Origin: Spirochaetaceae bacterium | GTDB taxonomy: Bacteria; Spirochaetota; Spirochaetia; SZUA-6; Bin103 | Direction: 5' to 3' | Assembly (NCBI GenBank): GCA_028821475.1 | Contig: JAPPGB010000050.1 | Location: 32,912 to 86,985 of the forward strand | DNA length: 54,074 nucleotides | Shown here: positions 1 through 54,074 of the stretch, piece by piece | How the letters are laid out: each line of letters begins with the position of its first letter | Position numbering within the stretch: position 1 is the first letter of the stretch | Position numbers and translations under genes: made by a program | The notes under the pieces: generated by a model | What the model saw: only the letters and a program-made list of their open reading frames with translations | Database searches by the model: none | What the model was told of the DNA's origin: nothing

Positions 1-125
1 TTTGCGTTGGGGGGCTTGGGGGGGGGGCGGGGGGCGGCGGGCGGGCGGGGCGCGGGCCGGGGGGGGGCCCGCGCGCGGGGGCGGGGGCGCCCCCCCCCCC
101 GGGGGGCGGCGGGGGTGGGGTGAGA
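1..125. other. G/C homopolymer-rich contig edge, probably low-quality sequence
   Basis: This stretch is almost only G and C, with long G runs and a ten-base C run. It is unlike the ordinary coding sequence that begins near position 125. The minus-strand csb2 reading frame stays open through it, but the implied residues are mostly Pro, Arg, Ala and Gly and do not resemble the family. I read it as a sequencing or assembly artefact at a contig end rather than biology. Confidence 0.7.
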
Positions 126-912
126 GAGGCGCGCGCCGGTAGTTGATCTCTCGGGCAGCCGGTGGCCGGTTCCAGCCATGCTTCTGGAAGTCGGCGGTAT
201 CGACGGCGACGGCATCCATCAAGCGCGCCGGCAGAGTGACTCCGAAGGCCCTCTCCAGCTTGCTGCGCAGCACCCTTTCGGTAGGTGGACGCTTACCGGC
301 GGCCTTGGCGGCGGCGCGTTCGTCGGCGTCTGCCTGCCCCAGGAGGCGCGCACGCTGCGCGGCGTAAGCAGGCGCCGTGAGCGGGGCCAGCACGCCCACC
401 AACTCCCCTAGTCCACTCCCGGAATCGTCCGCAGGCAGGCAATTCGCCTGGGCAACGTCCCACGCCGTGAGCGCGGTGCATTCGACCCAGCTCTCCGCGC
501 GGCCCAGATAGCCGATACCGTCGGCAAGGTCGGCGGCCAGCGCGAACTGCTGCGGCTCGAGCATGAGGTCCGGCCACGCCGCGACTATCGCTGCTCCGTC
601 AGGCAGGTGAGCGAACGCATCGAATACGAGCGTCGTTTTGATTGGCGCCGGCATGTAGTGCCGAGTATGCGCGTGCACCGCACCGTCAGGCAGATGATAG
701 ATCGGTGGCTCGGCGGCCAGCGAATCAATCAGGCTCGCGGCATCCTCCTTCGACCAGTCGACGCACGTTCCCTTGCGCCAGTAGGTGGCGATCAGCGCCC
801 GGAGAATCCGCCAAGGCTCGGGCGGCCAAGCGACGTCCGCCTCGTTGACGTGACGGCCCCAGGGGGTGGCGTGGTAGCGCCTTGCCGGAAAGCTGAACGA
901 CAGCGCCAGCAT
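1..912 (-). CDS. csb2: Csb2, Cas5-Cas6 fusion of type I-G CRISPR-Cas, 3' end missing
   Basis: This is the GSU0054-family subunit of the type I-G (I-U) Cascade. In this subtype it combines the Cas5 role (holding the crRNA 5' handle) with Cas6-like pre-crRNA processing. From the ATG at 912 the product begins MLALSFSFPARRYHATPWG and continues with AWPPEPWRILRALIATYW, both typical of the family N-terminus. It starts 12 bp after the csb1 stop, as the last visible gene of the operon. About 260 credible residues are present. The family is usually clearly longer, and the end is lost in the poor-quality edge sequence. A GTG directly before the ATG is an alternative start. Identification is firm; the C-terminal sequence from about position 125 down should not be trusted. 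Confidence 0.85.
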   Translation of the reverse strand, partial: MLALSFSFPARRYHATPWGRHVNEADVAWPPEPWRILRALIATYWRKGTCVDWSKEDAASLIDSLAAEPPIYHLPDGAVHAHTRHYMPAPIKTTLVFDAFAHLPDGAAIVAAWPDLMLEPQQFALAADLADGIGYLGRAESWVECTALTAWDVAQANCLPADDSGSGLGELVGVLAPLTAPAYAAQRARLLGQADADERAAAKAAGKRPPTERVLRSKLERAFGVTLPARLMDAVAVDTADFQKHGWNRPPAAREINYRRAPLSPHPRRPPGGGAPPPPRAGPPPARAPPARRPPPPPQAPQRK

Positions 913-924
913 CACAGTCGGCGC

Positions 925-4175
<3,251 letters not shown>

Positions 4176-4186
<11 letters not shown>

Positions 4187-6635
4187 AGCCGTTGGCCTCT
4201 TCCGTGGCCGACGCCCGCCAGTCGGCGACACGCAGCATGGCTTCCAGAAATGCGAGCCGAAACGGGCCATACCGGTCCAGGAGATTCCGCGCCCGCTCGG
4301 TCCAGCTCGCCCCCGTTTGAGCATCGTCTCCCAGTTCCATGATGGAGAGGGTCAGCGGCCCGCCGCGCCACCTCTCGCCCGTCGGCAGGTCGACCTCGGG
4401 AAGTTTATCCCCCTCCCAAACGCCGCGGGCGAACCGGCGTGCATCGAGAGTGCCATCGGCACTCGTAGCCGGCGATTCCGCCGGCAAGGCACGCAGGTTC
4501 ATGCGCACCTTGCCATGGTGGGCGGCAATGAGATACGCGACCAGATCGGCGGCGCGCGCCCAACCGGCGTGTGAGAGATACGCCAGCGCCGAAGCCAGTT
4601 CATGCCGGAAATAGGGGCGGCCTCTGGTCACGTCGTAGTGCGGCGCCTTGGCCAGCAGCGGGTCCGATGCGCTCACGCCGATGCGCTCCTGAAACGACGG
4701 GTGCGACTTGCCAACGTCATGCCAGCACGCCGCGCATGCGACTTCCGCCTTGTCGCCGGCGATCCCCAGAGCGTCACACAGGCGTTCTCCCTCGGCCACC
4801 ACGTGCCCGAGATGAGCGGTCAGGGGTACTGCCGGCTGCTCGCTGCCGGGATCCGAGTCGAGCGACTCGGCTGCCCGAACATCGCCTTCCGCACCGCCGA
4901 CCGGAACGACCGGGGCCGCTTCGGCGGGGCTGAATCCGGTCGCCGACGAGTAGCCGCCGGCGCTGACGTGGAGCAGCAGCACCAGACCGGGCCACGGCGG
5001 CGAATCGAGCGGTACCCATGCGGCTTGGCGAGGCGTGGCGCCGCGCCGCCGCGCCTGTGGATCGGCATGATACGGACGCAGACGGTGCTTCTCCCGTACC
5101 TTCTTGAGCCAGTCGCGTGCCTGTCCGATCGGCACGGAGCACAACTCCTCACGCTGTGGAGGCGGTTGGCCGACCGGCCCTTCGGAACGGTCGAAATCAC
5201 GCCAGAACACCTGAACGTCGGTGTCTTCCCCGTCGCGTACGTAGGGCGACACGTCTACGTCGAAACCCGTCAGGTCCGGGTCGGTGTCATACAGGTCAAT
5301 CAGGTCCTTGCTGCGGATCACCCAGCGATGGGAGCAGTCTTCGGGCGCGGGCGGTGGGAGATGCGCCGGCCGGGCATCGCTCAGTTCCGCAATGCGCGCG
5401 CGGCCGGTGGTCAACTCCCGCAGCTCGTAGGGTGCGGCCAATGTGTCATCGATGTCGGCGAGGTCGACCCAGCGAATGGTCGCGCCGCCGCTATCGTTCA
5501 ACTCGCCGTAGCGGTTCACGCGGCCGAATCGTTGCACCAGCGAAGAAGCCGGGGCGAGTTCCGTGACCAGCGTGGCGGCGGACAGGTCGACGCCGGCTTC
5601 GATCGCCTGCGTAGTCACGACGATCAGGTCGGCGGTCGAATGCGGTCGTGGAAGCTTGTTCATCTGCGCCCTCCGGTCTGCGAGACGAAACCGGGAGTGG
5701 ACCAGAGCCAGACGGTCGGACGGCTCACCCTGCCGGACGAGGGCGGCGTGTACCTGCTGGGCGCGGGCGACGGTATTGAGGATCACCAGCGTCATGCGAC
5801 CCGGCTGATGACAGGCGAGAGTCTCTCCGGCCAGTTCCCGCACGTAGGCGCTGAGATCGGCCTTGCGGGCGCTTGCCGGTCGCACTCGCGACGGTGTGAT
5901 GTGTTTCGGCGCGTCGAGCAGCCTGCGCACCGCGGGAGAATCCCTGTCTTCGGGGAAGTGGTCAGGAACGCGCCACACGGTCGGATCGTCCGGCGCATCA
6001 ATCGTGCGCAACCACTTCGGGTGAAGCGTCGCCGAGATCCAAAAGCTGGCGGCGCCGATCCCGGTCCCGAGTCGTCGCCGGAGTCCTTCAAGCTGGGTGG
6101 AGGTCGCCAGGCCCGAGCTCATGAGCTGCACTTCGTCGAACACCCACTGGGCGTCGTTGTGGAGCAGGGCGAAGTCGACCGGCCAACGGAACCGGCTCAT
6201 GGCGTACCCGCGCATCAGCGCGCGACTGATCAGCATGTCCTGAGTCCCGATGAGGATTGCCGAACGCTCCGGGTGTTCAAACCAGCGCGGCTCGTCTTCC
6301 CCGCCCATGAGCAGGTGCACATCGGACTCCGGTCGCGGGAGATGGGCCACCCGGTCTGGGCAGAGACGAGCAAGCCGACCCAGCCATGCCGTGGCGTTGC
6401 GAGCCGTCTGGTCGGCGAGCGTGCGCATCGGCAGGCAGTACACCAGACGCCGCGGAGTGGTCTCAGGCGTGGTGGTGCGTTTCCACAGCCAGGCGAGAAC
6501 CACCGCCGCGGTCTTCCCCAGTCCCGTGGGTGCAATGAGCGCATCTGGCCAGTCGCGCTGTGCGAGCGCCTGCTGGTAGGAGAACGGAGTGGCACCGCCA
6601 CCGAACGCAGTGGCAAAGAACTCGACGAATGTCAT
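4176..6635 (-). CDS. cas3: Cas3 helicase-nuclease, type I-G (helicase first, HD domain last)
   Basis: An 819-residue Cas3, the nuclease-helicase that degrades DNA after Cascade binding. The helicase comes first: Walker A PTGLGKT at residues 36-42, DEVQ box at 167-170 and SATL motif at 201-204. An HD nuclease domain follows at the C-terminus, with the WHDVGK motif at about 638-643 and a second His pair (AAHHGK) near 706. This C-terminal HD placement is the arrangement known for type I-G and differs from the N-terminal HD of I-E. All motifs look intact. The ATG at 6635 overlaps the stop of a 64-codon upstream ORF by 4 bp, and the far end overlaps csx17. Confidence 0.93.
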
Positions 6636-6826
6636 TGACCCCGAACGCGTCTGCCGGTGTCCGGAGACGTCTCTCTGCTCACGGACATGCGCACCGTTCG
6701 TTCGCGTTTCACAGTCTCAATCATCAGGGCACAGTTCCTGCGCTCTGCTGACAAGCAGTCGATGGCCTGCTCGCGTCGTCTCGTTGTTCGGATCCCCTCT
6801 TGTGCTTCGGCGATAGTCTTCGTCAT
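6632..6826 (-). CDS. Small basic 64-residue ORF, first in the cas operon
   Basis: A 64-codon ORF begins at the ATG at 6826 and ends in an ATGA overlap with the cas3 start (stop 6632-6634, cas3 ATG 6633-6635). It lies directly downstream of the best promoter in the region, so the operon mRNA would start about 13 bases before it. The product is Arg/Lys-rich with a helical middle (residues 5-45 contain EAQE, RRREQ, ERTVR) and a polar tail. The Shine-Dalgarno is weak (AGG five bases upstream). I recognise no family. It may be a genuine small Cas-associated protein, a leader whose translation couples to cas3, or simply an open frame in a 5' UTR. The coupling and the promoter are seen in the sequence; function is unknown. 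Confidence 0.45.
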   Translation of the reverse strand: MTKTIAEAQEGIRTTRRREQAIDCLSAERRNCALMIETVKRERTVRMSVSRETSPDTGRRVRGQ

Positions 6827-6845
6827 AATGCCTACGGCACTATAC

Positions 6846-6874
6846 ATAATAGAATATTCGGGAAGCGATGACAA
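6846..6874 (-). promoter_or_regulatory. Sigma-70-type promoter of the cas operon
   Basis: On the minus strand there is a TTGTCA box (6869-6874), a spacer of exactly 17 bp and a TATTAT box (6846-6851). Each box matches consensus at five of six positions. It stands out as an AT-rich patch in GC-rich DNA. Transcription would begin near 6839, just before the small ORF at 6826 and about 200 bases before cas3. Confidence 0.65.
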
Positions 6875-6981
6875 CTGTTGGCATTGTGAGTTGCCTCTCG
6901 CCCTCTTTGAAGCTGTACTGGGCCCTAGGCGTAGTCCAGCCACGCTACACCTTCCGGGACTCGGTCCCGGCCTCATTCGAC

Positions 6982-7086
6982 TCACGATGCGCCAGTCGAC
7001 GCAGGTGGCATCTGGACGGGCGCGGCTTCGGCGTGTGCGAATTCGCAGCCGTGGAACATCAACGCCAAGCCGGTGAAACGGATCGT
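6982..7086 (-). pseudogene. C-terminal remnant of an AAA/PD-(D/E)XK protein
   Basis: Read on the minus strand, this stretch encodes IRFTGLALMFHGCEFAHAEA before a stop at 6982. It closely resembles the end of the intact protein at 26367-28142 (FKGVALVFRGWGLAHSEE). No longer continuous frame joins it to similar sequence, so it is a decayed gene end. Together with the remnant at 8158-8290 it brackets the Uma2 gene; the two pieces are plausibly parts of one broken gene. Similarity was judged by eye. Confidence 0.5.
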
Positions 7087-7240
7087 GAGGTGGTGTCCGC
7101 CTCCATCGTGCCACCCGGGCACTTACCGCAGGCCCTGCCTCGGATGAGGCGGTGCATCGCCCCGTGCATTGCAGCCGGATCCGGTGAGGTACGTGCTGGC
7201 TCTCGCCGTCCCTCGTCTCGGCGCCGATTCAGCGTATATC

Positions 7241-7915
7241 TCAGCGACTTTGCTTGCGGAGGAGTCTCTCCAACTCCGCGATGCGCGTCTCGGCGGCGTG
7301 GCGAGCGGCAGCCTCCTGCTCGTAGGACAGGAGCTCCTCACCCGTCGCCGGGTCGCGGAACCGGAGGTCACCCTCCCGGTTCACGAACAGGTCCAACTCC
7401 AGTACCTCGCTGCTCAGCGTCGGTTTGCCGCTCGCGCTACGCCTTACTGCCTGCGCCTCGTACCGGCCTCCGGACAGACGCGCTCCCTTCAACTGCGTCC
7501 CCAGAAGGTCACCGGTCGGGTCGTACTGATAGTACTCGGTCACTCCCAGTCGCTCGTACACCCGCCGCTTCACTCCCTCGTCTTCGCGCCACGTGTTCGG
7601 CGGGGCCACTTCCAGCACAAAGTCCGGCGCCTTACCCTCTTCCCACAGCAGGTACGTCATCCGCCTCCGCTTCGCCACCCCGTACACCACGAACACGTCG
7701 GGCGCGATCGACACCTTCGGATTGTCTTCCTCGTAGTAGATCAGCAGGTCGCCCGACACGTACACGTCCTCGCGCTTGGCGAACCACTGTCCCAGCGCGT
7801 CCCCGGCGTAGATCATGTTCAGCCGCTGCGCGTCGTTCTCGGCCATCGGCTTGCCGTCTGAACTCGGGTACTCAATCGCGGCGGGCGCCTCCGGCGTCAC
7901 AATCGACGTGCTCAT
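7241..7915 (-). CDS. Uma2-family (DUF820) putative nuclease
   Basis: A 224-residue Uma2-type protein with a restriction-endonuclease-like PD-(D/E)XK fold. The core shows the acidic motifs IAPDVFVVYG (about residue 90) and DFVLEVAPPNT (about 125), then YERLGVTEYYQYDP, all typical of the family. The last 25 residues form a short charged coiled-coil tail (AAARHAAETRIAELERLLRK). The ATG at 7915 has the Shine-Dalgarno AGAGGGG about seven bases upstream. Uma2 proteins are abundant in cyanobacteria and other environmental bacteria; their biological role is poorly known. It is a single gene, not in an operon, flanked on both sides by fragments of a broken AAA/PD-(D/E)XK gene. Confidence 0.85.
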   Translation of the reverse strand: MSTSIVTPEAPAAIEYPSSDGKPMAENDAQRLNMIYAGDALGQWFAKREDVYVSGDLLIYYEEDNPKVSIAPDVFVVYGVAKRRRMTYLLWEEGKAPDFVLEVAPPNTWREDEGVKRRVYERLGVTEYYQYDPTGDLLGTQLKGARLSGGRYEAQAVRRSASGKPTLSSEVLELDLFVNREGDLRFRDPATGEELLSYEQEAAARHAAETRIAELERLLRKQSR

Positions 7916-8157
7916 ACGTCGCCCCTCTCTTCAGCGTGCCACGCCGGGCTGCGCGAACATGCTCCTCATGAATTGATCCTATCCTGTCGCCCCGGCCCTG
8001 ACCAGCCGGCGTAACGCTCCCGAGCGCTCGGCCCGCGGCTTGCCGTTTCATCCGCCGGCAAGTTCGGAGTGGTGTCGTAGAGATCGGTTCGGCTGCCTTG
8101 CCGAACCGGTCATCGCCCGACACGGTGGCGGCCGCCCGGTAGGCGCGGCGTCAGCCG

Positions 8158-8290
8158 TCACGCCGGGAGCCACACAACAGGCGCCGCGCCGTCCGGTTGG
8201 GAATGCCCAGGCGGGGGCTGTTCTCACGTGCTGCGCGGATGCTCACGGATGCTCAGCAGGCCGGTTGTGGGATGGATGGCGTGGGGTTAG
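8158..8290 (-). pseudogene. Internal remnant of an AAA/PD-(D/E)XK gene
   Basis: Minus-strand pieces encode GLLSIR, then after a frame break SPRLGIPNRTARRLL. They match in order the segments FGLLSIR and VPRLGVPNQTVRRLM of the intact protein at 26367-28142, and a 20-bp stretch near 8245 is identical to that gene. Frames are broken by stops, so it is a remnant. The SulP gene starts just to its right. The 7916-8157 stretch between Uma2 and this remnant shows no gene I can recognise. Confidence 0.6.
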
Positions 8291-8305
8291 GCTCTTTGAG
8301 GACGA

Positions 8306-9958
8306 GTGACGGTGAAGTACGACCTGGACACGCTGCGCGGGGATCTGTTCGGCGGCCTAACCTCGGCGGTGGTGGCGCTGCCGGTGTCGCTGGCGTTCGG
8401 CGTGGCGTCGGGCCTGGGCGCGGCGGCCGGCCTGTACGGCGCCATTGCGGTGGGTCTTTTTGCCGCCGTGTTCGGCGGCACGCGGTCGCAGATTTCCGGG
8501 CCCACGGCGCCGATGGCGGTGGCGATGGCGGTGATCATTACCAGTCACTCGTCCAACCTTACCGAGGCGCTGACCGTGGTCATGATGGGCGGGCTGCTGC
8601 AGGTTCTGCTCGGCGTGCTGCGGTTCGGCCGCTTCGTGGCCTACACGCCGCACGTGGTGGTGTCCGGGTTCATGTCCGGCATCGGCATCATCGTGATGCT
8701 GATCCAGACCCTGCCGTTCCTGGGCGCGCCCACGGCGCTGGGCGGGCCGCTGGGCGCGATCCGTGCGCTGCCCGCCGCGCTCGCCGACGTCAACTTCCAC
8801 GCCCTGGCGATCGCCGCCGCTACCCTGATCGTGGGGGTGCTGTGGCCGCGCCGCTGGACGCGCTACCTGCCGGGGCCGCTGGTGGCGCTGATCGCCGGCA
8901 CCCTGATCGGCGTGCTTGCCCTGCGCGGCGTGCCGGTGATCGGGCCGGTGCCCACCGGACTGCCGCAACTGCATCTCGGTCTGCCCTCGGTCGCCTTTCT
9001 GGTGAGTGCCATCCAGCCGGCCCTCATTCTCGCGCTGCTCGGTTCGGTGGACAGCCTGCTCACCTCACTGGTGGCGGACTCGCTGACCGGCACCCGCCAC
9101 AACGCCGACCGCGAGCTGATCGGGCAGGGCATCGGCAACATGGTGGCCGGGCTGATCGGCGGCGTGCCGGGCGCCGGCGCCACGATGGGAACGGTGATCA
9201 ACATCCGCGCGGGCGGAACGACGCAGGTATCGGGGGCGCTGCGCGCGCTGGTGGTGCTGGCGCTGTTGCTGGGCCTGGGGCGCTACGTCGAGCCGATTCC
9301 CCATGCCGTGCTGGCGGGAATCCTGATGAAGGTGGGGTGGGACATCATCGACTGGCGGATGATCACCCGGGTGCACCGCATGCGCCGCGAGCACCTGTTC
9401 GTGATGCTGTTGACCCTCGGGCTCACGGTGTTCGTCGACCTGGTGACCGCGGTGGCGATCGGGCTGATTGCGGCGGGGATGGCGCACGCCCGCCAGTTGG
9501 AGCGCCTGGAACTCGACAGCGTCGTGTCGGTACCGCTCCTCGACATGGCGTTCCTGTCCGAGGAAGCCCGAGTCGGGGCGGATCCATTCTCGGCACGGGT
9601 AGGCTTGGTGGCGCTGCGCGGCAGCTTCACCGTGGCCTCTTCACACAAGCTGGTGGGAGTGATCAGTGACGACATACAGGATCACGAGGTGGTGATCTTC
9701 GACTTCGCCGACGCCACCTACATCGACGACAGTGCCGCCATGCTGATCCACCAGCTCATCGAGGTCGCGGGCCAAGCGCACACCGAGGTGGTGGTGGCGC
9801 ACCTGTCCGGGTCCGTGGCCGACACGCTCGATGCGCTCGGCGTGCTGCAGGAGGTGCCCGAGGACCGCATCGTCGCGAGCCGCGCTGCCGCTCGCCGCGT
9901 CGCATATCGGCTGATCGGGTCGAACATGGACGCGTCCGGTCGCACGGCTGCCGGTTGA
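8306..9958 (+). CDS. SulP-family anion transporter with C-terminal STAS domain
   Basis: A 550-residue SLC26/SulP inner-membrane transporter. This family moves sulfate, bicarbonate or dicarboxylates; the substrate cannot be told from sequence. Hydrophobic helices fill residues 10-400. They include the early [20 protein letters not shown] helix, the [10 protein letters not shown] turn and the [19 protein letters not shown] segment typical of the SulP core. A cytoplasmic STAS domain follows at about 435-535 ([31 protein letters not shown]). It starts at GTG 8306 with GAGGA five bases upstream. cobQ follows 31 bp later on the same strand, so co-transcription is possible. Confidence 0.9.
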
Positions 9959-9989
9959 CGCGCCGCGCGGCGGCCATCGGGAGCCGGCG

Positions 9990-11474
9990 ATGAGCCGCGC
10001 CGCACTGATGGTCCAGGGAACGGGCTCCGATGTCGGCAAGTCGGTGGTGGTCGCCGGGTTGTGCCGGCTGTTGCGCCGCCGGGGGATCGCGGTGGCGCCG
10101 TTCAAGCCGCAGAACATGTCCAACAACGCGGCGGCTTGTCCGGGCGGCGGCGAGATCGGCCGCGCGCAGGCGCTGCAGGCGCGCGCCGCCGGGCTGCAGC
10201 CGGAGGTGGACATGAACCCGGTCCTGCTCAAGCCGCAGACTGACCGCGCCTCCCAGCTTGTCGTCCAGGGCCGTGCCGTCTCCACCGTGGACGCCGCGCG
10301 CTACGTGGCGGAGCGCGGATCGCTGCTGGCGCCGATCATGGCCAGCTTCGAGCGCCTGGCCGCGGCGTTCGACCTGGTCCTGGTGGAAGGAGCGGGCAGT
10401 CCCGCTGAGACCAACCTGCGCGCCCGCGACGTGGCCAACATGGGGTTCGCCCGCCGTGCCGGCGTGCCGGTGTGCCTGCTCGGCGACATCGACCGCGGCG
10501 GGGTGATCGCCGCCCTGGTTGGCACGCGCGCGGTGCTGGAACCGGCGGACCGGCGGATGGTCGCCAGTTTCGCCGTCAACAAGTTCCGCGGCGACCCGGC
10601 TCTGTTCGAAGCGGGCGTGCGCGACATCGAGCGGCGCACCGGCTGGCCGTGTCGCGGCGTAATCCCGTGGTCGCAGGCGGCGCTGCGCCTGCCCGGGGAG
10701 GATGCCGTGGTGCTGCAACGCACCGAAGCGCCGTCCCGCCGCACCGGCGAGCGGGTGCGCGTGGTGGTGCCGCTGCTGTCCCGGATCGCCAACTTCGACG
10801 ACTTCGATCCGCTACGCATGGAGCCGGCGGTGGATTTCGCGTTCATCCCGCCCGGCTCGCCGTTGCCGCGCGACGCCGACGTGGTGATTGTGCCGGGCAC
10901 CAAGTCGACCCTCGGCGACCTCGCCTTCCTGCGCGCTCAGGGGTGGCACCATGACCTGATCGCTCATGCCCGCACCGGCGGGCGCGTGTTCGGGGTGTGC
11001 GGCGGCTACCAGATGCTTGGCCGGATGATTCGCGACCCGGCCGGCGCCGACGGGGCTCCCGGCGAGGCGCCCGGCCTGGGACTGCTCGATGTCGAGACGG
11101 TCATGACGAACGACAAGGCAGTGCGCCCGGTGACCGGGATCTGCATGCGCAACGGGTCGCGGGTGAGCGGGTACGAGATTCACCTCGGAGCGACCACGGG
11201 GCCGGACACCGAGCGCCCGGTGCTACGTCTGGAGCATGGCCCCGACGGGGCCGCCAGCCGCGACGGGCGGGTCGCCGGCTGTTACGTGCACGGCCTGTTC
11301 GCGGGCGACGCGTTCCGCGCGCGGTGGCTCGACGATATCCGCGCGGGCAGCGCGGCCACGACGGCGTACGAAGACGCGGTGGAGGCCGCGCTCGATGCGC
11401 TGGCCGACTGCCTGGCGGAAGCGCTCGACGTGCGCGGGATGCTTGCCGATGCCGGGCTGCGCGGGAGCTTCTGA
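9990..11474 (+). CDS. cobQ: Cobyric acid synthase CobQ
   Basis: A 494-residue glutamine-dependent amidase that amidates side chains b, d, e and g of adenosylcobyrinic acid diamide in cobalamin synthesis. The N-terminal half is a BioD-like ATP-binding domain ([18 protein letters not shown], then [12 protein letters not shown] and [12 protein letters not shown]). The C-terminal half is a class I glutamine amidotransferase with the nucleophile Cys in [11 protein letters not shown] near residue 336 and the later His in CYVHGLF. Length is normal. No other cobalamin gene or cobalamin riboswitch is visible nearby, so this is an isolated pathway gene, downstream of a SulP transporter. Confidence 0.95.
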
Positions 11475-11741
11475 CCGGGGCGGGCGCGTTCCCGCGCCGC
11501 CGGGCGCCGCCGGACGGCCTGGGGCGTGTGCTGCCCGAGTGCCGGGTAACCGGCGGCACGGCGGAGCGTTCCGGATCCGGCGCCGGTACGGCGGTCCGGG
11601 CATCCGTGACGCCCCCGGCGGCGGCGGCGCGGGCCGAGGGGCGTAAACCGGCCGAGCGTTGCGCGCGCCGGCGGTGGCCACGCGCGCCGAACGGCCTCGG
11701 CGGCGGCACGGTGCGCGCGCCGTCCGCCGACCCTCGGACGC

Positions 11742-13544
11742 CTACCCGAGCTGTTCGAGTTGCTCCACCAGGGAGCCGAACACGCGTAGCGCCTGCTCGA
11801 CCGGCGCCGGACTGCTCATGTCGACGCCGGCGAGTTGCAGCGACTCCAGGGGGTAGCGCGAGCCGCCGGAGCGCAGAAACCCCATGTACTGTTCGCGCTC
11901 CGCGGCGCCGCCGGCCAGCACGCGCTCGGCCAGGGTGACCGCGGCCGCCAGCCCGGTGGCGTACTTGTAGACGTAGAACGCGTTGTAGAAGTGGGGGATG
12001 CGCAATCCCTCCAGGTCGCTCAGCTCCTCCAGCACCATCTGGTCGCCGAAGTAGCGCTCCAGGAGTTGCCGGTAGGTGGTGCGCAGCGAGTCCACGGTGA
12101 GCGGTTCGCCCTGCTCGGCCATGCGGTGGGTAAGGTGCTCGAACTCGGCGAACATGGTCTGCCGGTAGATGGTGGCGATGATGTCGTCCACCTGCTTGCC
12201 GACCAGGTAGGCCTTCATTTCGCGCGTTTCGGCGCGTTCCATCAGGTAGTGGAACAGGAGCTGCTCGTTGAAGGTGGATGCCACCTCCGCCTCGAAGATG
12301 CTGTAGCTGTAGTGCTGGATCGGGTTGTGGCGTACGCTGTTCCAGGAGTGCATGGAGTGTCCGGCCTCGTGGGCGAGGGTGAACACGTCGCGCAGCACGT
12401 CTTCCTTGTAGTTCATGAGGATGTAGGGATCGCCGACGAACGAGCCGGAGGAGAACGCGCCGGAGCGCTTGCCCTTGTTCTCGTAGCGGTCCACCCAGCC
12501 GCCCAGGAGGCCGGCGCGCAGGGTGCCGCGGTAGTGGTCGCCGAGCGGGGCGAGGGCGTCGATGACCACGTCCACCGCCTGGTCGTAGGTGTGGTGCACG
12601 CGCACGTCCGCGGTCAGCGGCACGTACACGTCGTAGTGGCGCAGCTCGTCCACGCCGAGGATGCGGCGTCGCAGGCCGTAGTAGGCGTGCAACTGGGCCA
12701 GGTTGTCGTGCACGGCGGCGACCAGGTTGTCGTACACCGCGGTGTCCACGCGGTCCGGAAACAGCGCCGCCTCCCGCGCCGACGGGTAGCCCCGCACCTT
12801 GGCGCGGTAGATGTCCAACTGCACGCTGCCGCCGTACAGGGCAGCCAGGGTGTTCTTGTGCTGCTCGAAGTGGCCGTAGAACTGCCGGTAGGCGCGCCGC
12901 CGCACGTCGCGGTCCGGGTTGATCATGAACTGCGACCAGGACGACTGGCTGAGCGCCACCGGTCCGTCGGGCGTATCCACGGTGCCGAAGTCCAGGTCGA
13001 CGTCGGTGAGCGCCGCGAACGCCTTGCGCGCCGTCTGGTTGGCCTCGATCTGCATCGCCAGCAGCCGTTCCTGCTCCGCCGCCAGGACGTGCGGCTTGAA
13101 GCGCAGCAGCTTGCGCAGCGAAATGGCGAACTCGGCGAGCGATACGTCGGCCAGGAACTGCTCCATCACGGCGTCGGGGATCGCCTGGATTTCCGGGGTG
13201 ACGTAGCTCTTCTCCGCCTCGGCGCGGCTGGCCACGTTCAGGTAGCGCGCGAAGCGGCCCTGGTTGTCGCTGTCGCCGGCGTCCTCACTGGTGCGCAGCA
13301 TGGCGTAGTAGCCGACCCGTTCGTCGAGCATCTCCAGCTCGTTCAGGAACTCCAAGCAGGCGCGCAGGTTGGCCGCGGACTCGCCGAGCGTGCCCTTGAA
13401 GGCGGCGATGCGCGGCACCATCTCCTGGTACTCCTTCAGGCCCTGGTCCCAGGCGTCCTCGGCCGGGAACAGCTTGCCGAGGTCCCACCGGTCGGCGGCG
13501 GGAATCAGGCTGCGTTCCGGGATTGCAGTAGTCGTTTCGGCCAT
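11742..13544 (-). CDS. pepF: Oligoendopeptidase F (M3 metallopeptidase)
   Basis: A 600-residue M3B-family zinc oligopeptidase, a cytoplasmic enzyme that trims short peptides. The zinc motif HEAGH lies in TLAHEAGHSMHSW near residue 387, followed by the glutamate-bearing segment SIFEAEVASTFNE about 27 residues later, as in PepF. The N-terminal helical lobe (RSLIPAADRWDLGKLFP) is also typical. Its ATG at 13544 lies 3 bp after the stop of the Gfo/Idh oxidoreductase gene, so the two form a short operon. The 11475-11741 gap to the convergent cobQ is very GC-rich and holds no recognisable gene. Confidence 0.95.
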   Translation of the reverse strand: MAETTTAIPERSLIPAADRWDLGKLFPAEDAWDQGLKEYQEMVPRIAAFKGTLGESAANLRACLEFLNELEMLDERVGYYAMLRTSEDAGDSDNQGRFARYLNVASRAEAEKSYVTPEIQAIPDAVMEQFLADVSLAEFAISLRKLLRFKPHVLAAEQERLLAMQIEANQTARKAFAALTDVDLDFGTVDTPDGPVALSQSSWSQFMINPDRDVRRRAYRQFYGHFEQHKNTLAALYGGSVQLDIYRAKVRGYPSAREAALFPDRVDTAVYDNLVAAVHDNLAQLHAYYGLRRRILGVDELRHYDVYVPLTADVRVHHTYDQAVDVVIDALAPLGDHYRGTLRAGLLGGWVDRYENKGKRSGAFSSGSFVGDPYILMNYKEDVLRDVFTLAHEAGHSMHSWNSVRHNPIQHYSYSIFEAEVASTFNEQLLFHYLMERAETREMKAYLVGKQVDDIIATIYRQTMFAEFEHLTHRMAEQGEPLTVDSLRTTYRQLLERYFGDQMVLEELSDLEGLRIPHFYNAFYVYKYATGLAAAVTLAERVLAGGAAEREQYMGFLRSGGSRYPLESLQLAGVDMSSPAPVEQALRVFGSLVEQLEQLG

Positions 13545-13547
13545 GGC

Positions 13548-14600
13548 TCAGGATACCTCCACCCAGGCGTCGCGGTCGGATGACGCGTACACCGCTTCGA
13601 ACAGCGCCACGGCGCGGCGCCCCTCGCGCCCGTCGCACTGCAGGCCGGTGCCGTGGTGCAGCGCGCTCACCACGTCGGCGAAGATGTTGTCCGGAACGGC
13701 AGGCGGTGCCGGGTAGGCGTTCAGATCGCCCGGCTCCGCCATTGCCCCCGCCTCCCCGCGGAACGCGTCGGCGCCGCTGCGCTGTTCCTCCGGCAGGTGA
13801 CGGAAGTCGACCACGCCGTCGCTGTCGTTCCATGTGAGCGTGCCCCAGCGCCCGCTGAAGGTCAGCTCGGAGCCGATGTGCGGGAAGCTGCACGTGGTGG
13901 TGAGCACCGAGCCGACGGCGCCGCTCTTGAACTGGATCACCGCGGCGGCGCCGTCCTCGGTCTGGATGTCGTGGCCGTAGGTACCGCGCCGCCCCACGAC
14001 GCGCTGCGGATCGCCCGCCCACCACAGCAGCAGGTCCAGGAAGTGCACCGCCTGGTTGGCCAGCGAGCCGCCCTCGGTGTCGAGCCGGCTGCGCCAACTC
14101 GCCGGATACCCGGAGTCGTAGTAGGACTGCGCCCGGTACCACTTCATGCGCAGATCGGCCAGCAGCAGGTCGCCGATGGCGCCGGCGTCGAGCGCGGCCT
14201 TGACGCGCTGGTTGTGCGGCCGGAAGCGCTGCTCGAAGTCGACCGCCAGCAGGAGGCCGCGCGACTGCGCCTCGTGGATCGCCGCATCGCAGGCCGCGGT
14301 GGTGATGTCCATCGGCTTGGTCATGCACACGTGCTTGCCGGCGCGCAGCGCCTGTACCGCCATGCCGGCATGCGAGCCGCTCGGCGTCCACAGGCCGACC
14401 GCGTCCACGTCGTCGCGGGCGAGCAGCTCGTCGTAGCTGGCCACCCAGGGCACGCCCCAGGCGCGCTCTGCCTCACGCCCGCGCTCCTCCGACAGGTCGC
14501 ACACCGCCGCCAGCTCCGCGCCCGGAGTCTGCCGGCACACCTCCGAGCGCCCCTTGCCCATTCCGAGTCCTACGATCGCGAACCGGACCGATTTCGCCAT
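13548..14600 (-). CDS. Gfo/Idh/MocA-family NAD(P)-dependent oxidoreductase
   Basis: A 350-residue sugar or cyclitol dehydrogenase-like protein. The Rossmann motif is at the very start (FAIVGLGMGKG). The family signature around the catalytic Lys is HVCMTKPMDITTAACD near residue 95 (the usual EKP is TKP here). A beta-sheet C-terminal domain follows. The ATG at 14600 is preceded by AAAGGAGAG at good spacing, so I prefer it over an upstream ATG at 14660 that lacks a site. It is the first gene of a pair with pepF. The exact substrate cannot be inferred. Confidence 0.87.
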   Translation of the reverse strand: MAKSVRFAIVGLGMGKGRSEVCRQTPGAELAAVCDLSEERGREAERAWGVPWVASYDELLARDDVDAVGLWTPSGSHAGMAVQALRAGKHVCMTKPMDITTAACDAAIHEAQSRGLLLAVDFEQRFRPHNQRVKAALDAGAIGDLLLADLRMKWYRAQSYYDSGYPASWRSRLDTEGGSLANQAVHFLDLLLWWAGDPQRVVGRRGTYGHDIQTEDGAAAVIQFKSGAVGSVLTTTCSFPHIGSELTFSGRWGTLTWNDSDGVVDFRHLPEEQRSGADAFRGEAGAMAEPGDLNAYPAPPAVPDNIFADVVSALHHGTGLQCDGREGRRAVALFEAVYASSDRDAWVEVS

Positions 14601-14760
14601 GCTCTCTCCTTTGCTCCACCCGTAGTGTAGCTTGAATCGTGGCTCGATTATCCACGGCACGCGGACGCGTGCGCGGCGTTACTTGACCGAACGGTCAACC
14701 AAGCGCACATTGCGGCCAAGCCGGCTTCTCCGGCCGCAATTCGCGATTGAGGAGCACAGG

Positions 14761-15096
14761 ATGCAGAAGTATCTCGTAATCTACCACGCGCCGCCGGCGG
14801 CGTTCGACAAGATGAAGGACGCGACGCCGGAACAGATGAAGGCGGGCATGGAGCCCTGGATCAAGTGGGCCGAGCGCTGCGGAGAGGGGCTGGTGGACCT
14901 CGGCGCCCCGCTGGGCGTCGGCCGCAAGATCACCCCGGCGGGCACCTTGCCGAGCGACAAGGAGGTCGTCGGGTACTCGATTCTGCAGGCGGAGAACGCG
15001 GACGCCGCGCATGCGCTGCTGCAGGGCCATCCTCACCTGGAATGGGAGGAAGGCTGCGAGATCGAGGTGCACGAGTCCCAGGCGTTACCGTCGTAG
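14761..15096 (+). CDS. YCII-related domain protein
   Basis: A 111-residue ferredoxin-like-fold protein of the YCII type. It has the opening YLVIYHAPPAAFDKM, the middle VVGYSILQAENADAAHALL and the final HPHLEWEEGCEIEVHE, which follow the family pattern. Such proteins are small soluble enzymes or domains with poorly known function. The ATG at 14761 has the Shine-Dalgarno GAGGAG eight bases upstream. It is a single gene divergent from the Gfo/Idh gene. Confidence 0.8.
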   Translation: MQKYLVIYHAPPAAFDKMKDATPEQMKAGMEPWIKWAERCGEGLVDLGAPLGVGRKITPAGTLPSDKEVVGYSILQAENADAAHALLQGHPHLEWEEGCEIEVHESQALPS

Positions 15097-15105
15097 CCGG
15101 TTCGA

Positions 15106-15137
15106 AGACGCAGCGCAGACGCAGCGCAGACGCAGCG
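15106..15137. repeat. Short 11-bp tandem repeat (about 2.9 copies)
   Basis: The unit AGACGCAGCGC occurs nearly three times head to tail just after the YCII gene stop. The rest of the 15097-15432 gap shows no gene that I can support, only a hairpin near 15370. Confidence 0.7.
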
Positions 15138-15357
15138 TGGTGACGGACGCCAGCGTCCCGATCCGCGTCTTCCGCATCGCCATGAAGTCGCGCTGGGCGC
15201 GGTAATCGGCCGGTTTCAGCGGAAGTGCGAGGGCTCCCTCCGGTTCGGCGCTGCGTGGCTAATTCAATCGGCGACCGCGATCACGGGCGGTGCCGCCCGG
15301 TCCAAGTAGCGCTCGCCCACCCGCCTGCGCCGCATCGCCGGCGTGCCACAGGATCCG

Positions 15358-15383
15358 GTAGCGACAACGTCGCTCGTCGCTAC
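15358..15383 (-). terminator. Hairpin downstream of the first ABC importer operon
   Basis: Perfect 8-bp arms GTAGCGAC and GTCGCTAC enclose a 10-base loop, about 50 bp after the last permease gene. No T run follows on either side, so termination is only suggested by position. Confidence 0.3.
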
Positions 15384-15432
15384 AGGCACCGGGCGCGTTC
15401 CGGGCGGGGGCAGGGCCGGGCCGGCGCCGTGG

Positions 15433-16326
15433 TCAGCCCTTGACGGAGCCGATCATGGCGCCCTTGACGAAGTACTTCTGCAGGAAGGGGTAGAGCAGCA
15501 GGATCGGCACCGTGGCCACCACCGTGGTGGCGAACTTGATGGTGTCGGCGATGTTCTCGTGGTCGCCCATCGAACCGGCGTCGCCGCCGGCCATCATGGT
15601 GTCGGCGGAGTTGGCGATAAGGATCTCGCGCAGAATGAGCGCGATCGGGAACTTGATGCGGTCGCGCAGGAAGATCATCACGTAGAAGTAGCCGTTCCAG
15701 CGGCTGACGCCGTAGAACAGCACCATGGTCGCGACCACCGGCGCGGCCACCGGCAGGATGATCCGGAACAGCACGGTGAAGTCGTTGGCGCCGTCGATCT
15801 TGGCTGACTCCTCCAGGCTGTCGGGGATGGTGGTGAAGTAGGTGCGCATGATGATCATGTTGTACGCGCTGATGGCGAACGCCAGGATCACCGACCAGTG
15901 GCTGTTGAGCAGCCCGAGCCCGCGCACCGTCAGGTAGAACGGCACCAGGCCGCGCTCGAACAGCAGCGTGACCACCGCCATGATCATGAGCACCGGCTTC
16001 CAGTACACGTTGCGGCGCGACAGCACGTAGGCGGCGAAGCTGGTCAGCAGGATGTTGACCGTGGTGCCCACCACCACCAGGTGGATCGAGTTCAGGAAGC
16101 CGCGCACCACCAGCGGATTGTTGAACACCAAGCGGTACGCGGCACCGCTGAACCCGAGCGGCGCGGCCAGCGGGCCGGTGTGCGCCATCAGCAGGTTGCC
16201 CTCGCTGACCGAAGCCACGAACACGTAGTAGAGTGGATACAGCATGGTGACGCACAGCATCGCCAGGAACAGGGCGTTGCAGGTGTCGAACACCACGCTG
16301 CCGGTGGAACGCTTGTGCAAAGCCAT
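15433..16326 (-). CDS. Carbohydrate ABC importer permease (YtcP/LplC type)
   Basis: A 297-residue inner-membrane permease with six predicted helices. The EAA loop that docks the ATPase is at about 188-205 (TIPDSLEESAKIDGANDF), and the protein ends in the usual AMIGSVKG-type tail. This subfamily pairs with an LplB-type permease to import oligosaccharides. It is the third and last gene of the operon, 9 bp after the LplB-type gene. No ATPase gene accompanies it. Confidence 0.9.
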   Translation of the reverse strand: MALHKRSTGSVVFDTCNALFLAMLCVTMLYPLYYVFVASVSEGNLLMAHTGPLAAPLGFSGAAYRLVFNNPLVVRGFLNSIHLVVVGTTVNILLTSFAAYVLSRRNVYWKPVLMIMAVVTLLFERGLVPFYLTVRGLGLLNSHWSVILAFAISAYNMIIMRTYFTTIPDSLEESAKIDGANDFTVLFRIILPVAAPVVATMVLFYGVSRWNGYFYVMIFLRDRIKFPIALILREILIANSADTMMAGGDAGSMGDHENIADTIKFATTVVATVPILLLYPFLQKYFVKGAMIGSVKG

Positions 16327-16335
16327 CGCAGCGAC

Positions 16336-17307
16336 CTACCAGAGACTCGTCTCGTTGACGCGGCGGCTGATCCAGTTGGCCAGTACCACCAGCGCCAGGT
16401 TGATGAGCGAGTTGAACAGGCCCACGGCGGTGCCGTAGCTCCAACTGAAGTCCAGCAACCCCTTGCGGTACACGAACGTGGAGATTACGTCGGCGGTCTC
16501 GTAGATCGACGAGTTGTACAGCAGGATGATCTTCTCGTGCCCGACGGTCATGAGGTTGCCCAGCCGCAGGATCAGCAACACGACGATGGTCGGGGCGATG
16601 GAGGGCACGGTGATGTGCCGCAACTGGCGGAAGCGGCCGGCGCCGTCGATGGTGGCGGCCTCGTAGAGCTGCGGATCGATCGCCGACAGCGCCGCCAGGT
16701 AGATGATGCTGCCCCAGCCCACCTCCTGCCAGATGTCGCTGCCGATGTAGAAGCTGCGGAAGTAGCGCGGATCCTGAAAGAAGGAGATCGGTTCGGCGCC
16801 GAACCAGCCGCGCAGGTCGTTGAACAGGCCACCGCTCTGCGAGAACTCCAGCAGCAGGCCGCACACCACCACCAGCGAGATGAAGTGCGGGAGGTAGGTG
16901 AGGCTCTGCACCGAGCGCCTGAACGGGGTCGAACGGACCTCGTTGATCAGCAGGGCCAGAATGATCGGCGCCGGAAAGCCCCAGAGAAGGCTCAGCACGC
17001 TGAGCAGGATGGTGTTGCGAATGATCCGGAATGCGAAGTAGGACTGGAAGAAATCCTCGAAGTACTTGAACCCTACCCAAGGGCTCCCGAAGATGCCGAG
17101 CGCGGGCGTGAACCGTTTGAACGAGATCACCAGCCCGAACATCGGCGCGTAGTAGAAGATCAGGAAGAACGCCACCACCGGCACCGCCATCAGGTAGATG
17201 CTGCGGTTGCGCAGGAAGTCCTTCTTCAGCATGCGGCCATAGCCGGCGCCGAGGAACCGCGGGCGCGCCAGTGGCTCGGGCGCTACCGTACTCTCGCGTT
17301 GTGCCAT
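16336..17307 (-). CDS. Carbohydrate ABC importer permease (LplB type)
   Basis: A 323-residue LplB-like permease with a first helix at about 28-48 (SIYLMAVPVVAFFLIFYYAP) and the following GLVISFKRF segment. The EAA loop is at about 220-240 (IDPQLYEAATIDGAGRF), and the C-terminus ANWISRRVNETSLW is typical. I chose the ATG at 17307 because it has GGGAGAT eight bases upstream; the frame is open to 17394 without a better site. It partners the YtcP-type permease just downstream and the binding protein upstream. Confidence 0.9.
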   Translation of the reverse strand: MAQRESTVAPEPLARPRFLGAGYGRMLKKDFLRNRSIYLMAVPVVAFFLIFYYAPMFGLVISFKRFTPALGIFGSPWVGFKYFEDFFQSYFAFRIIRNTILLSVLSLLWGFPAPIILALLINEVRSTPFRRSVQSLTYLPHFISLVVVCGLLLEFSQSGGLFNDLRGWFGAEPISFFQDPRYFRSFYIGSDIWQEVGWGSIIYLAALSAIDPQLYEAATIDGAGRFRQLRHITVPSIAPTIVVLLILRLGNLMTVGHEKIILLYNSSIYETADVISTFVYRKGLLDFSWSYGTAVGLFNSLINLALVVLANWISRRVNETSLW

Positions 17308-17332
17308 CGCGTCATCTCCCAACCGCAACCAG

Positions 17333-17361
17333 AAGCGGCCCGGCATCTCACCGGGCCGCTT
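17333..17361 (-). promoter_or_regulatory. Intercistronic hairpin between binding-protein and permease genes
   Basis: Perfect 11-bp arms (AAGCGGCCCGG and its complement) enclose a 7-base loop in the 99-bp gap between the binding-protein stop and the LplB start. No T run follows. In position and form it resembles the stem-loops that protect binding-protein mRNA or reduce read-through in ABC operons, which would give more binding protein than permease. That role is inferred. Confidence 0.55.
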
Positions 17362-17406
17362 GCGTAGTATCTCAACTGAAGCCGGTGCGCCCAATTGACG
17401 CGGGCG

Positions 17407-18993
17407 TCAGCGGGCGTTGTACCTCTCCAGGCCCGCCTGCTTGATCTCGATGGCGCGCTCGATGCCCATCCGCTCCAGCCGGTCCTGGAATGCGCCGAAG
17501 TTGTCCAGCGGCTCCTGGCCGGTGATGAACTTCACGAACATCTCCTCCACGTAGGTCTCGATGTCGCTCATCATCTCGGCCAGCTCCTCGGCTTCCTCCG
17601 GAGTCGCGGTTACCGCCGGCAGCATGTGCCTGGCGGCATCGGTCTGGCCCCAGATGACCACCGCGTCACGCTGTTGTGGGCGCCGCGCGTACTGGTACAT
17701 GTAGCGCCGGTCCTGCACGATCGGGCCGCTGTAGAAGGAGCGGGTGTACAACCCGCCCATCTGCGACAGCGTTCTGCCCTCGGGATCGCTGTTCATGACG
17801 TCGGTGTACACCGGCCAGTTTTCGCCCTCGAACCCCGGGTAGTCGGTCGACCAGGCGAAGCTCTCGCCCTCCAGGCCGAAGTTGAACAGGATGTGGCCCT
17901 CTTCACCGTACGCGAAGTCGGCGAACTCCGCCGCCAGCTCGACGTCGCGCGCCTGGGTGGTCACCGCCATGCCGCTGCCGCGCACCGGATTGTCACGCTG
18001 CCCGAAGAACGGGGTGTCGCCCTTGTTGATCACCGGGTAGGGGGCGGCCACGATGTCGAACGTGCCCTCGCCGCCGTTGGCGTCCAGGTAGGCGCCGATG
18101 CCGGAGCCGGTGTAGGAGGTCCAGGCGCCGGTGTCGCCGTTGAGGATCTTGGCGTTGAAGGTGTTGCGCTCGTTGCTGAAGAACTCGGGGTCCACCAGGC
18201 CGCGGTCGAACCAGTCCTTGAAGAACGCCAGGAAGTCTCCGAACGAGTCCTCGTACGGGCCGAAGCGCACGGTGCCCCGGCCGTCCTGGTGGAAGCTCCA
18301 GGTGGTGCCGAACGGCTGGATGAAGGCGTTGCCGGGACCGTTGATGCCGCGCCCGCGGCGGAAGTTGGTGAACGTGAGCGGGTACTCGACCAGACCCTCC
18401 GATTTCATGGAGGAGAGCACGTTGTCCCACTCGGCGAGCGTCTCGGGCACCTCCAGGCCGAGCTGGTCGAGCCAGTCCGCGCGCAGTTGCGGTCCGAAGA
18501 ACACCATCAGGTAGTCGTCGCCGCGAATGAACGGAAACATGTAGTGGGTACCGCTGTCGGTCTTGGCGGCCTTCAGCCAATCGGGGTGCCTGGCGTACAG
18601 CGCGCTCAGGTGGGGAGCGTGGTTGGCGATCAGGTCGTTCAGGCGGATGATGACGCCGTCCGAGATCGCCTTCTCCGGACCGCCGGGATACTCGGTGGGC
18701 CACCTGGTGTAGATCATGTCCGGCAGGTCGTTGGACGCGATCATCAGGTTGAACGCTTCCCGTTCCTGGCCCTGGGCCGGGTGGATGAAGGTGACGTCGA
18801 TGCCGGTGCGGTGCATCACCTCCTGGTAGAGCGGCGTTTCCGCGAGGTTCGCCACCGAGACCGAAGCGTTATGCCACAGCCCCTCCCAGATGGTGAGTTC
18901 CCTTGATCCCTCGGCGGTGGCTTCTTCCGACGGGGACGCGAACACCAGGCCGGCGGCGCCGAGCGCCACTGCCACGAAAAACACTCTCTTCAT
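17407..18993 (-). CDS. Extracellular sugar-binding protein of ABC importer 1
   Basis: A 528-residue periplasmic binding protein of the LplA/YtcQ group. The signal peptide covers about residues 1-20 (MKRVFFVAVALGAAGLVFAS) and continues into an acidic linker, PSEEATAEGS. There is no lipobox Cys, so it is probably a soluble periplasmic protein. The mature part begins with LTIWEGLWHNASVS and includes LPDMIYTRWP, typical of these proteins. The ATG at 18993 has a full AGGAGG eight bases upstream. It is the first gene of the importer operon and lies directly downstream of the AraC-type regulator gene, on the same strand. Confidence 0.9.
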   Translation of the reverse strand: MKRVFFVAVALGAAGLVFASPSEEATAEGSRELTIWEGLWHNASVSVANLAETPLYQEVMHRTGIDVTFIHPAQGQEREAFNLMIASNDLPDMIYTRWPTEYPGGPEKAISDGVIIRLNDLIANHAPHLSALYARHPDWLKAAKTDSGTHYMFPFIRGDDYLMVFFGPQLRADWLDQLGLEVPETLAEWDNVLSSMKSEGLVEYPLTFTNFRRGRGINGPGNAFIQPFGTTWSFHQDGRGTVRFGPYEDSFGDFLAFFKDWFDRGLVDPEFFSNERNTFNAKILNGDTGAWTSYTGSGIGAYLDANGGEGTFDIVAAPYPVINKGDTPFFGQRDNPVRGSGMAVTTQARDVELAAEFADFAYGEEGHILFNFGLEGESFAWSTDYPGFEGENWPVYTDVMNSDPEGRTLSQMGGLYTRSFYSGPIVQDRRYMYQYARRPQQRDAVVIWGQTDAARHMLPAVTATPEEAEELAEMMSDIETYVEEMFVKFITGQEPLDNFGAFQDRLERMGIERAIEIKQAGLERYNAR

Positions 18994-19077
18994 GATGTGT
19001 GCCTCCTGAAAGTGTGGAATGGTCCATCGTCCGGCTCCTGCGGCGGCTCGTAAATCGCAACCTGGGCACCTCCGTCT

Positions 19078-19104
19078 TCGAATGGCGACATCCGCATATC
19101 GAAT
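19078..19104. promoter_or_regulatory. Candidate AraC-type operator: direct repeat with 21-bp period
   Basis: TCGAAT occurs at 19078-19083 and again at 19099-19104, exactly 21 bp apart, about 85 bp upstream of the binding-protein start. Two helical turns is the usual half-site spacing for AraC-family regulators, and one is encoded immediately upstream. Six-base repeats can arise by chance, so this is tentative. Confidence 0.3.
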
Positions 19105-19150
19105 CCCGCACGTCCGTCGCCGATTGCGCATGGATGAACAGGATTGAAGG

Positions 19151-21439
19151 CTACGAGGTGACGTCGAGCAGCGACGCCTTGTACTCGCCCGGGGTAATCC
19201 CCTCCTGCGCCTTGAAGCCGCGAATCAGGGCGTTGCTGTCGGCGAAACCGGTGCGGCGGGCTATCTCCCGCACGGTGAGGTCCGTTGTCGCCATGAGCCG
19301 CTTCGCCTCGGCCAGGCGCAGGTTCTTGATGTAGCCGCTGATGCCGATACCGACCTGATCGCGAAAGAAGCGCGCGATGTATGCGCTGTTGCGCCGTACG
19401 TGGTCGGCCACTGCGTCCGGGCCGAGGTTGCGCTCGTACAGGTGCTGTTCGATGTAGTCCACGATCGCCCGCCACAGGTGTTCGGTGTGCGAGGTGCGCC
19501 GTGCGCGCACGTGGCGGCACACCTCGGTCAGGATTGCCTGCATCTCCCGCTGCAGCCGCTCCAGCGAGCGGCAAGCGGTGAGCCGGGAGACCGGCTCGAT
19601 GCGCGCCCAGAACTGCGAGTCCTCGTCGCCGGCATGCAGGGATTCGATCGTCTTGATCATGGTCGATATCAGGTCGAACATCAGGCAGCGCGCCATTTCG
19701 ATCGACAGCCTCGGCTCGGCGAAGTTGGCGGCGTGGATCGAAAGCAGGATCGCACCGGCGTCGTCCTCGTTGCCGGCCTTGATCGAGTTGACCAGCCGTA
19801 TCTCGTCTTCCAGGGGATAGTGGTAGGCGGGGGCGGTGGTGACGACGTCCGGGAAGCGGATGGGATCGGAGCTGCCCTTGACCAGCCGGTACGCGAGCGC
19901 GGCGCGCGCCTCGCCCAGCAGTGGCGCAACATCGGACAGCGAGTGCGCTTCGCTCACCCCGATGGCTGCCGTCACGCCGAAGCGCGCTTCCAACTGCGTC
20001 TTCATGTCGGCGACAGCCGCCGTGACCCGTTCGAGACTCCGCTCGCGGGTGCTCAACACCAGCCCCGTTCGGCCGGCCAGGTCGGGCACCGTAACGACCT
20101 GCATGTCCGTGGGTTGGCGTTGGCCGTCCAGGAACGCCTCCAGCGACGCCCGAGACACCCCGGCAGGTTGGTCGATCTCTACCAGCGCCAAGTACAGGTG
20201 CTCGTAGGCGAACGCGAAACCGAAGCGCCGCAATCGCGCTGCAACCGAAGCGGCCGGTTGCGCGGCGTCACGGAGCAGCCGCCGGAGGTAGCTCTGCAGC
20301 AGCAGCGGTCGCGACCGGGTGAGTTCGCGCCGCAGCCGGCGGTCCTCCTGCAATGTGCTCTGCACCGACCCCGTAATGAGCGCGAACTCGTCCGATTGCA
20401 GCGTCAGGGTGCCGTTGGCATCCGGCTTCACCAGCGCTATGAGATCCTGGATTGGCCGGTAGCGGACCGAGGCCAGCCAGTAGATGAGCAGCCCGGCGAT
20501 GATCGCGCACCCGATCAGCGCCAGGATCGTGTAGCGGTAGAGGCCAGCGAACCGCTGCGTATAGAGGCCGCCGGGCACCAGCGAGAGGTAGTACCAGTCG
20601 ACGACGTCGGAACGCAACGCGTTGGCGGTGTAGGTTGCTCCGCCGAGCGTGACCCGGCCGAGTACACCGGTGTCGAGCACGCGCGCACCGGCCGCCTCCA
20701 CCTCCGCGAGGTCGATTGCGCTGTCCGACGCGGCGATGACGCCGAACTCGGGGTGGAACACGAGTTGCAGGGAGTCGGGCGTCCAGGCGGTGTCAGCAAA
20801 GATGCGCTGGAACAGGTCGCGCGCAATGTGGATCACCAGCCAGCCGTGCGGCGAGCCGGTGCGCTGCAACGCCGGCAGTGGCGTGACCATCTCGACGGTT
20901 TCGTACACGTCCTCGGCGAGGCTCATGCTTTGCGAGGCGCGGAAACGCGGCCGGGTGACATCCGAGAACGACCCCAACCATGCGTCGTAACCGGATTCCA
21001 GCATCGGCCGCTGCGCCATCTGGTAGTTGGCGGTGGTGGCGTAGCCGCGCGGCGAGATCACCATGTCGAGCTTGGGGAGATAGACGTAGAGGTGGGTGCT
21101 GCCGGTGCTCGACGTGTCGTAGTCGTACAGGTCGCTGGCGATTCGGTACGCCCGGTAGACTTCGTCATTGGTCACCGGCAGCGTCTCGAACAGCATGCCG
21201 CCGAGCGTCACGTGGTTGGCGACGATGTAGTTGAGCTGCACCACGTCGCTCATGACGGTGTCGAGAAACGACTTCATCTGCTGCAGGAGCAACTCGTTGG
21301 CGCGGCCCGCCTCCTGGGTGAGGATGGCGCGGGCGCGTCCGAACACGAACGTGCTGAACACGACCGGCACCATGAGGATCAACAGGAACGAGAGCAGAAA
21401 GGTGTAAAACAGCCGGCCCTTATGACGTGTCCCGTGCAT
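19151..21439 (-). CDS. Membrane-bound AraC-family transcriptional regulator with extracellular sensor
   Basis: A 762-residue regulator. There is a transmembrane helix at about 9-30 (LFYTFLLSFLLILMVPVVFS) and an extracellular Cache-like sensor region to about residue 295. A second helix follows (YTILALIGCAIIAGLLIYW), then a long cytoplasmic linker. A C-terminal AraC helix-turn-helix pair spans about 660-757 (ADHVRRNSAYIARFFRDQVG, then EIARRTGFADSNALIRGFKA). Regulators of this layout commonly control the neighbouring oligosaccharide importer, here the operon starting 157 bp downstream. I chose the ATG at 21439 because the first helix follows at once; sequence further upstream is not similar to a protein. 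The Shine-Dalgarno is weak. Confidence 0.87.
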   Translation of the reverse strand: MHGTRHKGRLFYTFLLSFLLILMVPVVFSTFVFGRARAILTQEAGRANELLLQQMKSFLDTVMSDVVQLNYIVANHVTLGGMLFETLPVTNDEVYRAYRIASDLYDYDTSSTGSTHLYVYLPKLDMVISPRGYATTANYQMAQRPMLESGYDAWLGSFSDVTRPRFRASQSMSLAEDVYETVEMVTPLPALQRTGSPHGWLVIHIARDLFQRIFADTAWTPDSLQLVFHPEFGVIAASDSAIDLAEVEAAGARVLDTGVLGRVTLGGATYTANALRSDVVDWYYLSLVPGGLYTQRFAGLYRYTILALIGCAIIAGLLIYWLASVRYRPIQDLIALVKPDANGTLTLQSDEFALITGSVQSTLQEDRRLRRELTRSRPLLLQSYLRRLLRDAAQPAASVAARLRRFGFAFAYEHLYLALVEIDQPAGVSRASLEAFLDGQRQPTDMQVVTVPDLAGRTGLVLSTRERSLERVTAAVADMKTQLEARFGVTAAIGVSEAHSLSDVAPLLGEARAALAYRLVKGSSDPIRFPDVVTTAPAYHYPLEDEIRLVNSIKAGNEDDAGAILLSIHAANFAEPRLSIEMARCLMFDLISTMIKTIESLHAGDEDSQFWARIEPVSRLTACRSLERLQREMQAILTEVCRHVRARRTSHTEHLWRAIVDYIEQHLYERNLGPDAVADHVRRNSAYIARFFRDQVGIGISGYIKNLRLAEAKRLMATTDLTVREIARRTGFADSNALIRGFKAQEGITPGEYKASLLDVTS

Positions 21440-21600
21440 GCGCGATACCAAAGACAGTGGTGCAATCGGCAATGTACCACGAATCCAGCACGGACACCGG
21501 AAACGCAGGCCGTGCCGCCGAAGCGGCCGCAGCCGCGTGACGCGGGCATTGGCGGGTGGTATCATCCACTTCCGATGAAACGAGACGAGCGAGGTTGGGC

Positions 21601-22701
21601 ATGACGAGCTACCAGGTAATCGAGTGGGGCGAGCCGCTGGAGCGGCGCGATTATCCGACACCGGATCCGCAAGGCACCGAGGTGCTGGTGGAGATTGAGT
21701 CGTGCGGGGTGTGCCACAGCGACCTGCACATCCACACCGGGTACTTCGACATGGGCGGCGGGCGCAAGCGGGTGCTCGCCGAACTGGGGGTGGAGCTGCC
21801 GCTGACCCTGGGCCACGAGCCGGTGGGCCGGGTGGCGGCGGTGGGGCCGGAGGTGGATGATCCGTCTGCGGCGGGGGTGCCGATCGGGTCGCCGCGGGTG
21901 GTGTGGCCGTGGGTGGGCTGCCGGCAGTGCGCGGCGTGCCTGCGCGAAGAGGACATCCTGTGCGAGCGCGGGCGCTACCTGGGGGCGCGCGTCGACGGCG
22001 GTTACAGCGACTTCCTGCTGGTGCCGCACCCGCGCTACCTGCAGCCGTACGACGGTATCGACGCCGACGTGGCGGCCACCTATGCGTGCGCCGGCATCAC
22101 CGGGTACGCGGCGGTGAAGCGCGCCCTCACCACCTATCCCGAGAGCGCCGGCACGCTGGGCCGCATCGGCCCCGGCGACACCCTGCTGCTGGTCGGCGCC
22201 GGCGGCGTGGGCCTGAGCGCGCTGCGCGTGGCGCGCGCCATGACCGATGCCCGCATCGTGGTGGCCGACATCAGCGCCGAGAAGCGCGCGCTGGCCGAGG
22301 CCAACGGCGCCGACGCCACCATCGACACCTCCGATCCGGATGCCGGCCGCCGGCTCAAGGAGCACAGCGGCGCCGGCGTGGCCGCGTCGGTCGACTTCGT
22401 CGGCATGCAGGAGACGTCGCAGGTGGCGCTCGACTCGCTGCGGCGCGGCGGTACACACGTCGTGGTAGGGCTGTTCGGCGGCGAACTGAAGGTGTCGGTG
22501 GCCGACTACATCTACGGGCTGTTGGCAATCCGCGGCTCGCACCTGGGCACGCCGCAAGACCTCGCCGAGCTGATCGAGCTGCGCCGCGAGAGCCGCATCG
22601 AGCCGCCGCCGATCGCCCGCCGGCCCCTGGCGGAGATCAACGACGTGTTCGCCGAGTTGCACGCCGGCAGCATCGACGGCCGCGTGGTGGTGGTCCCGTA
22701 G
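21601..22701 (+). CDS. Zinc-dependent alcohol dehydrogenase
   Basis: A 366-residue medium-chain dehydrogenase. Catalytic zinc ligands appear in SCGVCHSDLHIHTG and LGHEPVGRVAAVG. The structural zinc site is CRQCAACLREEDILC, with four Cys. The nucleotide site is VGAGGVGLSAL near residue 200. The ATG at 21601 has GAGG upstream and diverges from the AraC-type gene. The epimerase-like gene starts 2 bp after its stop, so the two form an operon, probably for oxidation of a sugar alcohol or related compound; the substrate is unknown. Confidence 0.92.
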   Translation: MTSYQVIEWGEPLERRDYPTPDPQGTEVLVEIESCGVCHSDLHIHTGYFDMGGGRKRVLAELGVELPLTLGHEPVGRVAAVGPEVDDPSAAGVPIGSPRVVWPWVGCRQCAACLREEDILCERGRYLGARVDGGYSDFLLVPHPRYLQPYDGIDADVAATYACAGITGYAAVKRALTTYPESAGTLGRIGPGDTLLLVGAGGVGLSALRVARAMTDARIVVADISAEKRALAEANGADATIDTSDPDAGRRLKEHSGAGVAASVDFVGMQETSQVALDSLRRGGTHVVVGLFGGELKVSVADYIYGLLAIRGSHLGTPQDLAELIELRRESRIEPPPIARRPLAEINDVFAELHAGSIDGRVVVVP

Positions 22702-22703
22702 CC

Positions 22704-23624
22704 GTGGCGGGCGGCAACGGTCCGCGGCGGCGGGTGGTGGTGACCGGGGCGGCGGGCTACGTCGCCGGGCTGATGCTGCCGGGCCTGCGAGACCGCTACG
22801 ACCTGGTGCCGCTGGACGTGCGCGGCGAGGATCGCGCCGGCAACCCGGTGCCGGGGCTGGTGGAGGCGGATCTGACCGACAAGAACCGTGACACCTACCG
22901 CGCCCACTTTGCGGGCGCCGACGCGGTAGTACACTGTGCATTCGTCAAGTCGTCCGATCCTGGCGGTGCGGCCCCGGCAGACGGCACGCTCGGCGGCATC
23001 ACCGCATCGGTCGCCGGGCAGAGCGAAGCGCGCTTCCGCGCCGAGCTGGCCAACGTGGAGATGGCCTACCACGTGTACCAGACGGCGCGCGAGGAGGGCG
23101 TGCGGCGGGTGGTGATGATCAGCTCCAACCACGCCGCCGACTACTACGAGCCGCTGATCCTGGACGGCAAGTGCGACGTGGTCACCCCCGACATGCAGGA
23201 GCGCGCGGTGGGCTACTACGGCTGGGCCAAGGCATGCTACGAGCACTTGGGCTTCATCTTTGCCCAGGGCGGCCCGGCCGAGCCGCCGCTGCAGAACGTG
23301 CAGATCCGCATCGGCGGACCCCGGGAGACCGACATGGAGCGCGCCGAACTGGGCAATATGCGCCAGGTGCGGCGCGGGCTGGCGGTCTACCTGAGCCGGC
23401 GCGACCTGGTGCAACTCATCGTGAAGAGCATCGAGACCGCCGACATCCGCGACCGCCACGGGGTGCCGTTCCAGGTATTCTACGGCATCAGCGGCAACTC
23501 GCACGCCTTCTGGAGCATCGCCAACGCGCGCCGTGTGATCGGCTACGCGCCGCAGGACAACAGCGAGGTGCGCTTCCACGAGCAACTCGCCCGCCACCTT
23601 GCCGCCGCGGCCGGGGACGAGTGA
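22704..23624 (+). CDS. NAD-dependent epimerase/dehydratase family protein (uronate-dehydrogenase-like)
   Basis: A 306-residue extended short-chain dehydrogenase. It has the Rossmann motif VVVTGAAGYVAG at about 10-21, the DVRGEDRAG segment that often ends the adenine-binding strand, the serine region VVMISSNHAA and the YxxxK motif in GYYGWAKACYEH. The best start is GTG 22704, 2 bp after the alcohol dehydrogenase stop. Sequence style recalls uronate dehydrogenases, but substrate assignment is not secure. Confidence 0.82.
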   Translation: MAGGNGPRRRVVVTGAAGYVAGLMLPGLRDRYDLVPLDVRGEDRAGNPVPGLVEADLTDKNRDTYRAHFAGADAVVHCAFVKSSDPGGAAPADGTLGGITASVAGQSEARFRAELANVEMAYHVYQTAREEGVRRVVMISSNHAADYYEPLILDGKCDVVTPDMQERAVGYYGWAKACYEHLGFIFAQGGPAEPPLQNVQIRIGGPRETDMERAELGNMRQVRRGLAVYLSRRDLVQLIVKSIETADIRDRHGVPFQVFYGISGNSHAFWSIANARRVIGYAPQDNSEVRFHEQLARHLAAAAGDE

Positions 23625-24006
23625 AGCCGCCAGCCGCGAGAACTCGCTCCGCACTGGTCGCGGTGTCGCGCGACCCGCCACGCGCAGCCGCTTCGCCGGC
23701 GAAGCGCCGGGCACATGCCGCGCGACCTCGCGATCACGCGCCTCCCCAGCGAGACGACGTTCAGCGAGCCGGCAGCCGCCGAGCGCGCCGCCTCAGCGAT
23801 ACCGTGACACGCCACGGGACGGACCACGGCGCAGGCATCCCTGCCCGGTCGGCAGCGAACTTGAAGGCGGACGTACGGGCAGCGCCCATGCGCCGGCGTC
23901 TTCGAACCAGCCGGCGCGGTGCTTCCTCGACCGGCGAGCCCGGGCTGAAGCGCTGCCCCGGCCACGTTCGGCGGGCGGCCCGGCGTGGTTGCAGAGCCGG
24001 CGGGCG
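23625..24006. other. Gene-free stretch between epimerase and ABC exporter genes
   Basis: About 380 bp of GC-rich sequence. The exporter frame is open through it, but the implied product is low-complexity Arg/Pro/Ser sequence without similarity to a transporter. I see no RNA gene, repeat or clear promoter. Confidence 0.5.
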
Positions 24007-25824
24007 GTGACTGGCGCGCCGCGGCCGAGCCGCGTGGCGGAAGTGTTTCGGGGGCACAAGCTGCTGATCGGGCTTTCGGCCGGCAGCGGACTGCTGTTTG
24101 CGGCCACCACGCTGATTCCGCCGCTGTACGTGCGCCGCCTCATCGCCGCCGTCACCGGCGCACCTGCCGGGACTGTAGCCGGAGCGGCCCCCGGCACCGC
24201 CGCCGGCGGTGCAGCGGATGGCGTTTCGTTGGCCATGGTGATCGCCGTGTTGGTAGGTGTATTCGTGTTGCGCGGCGCCGCCCGCTACCTGTACGGCATG
24301 ACTTCGCACCAGGCCGCGTACGCGTTGCTGGCCGACTTGCTGCAGCGCGTGTATCGCCACCTGCAGCAGCTCTCCCACCGCTTCTTCGCCGGCAGCCGCA
24401 CCGGCACCCTGATCGCGCGCTCGGTGAGCGACGTGGAGGCGCTGGAGGACTTCGTCGCGCACGGCGTCCCGGAGCTGGTGCAGGCGGTCGCCATCCCGCT
24501 GGCGATGATCGTGGTGCTGGTGGTGATCGATCCGCTGCTCACCCTGGTGGTGCTCAGCCCGCTGCCGGTCGCGGCGTTGGTGATCTTCCTGCTTACCCGC
24601 AACATCCGTGGGCAGTGGCGCGGCGTGCGCGCGCGCTATGCGCAGGTGGTGGCGTTGGTGGAGGACAGCCTGCAGGGGATGAGCGAGATCAAGTCGTTCA
24701 CCCGCGAGGCGGAACAGGCGCGGCGCGTCGCCCGGATGGCCGGCGACTACCGAGACGACATCATCCGCGCCACGCATCGCTCGCTGCTGCCGTCCGGGAT
24801 CGTGGAGATGACCGGCGGCCTGGGCGTGATCCTGGCGGTGGGAGCGGGGGGCGCCGCCGCTCTGGGCGGCGGGCTGCAGGTGGCCGACCTGTACCTGTTC
24901 CTGGCCTACCTGACCTTCATCTACCAGCCATTCCTGAAGCTGGCGGACATCGGCGAGGTACTGTTCCGCGCCCTGGCCAGCTACCGGCGCGTCGACGAAC
25001 TGCTGGCGGTACAGCCGGACATCGTCAGTCCGCCGGGAGCGGTGGTGCCTGTGAACTGCTCAGGCTCGGTGGCGTTGGACGAGGTCACCTTCTCCTACCG
25101 GCCGGGGGAGCCGGTGCTGCACCGGCTCAACCTCGCCGTGCAGCCGGGCGAGGTGGTGTCCCTGGCCGGACCCACGGGCGCCGGCAAGACCACCGTCACC
25201 CGGCTGGTGCCGCGCTTCTACGACCCCGACGCCGGCCGGGTTCTGGTCGGCGGCCATGACGTGCGCGCCCTGGATCTGACCTTCCTGCGCGGCCAGGTGG
25301 CGGTGGTCAGCCAGGAGGTGTTCCTGTTCCACGGCAGCGTGCGCGACAATATCCTGTTCGGTCGTCCCGGCGCCGGCGGCCGGGAGTTGCACGCTGCCGC
25401 CCGCGCCGCCAACGCGGAGGAGTTCATCCGCGGTCTGCCCGACGGCTACGACACCGTGGTGGGCGACCGCGGCGTGCGCCTGTCCGGCGGCCAGCGCCAG
25501 CGGGTGGCGATCGCCCGCGCGCTGCTCAAGGACGCCCCGATTCTGATCCTGGACGAGGCCACCTCGTCGGTCGACGCGGAGACCGAGGCGCTGATCCAGG
25601 AAGCGATGGGCCGCCTGCTTGCCGGGCGCACGGGCCTGGTGATCGCCCACCGCCGCTCCACCATCGAACGCGCCGACCGCGTGGTGGTCCTGGAAGCGGG
25701 CCGGGTCATCGAGTCCGGCACCGCCGCCGGCCTGCTCGCTGACGGCAGCCGCTACCGCAGCCTCGTGGCGGAGCAGTTGGAACAGTCACCGCGCCGCCCT
25801 GCGCCAACGCGCGTGGCCCGCTGA
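24007..25824 (+). CDS. ABC exporter, fused membrane and ATPase domains
   Basis: A 605-residue type IV ABC half-transporter of the MsbA/lipid or drug exporter kind. Six membrane helices lie within about residues 15-315. The ATPase follows, with Walker A GPTGAGKTT near 384-392, Q-loop VVSQEVFLF, signature LSGGQRQR near 490, Walker B ILILDEATSS, and the H-loop His in VIAHRRST. It works as a homodimer or with a partner; none is adjacent. Start choice is uncertain: GTG 24007 or GTG 24034, both without a strong ribosome site. A decayed copy of the same ATPase end lies at about 33325-33575. Confidence 0.9.
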   Translation: MTGAPRPSRVAEVFRGHKLLIGLSAGSGLLFAATTLIPPLYVRRLIAAVTGAPAGTVAGAAPGTAAGGAADGVSLAMVIAVLVGVFVLRGAARYLYGMTSHQAAYALLADLLQRVYRHLQQLSHRFFAGSRTGTLIARSVSDVEALEDFVAHGVPELVQAVAIPLAMIVVLVVIDPLLTLVVLSPLPVAALVIFLLTRNIRGQWRGVRARYAQVVALVEDSLQGMSEIKSFTREAEQARRVARMAGDYRDDIIRATHRSLLPSGIVEMTGGLGVILAVGAGGAAALGGGLQVADLYLFLAYLTFIYQPFLKLADIGEVLFRALASYRRVDELLAVQPDIVSPPGAVVPVNCSGSVALDEVTFSYRPGEPVLHRLNLAVQPGEVVSLAGPTGAGKTTVTRLVPRFYDPDAGRVLVGGHDVRALDLTFLRGQVAVVSQEVFLFHGSVRDNILFGRPGAGGRELHAAARAANAEEFIRGLPDGYDTVVGDRGVRLSGGQRQRVAIARALLKDAPILILDEATSSVDAETEALIQEAMGRLLAGRTGLVIAHRRSTIERADRVVVLEAGRVIESGTAAGLLADGSRYRSLVAEQLEQSPRRPAPTRVAR

Positions 25825-25844
25825 CGGACCAACGGCTTCCTTCA

Positions 25845-25863
25845 GTTATCAGATAATGATAAC
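25845..25863. promoter_or_regulatory. Palindromic operator candidate upstream of small regulator gene
   Basis: GTTATCA and TGATAAC form a perfect 7-bp inverted repeat around a 5-bp spacer, 81 bp before the regulator ATG. It is an AT-rich island in GC-rich DNA and right behind the exporter stop, as expected for an autoregulatory site. Binding is inferred. Confidence 0.5.
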
Positions 25864-25944
25864 CTTCATTGATGACGGCGCCTGCCCGCGACCCTGGGCT
25901 CGACACGGAAGTCGACGCCGTTCTGAGGGAGAGGGATCGATCCC

Positions 25945-26325
25945 ATGAAGACGCTGAAGATCGGAATCGCCAGCTATGACCGGATGAAGGCCCGCACGAT
26001 GGCGATCGCTCGTGGCGAGTACAAACCCGCCACGGGAGAACCCTCGGTCTGGTTCAACTCCATCGAGAGTTTCGCGAAGGTGCTCTCGGAACACAATCGC
26101 GAGCTTCTGGCCATGATTGCCCAGGGGAAGCCAGACTCGCTCACCGAGCTGGCGGAGTTCACCGGACGGAGCACATCGAACCTGTCGCGGACGCTGAAGA
26201 CGATGGAGCGCTACGGGCTGGTGGAGCTGAGCGCGGGACGTCGCGGCAGGTTGATTCCGCGGGTCCCCTACGATCGGGTCACACTCGACGTTGCGTTGAC
26301 GATGCCGCCTCGGCGGGTTGCATGA
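25945..26325 (+). CDS. Small winged-helix DNA-binding protein (HVO_A0114-like)
   Basis: A 126-residue protein with a MarR-like winged helix at about 60-105 (SLTELAEFTGRSTSNLSRTL, then MERYGLVELSAGRRGRL). It is preceded by a short N-terminal part containing KARTMAIARGEYKP and WFNSIESFAKVLSE, as in the HVO_A0114 family of putative antitoxin-like regulators. The start ATG at 25945 has GAGGGAGAGGG upstream. An upstream ATG at 25856 opens a 30-codon frame that ends in an ATGA overlap with this start. Parts of another frame there (DTEVDAVLRERDRSHED) look like the end of a lost partner gene. No intact toxin is adjacent. Confidence 0.75.
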   Translation: MKTLKIGIASYDRMKARTMAIARGEYKPATGEPSVWFNSIESFAKVLSEHNRELLAMIAQGKPDSLTELAEFTGRSTSNLSRTLKTMERYGLVELSAGRRGRLIPRVPYDRVTLDVALTMPPRRVA

Positions 26326-26366
26326 AGCGAGCGCAGAGGGATCGGTGCTGATGCGCCGGCGCGTGC

Positions 26367-28142
26367 TTACGCAATGGCTGTTACTTCTTCGCTGTGCGCC
26401 AGTCCCCAGCCGCGGAACACCAGCGCCACACCTTTGAACTCGGCGTCGGGGCAGCGCTGCGCCAGCCGCCCGTCCGCCAGGTAGCGGCGCAGTTGCGCCA
26501 CCGCCTGCGCGGCCTTCGTGCGCACCTGCGCCTCCGCCTGCGGGTCGCGCGACACGTACTTGAGTTCGATCACGAAGCCGTGGCGCATGCCCGGATAGCG
26601 CTCCGGGCGTGGCACCAGCACGATGTCGGCGTAGCCCATCGCCAGCTCCATCTCGGTGTGGAACACGAAGTAGCCGGACGCGCTCAGGTAGGCCGCCAGG
26701 AAGCCCTGCACCACCTTCTCGCCCTGCAGGTAGTCGCGGATGGCAGTGTGCTCCGCGATGGTGCCGCTCAGGCGCTCGAGGGCAGCTCGCCACTCGCCCG
26801 CCAGGGCCATCCGCCGGGTCAGCCGGTCGAACTCCACCAGGTCGAGCGAAAACACGCCCACGTCGCGGTAAGCGTCGCGCAGGTAGCCATACATCAGCCG
26901 CCGCACGGTCTGGTTGGGAACGCCGAGCCGCGGCACGCCGGCCGCCTCTCCACGGATGCTCAGCAGGCCGAAGTAGTGCATCAGCGAGAGAAAGTTCTCG
27001 CGCTGGTCGAGCCGCGCTAGCGGAAGGCTGTCCACGAGGTCACTGTCCGCCCGGCCATCGGCGATCACGTGGCGCAGCAGGTCGAAGTTGCCGTTCAACC
27101 GGCGCCCGGTGAGCAGCAGGTGGCGCAGCTTGCCGTAGTCGATGCGCACGTTGACGTCGATCAGGTTGTCGGGTCCGCTCTTGTTGGGCACCGAGTGCTT
27201 CAGGTAGTAGAGCACCAGGTCGGTGTTGTAGACGACGTTGTCGGCGGCCGTCGCGAACCGGTAGCCGTCGTACCACTCGCTCATGGTGTCCATCGCCGCA
27301 GTCACGTCCTGGTCGAACACGCCCAGATTCCGGTAGGTGTCCACCAGGCGCCGCACCTCGTCCTCGGTGAAACCGAGCATCTCGTTGAACGCGGGCTGCA
27401 GGCTCAGGTTGGAGCCGATGTTGAAGCCGCTGGTGACGTCGTCCATGGTGACCGGCGAGACCCCGGTGACGAACAGCCGCTCCACGCTGCCGTTCTCCGT
27501 ACCCGCCTTGAGCGTGGCGAAGAAGTTGCGATAGAAGCCGCCGCCGTGGGTAAACGCGTGGTAGGCGTCCGCCCCCTGGTGCGCCAGGATCGTGTTGGCG
27601 AAGTTGTCGTACTCGTCGATCAGGATGTAGAGCGGGACGCCGTGCCGGTCGGCGTGCAGGAACAGTGCGTTGAGCGTGTCGTTGATGGTCGGCTGCGAGC
27701 AGATGCGCTGCCGTGCCGGTTCGGGAAACAACTCCGGGTGTGCTTCCAGCGCATAGATGAGCTGGATGTGACAGTAGTTCTCGAAGTTCCGCTCCAGCGT
27801 CTCGGGGGCGTCGTTGAAGGCGGAGAAGTTGAACCGCAGCACGACGTACCGGCCTCGGTTGGGCGTGGGGTTGCGGCCGATGTCCGTACCGTCGAACAGC
27901 GCCTCGAAGTCGTCGGCCTGGTTACGGTCGTAGTAGCTCTCCATCATCGACAGCCAGCAGGTCTTGCCGAACCGCCGCGGACGGATGAAGAACACGAACC
28001 GCTCCTGCTCCAGCGCGTGCAGGAAGCGCGTCTTGTCGACGTACAGGCAGCCCTCCCGCCGGATGCCCTTGAAGTAGGCGAGTCCGTAGGGGATGGCGGG
28101 GACTCGGGGACGATCGCCGGAAGCGCCATCGGGCTCGGACAT
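26367..28142 (-). CDS. AAA-ATPase-like / PD-(D/E)XK nuclease domain protein
   Basis: A 591-residue protein. The N-terminal part is the AAA-ATPase-like domain that opens IPYGLAYFKGIRREGCLYVD and has the P-loop RPRRFGKT at about 54-61. The middle includes YILIDEYDNFANTIL (Walker B) and LFVTGVSPVTMDDVTSGFN. The C-terminus is a PD-(D/E)XK-like nuclease core, with Asp in GYADIVLVPRP and the ELK motif in HGFVIELKYVSRD. Such genes are widely duplicated in Bacteroidota, Spirochaetota and other bacteria; function is unknown, though nuclease fold and scatter suggest a conflict role. It appears intact. Two damaged relatives occur in the window (6982-8290 and 28243-29781). Confidence 0.88.
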   Translation of the reverse strand: MSEPDGASGDRPRVPAIPYGLAYFKGIRREGCLYVDKTRFLHALEQERFVFFIRPRRFGKTCWLSMMESYYDRNQADDFEALFDGTDIGRNPTPNRGRYVVLRFNFSAFNDAPETLERNFENYCHIQLIYALEAHPELFPEPARQRICSQPTINDTLNALFLHADRHGVPLYILIDEYDNFANTILAHQGADAYHAFTHGGGFYRNFFATLKAGTENGSVERLFVTGVSPVTMDDVTSGFNIGSNLSLQPAFNEMLGFTEDEVRRLVDTYRNLGVFDQDVTAAMDTMSEWYDGYRFATAADNVVYNTDLVLYYLKHSVPNKSGPDNLIDVNVRIDYGKLRHLLLTGRRLNGNFDLLRHVIADGRADSDLVDSLPLARLDQRENFLSLMHYFGLLSIRGEAAGVPRLGVPNQTVRRLMYGYLRDAYRDVGVFSLDLVEFDRLTRRMALAGEWRAALERLSGTIAEHTAIRDYLQGEKVVQGFLAAYLSASGYFVFHTEMELAMGYADIVLVPRPERYPGMRHGFVIELKYVSRDPQAEAQVRTKAAQAVAQLRRYLADGRLAQRCPDAEFKGVALVFRGWGLAHSEEVTAIA

Positions 28143-28242
28143 GCGAGCATCTTATCAAACGCCGATCCGCGGCGCAGAGAAGCATGGCGCCCGGCGGTCA
28201 GACCCTTGAACAGGCGCCGCGCAGGGGCGACACTCGCGGCAG

Positions 28243-29781
28243 ATGCGCTATTTCAACACCACCGGACCGGTCGTTGCGGCGGACCACTACTGCATTCCGC
28301 CGCTTGGCCGGGTGAACCTCGAAGAGGTGCTGGCGCTGATCCGGGAGAAGCGCTACTTCGTGATGCACGCGCCGCGGCAGACCGGAAAGACCTCCGCGCT
28401 GCTGGCGCTGCGCAACCTGTTGAACGGCGGGTCCGTGGGCGCCTACCGCTGCGTGTACGTGAACGTCGAGTCCGCCCAGACGGCGCGCGAGCACGTGGAG
28501 CGGGGGATGCGCGCCATCCTTGGATCCCGGGGGACGAGGGCGCGCCGGACCCTCGGGGACGAGTCCCTGGCGAGCACCTGGCCCGGCATTTGACCACGTT
28601 CGGCCCGGAGGGGGCACTGCAGGAAGTGCTGGTGCGCTGGGCGGAGGCCGATCCCCGTCCCGCCGTGTTGCTGATCGACGAGATCGACACGCTGGTCGGC
28701 GACACCCTGATCGCCGTGCTGCGCCAACTGCGCGCCGGCTACGACGAGCGCCCGGGAGGGTTTCCGCAGAGCGTGATCCTGTGCGGCGTGCGTGACGTGC
28801 GCGACTACCGCATCCGCTCCTCCGCGGAGCACACGGTCATCACCGGCGGCAGCGCGTTCAACGTCAAGGCCGCTTCGCTGCGCATCGGGGACTTCTCGGA
28901 GACTGAAGTACGGCGTCTGCTCGCCGAGCACACCGCGGACACCGGCCAGCGTTTCGCGGCAGCGGCGCTGCAGGCAGCGTGGGAGCTGACCGCCGGGCAG
29001 CCGTGGCTGGTCAACGCGCTGGCCCCCGAGGCGGTCCACGCCGCCCGCGAGCGGATCATCCTGCGTCGCGAGACCCACCTGGACCAGCTCACCGACAAGC
29101 TGCAGGAGGAACGCGTGCGGCGGGGTGATCGGACCTTTGCTGAGCGGCGGCGCGGCGGCCCCGACTATCCGCCCCGATGATCTGCAATACGTTCGTGACC
29201 TGGGACTTGTGGCACGCGACAAGCCGGTGCGCATCGCCAACCCCATCTACCGGGAAGTGATCCCGCGCGACCTCACCTGGACTACGCAGGAGTACCTGCC
29301 GCATGACCCGGCGTGGTACCTGGACTCCGAGGGCGGCTTGAACCTGTCCAGGCTGCTGAGCGCGTTTCAGGAGTACTTCAGAGAGCACTCGGAGCACTGG
29401 GTCGAGCGGTTTCAGTATCGGGAGGCGGGTCCGCAATTGCTGCTGCAGGCGTTCCTGCAGCGCATCGTGAAGTCCGGCGTCCGCGTGGAGCGCGAGTACG
29501 GACTGGGGCGGATGCGGACCGACCTGCTGATCGTGTGGCCGGCCGGCGCGCCGCCGGACCGCACCCGCAGGATGGTGATCGAGTGCAAGGTACTGCACGG
29601 CAGCCTGGAGCGCACCATCCGCGACGGGCTGGAGCAGACGCGCGCCTACATGGACCGCTGCGGGGCCGCCGAGGGGCACCTGGTGGTCTTCGACCGTACC
29701 CCCGGCAAGGAATGGCGGGAGAAGCTGTTCCGGCGCCGGGAGGCGGGCGGCGGCGCGCCGGTCACGGTCTGGGGGATGTAG
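28243..29781 (+). pseudogene. AAA-ATPase/PD-(D/E)XK gene with two compensating frameshifts
   Basis: Three successive frames encode one recognisable protein. Part 1 (28243 to about 28590) begins MRYFNTTGP and has Walker A HAPRQTGKTSALLAL. Part 2 (about 28590-29122) has Walker B VLLIDEIDTLVG and LCGVRDVRDYRI. Part 3 (about 29125-29781) has the nuclease core RTDLLIVWP and VIECKVLHG and ends VFDRTPGKEW...VWGM. The first break is a missing base at GGCATTTGA and the second an extra G in a GGGG run. They restore the original frame. Near 29030 about 20 family-typical residues are also missing. Either a recent pseudogene or two homopolymer sequencing errors. Confidence 0.8.
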
Positions 29782-29836
29782 CCGACACGACCGTTTCCCC
29801 AGGACGCGTGGGACTCAGCCCGGCGCTCTACCAAGA

Positions 29837-29874
29837 GCGGCGAGGGCGCCACGCACGGCACTTGCCCTCGCCGC
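29837..29874. terminator. Long hairpin between the AAA pseudogene and the binding-protein remnant
   Basis: Perfect 11-bp arms GCGGCGAGGGC and GCCCTCGCCGC flank a 16-base loop, 56 bp after the AAA gene stop and just beyond the stop of the minus-strand remnant. It could end transcripts from both sides. There is no T run. Confidence 0.5.
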
Positions 29875-29880
29875 AAGCCT

Positions 29881-29996
29881 TCCTACTTGTAGGCCTCGTA
29901 GGCGGCGTTCATGATCTCCAGGTACTCCGGCAGGCCGATCTTGTCGAGTTCGGCCAGGAAGTTGTTCCAGTCGGTGTCGTCGCCTATGTCGAGACG
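29881..29996 (-). pseudogene. 3'-end fragment of a sugar-binding-protein gene (left copy of direct repeat)
   Basis: This encodes the last 38 or so residues of a binding protein (RLDIGDDTDWNNFLAEL and onward to EAYK and a TAG stop at 29883). It differs from the end of the intact gene at 35385 at only 7 of 116 positions. The rest of the gene is absent; beyond 29996 the sequence switches to the restriction endonuclease gene. It marks the left border of the AT-richer island. Confidence 0.9.
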
Positions 29997-30017
29997 TTGT
30001 CACAGCCGATCGTGTCA

Positions 30018-31127
30018 TTACATTCCTGGACGCATGAGTTCCCACAACCGAGTCGGGGCTGCATCTGATCCTCGGTGAAGCGCGACAATGTGGTCCGGCT
30101 CTGACATGAACCAAGCGAAGGATCTCCACGCCAATTGCCCTATCGATCTCTTGACAACCGTTTGGTCGCGATCGGCGTACGCGCTAACGAACGCTACTTG
30201 TTCCTCGGCGAATCCAGCCTCCGTAGCAATTCTCATTAATGCTGTCTGTCTCGCCTCATCCACAGGTCCAGAGGTAGCGACAATCTCCACGAAGACCAGC
30301 AACGATTGAGGTGGGCCGAGATCAACGAGGATCAAGTCCGGAAGATTGCGATCCGTTTGGATCAATAGCCCGATGCTCTGAGCCAACTGGTCATCTCGCG
30401 CGACGACCTGGTTGCGGCTGTCGCTCAACCATACTACGCCTGGCGACGCCAGGAATCGAGGCGCGAATTGTTCGACTACCGATTTTGTAATAACCGAGCT
30501 TGGCCCCGGGTCCATCAATCGTGTCTCCCCATTCGGAAACGCAACTAGCACTTGGTACTTGGAGGCGACTGTGCCATGTTGCAGCAAAGTGACGCGCGTT
30601 AGTGCTCCCCTAGAAAGATTCTCTTCTTGCCAATTCGTGATTGCCTGTTCCAGGTGGTCTCCGACTATAGTGGGATCGAATAAAGACACGAAGTTCCGTG
30701 CGAGTGCGTAGCGTGGGCGCGGAGAAGTAGTCGGCAGATCGCGCCGCTCCTTGACTGCACCCGTACGCACCAATCCACTACGTAGAGTCTCATCACGGAT
30801 CGGTTCACGCGTGTTCGCTGCGTACCATCGGCCTCCGATGTTGGCGGTAGCCGTGCGCATCGACGCATCGCCCCATGTGACTCGCTCTCTACTGTTGGTC
30901 ATGGCTGCCTGGGCATCCGTCATCCGCGTAATCTGATCTGGCCGCAACCAGCGCCCACTGCCCTCTACCGCTCCCACGTACAGCATCACGAACACTGTCT
31001 TCGCCGCCATCTCGCGTGTCACGTAATTGCGGTTCTGGGTTCCTTCCGGGAACACGCTCTCAAGTCGTTCCAGGATCTCTGATACGGGCAAGAGTGGCGG
31101 GAGTTGCACCTTCAATACCCGTTCCAA
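30018..31127 (-). CDS. Type II restriction endonuclease, BsuBI/PstI family
   Basis: A 369-residue protein. The C-terminal half matches the BsuBI/PstI endonuclease family: LPDLILVDLGPPQSLLVFVE, the following IVATSGPVDEARQTALM, FVSAYADRDQTVVKR and LAWRSFAWFMSEPDHI. The N-terminal half (SEILERLESVFPEGTQNRNY, MAAKTVFVMLYVGAVEG) is also of this family's helical type. Known members cut CTGCAG. It follows the methyltransferase gene with a 16-bp overlap, the usual coupled layout of such systems. Length is close to known members, and no frame damage is seen. CTGCAG as target is inferred from family only. Confidence 0.85.
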   Translation of the reverse strand: MERVLKVQLPPLLPVSEILERLESVFPEGTQNRNYVTREMAAKTVFVMLYVGAVEGSGRWLRPDQITRMTDAQAAMTNSRERVTWGDASMRTATANIGGRWYAANTREPIRDETLRSGLVRTGAVKERRDLPTTSPRPRYALARNFVSLFDPTIVGDHLEQAITNWQEENLSRGALTRVTLLQHGTVASKYQVLVAFPNGETRLMDPGPSSVITKSVVEQFAPRFLASPGVVWLSDSRNQVVARDDQLAQSIGLLIQTDRNLPDLILVDLGPPQSLLVFVEIVATSGPVDEARQTALMRIATEAGFAEEQVAFVSAYADRDQTVVKRSIGQLAWRSFAWFMSEPDHIVALHRGSDAAPTRLWELMRPGM

Positions 31128-32947
31128 TATAGGTGCTCTACTGCGTACTCCACTGACTGTCGCCGCGCGCGTGCTCGCACTAACTGTTCGATTTCCTTCA
31201 TCGAATCGGGAGATGGGAGCGGCAACGACTCCAGCTCATAAGCGGATACGGCAACGCTGCCATTAATGCAGCGGAAAAGCTGGTCCACAGCCGCGCTGTT
31301 CAACAAAGCTGCCAAGGCCCCGGGGCTCACACTTGGAGGTGCAACAATCGGACGGATCATGTTGAGGTGGTTTTCGATCACAACCGCGCCGTGTTCACGG
31401 AGAAAAGACATCGGCAGCTCTGCGGCGACTAACCGGCGCCCCTGCTCCTTCGCGGTAGTCCTCTGCAACAGTACGCAGGGAAAGTCGGTCACGACCCAGT
31501 ATTCGTCTGTCTTCGGCTCAAAATACGGCTTGTGGTTCCGTCGCTGAGCTCGGAACTCGAACACACCCTGAGACCGAACGGACTCCGCCCAGATTAGCGG
31601 ATATCGCCCTTCTCCCGGGGTGTCGCGGAGGCTCTTCTTGTGACGATTCCAGACCAGAGGACCCGTGCTCACTCGGTAGCCATAGTCCACTAGTCGGTAG
31701 TGAAGTGCGTCTGCCCGAGCAACCAACTCAGCCTGTGTTTCAGTACGTGGGATGATCCACGGTCGATCAGCACGTTCCGGCAGACGAAATGATCCTGCCT
31801 CAGTAGTTTTGATCGAGCCGTCGGACTCGCAAGAAATGAAGTTGACTTCGCCGCAGCGGCCGCATTCGCCGCGCCGATATGCTGCAAGCATTGTCTCTTG
31901 GAGCACGTCAGCAAAGACACTACTGCGCTTCTCGATGAATGCGATGCTTACCGGTGGAGCCTCCTGACCGAGCAAGCCCCGCAGCGCTTTGAAATACTCC
32001 CCGGACAGGACGCTCGTCGGGGTCACGTATGCGACCACTCCTCCTAGTCGACAAAACCGGAGGGCCAAATCCGTAAACAGGCCATAGAGGTTTGCATGGC
32101 CGAACAGGCTGCGAAGGTATGTCGCGCGCATTTGTGGAGACAGCGTGGCGCGGCCGTATGGTGGATTTCCAACGACGAGATCGAACCCCTCGACATCGGG
32201 GGCCTGTTCGAGACTGTGGCATACTCGCACCACGTTTGGAAGTCGCCGCCCAGCGCTCTGGCAGAGGTCGTAGAGCGTGACCTCAAGAAACACCTGCGAC
32301 ATCCACGCGGCGAACGGGTCGATCTCGAATCCGTGCAACCGTCTCACGATCTCCTTCAGAGCATCCTCGGCGCTATAGTCCTGCAGATTCGCCACCATGC
32401 GCAGCGCCACCGGGGACAGAAAAGCGCCTCCGCCACAAGCCGGATCAAGCACGCGCGCAGATCGCCAGTCCACTCCAGCCTCCGTCGCCATGTCGAGCAA
32501 CTGCTCGCACAACGACGGAGGCGTGTAGTATGCGCCGAGCTTTGCCCGCAGACCCTCCGGCATCACTCCAGTGTACAGTAGCCCGATCGTATAGCTCGCG
32601 TCGCTCACATCCATCCTTGCGGCGCACGCCCCGATGTTCAGCGCCACTTCCTCTGCGGCCAGCGGCAAGGAGGCTACATAGACATCGGACGGGGCTTTGC
32701 ACAGAGACCAGTCGCGGGTGGCGCCGTGTATCTCACTCCAATACGCACCCACAGCCGCCGACACCATCCCGCGGGCGAAGCCTAACCGCTCCTGAGTTCC
32801 TACCGACCCCGCGTGACCGCGGGCACTCAGAAGCGCTTCCTGCACGGTCATCGGCACCGATCCGTTCGCAACCGCAAGATCACGATGGCCAGTCATTGGT
32901 GCCACCCGTCCCCACGGTAACGTCCAGGAACTCCCTCCATCGGTCAT
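31112..32947 (-). CDS. Type II DNA adenine methyltransferase, partner of the BsuBI/PstI-type enzyme
   Basis: A 611-residue N6-adenine methyltransferase. The SAM-binding motif is VLDPACGGGAFLSP near residue 170, and the catalytic NPPYG lies near residue 270. A VVAYVTPTSVLSGEYFKALR segment follows, then a C-terminal target-recognition region to the end. It would protect host DNA from the endonuclease encoded downstream. The start is uncertain: ATG 32947 gives the longest frame, but ATGs at 32896 and 32851 are possible, and none has a good ribosome site. A promoter with a perfect TATAAT lies about 95 bp upstream. Confidence 0.85.
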   Translation of the reverse strand: MTDGGSSWTLPWGRVAPMTGHRDLAVANGSVPMTVQEALLSARGHAGSVGTQERLGFARGMVSAAVGAYWSEIHGATRDWSLCKAPSDVYVASLPLAAEEVALNIGACAARMDVSDASYTIGLLYTGVMPEGLRAKLGAYYTPPSLCEQLLDMATEAGVDWRSARVLDPACGGGAFLSPVALRMVANLQDYSAEDALKEIVRRLHGFEIDPFAAWMSQVFLEVTLYDLCQSAGRRLPNVVRVCHSLEQAPDVEGFDLVVGNPPYGRATLSPQMRATYLRSLFGHANLYGLFTDLALRFCRLGGVVAYVTPTSVLSGEYFKALRGLLGQEAPPVSIAFIEKRSSVFADVLQETMLAAYRRGECGRCGEVNFISCESDGSIKTTEAGSFRLPERADRPWIIPRTETQAELVARADALHYRLVDYGYRVSTGPLVWNRHKKSLRDTPGEGRYPLIWAESVRSQGVFEFRAQRRNHKPYFEPKTDEYWVVTDFPCVLLQRTTAKEQGRRLVAAELPMSFLREHGAVVIENHLNMIRPIVAPPSVSPGALAALLNSAAVDQLFRCINGSVAVSAYELESLPLPSPDSMKEIEQLVRARARRQSVEYAVEHLYWNGY

Positions 32948-33041
32948 CCTTGGGCATCGGTCAGGTCATCCGGGCGACGTGCCGGGAGCAGAGCTTGACC
33001 ATGTCTCGGCACACACCGTTTCAAAGTACATTCGGACTCGT

Positions 33042-33071
33042 ATTATACGCGCAACCGACGGTCCTGGCGAA
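33042..33071 (-). promoter_or_regulatory. Probable promoter of the restriction-modification genes
   Basis: A perfect TATAAT (33042-33047, minus strand) has a weaker TTCGCC box 18 bp upstream (33066-33071). The start site would be near 33035, giving a leader of about 90 bases before the methyltransferase gene. I see no controller-protein gene. Confidence 0.5.
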
Positions 33072-33324
33072 CCGGGTGGCGGAGTGCTCGCGGGGCCACT
33101 CCACGCTGAATGACTCATGATCTGAGTGGGAGGCTGGCTATTTCGTGCGTGGTCTGAAATCAAGCAGGCATGAATTCGTTGCGCGACCCTACGGCGGCGG
33201 GATCTGATTCTCCCGGCTTCGGTCAGGGCGGTGACCGCGCGGCTGGCGCGGCCCGACGAGCGGCGCGGCTGGGGTGCACGCATGGCCGGGCATCACCCAC
33301 TGGGTTCCGGCGGATTCGCCAGGA

Positions 33325-33575
33325 GCGCTACTCAACGATGCGCTGGTCCGATCGTCGACGAGCCCACCTCGTCTGTGGACGGCGAGACCGAAGCCTGATC
33401 CAGGAGGCGATGAGCGGCTGATATCCGGACTTACTGCCATGGAATCGCCCACCGCTGTTCCACCATCGAACGCGCCGAATGCGTGCTGGTGCTGCAAGCG
33501 AGCCGGGTCATCCTGAGCGGCACCGCCGTCGACCTGTTGGCCAACGCCTGCCGCTACCGCCGCCTGATGAACGTC
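33325..33575 (+). pseudogene. Decayed ATPase end of an ABC exporter
   Basis: Pieces in broken frames encode IVDEPTSSVDGETEA, LIQEAMSG, then IAHRCSTIERAECVLVLQ and SGTAVDLLANACRYRRLM. They match in order the Walker B to C-terminal part of the exporter at 24007-25824 (ILDEATSSVDAETEA through GLLADGSRYRSLV). A one-base loss precedes Walker B, another follows the ETEA codons, and a stop and foreign bases split the middle. It is clearly not functional. The flanking stretches 32948-33324 and 33576-33782 hold no gene I can support. Confidence 0.8.
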
Positions 33576-33782
33576 TCGTCAGCGTCACTGTGCCCGCGTC
33601 ACACGCACGGATGATCGAAATGGGCGCGGCCACTGGGTTGTCAGTCCTCAGGAAATGACGTGGCCGCTCCACGCCGCGGCATGTACGCCTGCTCTAGTTG
33701 TAGTCGACTTTACCAGCCAATGGTGCACGCGCCACGGAAACGACACTCATCATGGACGACGATTGGCGACCGCCGTCACGCA

Positions 33783-35285
33783 TCACTGGCCCAACTCACT
33801 CCAGCTATTGTGTTCAATCGCGCGTTGCGTTACTGCTTTCGCTGCTTCGTCGAGTCCAGGGAAGAGAGTCTCACGCGAGATATTCAGCAGACGCAGTTCG
33901 TTCAGAATATGAAGTTTGACATCGTTCGGAACCTCCAGTGTGAAGTGATCGTAAACCGGTATATCAGAATTACAATCCAGAACTTGGCAACGTTCAAACC
34001 GTTCGTGAAATGCCGAAATCAGGAACGCGCCGGACTGCGCTCGGACCCGTTCGAATGATTGTTGCGGCTCAACAACAAACACGCGGAAGAAATCTCGAGG
34101 ATCGATTCGCTCCTCGAAATCGGGCTTCTCCTGACGGATTAGACGGTACAGACGGCCCATGGCATGCTTGTAGATGTATTGGTACCGAGGCCTAAGCTCT
34201 CGCGCCTTGATATCCTCTCCCGTCCAACCAACGAGTATGTTCTGATCAGCACGTGAGAGCTTGGCAAAATTGGTTATGATGGAAATGGTGTCGCTATTAA
34301 ATGCCTTAACCAGTTCTCGAGGGACTGAGAAGACATGCAACCGACCGGTCACGCCGTCAGACACGCAGGTGGAAAATAGAGCCACAAGAGGATTTTTCGT
34401 GACGTCCAGCAGTCGAGTCTTGAGGCCGTGGTGTTGCCCGAGAACCCATTGAGCAAGAGCTGACTTCGCGTCGCTGAAGTCATCTGGTCTCCGCGAAATG
34501 AGGTCAACGAGCATCTCTCCCTCCTTGTCGCGAAGACTCAATCTGGGTTCTGTCGCACAGCGCATCACGGATGGCCGCAGTTTCCATCTGTTGGTGCACT
34601 CGCCTCGAAAAAAGAGTAGACTATCGGTGTGGAGTTCTTCGACTTCCGCACACTGTTCGATAAGATCCGCAACCTGACAGATTTGCTTATTCGCGCCTGC
34701 GGAAGCATCTGACTTGGATACTTCCGGCTTACCTGGGAACAGCTTTGCCTGCCAAGGTCGCGACCACGATAGGTCTGTGCCAATAAGGTCAGATGCAGTG
34801 AAATCCGCGCCCTTCAGCGTCGCGCAACTGAGCGAGGCACCGCGAAAAAAAGAGAGGTTCATTTCCGTATCGGTGAGATCAGCTTGGAATAGATTAGCCC
34901 CACGGAAAGAAGTGCTTCCAGTCTCTATACCGCGGAAGCTCGTACCACTTAGATCGGCGTTGTTCAAACTTGTGCCCAGGAGACTCGCGCCGTCAAGTTT
35001 CGAGTTTTGGAGCTGAGCGTTTTGCAGGTTAGCTGACCATAGGTTGGCTTGCCTCAGGTCGGCGCCGTGGCGCGAATTCCAGAGACGAGAGTCACGGAGA
35101 TTGGCCCTGCTAAGATTGATTCGTGAAAGAGGGATGGAGCCGTCCTCACTGAGTTTCCCCGCACTTCGAAACTCCTCGTAGAGGTCCGCACCTTCAAAGT
35201 CAGGGTTGAAGGCGTGCCGCTCACGCCTTCGATTCCAGCTCTCCACGCCTTCGAGTAACCAACGGAGGTGATCGGGGTTAGCCAT
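33783..35285 (-). CDS. Pentapeptide-repeat / FRG-domain fusion protein
   Basis: A 500-residue protein. Residues about 52-175 form pentapeptide repeats (many A-D/N-L-x-x units such as ANLRD, ADLRQ, ANLWS, ADLSG, ANLFQ), which predict a right-handed quadrilateral helix able to mimic DNA. Residues about 222-440 form an FRG domain: the name-giving motif LFFRGE at 224-229 with WKLRPSVMR, and the QHHGLKTRLLDVTKNPL box at 284-300. The domain has no settled activity, but FRG proteins recur in phage-defence neighbourhoods. It stands alone on the minus strand of the AT-richer island, beside a restriction-modification system. No damage is visible. Confidence 0.85.
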   Translation of the reverse strand: MANPDHLRWLLEGVESWNRRRERHAFNPDFEGADLYEEFRSAGKLSEDGSIPLSRINLSRANLRDSRLWNSRHGADLRQANLWSANLQNAQLQNSKLDGASLLGTSLNNADLSGTSFRGIETGSTSFRGANLFQADLTDTEMNLSFFRGASLSCATLKGADFTASDLIGTDLSWSRPWQAKLFPGKPEVSKSDASAGANKQICQVADLIEQCAEVEELHTDSLLFFRGECTNRWKLRPSVMRCATEPRLSLRDKEGEMLVDLISRRPDDFSDAKSALAQWVLGQHHGLKTRLLDVTKNPLVALFSTCVSDGVTGRLHVFSVPRELVKAFNSDTISIITNFAKLSRADQNILVGWTGEDIKARELRPRYQYIYKHAMGRLYRLIRQEKPDFEERIDPRDFFRVFVVEPQQSFERVRAQSGAFLISAFHERFERCQVLDCNSDIPVYDHFTLEVPNDVKLHILNELRLLNISRETLFPGLDEAAKAVTQRAIEHNSWSELGQ

Positions 35286-35345
35286 GAGTCATCTTACAAT
35301 CCACAGACAACGGGGCCAGCCCGATGCGTGATGCTTAGGGTGACC

Positions 35346-35373
35346 GGCGGGGACGTGGTTGTTCGCCCCCGCC
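35346..35373 (-). terminator. Hairpin downstream of ABC importer operon 2
   Basis: Arms GGCGGGG and CCCCGCC pair around a 14-base loop, 12 bp after the binding-protein stop. There is no T run, so it is a weak terminator candidate. Confidence 0.35.
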
Positions 35374-35382
35374 GCGAAGCCC

Positions 35383-35498
35383 TCCTACTTGTATGCCTCG
35401 TAGGCGGCGTTCATGATTTCCAGGTACTCCGGCAGGCCGATCTTGTCGAGTTCGGCCAGGAAGTTGTTCCAGTCGTTGTCGTCGTTGATATCGAGACG
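35383..35498. repeat. Right copy of the 116-bp direct repeat (intact gene end)
   Basis: It matches 29881-29996 in the same orientation with 7 differences. Four of these cluster near the edge farthest from the gene stop. This copy is part of the intact binding-protein gene. Confidence 0.9.
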
Positions 35499-37049
35499 GC
35501 CGGTCACGAACTTGGCGGCCGACTCGTAGACGAACTCGTTCACCACCGAGCGGATGTCGGAGACGGTCTTGGCGTCCTCGACGCCGAGCGCCATGCGCGG
35601 CACCCACACCTCGGGGATGTGGTCGTAGTACACGTGCGAGGAGTCGATCAGGAAGCCCTCGTAGTTGAACTCCTCGGGATCGCCGCTGGAGCCGCCGAAC
35701 AGGTCGGCGGGCATGAAGAACGGTGACGAGTGGATCCACGCCTGGGTCTGCTGCGGCTCCAGGAACACCGCGTCGGCGCCCAGGTTGGTGTGCACCGCCG
35801 GCTTGCCGTTGATGCCGATCTCGCCCGGCTCCGCCCAGCGCCAGTCGACGCCGAACACGCCCCACCAGTTGCGCACCGACGCCTCGCGCGAGTACATGAA
35901 GTCGATCCACTTGTAGATCGCCTCCGGGTTGTCGGCGTCCTTGGTGATGGCGGCGCTGTCGTGCACCTTGGGTCCGGGCGGGAAGTAGCCGGCGCTCACG
36001 TGGCCGTCCGGTCCGCGCAGCGGCGGCACCACCCGGAAGTCGCCGGAGCCGCCCTCGTAGCCGCCCCGCCAGGCGCCCAGCATGCCGCGGTGGCCGACCG
36101 TGCCGGCGCCGATCCGCGGCGGGTCGCCTTCCACCAGCGGCGCCAGCGCCGACCGGTCGCGCACGAACATCTCCTCGTCGATCAGGCCCTCGGCGAACAG
36201 GCTGTGCACGTAGCGCATGCCCTCGCGCCACTCGGGCTGCGTGAAGGCGGCCACGATCTGGCCGTCCTGGACGTTGAGCATGTCGCTGTCGTCGGTGTAC
36301 AGGAACGCGTTCAGCAGGAACGGCCACGGGCGCGTGTGCCAACTGTTGGCGAATCCGGACAGCGGCAGCTCGTCGGCGACCCCGTTGCCGTTGGGATCCT
36401 GGGTCTTGAACGCGCGCAGCACCTCGCGCAGCTCCTCGGTGGTAGTCGGAATCTCCAGGCCGAGCTTGTCCAGCCACACCTGGTTGATCCACATCTTCTG
36501 CGCCACGCCGCAGTGGTAGCACTCCTCGTAGGCGGTGAGCACGTACACGTTGCCGTCCGGCCCGGCGCTCTCCTTGAGGAAGTTGGGCGCCGCGGCGACC
36601 ACGTCCTTGATGTAGAATCCGTGCTCTTCGATGATGTCATTCAGCGGGATGAACAGCCCCTGCGAGCCGTACAGGTGCTTCTCGTCGTGGGTGATGTTCA
36701 TGCCCATCATCATGTCGGGCAACTCGGCGCCACTGTTCATGACCAGGGTGAACTTCGCCTTGGCGTCCTCGGAGCTGTTGACCGCGTCCCACTCCCAGTG
36801 GATGTTGGTCTGCTCCTCCATCCACTTGGTCATCTCGTTGGCCTCGAAGTCGACGATGGTGCGCGTGTAGGACACGAACGCCGTCATGGTGACCTTCTCC
36901 TCGAAGATCGGCACCACCCCGGGCGGCGACAGCTCGCCCATGGCGACGGCTGCTTCCTCCTCGCCACTGGCAAACGCGGCCGTGGCTCCGGCCGCCGCCA
37001 GCATCAGCGCCAGCAGCAGCACGAGCGAATTACGAACGGTACAGGTCAT
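35385..37049 (-). CDS. Extracellular sugar-binding protein of ABC importer 2
   Basis: A 554-residue periplasmic binding protein of the LplA/YtcQ group. The signal peptide at 1-28 (ending GATAAFASGEEE) has no lipobox Cys. FASGEEE-type leader ends are common in spirochaetes. The mature part has VTMTAFVSYTRTIVDF near its start and ELPDMMMGMNITHDEKH. The ATG at 37049 has GGAGGAGG at good spacing. It is the last gene of an operon in which both permeases come first, the reverse of importer 1. The final 38 codons are repeated at 29883. Confidence 0.92.
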   Translation of the reverse strand: MTCTVRNSLVLLLALMLAAAGATAAFASGEEEAAVAMGELSPPGVVPIFEEKVTMTAFVSYTRTIVDFEANEMTKWMEEQTNIHWEWDAVNSSEDAKAKFTLVMNSGAELPDMMMGMNITHDEKHLYGSQGLFIPLNDIIEEHGFYIKDVVAAAPNFLKESAGPDGNVYVLTAYEECYHCGVAQKMWINQVWLDKLGLEIPTTTEELREVLRAFKTQDPNGNGVADELPLSGFANSWHTRPWPFLLNAFLYTDDSDMLNVQDGQIVAAFTQPEWREGMRYVHSLFAEGLIDEEMFVRDRSALAPLVEGDPPRIGAGTVGHRGMLGAWRGGYEGGSGDFRVVPPLRGPDGHVSAGYFPPGPKVHDSAAITKDADNPEAIYKWIDFMYSREASVRNWWGVFGVDWRWAEPGEIGINGKPAVHTNLGADAVFLEPQQTQAWIHSSPFFMPADLFGGSSGDPEEFNYEGFLIDSSHVYYDHIPEVWVPRMALGVEDAKTVSDIRSVVNEFVYESAAKFVTGRLDINDDNDWNNFLAELDKIGLPEYLEIMNAAYEAYK

Positions 37050-37087
37050 TTTCGACCTCCTCCTTGAAATGTGCGGGATGGAGAGGC

Positions 37088-38047
37088 TCATCCCTTGATC
37101 GATCCTATCAACACGCCTCTCACAAAGTACTTCTGCACGAACGGGTACAGCATCAGCACCGGCACGCTGGCCACCACGATCACCGCGAACTTGATCAGCT
37201 CCCGGAGTTGCGCCTGGGTGGCGTCCGAACCGGCGGATATGGCGAACAGGGTGGCATCCATCGAGTTTACCACCAGGATGTTGCGCAGCACGATCTGTAG
37301 CGGCACCAGCTTCTGATCGTTCAGGTAGATGAACGCCTCGAAGAAGGAGTTCCACTTGTATACGGCATAGAATAGCGTGTTCACCGCGACTATCGCCCCG
37401 GAGATCGGCAGCACCACGTGCCAGAAGAACTGGATGTCGCTGCTGCCGTCGATCTGTGCCGCCTCCAGCAGCTCCTCCGGGACGTTCACCTGGAAGAAGG
37501 TGCGGGTGATGATCACGTTCCAGGCCGCCACCGCGGTGGGGATCAGCATCGCCCAGCGGGTGTTGATCATGCCGGCGTCGCGCACCACCAGGTAGGTGGG
37601 GATGATGCCGCCGTCGAAGATCATCGTGAACACGAACAGGAACATGTAGATGTTGCGGCCGCGGAAGCGGCGCCGTGACACCGGGTAGGCGGCGAGCAGG
37701 GTCAGCGTCACGCTGATGGCGGTGCCGAACACGGTGTAGAAAATGGTGTTGGCGTAGCCGCGCCAGATGGTGGGGTAGTTGTAGACCCGCTCGTATGCGA
37801 TCAGCGAGGGTTCCACCGGCCATAGCCACACCCGGCCCGAGGTGACCGCCGCCGGATTGCTGAACGACGAACTGACGATGTACACCAGCGGGTACAGCAC
37901 CCCCAGCGCGATCACGGTGAGGGCGATCACGTTGCACACGTCGTAGACCTGGTCGGCGCGCGAGCCGCGGATGCGGCGGCGGGTGGTTGGCTGCGCCGGC
38001 GGTGCGGCGCTGGCGCCGGCCGGCCCTGCTGAGACGAGACTGCTCAC
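37088..38047 (-). CDS. Carbohydrate ABC importer permease (YtcP/LplC type)
   Basis: A 319-residue permease with a cytoplasmic N-terminal tail of about 35 residues, six helices, and the EAA loop at about 210-228 (NVPEELLEAAQIDGSSD). The tail end is VLIGSIKG. Start GTG 38047 overlaps the stop of the LplB-type gene by 4 bp (GTGA), so translation is coupled. The binding protein follows 38 bp later. Confidence 0.9.
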   Translation of the reverse strand: MSSLVSAGPAGASAAPPAQPTTRRRIRGSRADQVYDVCNVIALTVIALGVLYPLVYIVSSSFSNPAAVTSGRVWLWPVEPSLIAYERVYNYPTIWRGYANTIFYTVFGTAISVTLTLLAAYPVSRRRFRGRNIYMFLFVFTMIFDGGIIPTYLVVRDAGMINTRWAMLIPTAVAAWNVIITRTFFQVNVPEELLEAAQIDGSSDIQFFWHVVLPISGAIVAVNTLFYAVYKWNSFFEAFIYLNDQKLVPLQIVLRNILVVNSMDATLFAISAGSDATQAQLRELIKFAVIVVASVPVLMLYPFVQKYFVRGVLIGSIKG

Positions 38048-38997
38048 CAGAGACTGGCGCCGCCGAGCCGCTTGGCAATCCAGTTGCCGACCATGATCAG
38101 CGCGAAGTTGATCGCCGAGTTGAACAGGCCGATCGCCGACGCGTAGGAGAAGCGCGGAATGCCGGTCAGCCCAATCTTGTAGACGTAGGTCTGGATCACC
38201 TCGGAGCGTTCGAGATTGAGGTCGTTCTGCATGTTGTAGACCTTCTCGAAGCCGATGTTCATGAGCTGGCCGAGGGTGAGGATGAACAGGATGACGGCGG
38301 TGGGCATGATGCCGGGGATGTCGATGAAGCGGGTGCGCTGCACCTTGGTGGCGCCGTCGATGATCGCCGCCTCGTGCAGCTCGGGGTCGATGCCGGCCAG
38401 CGCGGCCAGGTAGATGATGGTGCCGAAGCCCGAGAACTGCCACACGTGCGACCACACGTAGATCGACTGGAACGCCTCCGGGCGGCCCATGTAGGAGACC
38501 GGCTTCATGCCCAGGGCCAGCATCAGGGGGCCGACCACGCCGACCGAGGTGGACAGGAACTGGATCAGCAGCCCCACCATCACCACCGTGGAGATGAAGT
38601 AGGGGGCGTAGATGACCATCTGCACCGTCTTGCGGAACAGGCGGCTGTTGGCGTTGTTGATCGACAGCGCCAGCAGGATCGGGATCGGGAACGTCGCCGC
38701 CAGCGTGTAGATGCTGAGGAAGAAGGTGTTGCCGACGATACGCCAGAACAGGTAGGACTCGAAGAAGCGCTGGAAGTGGTCCAGCCCCACCCACGGACTG
38801 CCCCAGATGCCCTTGGCGGCGGCGAAGTCCCGGAACGCGATCTGCGCGCCGTACATCGGCAGGTACTTGAAGATGATGAACCAGATCACCGGCAGCGCAA
38901 TGATCAGGTGCAACTGGTAGTCGCGCGCCAACTCGCGCCACAGACGGGAGCGGCGGGCGGATCGTGTGCCGCTGTCAGCCAGGGATTCGGATGCCAT
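38044..38997 (-). CDS. Carbohydrate ABC importer permease (LplB type)
   Basis: A 317-residue LplB-like permease. The first helix is at about 30-50 (LIIALPVIWFIIFKYLPMYG), the EAA loop is at about 213-232 (IDPELHEAAIIDGATKV), and the C-terminus GNWIAKRLGGASLW is typical. It is the first gene of importer operon 2. No ATPase and no dedicated regulator lie next to it. Confidence 0.9.
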   Translation of the reverse strand: MASESLADSGTRSARRSRLWRELARDYQLHLIIALPVIWFIIFKYLPMYGAQIAFRDFAAAKGIWGSPWVGLDHFQRFFESYLFWRIVGNTFFLSIYTLAATFPIPILLALSINNANSRLFRKTVQMVIYAPYFISTVVMVGLLIQFLSTSVGVVGPLMLALGMKPVSYMGRPEAFQSIYVWSHVWQFSGFGTIIYLAALAGIDPELHEAAIIDGATKVQRTRFIDIPGIMPTAVILFILTLGQLMNIGFEKVYNMQNDLNLERSEVIQTYVYKIGLTGIPRFSYASAIGLFNSAINFALIMVGNWIAKRLGGASLW

Positions 38998-39091
38998 CAG
39001 GAAGCGCGCCTACCATACCCACGTCCGCCGGTGGCGTCCAGCCGTCTTGCGCACACACAGCGCACATGGCTCGCACATAGCGCGTCGGGTG

Positions 39092-40168
39092 TCAGCTGCT
39101 GCGGCCTGATCTGCGGACGACTCGCTGAGGCGCAGCGCTTCTTCGTTTGGCGCGCTGCAGGATCGCGCTACGCTTGACGCGGTGCATGATCTCTCGCGTG
39201 AGTTCTTCGAAGTCGTGGAACGCGTCGCGCGAGGCTGCCGCATGGCTGCCGATGGCGCCGTCCGCCGGGGCCAGCGCGAAGATGGGTTTACGGGCTTCCT
39301 GGGCAAGGGGAACAAGGCTCCGGTAGTGCTTGACCGTCGCGATAGCGTTTCTATCGGTGTCGGCGTCACCTGTCTCTGACGTGCGCCGCTCGTCCAGGAC
39401 TCGTGCTGAGTATTCGGCAGGCATCTGTCTCGCCCACCGGTCGTAGGCCTTGACCGGACGGTTCAGGCGCACACCGTGTTGTTGGATGAGATAGCCGATT
39501 GGGGCCATGTGCCCCGCTGGCAGTCGGAAGGAAGGACACTCCCAGTTATGCCTCCGCTTCTTCCAATCGGACCGCCAATGCCGGAGGGCAGGCCCCAGGT
39601 TGCGCAGCCCCTGGCGCGAAAACAGGTCGGCGGCGAGCGGTACGATTACGAAGTCGGTGGCGATGAGGGCCGAACGGTTTATGGCTCCCAGGCTGGGGCC
39701 GACGTCAACCAGCACAATGCTCGCTTCAGACCGCCGGGCACCTGTCTGAATAACCTGCCAGAACGAGGTGATCACCCGAAACGGTCGATATAGATTCTGG
39801 CTTCCCAGGCAATTCGGCCACTCCGAAGAGAGAAGATCTTCGAATCCCGATAGCGCAAGGTCACCTGGAAGAAAGAACAGCTCATGTGCAATCCGAAGCA
39901 GCCTCGGTTCGCGGATGTCGCCGACCTCGGTGAGAGGCTGAACGCACTGATAGATAGTGTTTCCGCGATCGCCACCATCGGTGTCCCAGAGCTTCTCAAG
40001 ACGCGTTTCTCCGAGAAACGCAGCGGTCAGATTTGCTTGCGGGTCGAGGTCTACAACCAGAACAGCGTGCCCGAGTTCCTCGAGCATCCACGAAACATGG
40101 TAGACCAGCGATGTCTTACCCACTCCCCCCTTGTTGTTGAAGAAAGTGAGAACCGGTGTAGTGCTCAT
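39092..40168 (-). CDS. ParA/MinD-family ATPase
   Basis: A 358-residue ATPase of the ParA type. The deviant Walker A is NNKGGVGKTS at 11-20, with switch region VVDLDPQANLT near 40 and Walker B-like IVLVDVGPSLGAINR near 165. The last 25 residues are strongly basic (KRAKRRSAAPQRVVRRSGR-like), which may bind DNA. No ParB or centromere-like repeats are adjacent. The ATG at 40168 overlaps the stop of the AlbA/RecG-like gene by 4 bp, so the two form a functional pair by design. This suggests an accessory module rather than chromosome partition. Confidence 0.85.
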   Translation of the reverse strand: MSTTPVLTFFNNKGGVGKTSLVYHVSWMLEELGHAVLVVDLDPQANLTAAFLGETRLEKLWDTDGGDRGNTIYQCVQPLTEVGDIREPRLLRIAHELFFLPGDLALSGFEDLLSSEWPNCLGSQNLYRPFRVITSFWQVIQTGARRSEASIVLVDVGPSLGAINRSALIATDFVIVPLAADLFSRQGLRNLGPALRHWRSDWKKRRHNWECPSFRLPAGHMAPIGYLIQQHGVRLNRPVKAYDRWARQMPAEYSARVLDERRTSETGDADTDRNAIATVKHYRSLVPLAQEARKPIFALAPADGAIGSHAAASRDAFHDFEELTREIMHRVKRSAILQRAKRRSAAPQRVVRRSGRSS

Positions 40169-41123
40169 GGTCTGGCCCACACCGTGCAACTGACCCAGTT
40201 CGACTCGACTGCGAAACTCGGCTCTCGTTGGCCATTCTCCTGCAGGTGTCGTCTGGCACTTGGTATGCCCGCGCCATAGCGCTGCACCAATCCCAGAACG
40301 CGCATCGCCTCTGCCAGGATCGGGTTGCGGTAGTCGACCAGTCCGGGCCGTCCGAAGTTGGCCACGGAAACCGCACCGTACGGTCCGCCAGGACTGGTGA
40401 TCTCGACACGGTCGTCGAACCAATAGACGTGCACGGGGCTGTTCGTACCCTCGTAGGTCCGATGCATGATGGCGTTGCGCGCAAGCTGCTGCAACGCCGG
40501 CAGCGGATAGGTCGGCGTGCGTATCTCCCGCTCGGCAAAGGTAAAGTCGACGGCGGTCCGGTTGTGAGCTACCAGCTTGTCATCGAGCCGGGTGACGAGG
40601 TTCACGAGCGGGCCGTCACAGAGGGCTTCGTCGGTCACCGGGTTGCTCAGGTCCCTCCCGGCGACGCGAAGGAACTGCACGTAGGCGCCCGGGAGGAACT
40701 CGCGAGGGTTCTTCCCCAGGACCAGAATGCCGGCGATTGTCGGTGTGGGGCTGTCGTCGGAGCCGATCATCTTCATGGCAGCGAGCCTCTGCTCGATGGT
40801 ACGCTCATTTTCGGCAAGAGTCGCGGCGTCGACGGCGAGTGGCAGATACTCCTCGTCGAAGCGCCGCAGATCGAGATCGTCAATGCTCGCTGTCGGAATC
40901 GGGATGGCGTCGAAGTGCGGATCACGATAGCGGCGCTTCTCGTTCAGAATCCGTTCATCCTGCAAAGTAGCGACGTCTCTCCGCGGCCCGGTCCGAACGC
41001 GCACACTGCTTGCCGGATTTTCGTCGGTGCGTCTCCTTGCATCGACTCCTTGCGCTCGACAAGGTCCGACTCAAGGGCCGTGAGCATCGCTTCGAGCTGG
41101 AGGTCCGAGTATGGTGCCGTCAT
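40165..41123 (-). pseudogene. AlbA/RecG-like ATP-binding protein gene with internal deletion
   Basis: The 5' part (41123 to about 40995) encodes the start of an AlbA_2-type domain, with LESDLVERKESMQGDAPTKI then RQAVCAF. The sequence then jumps, in another frame, to VRTGPRRDVATLQDERILNE and continues intact to 40165 (RFDEEYLPL, a GHKL-like part with LARNAIMHRTYEG, and ITSPGGPYG). In family members several tens of residues separate these blocks. So a deletion removed the middle of the AlbA domain and shifted frame. The C-terminal 279 residues could still be made from GTG 41004. It overlaps the ParA gene by ATGA. Confidence 0.7.
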
Positions 41124-41178
41124 CCGGTCAGTTGAAGACCTCCAATTGGTGTGGCATGAAGCGAAGCGCTCGCCTGGG

Positions 41179-42519
41179 CTACGCGTTCGCGCGTGCCACC
41201 TGTGGCGGACCGTCGTATTCGATGCGCGCACCGAGCCGCCCGTAGGTTTCGAAGATAGTCGGGTAGCGGCGGCGCAACAGGTCGACGCCGTGGATCACGG
41301 TCTCCACCGGGTCGGCGAGCGCCGCAAGGAACAGCGCCTTGGTGCCCTGAATGATGTTGGGCGCGACGATCTCGCCGCCGCGGAACCTGATTGCCGGGTC
41401 ACGCACCATGATGCGGTGCGGGTCGGAGATCAGGATTTCCCCGCCCAGGTAGTTGAGTTCGCGCACGTAGTCGAAGCCGGACTCGTACATCCAGTTCTGA
41501 AACAGCATCGCCCCGGAGCTCTTGCACGCCAGGGTCACCATCACGGGCAGCACGTCCACCGGAAAGCCCGGCCACGGCCGCACCACCAGTTTGGGCAGCT
41601 CCGGACCCGCCTGCGGCAGCAACTCGGATTGGATGCTCAGGGCCTCGGGGGCGGACACGAGCAGGTCGTCGCCGGAGGGCTCCAACTCGACTCCGAAGGC
41701 GCGGAACCAGTGCGCCATGCCGCCGATCAGGTGGGGTGCGTTGCCGCCGCGGATGGTCAACTCGCCGCCGGTCACCGCTGCCGCGGTAATGCTGCCGGCG
41801 ATGTCCACGTAGTCGGGTCCCGCCTCGAATTCGGCTGCGGCAAGCGGCCGGCCGGGGCCGTGGACGGTGAGCCGGTTGGTGCCCTCGCCGTCCACGCCCA
41901 CGCCCATGCGGCGCAGCAGGCGCAGCACTTCCACAACGTGCGGTTCGCACGCCGGGTCCCGGATGGTGACCGAGAAGCCGTTTCCTGCGGTGTACAGGGC
42001 GAGGGCCAGGGTAGCTGAGACGCTCGCTTCGACCAGCCAGATGTCGTAGTGGGCCTGGTGGCGCCGCGGCGCGGTCAGCAGCACCGAGCCGTCGCGCTGC
42101 TCGACGCTCACGCCCAGCTTGCGGAAGCCGTCCAGGTGCGCGGTAACGGCGCGGTAGCCCAGCTCGCAGCCACCCGGCAGCGGCATCTCCACGGCGCCCA
42201 GGCGTGCCAGCAGCGGCCCGGTAAGCGCGAACGCGCCGCGCAACCGGCGCCCCATGGCCGGGTCGATCGCCTGCGCCCGGATTTCCGACGGATCGACGTG
42301 GATGGCGCCGTCGCCGGCCGGCGTCACGTCGGCGCCGAGCCGGGTCAGGATCTCCAGGTAGGTGTGCACGTCGAGCGTATCGGGGAGTGCCTTGAGCGTG
42401 AGGCCGCCTCCCGCCAGCGCCGCCGCCGGCAGCGCGCCCATCAGGGCGTTCTTGTTGGGTATGGGCGTAACTTCGCCGGCCAGCGGAACGCCGCCGTTGA
42501 TCCGAAAGGTACCGGTCAC
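41179..42519 (-). CDS. MurA-like UDP-N-acetylglucosamine enolpyruvyl transferase
   Basis: A 446-residue EPSP-synthase-superfamily protein. It keeps the MurA landmarks: Lys23-Asn24 in PNKNALMG, and the catalytic Cys at 118 in PGGCELGYRAVTAHLDGF. A late region, YESGFDYVRELNYLGGEI, corresponds to the usual FENRF...EL.R.GA segment. MurA adds enolpyruvate to UDP-GlcNAc as the first step of peptidoglycan synthesis. The protein is clearly divergent from textbook MurA, so it may be a second paralogue with an altered substrate. It is a single gene. Confidence 0.75.
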   Translation of the reverse strand: MTGTFRINGGVPLAGEVTPIPNKNALMGALPAAALAGGGLTLKALPDTLDVHTYLEILTRLGADVTPAGDGAIHVDPSEIRAQAIDPAMGRRLRGAFALTGPLLARLGAVEMPLPGGCELGYRAVTAHLDGFRKLGVSVEQRDGSVLLTAPRRHQAHYDIWLVEASVSATLALALYTAGNGFSVTIRDPACEPHVVEVLRLLRRMGVGVDGEGTNRLTVHGPGRPLAAAEFEAGPDYVDIAGSITAAAVTGGELTIRGGNAPHLIGGMAHWFRAFGVELEPSGDDLLVSAPEALSIQSELLPQAGPELPKLVVRPWPGFPVDVLPVMVTLACKSSGAMLFQNWMYESGFDYVRELNYLGGEILISDPHRIMVRDPAIRFRGGEIVAPNIIQGTKALFLAALADPVETVIHGVDLLRRRYPTIFETYGRLGARIEYDGPPQVARANA

Positions 42520-42593
42520 CGAGTCCTACTCACGCGACCCAGTGTAGCCCGAACGCCCGCATCGGCTCCAGGGGGCCATCCGGTCACCCCCGG

Positions 42594-42890
42594 TCAGGAT
42601 GCCTTGCGCACCGTGGAAGCAGGCTGGACGCCATTGATGAGCCGCTGTCTGTCTCGCGCCAGCTTGCGAAAATCGCACTCCACTTGAATCCCGTGCCAGA
42701 ATTGGTCGGACTGGCCGAAGAAGGCACCGAAGCGAATGGACATGGCCGGCGTAATCGAGCGCCGGCCATGCACAATTTCATTGATCGCGCGAGGAGCCAC
42801 GCCGATTGCGCGGCTCATCGCGTTCTGGGAGATTCCCATCGGCTTGAGGTATTCCTCAAGAAGGATCTCCCCAGGTGTTGGAATGCTCAT
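42594..42890 (-). CDS. HigA-type antitoxin / XRE regulator without visible toxin partner
   Basis: A 98-residue HigA-family protein. It opens [20 protein letters not shown] and continues with the helix-turn-helix [20 protein letters not shown] and then [20 protein letters not shown], the classic HigA pattern. In most systems a HigB toxin gene lies directly upstream. Here the upstream gene is an IolG-like dehydrogenase, whose stop overlaps this ATG by 4 bp. It is therefore orphan and coupled to a metabolic gene. The protein looks intact. Confidence 0.87.
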
Positions 42891-43912
42891 TGAGGCGACT
42901 CGTTGGCGGTTGGCGGGATGGGGATGGTGGTGCCGGTGGCGAGGGACTGGTTGGCGGCTTCGGCCAGAATGAGGGCGCGGTGGCCGTCTTCGAAGGTCAC
43001 CGAAGGCTCCCGTCCGGTCGCGACGGCGTCGACGAAGTCGGCAAGCTGGGACTGGTAGGCGGGCGCGTAGCGGTCGATGAAGAAGCGGCGCAGCGGTGCC
43101 GGGGCGCCGGCGCTGGTGGCAGAGTAGCGGCGCACCTGGTCCTGGAGGTGGTTGGTGGAACACACCATGCCGTCGCTGCCGTGCGCCTCGAGGCGCTGAT
43201 CGTAGCCGTACACCGCCTGCCGCGAGCAGTTGATGTGGCACTGCATGCCGGACGCGGTGGTCATCAGTACCATCGCGGTGTCGACGTCGCCGAGTTCGGT
43301 GAGCTCGGGGGTAATCATCACGCTGCCGGCCGCGGTGATGGTGACCGGTTCCTCGCCGAGCACGAAGCGCGCGAGGTCGAAGTCGTGGATCATCATGTCC
43401 CGGAACAGGCCGCCGGATACCCGAACGTAGGACAGCGGGGGCGGCTCCGGATCGCGGCTGGTGATGATCACCTGGTGCAGGTCGCCGATGTCGCCCGCCG
43501 CCACGCGGTCGCGCACGCCGCGGTGGGAGGCGTCGTAGCGGCGGTTGAAGCCGATCTGAATCGGCACGCCGCGGTCGCGTACCTGCTCCCAGCACGCCTC
43601 CACCCGCTGCATGCTCAGGTCGATCGGCTTTTCGCAGAACACCGCCTTGCCGGCCTGCGCGGCGGCGACGATCAGGTCGACGTGGGTGTCGGTGGAAGAG
43701 GCGATCAGCACCGCGTCGATGCCGGCCGACAGCGCGGCTTGCACGGTGTCGGCCACGGTCGCGCCGTGCTGATCCGCCGTCGCACGCGCCGCACCCGGAA
43801 CCGGGTCGTACACGCAGACCAGGCGCGCACCCGCGCACGCCGCCAAGTGCCGGGCGTGCATCGTACCGATGCGCCCCGCACCGAAGAGGGCAAAACGAAC
43901 CATCGCCGCCAT
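42887..43912 (-). CDS. Inositol 2-dehydrogenase-like Gfo/Idh/MocA oxidoreductase
   Basis: A 341-residue protein with the Rossmann motif [15 protein letters not shown] near the start and the catalytic Lys region [16 protein letters not shown] near 95. The IolG-like segment [16 protein letters not shown] is followed by [17 protein letters not shown], with the Asp-His pair used in catalysis. It probably oxidises myo-inositol or a related cyclitol. Start is either ATG 43912 or ATG 43903; neither has a strong ribosome site. It is translationally coupled to the HigA-like gene. Confidence 0.87.
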
Positions 43913-44010
43913 ACTACCAGCCCGGACCAGCTTCGGCACCAGCCGCTGATCCCACTCGTGTGGCGGTAGATCAGGCCCCACGCACCGATCCGGCGTGCCG
44001 GGGCCCGCGG

Positions 44011-44281
44011 TCACGGTACATCCCGGTAGGCGTGAGACGGGAAGTGTGGCGGCGCGACCAGGGCTGTTGCAGTTATGTCGACCGCCACAGCGGGCGGCGC
44101 TGCGCGGCTCTCGCTACCGGCTGGAGATTGACCATGTCGTGCCGTTCGCGCTTGGCGGCGCTGCCGAGCTGTCGAACCTCAGATTTTTCGTTGCAATGCT
44201 CACCACAAGTTACGCCACGCTCAGCGCCATGGCTACTGTGAGGGTGTGCCGACTGAAGCATGCGGCGGGGTCTCCGGTTAG
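44011..44281 (+). pseudogene. HNH endonuclease gene fragment broken by frameshifts
   Basis: Three frames carry consecutive parts of one HNH domain. They are SRYIPVGVRREVWRRDQGCC (from 44011), GSRYRLEIDHVVPFALGG (from 44106, with the DH of the motif), and CNAHHKLRHAQRHG (from 44192, the second half). At least two indels separate them. The final frame ends at 44281. It is not functional as written and lies between the inositol-dehydrogenase-like and S66 peptidase genes. Confidence 0.7.
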
Positions 44282-45348
44282 GTCACCGCGGCCTCGGGGA
44301 TCGACAGCTCACGGCGCCCGGAGTCGATGCGGACGCGTACGCCCAGCGGAAGCACCATCATCGGATCGGTGTGGCCAAAGTCCATGTTGCTGACGATGGG
44401 CAACTCGCCCAGTCCGTACTCTTCGCGCACGGTACGGCAAAGGGTGTCCGCGTATCCAGGGAACAGCGTCGGGTCCAGTTGCCCGCCCGGCCGGCCCAGG
44501 AGAACCCCGGCCAGTGGCTGCAGACACCCCATCGCCGCCAACGAGCGAATGAACCGTCTCAGCATCTCCGGCGTCGGTGCCTCTTCCGACGTCTCCAAAA
44601 ACAGGATGGCGCCGTCCAAAGACTCGGCAGAGGGAAATACCGGCGTCCCGCGGAGCCAGTCCAATACTTCGACACAGCCGCCGAACAACGTGCCCTCCAC
44701 CACACCCTCTTGCTGGTGGAAGACCCAGCCGGTGCACGGATTCAGCTTGCGTGCCACAGACTGACACGAGGGATCCGCCCAGTCCAGATGTTCGACGGTC
44801 CATCCGCTCTCATTTGGCGGCAGCAGGCCGCTCGGGTCGGCGTCGAACAGCGTTCTGCGGACGGAATCCACCATGTAGGGGAACATGCCCGCGTTCTCCG
44901 CGAACCCCGCCATGAACGACGGGCCGTAGAAGGACGCCAGCCCGGCCTTGCGGCAGACGCAATGCATAACCGTCGTGTCCGAATATCCCATGAACACCTT
45001 GGGGTTTTCCCGTATCACGTTCAGATCGAGATACGGCAGAAGACGGATCGAATCGTCGCCGCCGATCGTGGCGATGACGCCGTCGACGCCCGGGTCGGCA
45101 AATGCCGCCATCAGGTCATCCGCACGCGCTCGCGGGTTGCGGTCAAGCCAGTCGGCATCGCGCAGGGCGTGTGCGGTCTCCGTCACGGCGACCCCGAACT
45201 CCTCCTCGAACTGGCGCTTGCCGGCGGCGTAGCGGTGCGGGAACGCTCCCGGTCCGCCCCAGGACAGAGACACGGCTGCGACGCGGCCGCCCCGCCTCAA
45301 TCGTTTGGGTTTGATCGTTTGCACGGCTGGAATGTACCAGGGGAGCAT
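44278..45348 (-). CDS. S66-family peptidase (LD-carboxypeptidase / MccF-like)
   Basis: A 356-residue serine peptidase of family S66. The nucleophile Ser lies in MGYSDTTVMHC near residue 115. The glutamate and histidine of the triad are expected in LFLETSEEAPTPEM and NMDFGHTDPMMVLPLG. Members either trim tetrapeptides in peptidoglycan recycling (LdcA) or detoxify microcin C-like compounds (MccF). The long loop GWVFHQQEGVVEGTLFGGC is more like the MccF group. The ATG at 45348 lacks a clear ribosome site, and GTG 45324 is an alternative. It diverges from the PIG-L gene. Confidence 0.85.
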   Translation of the reverse strand: MLPWYIPAVQTIKPKRLRRGGRVAAVSLSWGGPGAFPHRYAAGKRQFEEEFGVAVTETAHALRDADWLDRNPRARADDLMAAFADPGVDGVIATIGGDDSIRLLPYLDLNVIRENPKVFMGYSDTTVMHCVCRKAGLASFYGPSFMAGFAENAGMFPYMVDSVRRTLFDADPSGLLPPNESGWTVEHLDWADPSCQSVARKLNPCTGWVFHQQEGVVEGTLFGGCVEVLDWLRGTPVFPSAESLDGAILFLETSEEAPTPEMLRRFIRSLAAMGCLQPLAGVLLGRPGGQLDPTLFPGYADTLCRTVREEYGLGELPIVSNMDFGHTDPMMVLPLGVRVRIDSGRRELSIPEAAVT

Positions 45349-45467
45349 GATCCACGACGAGCCGACTCGGCAGCCGAGTGGCGTCCGCACTACGGTGGGA
45401 GGTGGTGGTAGCGGCGGCGCAGCGGTCCCGGTAAGCTGTGGCCGTGTCCGATACGCAACGCACCCCA

Positions 45468-46148
45468 ATGACGATTCTTGCCTGCTTTCCCCACGCCGAC
45501 GACGAGATGAGCGTGCTCGGTACCATCCTCAACCACCTGGCGCGCGGCGACCGGGTGGTGCTCGCCTGGGCCACGCGCGGCGAAATGACCTCGCTGTTCG
45601 GCGACAAGCCGATGGACGAGATCGTCGTCGAGCGCAAGCGCCACACCGACGAGGTGGCGCGCATCATCGGCTGCGAGATCCGCCAGCTCGCGTTCCCGGA
45701 CGCCCACATCGGGCGCTCCCACGAGGAGGGACTGGAGCTGGCCCGGCTGGTGGCCGACGTGCGGCCCGACGCCATCGTGACCTGGAACTTCCTGCGCGGC
45801 CACCCCGACCACCGCAACCTGGGCCAGCTCATGCAGGATGCGGTGACCTACGCCCGGCTGCCGCGCATGGTGGCCCCGCTGCCGGCGCACCGCCCCCAGC
45901 AGTTGGCCTTTTTCACCTACTTCGACGACGCCAGCCCGTTTCCCCCGTTCTACGTCGACATCACCCCGCACATGGACAAGATCCAGGAGGTGATGGAGCT
46001 ATACGCCACGGTCTACAACTGGGAGAACGCCGCGGACAACCTGCGCAAGCGGCGCGCCGCGGTGGGCCGGGAGTGCGGCGTCGAGTACGCCGAGAAGTTC
46101 AACGTGATGGTGGGCCCGCGCTCCGCCGCTACCTACTTGCTGTCCTGA
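45468..46148 (+). CDS. PIG-L family deacetylase
   Basis: A 226-residue LmbE/PIG-L zinc deacetylase. The metal motif is FPHADDE at 6-12 (usual AHPDDE), and the second motif is GHPDHRNLG near 122. These enzymes remove acetyl groups from N-acetylglucosamine-type sugars. The frame is open from GTG 45438, which would add ten residues; I prefer the ATG because similarity begins at once. Its 3' end overlaps the convergent aminotransferase gene by 16 bp. Confidence 0.87.
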   Translation: MTILACFPHADDEMSVLGTILNHLARGDRVVLAWATRGEMTSLFGDKPMDEIVVERKRHTDEVARIIGCEIRQLAFPDAHIGRSHEEGLELARLVADVRPDAIVTWNFLRGHPDHRNLGQLMQDAVTYARLPRMVAPLPAHRPQQLAFFTYFDDASPFPPFYVDITPHMDKIQEVMELYATVYNWENAADNLRKRRAAVGRECGVEYAEKFNVMVGPRSAATYLLS

Positions 46149-47074
46149 TGTCCTGAGCGGCCTGCCACGCTGGCCTCGATGTCCGCCAGGTAGAGATCCC
46201 TGAGGCGCCCGGTCATGGCGCCGGGGCCGGACTGGTCGCCGATGCGGCGCCCGTCGACCTGCACCACGGGGGTGAGCCCACCGAAAGTTCCCGTGACGAA
46301 TGCCTCGTCGGCGTCGTACACGTCGGTAAGCGAGAAGTTCTTCTCCAGCGCCGGAATACCCGCGGCACGGCAGATTGCCAGCACCTTGCCGCGCGTGATG
46401 CCGTTCATGCAGTACTGGCCGGTGGAGGTCCACACGGCCCCCGCCTTGACCATGAAGAAGTTGGTGGAGTTGCAGGTGCTCACGAAGCCGTGGATGTCGA
46501 GCATCAGCGCCTCGTCGCAGCCCGCTTCGAGCGCCTGGACGAGCGCGATCACCTCGTGCAGCTTGCTGTGGCAGTTCAGGCGCGGATCCAGGTAGTCGGG
46601 GGAACCGCGGCGCACGGTGGAGGTGAACAACCGGATGCCCGCCGCGCTGGTCCGCGGGTCGGCGCGCTTGTGCTCCGCGATGATCACCACCGTGGGCGCG
46701 CCCACGGTGAGACGCGGATCCTGGGCAGGCGTGCGCTTGATCCCGCGGGTGACCATCAGGCGCACGTGCACGCCGCCGGTCATTCGGTTGGCGTCGACCG
46801 TCGCCCGCAGCGCCGCCGTCAGCTCGGCGCGGCTCCGTCCGATGTCGAGGCCGATCGCCCGGGCGCCCTGGAACAGCCGGTCGAGATGCTCGTCGAGGTG
46901 CACGAGGACGCCACGGTGCAGGCGGATCCCCTCCCACACGCCATCCCCGACCAGGAACCCCGAGTCGAACACCGAAACCTTCGCTTCGGAGCGCGGCACC
47001 AGCTCGCCGTTGACGTGGATCAGCACCGTCTCGTTGCGCGGATCGGGAAGTGCGTTGTGCGTTCCGGTCGGCAT
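46133..47074 (-). CDS. Class IV PLP aminotransferase (D-amino-acid / branched-chain type)
   Basis: A 313-residue fold-type IV PLP enzyme. It starts with VHVNG-like IHVNGELVPRSEAKVSVFDS and GDGVWEGIRLHRG. The PLP-binding Lys lies in LNCHSKLHEVIAL near residue 170. A glutamate/serine segment follows (EALMLDIHGFVSTCNSTNFF), with TRGKVLAICRAAGIP and the GTFGGLTPV cofactor loop. It transfers amino groups to keto acids, making either branched-chain or D-amino acids; residues alone do not decide. The ATG at 47074 is used. Confidence 0.88.
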   Translation of the reverse strand: MPTGTHNALPDPRNETVLIHVNGELVPRSEAKVSVFDSGFLVGDGVWEGIRLHRGVLVHLDEHLDRLFQGARAIGLDIGRSRAELTAALRATVDANRMTGGVHVRLMVTRGIKRTPAQDPRLTVGAPTVVIIAEHKRADPRTSAAGIRLFTSTVRRGSPDYLDPRLNCHSKLHEVIALVQALEAGCDEALMLDIHGFVSTCNSTNFFMVKAGAVWTSTGQYCMNGITRGKVLAICRAAGIPALEKNFSLTDVYDADEAFVTGTFGGLTPVVQVDGRRIGDQSGPGAMTGRLRDLYLADIEASVAGRSGHQDSK

Positions 47075-47113
47075 GCCGCCAGCCTACCGAGCGCGCTGAG
47101 GACGCGTCATCCA

Positions 47114-47139
47114 GTTATCCCCGTTATCCCCCGTTATCC
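47114..47139. repeat. Three direct repeats of GTTATCC
   Basis: GTTATCC occurs at 47114, 47123 and 47133 (9- and 10-bp steps) in the gap between the aminotransferase start and the tRNA promoter. The near-helical spacing suggests a regulator site, but none is known. Confidence 0.5.
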
Positions 47140-47148
47140 GGCACCATG

Positions 47149-47178
47149 CTGACGCGGTGCCCGCCCATGTGCTATATT
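47149..47178 (+). promoter_or_regulatory. Promoter of tRNA-Gln
   Basis: A CTGACG box at 47149-47154 and a TATATT box at 47173-47178 are 18 bp apart. Transcription would start near 47185, seven bases before the tRNA. Confidence 0.6.
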
Positions 47179-47191
47179 GCTCCCTGTTCAC

Positions 47192-47262
47192 TGCCCGATG
47201 GTGTAACGGTAGCACGACAGACTCTGGATCTGTTCGTCGGGGTTCGAATCCCTGTCGGGCAG
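47192..47262 (+). tRNA. tRNA-Gln (anticodon CTG)
   Basis: A 71-nt cloverleaf. The acceptor stem is TGCCCGA paired with TCGGGCA, with G as discriminator. The D arm contains GGTGTAACGGTAGC. The anticodon stem is ACAGA/TCTGT with loop CTCTGGA, giving anticodon CTG (reads CAG). The T arm is GGGTTCGAATCCC within its stem. CCA is not encoded. It stands alone between two protein genes. Confidence 0.95.
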
Positions 47263-47400
47263 CTACCCGTCCCGGACGGTCATCTCACTGCTGCGACGCG
47301 TTGTAGGTTGTCTTCGAGCGTTGCCGCTCACCACGTACGGCGACCGGCCGGCCGCAGCCCACCCGCCTCCCCGTCCGGGGGCTGTAGTATGTTATGTGCG

Positions 47401-47868
47401 ATGAGCGACGTGGCGGTACGGGAGCAATTGGTCAAGGTCTTACAGGGACGCGGGGCGCACGTGCCGTTCGAGCGGGCGGTGGAGAACGTTCCCGAGGATC
47501 TGCGCGGGGTCGTGCCGGAGGGGGCGGAGACGTCGCTGTGGCAGCAACTGGAGCACCTGCGCATCGCGCAGCGGGACATCCTGGAATTCAGCCGCGATCC
47601 GGCGCACGTGTCGCCGGAGTGGCCGGACGGCTACTGGCCGGCCACGGCCGGCCCGCCCGGCGGCGCCTGGCAGAACAGCATCGACCGGTTCCTGGCCGAC
47701 CGCGCGGAGATGGTGGAGCTGGTGTCCGATCCGGAGGCCGACCTGTACACGCCGTTTGCCCACGGCACCGGGCAGACGCTGCTGCGCGAGGCGCTGGTGG
47801 TGGCGGATCACAACTCCTACCACGTGGGCCAGATCGTGCTGTTGCGCCGGCTGCTGGGCTGCTGGTGA
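47401..47868 (+). CDS. DinB-family protein
   Basis: A 155-residue four-helix-bundle protein of the DinB/YfiT-like type. The three metal-ligand histidines are in QQLEHLRIAQRD (near 50) and in VVADHNSYHVGQIVLLRR near the end, the usual pattern. Members include thiol transferases and unknown enzymes. ATG 47401 or ATG 47389 may be the start. It is followed 19 bp later by the ATPase gene and may be co-transcribed with it. Confidence 0.85.
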   Translation: MSDVAVREQLVKVLQGRGAHVPFERAVENVPEDLRGVVPEGAETSLWQQLEHLRIAQRDILEFSRDPAHVSPEWPDGYWPATAGPPGGAWQNSIDRFLADRAEMVELVSDPEADLYTPFAHGTGQTLLREALVVADHNSYHVGQIVLLRRLLGCW

Positions 47869-47887
47869 GCGGCGCCGCGGGAGAGCC

Positions 47888-49027
<1,140 letters not shown>

Positions 49028-49069
49028 CGCCTGCCGAGCCGGCGGGACCGGGCTCAGGTTGTGTCCGGC

Positions 49070-50710
49070 TCAGTTCGCCGGCGGCGTGGATGATTGCCTG
49101 GCGGTCAGTTGCGCGCGGATGTCGTCGAAGCTGATGCCGTAGCGCCGTGCGATGTCGCGCGCGTAGCTCAGGCCGACCGGCGGGCCGGGCCGGATCCGGT
49201 AGGTGCGGCGCACCTCGCCGTTGCTGCCGTTGCCGGTGTCGCCGGACTCGATGCCGGCCACCATGCTGACCAGCCGGCTGTCGCCATCCACTTCGCGGTT
49301 GATGGCGTCGACCCGCTCGCCCAGTTCGTGCAGGTGGGTGGCGAATACCGCGCGCGCGCCGAGCAGGCGCAGGCCGCGCACCACGTCCTCTGCCAGGTAC
49401 AGGCTCTCGCTCGGACTGGTGCTGGCCAGCGACTCGTTCATCAGGATCAGGCTGCTCTGGCTGGCAGCGGAGAAGATCGACGCCAAGCGGCGCGCCTCAT
49501 CGGCCAGCCTCCCACCCTCGGCGTGGCCGGGTTCGTCCACCGGGAAGTGGGTGTCCACCGCGTCCGCCGGGCTGACCGTGGCGGCGGCGGCCGGAGCGTA
49601 CAGGCCGGCCTGAGCAAGCACCTGCAGCAGGCCGACGGCACGGGTGAAGGTGGTCTTGCCGCCCTGGTTGGGGCCGGTGAGCACCAGGATGCGCCCGCCG
49701 GCGGCCATGTCCAGGTCGTTGCCGACGATGGCGCGTGCGTCCGCCTCGCTGCCGCCGAGGGCCAGGTTGACGTTGTACAGCCCGGTCACCTGCAGGTGCC
49801 GTTCGCCGGCGGCGGCCAAACGCGGCCGGCACACCGGCAGGCCGCGCGCCTGCAGCGCGCGAAACAGTTCCGCGGCGCCCAGGTAGAACGCGATCTCCCG
49901 TTCCAGTGACAGCAGGTCCTGCACCTGCAGGCGGACGTACTGGCCGAGCGCCTTGGCGAGCGGGCGCGCCACGGCGCCGAGAATCCGGTCCAGGTCGCCG
50001 AGCAGACTGCCCATGGCCGCCACCCGCTTGATGCTGGCGACCGGCTGATACGGGCTGGCCGTACCGAAGATGCGGCTCAGCAACGGGCGCTCGGCGAACT
50101 TCTCGTCGTGCACTGCCAGCAGCGTGGCCTCGGACGGTCGCAACTGGTCGTCCAGGTTGATGCCGATGCTGACGCTGGCGCGCCGCTTGAGGCCGCCGCG
50201 CAACGCCGGCAGCTCCTTGACCAGTCGCTGGTAGACCGGGTCCTCGCGCCGCTGCTTCACGAACGCCAGCATGGCCTGCATACCGGGCGACTTCAGGTCG
50301 GACAGCGCGGCGGCGTCGGCCAGCCGCTGCAGGCAGGACACGTAGGTTTCCAGCTCGCCCAGCCGCCACACCGCCTGCTGCAGCGGCGCACTCTGTTCCT
50401 TGCGCGTGGTACGGAAGTAGGCCAGTTCGCGCAGCATCGGGCGCACTTCCCGCAACACGGCGCACAGTTCGTCCGAGCCCAGCAGGTCGGCGAGGATGCT
50501 CTGCCGGTAGCCGATGGTTCCCACGTCCTGGCACAACTCGTACAGGAACTCTTCCGGCAGCCCGAACCGCTCGCGCACCGCCGCGATCCCAACGTCCTCG
50601 GCGGCCTGACGCGAGAGCCGAGCACCGCTCGGCGCGTGCGCAGCATCGGGATAACACAGGCTTACGCCGGGATGCCCGTGGGCGGAACCTGGCTGCGCAC
50701 CGGCCCTCAT
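49070..50710 (-). CDS. MutS-like ATPase lacking mismatch-recognition domain
   Basis: A 546-residue protein with MutS core and ATPase domains only. The ATPase has Walker A LTGPNQGGKTTFTRAVG near 345, the Walker B-like SSLILMNESLASTSPSES near 430 and the ATHLHEL segment near 465. The N-terminal mismatch-binding domain of MutS is absent, as in MutS2-like and stand-alone MutS-related proteins. There is no Smr nuclease domain at the end. Role in repair or recombination is not determined. The ATG at 50710 overlaps the stop of a five-codon leader. Confidence 0.85.
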   Translation of the reverse strand: MRAGAQPGSAHGHPGVSLCYPDAAHAPSGARLSRQAAEDVGIAAVRERFGLPEEFLYELCQDVGTIGYRQSILADLLGSDELCAVLREVRPMLRELAYFRTTRKEQSAPLQQAVWRLGELETYVSCLQRLADAAALSDLKSPGMQAMLAFVKQRREDPVYQRLVKELPALRGGLKRRASVSIGINLDDQLRPSEATLLAVHDEKFAERPLLSRIFGTASPYQPVASIKRVAAMGSLLGDLDRILGAVARPLAKALGQYVRLQVQDLLSLEREIAFYLGAAELFRALQARGLPVCRPRLAAAGERHLQVTGLYNVNLALGGSEADARAIVGNDLDMAAGGRILVLTGPNQGGKTTFTRAVGLLQVLAQAGLYAPAAAATVSPADAVDTHFPVDEPGHAEGGRLADEARRLASIFSAASQSSLILMNESLASTSPSESLYLAEDVVRGLRLLGARAVFATHLHELGERVDAINREVDGDSRLVSMVAGIESGDTGNGSNGEVRRTYRIRPGPPVGLSYARDIARRYGISFDDIRAQLTARQSSTPPAN

Positions 50711-50724
50711 CGTGTTCCGGTCAT
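50707..50724 (-). promoter_or_regulatory. Five-codon leader ORF coupled to the MutS-like gene
   Basis: ATG-ACC-GGA-ACA-CGA-TGA starts at 50724 and its TGA overlaps the MutS-like ATG (ATGA). The strongest ribosome site nearby, AGGAGGAGG at 50737-50745, lies 12 bases before this leader and 26 before the main start. This suggests translation through coupling. It could also mean that the annotated gene start is in doubt. Confidence 0.35.
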
Positions 50725-50951
50725 CGCGTGACCGTGCCTCCTCCTTGACGTTGCTTGACGTTGCCTGATGTGGTGAGAGGTTCCATCGCGACTAATGCTA
50801 ACCACTGGCCGCATGCTCCCGCAACGCCCTCGCGAGTGGCCGCGGTGCTGGCTCCGCGGCTCGGATCACTGCGATCCACGTCGAACAGCTCTGCCGCGCG
50901 TACTGCGCGCAGGCGGCCCGGCATCGCGGGTTGTCCACCTCGGCAGGGCGT

Positions 50952-51290
50952 TCAGAGCGCGAGCACAAGCCGGAGCCCAGCCTCCACTTCGGCGAGGTGC
51001 CTTGGCCTCAGTGTTCCCGCCTGTTCCACCAGTCGCGCGCGATCGAGGCAAGTCAATTGGGACACGACGACCACCGAGTCTCTGGGCAACAACGACTCGG
51101 CCGCGTCCAGATGCACGTTGCCGGGCGCGTCGGCCAGCCTCCGATTGGTGGTGAACGGCACGCACAGCACGGACCCGATTCCACTGCGATTGAAACTGTC
51201 TGCCTGAACGATCAGGAGCGGACGCCGAAAGCCCGGTTCGCTGCCGAAAGGGACGCCGAGATCCGCCCACCAGATCTCACCACGAGTCAT
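50952..51290 (-). CDS. mazF: MazF/PemK-family endoribonuclease toxin
   Basis: A 112-residue toxin. The opening RGEIWWADLGVPFGSEPGF leads into RRPLLIVQADSFN, followed by SVLCVPFTTNRRLADAPGNV and SVVVVSQLTCLDRARL, as in MazF-type sequence-specific mRNA interferases. The start overlaps the antitoxin gene by 14 bp, so both are made from one mRNA. The protein looks intact. The gap from 50725 to 50951 has no gene. Confidence 0.92.
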   Translation of the reverse strand: MTRGEIWWADLGVPFGSEPGFRRPLLIVQADSFNRSGIGSVLCVPFTTNRRLADAPGNVHLDAAESLLPRDSVVVVSQLTCLDRARLVEQAGTLRPRHLAEVEAGLRLVLAL

Positions 51291-51525
51291 CGCGAGTCAG
51301 GTTCCGCAGGCTCTCAAGCCCCGCGGCCATGTCGTCCTGCGACTGCCGGGCGGGTAGATCGCCATACACGGCGTTGAGGCGTTCGGTCACTGCCTGCTGG
51401 CGGTGGTTGACGAGGAACTGCTCGAGCGCGATGGCGAACAGCCGGCTACGCGGAATCCCCAATTCACCGGCTACCTCATCTGCCTTTCTAAACAGGTGTT
51501 CCGGCAGCGATACAGCCGTCTTCAT
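51277..51525 (-). CDS. Ribbon-helix-helix antitoxin partner of MazF
   Basis: An 82-residue protein with an N-terminal ribbon-helix-helix DNA-binding fold: strand KTAVSLPEHLF, then helices KADEVAGELG and SRLFAIALEQFL. A polar C-terminal tail (AAGLESLRNLTRDDSW) probably wraps the toxin. It is the first gene of the toxin-antitoxin operon. Its ATG would lie only two or three bases inside the predicted mRNA, so translation may be leaderless. Confidence 0.88.
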   Translation of the reverse strand: MKTAVSLPEHLFRKADEVAGELGIPRSRLFAIALEQFLVNHRQQAVTERLNAVYGDLPARQSQDDMAAGLESLRNLTRDDSW

Positions 51526-51533
51526 CGCCTGTG

Positions 51534-51562
51534 AGTATGACCGAGGTATGACTCCCGGTCAA
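51534..51562 (-). promoter_or_regulatory. Toxin-antitoxin promoter with overlapping direct-repeat operator
   Basis: On the minus strand, TTGACC (51557-51562) and CATACT (51534-51539) are 17 bp apart. GTATGAC on the plus strand occurs at 51535-51541 and 51546-51552, exactly 11 bp apart, covering the downstream box and spacer. Repeats one helical turn apart are what ribbon-helix-helix repressors bind, so autoregulation by the antitoxin is likely. Confidence 0.6.
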
Positions 51563-51625
51563 CAGGCCGACGAGACTGGAGAATGGGCTTGATAACGCGG
51601 GCCGGGCGGCGCAGAATGAGGCGTC

Positions 51626-52549
51626 ATGGGACAGTCCACCTTCACGGTCGACGGCGCGGCACCGTTCGTGTTCGACGACAACTGGGACAACTTCGGCAAC
51701 CTGCGCCCGGAGGCGCGCCGGTTGAGCGCCACCAACGCCGACGGCGTGCCCGTCGTTGCCCTCACCGAGGAGCAGAAGTTCACCTTCGACACCCAGGGCT
51801 GGTTGTGCATCCCCGGTGTGCTCGACGAGGCGGAGTTGGAGGAGATGCGCGCCTTCTGCTATCGGCTCAAGGATCGGCCCGAGTCGCTGCCGGAACACCA
51901 GCGCACGCCGGTCGCCGGGCCGCTCGAGAAGCTGCTCGATCACCCGGTGGTGGTCGGATTCTGCAACGAGTTCCTGGCCTACCATCGCCTCGACGGGGAG
52001 GACCACTACGGGTTCCGCTTCGAGACCAGCTTCCTGTTCTACCGCGGGGTGGGGCAGGGCACGTTCAGCCCGCACAACGGCAACGGCGTGTGGCGGCTGC
52101 CGGGTAACTCGCACGAGTACCGCGCCATTCCGGGCAAGGCGTACTCGGGGCTGACGCGCTGCGTCTGGGAACTCAATGCGGTGCAGGAGCGGGACGGCGG
52201 TACGCTGTTCGTGTCCGGCAGTCACAAGGCGGCGTACACGCTGCCGCCGTCGATCTACGACCAGGACTCGCCGCTGTGGAGCACCTACTCCTGTCCGGCC
52301 GGCTCGGTGATCTTGTTCAGCGAGGCGACCACTCACAGCGCCCGTCCGTGGACCAACGCGGAGGTGCCGCGCCTGGCGATCTTCAACCAGTACAACGGCA
52401 TCGGCAGCCGCTTTCACTGGTGGCAGCCGCCGCCCGAGCTGCTCGACGCCATGCCTCGGAAGCGCCGGTCCCTGTTCCGCCACGCCTACGGCGAAGCGGC
52501 CAACACGGGCCTGGGCACGCGCAACCTGTTCGATCGGGCTCTGGGCTGA
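51626..52549 (+). CDS. Phytanoyl-CoA dioxygenase-like protein 1
   Basis: A 307-residue PhyH-family protein. It has EEQKFTFDTQGWLCIPGVLD near 50, CVWELNAVQERDGGTLFVSG then SHKAAY near 195, and PAGSVILFSEATTHSARPW near 235 with the distal His. The early H-x-D iron motif is not obvious. The closest His segment, GNSHEYRAIPG, lacks the Asp at the right place. Catalysis is therefore less sure than for its neighbour. The ATG at 51626 has GAGG upstream. The second PhyH gene follows 10 bp later. Confidence 0.82.
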   Translation: MGQSTFTVDGAAPFVFDDNWDNFGNLRPEARRLSATNADGVPVVALTEEQKFTFDTQGWLCIPGVLDEAELEEMRAFCYRLKDRPESLPEHQRTPVAGPLEKLLDHPVVVGFCNEFLAYHRLDGEDHYGFRFETSFLFYRGVGQGTFSPHNGNGVWRLPGNSHEYRAIPGKAYSGLTRCVWELNAVQERDGGTLFVSGSHKAAYTLPPSIYDQDSPLWSTYSCPAGSVILFSEATTHSARPWTNAEVPRLAIFNQYNGIGSRFHWWQPPPELLDAMPRKRRSLFRHAYGEAANTGLGTRNLFDRALG

Positions 52550-52559
52550 GGAGATGACC

Positions 52560-53459
52560 ATGACTGAAGCAGTTTCGCTCAACCAACGAGCCGCGAGCGG
52601 CGCTTGGCTCGACTATCGCCTGACCCCTGCCGAGGGCGAGACGTTCGGACGCGACGGCTACATGATTCTGGACGCAGTGCTGCCGGAAGCGGTGACCGAC
52701 GGACTGGAGGAGGCGTTCGACAAGGTATGGGCCGGCGAGCGCGGCGCGCGCGGGGTTACCGAACTGGACAAAATCAACATGTTCGACTTCCTCGGCAAGG
52801 ACGACCGGTTCCTGGACCTGGTCGACTGGCCGGCCAGCTTTCCGAAGGTGGTGGATATTCTGGGTTGGAATATCCAGATCTACCACACCCACATGATGGT
52901 GAGTCCGGGGGCGGGGCAGGGAGCGCCGCCGGGTACCCGCGGTTGGCACCAGGACAGCGACCGGCTCAACGCGGAGCTGGAATCGCACCCGAGGCCGCGG
53001 GTGTCGCTGAAGGTCGCGTTCTTCCTGACCGATTGCAGCGTGAAGGGGCGCGGCAATTTCGGCGCCGTGCCGGGCAGCCACCTCAAGGATGCGCTGGTGG
53101 ACCGCGACCATCGCGACGTCGATCCTCCAGGCGCCACCGAGGTGCTGGTGCCGCGCGGCGGCATCGTGCTGTTCGACCGGCGCATCTGGCACACCGGCAC
53201 CGAGAACTACGCCGACTTTCCGCGCAAGGTGCTGTTCTACGGGTACAGCTACCGCTGGCTGCGTCCGCGCGACGACATGACCGTGGAGCACTACCTGGAG
53301 CGCAGTGACCCGATCCGGCGGCAGTTGCTCGGCACCAGCCCGAGCGGCGGCCACGGCTACACTTCTCCGAAGCCGGGCGACGTGCCGCTGCGCGACTGGC
53401 TGGAAGTGAATCCCGCGGATCCCGCCGCCGCCAGCGCCGCCGGCGCACCGGCGGCGTAG
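52560..53459 (+). CDS. Phytanoyl-CoA dioxygenase-like protein 2
   Basis: A 299-residue Fe(II)/2-oxoglutarate dioxygenase of the PhyH family. The iron ligands are visible: RGWHQDSDRLN gives H-x-D and LFDRRIWHTGTENY the distal His; the GAVPGSHLKD loop and the FPRKVLFYGYSYRW segment are also typical. Start ATG 52560 is six bases after GAGGAG; an ATG at 52554 abuts that site and is unlikely. It probably hydroxylates a small acid or natural product; the substrate is unknown. Confidence 0.88.
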   Translation: MTEAVSLNQRAASGAWLDYRLTPAEGETFGRDGYMILDAVLPEAVTDGLEEAFDKVWAGERGARGVTELDKINMFDFLGKDDRFLDLVDWPASFPKVVDILGWNIQIYHTHMMVSPGAGQGAPPGTRGWHQDSDRLNAELESHPRPRVSLKVAFFLTDCSVKGRGNFGAVPGSHLKDALVDRDHRDVDPPGATEVLVPRGGIVLFDRRIWHTGTENYADFPRKVLFYGYSYRWLRPRDDMTVEHYLERSDPIRRQLLGTSPSGGHGYTSPKPGDVPLRDWLEVNPADPAAASAAGAPAA

Positions 53460-53790
53460 GAGTCTGTCGATTGCGCCGGGTTCCTGAACGCGCGGGATCG
53501 GGTCGGTTGCTCGCCCCGCGGGCTTGCGGCGGTACCGATGTGCGTCGTGGTCGGGGTTCCGGGCTGGGCGCCGGGGGATTGGCTCGCATCGGGAACCGAC
53601 GGCCGCGCAGCGGCTGTCGGTGGTGCAGCGCCGCTCCCGCCGCCGCCGCCGGCGGTGGCGGCAGGTCACCGGGGACACGGCTGTCGATGCCAGTACCGGG
53701 CAGTATGACCCGGCACCGGCGCACGCGCCGGTAGCCGCGCGCGTCGCGCACGAAAGCTGCAGCGTGGGGGGAGAAGGCGGTGCGGCCGCG
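53460..53790. other. Gene-free stretch before the last gene
   Basis: About 330 bp of GC-rich sequence with proline/alanine-type codon runs (CCGCCGCCGCC near 53640). I see no gene, RNA, or clear promoter. Confidence 0.45.
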
Positions 53791-54074
53791 GTGACCGATC
53801 TCGTACGCTCGCTGCATGCGACGCCGCAGCAGGCGGTGATCGAGTTGGCCGGCGGTACGCTCGCGCTGAGTTGGCTGCACGCGGTGCCGGGTTCCTCGCG
53901 TACGGTCCTGGAGGCCACCGACCGGTATTGCCGCGCGTCGCTGGCCGACCTGCTCGGCGCGGTGCCGGCGTCGGTGGTCAGCAGCGCCGCCGCCGTCGCC
54001 GCGGCGGCGGCGGCGCTCCGCCGGGCGCGCGTACTGGCCGGCGCGGAAACGCCGGTGCTCGGAGCCGCCTGCAC
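53791..54074 (+). CDS. CinA-like domain protein, 5' part (runs off the right edge)
   Basis: Ninety-four codons from GTG 53791 to the end of the window. The sequence VRSLHATPQQAVIELAGG, then ALSWLHAVPGSSRTVLEAT, RYCRASLADLLGAVP and PVLGAAC follows the CinA C-terminal-like domain found fused or free in bacteria and plants. That domain resembles nicotinamide-nucleotide amidase. An alanine-rich helix (VSSAAAVAAAAAALRRAR) lies in the middle. The start has only a distant GGAGAAGG. Identity is likely, function uncertain. Confidence 0.6.
   Translation, partial: MTDLVRSLHATPQQAVIELAGGTLALSWLHAVPGSSRTVLEATDRYCRASLADLLGAVPASVVSSAAAVAAAAAALRRARVLAGAETPVLGAAC

Follow-up and report, generated by a model that had tools for sequence, protein, structure and literature searches.

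We describe a composite locus in a spirochaete chromosome, made of layers rather than of one element, in which a Type II restriction–modification (R-M) pair lies between duplicated pieces of a host gene junction. The window, that is, the whole stretch of 54,074 nucleotides analysed, is part of one contig of a 5.73-Mb assembly in 183 contigs, from a bacterium of the spirochaete family that is near kin of a known sponge symbiont. On balance, we favour the view that the junction of a gene for a solute-binding protein (SBP) with an ABC exporter gene (ABC) is an insertion hotspot, and that it was duplicated by one recombination event, be it a single crossover with a circular molecule or an insertion with a long target duplication. 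From right to left, the gene order is SBP, FRG, ABC′, insertion sequence (IS) end, methyltransferase (MTase), restriction endonuclease (RE), SBP′, AAA/PD-(D/E)XK genes and ABC, where the primes mark truncated copies. The features are as follows.

23898–25824, + strand: ABC exporter, left border gene (from sequence comparison with the closest relative, L004)
25945–26325, + strand: small HTH regulator, HVO_A0114/MarR-like (PF25212, E=6e-22)
26367–28142, − strand: AAA-ATPase_like + PDDEXK_9 protein of a multicopy family (PF09820, E=4e-48; PF08011, E=4e-13)
28243–29781, + strand: frameshifted AAA ATPase + PD-(D/E)XK-like gene of a multicopy family (ORFs in different frames)
29864–29998, − strand: SBP′, duplicate of the SBP 3′ end with terminator (repeat search, BLAST, fold of −35.3 kcal/mol)
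30018–31127, − strand: RE of BsuBI/PstI type (PF06616, E=3e-42; PF17728, E=4e-31; PADLOC REase_II, E=3e-131)
31112–32947, − strand: Type II N6-adenine DNA MTase (PADLOC MTase_II PDLC03338, E=1e-234; Eco57I/N6_Mtase)
33092–33147, no strand assigned: putative diverged IS end (83–91% identity to the termini of contigs C47, C140 and C1)
33265–33565, + strand: ABC′, decayed duplicate of the ABC exporter 3′ end (BLAST, relaxed alignment)
33783–35285, − strand: FRG, pentapeptide-repeat + FRG-domain protein (PF00805, PF08867; PADLOC candidate PDC-S15, E=2.6e-66)
35341–35498, − strand: right repeat copy, last ~114 bp of SBP with terminator hairpin (repeat search, BLAST, fold of −31.5 kcal/mol)
35385–37049, − strand: SBP, intact ABC-transporter solute-binding protein (SBP_bac_1; Pfam PF01547, E=1.6e-15), right border gene

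An empty site in the closest relative

Three genomes were compared with the source assembly (G000). The closest to it is 'Spirochaetaceae bacterium bin103' (G002; its locus lies on contig C25, which is probably the same contig as L004), which comes from the sponge Aplysina aerophoba (PMC5649159), and it is the only relative that carries the SBP/ABC locus; the other two, G001 and G003, have neither SBP nor a syntenic ABC, and are therefore unable to polarise the events. No intermediate state of the locus was found among the genomes compared. L004 is collinear with the window over 15769–25776 and 35341–42580 (80–90% identity), and its SBP orthologue is 93% identical at the amino acid level, with a synonymous divergence from the window of 0.26 for SBP and 0.35 for ABC.

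In L004, SBP and the ABC exporter are convergent and each present in a single copy, with stop codons at 9250 and 9301 and nothing but ~50 bp separating the two genes. Measured against this site, the insert in the window runs from 25777 to ~35340, i.e. ~9.6 kb. The R-M genes are missing from the orthologous L004 site, where the target is single copy. L004 thus presents an empty site with a single SBP end, which supports the view that foreign defence genes were inserted at this position in the window. The match of the ABC exporter to L004 stops at 25776, so that the last ~15 codons of this gene were replaced during insertion. The first-pass annotation had taken 29881–35498 for an inserted island and had suggested looking in relatives for an empty site with one copy of the repeat; the empty site is indeed found and the insertion holds, but the extent of 5.6 kb does not, as the insert reaches left to 25777.

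Composition and content of the insert

Foreign composition is confined to three genes, namely FRG, RE and MTase. Their GC content at third codon positions is 0.56, 0.61 and 0.66, respectively, compared to 0.88–0.95 in SBP, permease, ABC and ADH. The GC content is 55–58% at 30.0–31.9 kb and 52–55% at 33.7–35.2 kb, with 62–65% between, and the profile climbs back over ABC′. Hence, the AT-richer island of the earlier annotation retains its compositional break, but it consists of two patches rather than a single block.

The same annotation had recognized a PstI/BsuBI-type R-M pair and a pentapeptide-FRG protein, and both identifications are borne out by PADLOC and Pfam. RE overlaps the end of MTase, and both are full length with respect to their PADLOC models: the MTase match covers residues 32–607 of 611 aa, and in RE the BsuBI/PstI catalytic and N-terminal domains (PF06616, PF17728) span most of the protein. 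The cargo genes presumably function in defence. Relatives of these restriction genes occur widely: the nearest plasmid-borne MTases are ~51% identical, and among the 393 genomes of the phylum that were searched, 18 others carry distant REs. CTGCAG is undepleted in the window (38 sites versus 34.7 expected), a count that has no bearing on the activity of the R-M pair.

Related genes were also encountered elsewhere. One further RE of BsuBI/PstI type, only distantly related, lies close to an MTase-like gene in the source genome (C32:120982–124893; L080). In G003, an MTase of this R-M type persists as a truncated pseudogene (L039 7900–8700; C2:940937–941686); a PEP carboxylase gene follows directly downstream, with an open frame that starts within the pseudogene. 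Separately, CAGCTG is strongly depleted in the window, with 1 site (39093) versus ~20–23 expected, as well as in 47 kb of other source contigs (4 versus 18) and in L039 of G003 (0 versus 9), a pattern suggestive of PvuII-type restriction having acted in the family over a long time.

The two AAA/PD-(D/E)XK genes have a host-like composition, and in the gene at 28243–29781 an ECK motif can be read directly from the sequence. Both belong to families with a copy number resembling that of a proliferating family: that of 26367–28142 has ~15 further copies in the source genome, while that of 28243–29781 has ~8 near-full-length and many partial copies there and many in G002 and G003.

Remnants of both border genes

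The 116-bp direct repeat of a binding-protein gene end, from which the first-pass annotation had started, is real and somewhat longer. The repeat search aligned 122 bp without gaps at 93% (29875–29996 versus 35377–35498), and BLAST, which included the terminator, 134 bp at 92.5% (29864–29996 versus 35365–35498; E=1e-49 in the window). The terminator-like hairpin reported at the left copy is present as well, and the right copy keeps its own: when 60–68-nt segments 3′ of the stop codon were folded, they gave −35.3 and −31.5 kcal/mol, respectively. One stem position in SBP′ carries a paired change of G-C to A-T. SBP′ begins 20 bp beyond the RE stop, from where its hairpin would terminate the MTase–RE transcript.

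The reading frame of SBP′ is open, and, relative to SBP, it has two amino acid changes near the broken end (N to G and N to T), the other differences being synonymous; the two copies have an exact stretch of >50 bp in common. In a three-way comparison, 5 of 114 positions are changed in SBP′ alone (two edge changes excluded), 2 in SBP alone and 8 in L004 alone. In the whole 5.73-Mb assembly, there are only two good copies of the repeat, plus a weak paralogue match. Recombination between two paralogous binding-protein genes had been offered as one origin of the repeat; the involvement of SBP ends comes nearer to the truth, but paralogues as partners are rejected by this copy number, and the two copies appear to derive from a single locus, as alleles or duplicates.

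The other border gene has left a remnant of its own inside the insert. Positions 33325–33565 of ABC′ match the end of ABC in L004 (9361–9600) at 80% and window positions 25519–25763 at 78%, and its left extent to 33265 rests on relaxed alignment. ABC′ is decayed, with in-frame stop(s) and several single-base indels, and has no stem shared with the resident ABC. Apart from indels, 52 of 273 positions are changed in ABC′ alone, compared to 13 in the resident ABC and 11 in L004. Set against the synonymous divergence between window and L004, this amount of drift implies that ABC′ has been drifting for about as long as the species have been separate, or came from another lineage; its age could thus equal that of the species split, or it could stem from a third lineage.

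Between ABC′ and MTase sits the putative IS end. Contigs C1, C47 and C140 of the source genome break at a shared ~54-bp IS-like tip starting CAGGGCCGTCTCACGCTGAAAGACTCATGATC, and it is this recurrence at contig breaks that makes the tip readable as an IS end. The rest of the element could not be located in the bin, and no transposase was seen.

Mode of insertion

The two halves of the junction repeat in the same order and orientation, SBP and ABC′ being followed by SBP′ and ABC, and the truncated inner ends of SBP′ and ABC′ face the R-M pair. SBP′ abuts the end of RE, and the matching SBP copy on the MTase side is set apart by FRG; on this same side lies ABC′, whose partner ABC is found beyond the AAA genes. 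The arrangement that we favour would have arisen as follows. At a hotspot formed by the convergent SBP and ABC genes, the Type II R-M cassette (~30.0–33.2 kb) may have entered through recombination that duplicated the junction itself. The donor may have been a circular molecule that carried the cassette together with several hundred bp of a relative's junction and was integrated by a single crossover; an 'insertion with long target duplication' would be formally equivalent. By either route, the 3′ end of ABC would remain, truncated, upstream of MTase, and that of SBP, likewise truncated but with its terminator, downstream of RE. FRG would then occupy one copy of the junction and the AAA/PD-(D/E)XK genes the other, having been inserted later or having been present already in the donor and recipient alleles. 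Transcripts of the R-M operon would now run into the captured terminator of SBP; unlike ABC′, which has decayed, this terminator has remained intact.

The unequal divergence of the two remnants is what complicates this picture. On its own branch ABC′ has changed by 19% and SBP′ by 4% (52/273 versus 5/114; Fisher P=1e-4), although gene conversion could mask a single event. SBP′ is either younger, or kept by selection as the terminator of the RE transcript, or homogenised through gene conversion with the intact SBP, 5.4 kb distant. One event therefore requires gene conversion or selection at SBP′; otherwise, a second event is needed. In its simplest form, as a single clean long-target-duplication event followed by neutral decay, the scenario was rejected, since it predicts similar values for the two remnants and the branch lengths speak against it.

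In a possible, if less probable, history, at least two unrelated events took place, the older one, perhaps IS-linked, leaving ABC′ and a more recent one putting the SBP end behind the R-M operon. It would account for the very different divergence of ABC′ and SBP′ and fits the IS remnant between ABC′ and MTase, but the matching order and orientation of the fragments, as well as their placement on either side of the R-M pair, would then have to be a coincidence. That order is also expected if SBP–ABC had been duplicated in tandem in this lineage, with the middle later replaced by the R-M pair and the IS and different cargo acquired at each junction; with synonymous changes making up about half of the total in SBP′, and with its open frame, the fragment looks like a gene that was functional for a while. 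Nevertheless, the middle retains no trace of an SBP 5′ or ABC 5′ part, and more steps are needed, which makes this scenario unlikely.

We give little credence to a metagenome assembly chimera, in which two strains would have been joined at the repeat. The assembly is in 183 contigs, and SBP and SBP′ have the exact stretch of >50 bp in common, but in both copies distinct sequence adjoins this stretch on both sides, a second assembly is collinear in the flanks, and joining two strains at SBP leaves ABC′ unexplained.

Least probable of all, with hardly any weight in our view, is an integrative defence element of an uncharacterised kind that would insert at the SBP 3′ end and supply a replacement end, in the manner of elements at tRNA genes: the repeat consists of exactly the gene 3′ end plus terminator and SBP is intact, but the insert has no recombinase, the supposed element encloses an ABC-exporter fossil, its cargo forms two separate blocks by composition, and no similar unit exists elsewhere in the source genome, three other methyltransferase-bearing loci of which (C32, C118, C56) have no flanking direct repeat on the scale of the R-M unit. 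The first-pass annotation was correct that no integrase is visible, as neither integrase nor recombinase was found among the ORFs of the insert or in Pfam and PADLOC scans of its main ORFs. Its proposal, in which such an element would insert at the 3′ end of a gene and restore that end, is not supported, as the region is composite, and an att-type element is rejected because of the internal ABC fossil and the absent integrase. A tRNA or other RNA gene as the target was likewise dismissed, since the borders have no tRNA nearby (a tRNA-Gln lies at 47192) and no Rfam match was found at 25–38 kb. No further copy of the unit or its borders was found at other sites in G000–G003.

Relation to known systems

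The RE with both Pfam domains and the adjacent full-length N6-adenine MTase are shared with PstI/BsuBI Type II R-M systems. That the MTase–RE pair is itself a minimal mobile unit, which captures the end of its downstream host gene and takes it along as its own terminator, so that R-M insertion with target duplication would be favoured by selection for the terminator it provides and would not be a by-product, seems highly improbable to us.

The locus also has known counterparts. Hotspots that lack an integrase and receive their cargo through homologous recombination in the flanking core genes are common (2017, PMC5635113), and our locus shares with them variable foreign cargo between conserved neighbours and the lack of mobile-element enzymes; it departs from them in that a clean double-crossover exchange would leave no internal copies of the border genes. 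In this respect, Helicobacter pylori offers the closer parallel. Three papers describe R-M insertion with long target duplication (Nobusato et al. 2000) and R-M units bounded by direct repeats in this species (PMC1643837, PMC3031569, PMC4978471). Here, too, one genome has R-M genes that its relative lacks, the target occurs as long direct repeats, and there is no integrase. Unlike in H. pylori, the target is split by other cargo, its halves have diverged unequally, and the putative IS end lies on one side.

The locus is thus a case of ordinary hotspot biology that happens to be unusually well preserved. As a record of the entry of defence genes into a chromosome without a mobile-element enzyme, it offers a sister species in which the site is still empty, fossils left by each border gene, and cargo whose layers can be told apart, and, while it reveals no new system, it adds a spirochaete example to the pattern known from Helicobacter R-M loci.
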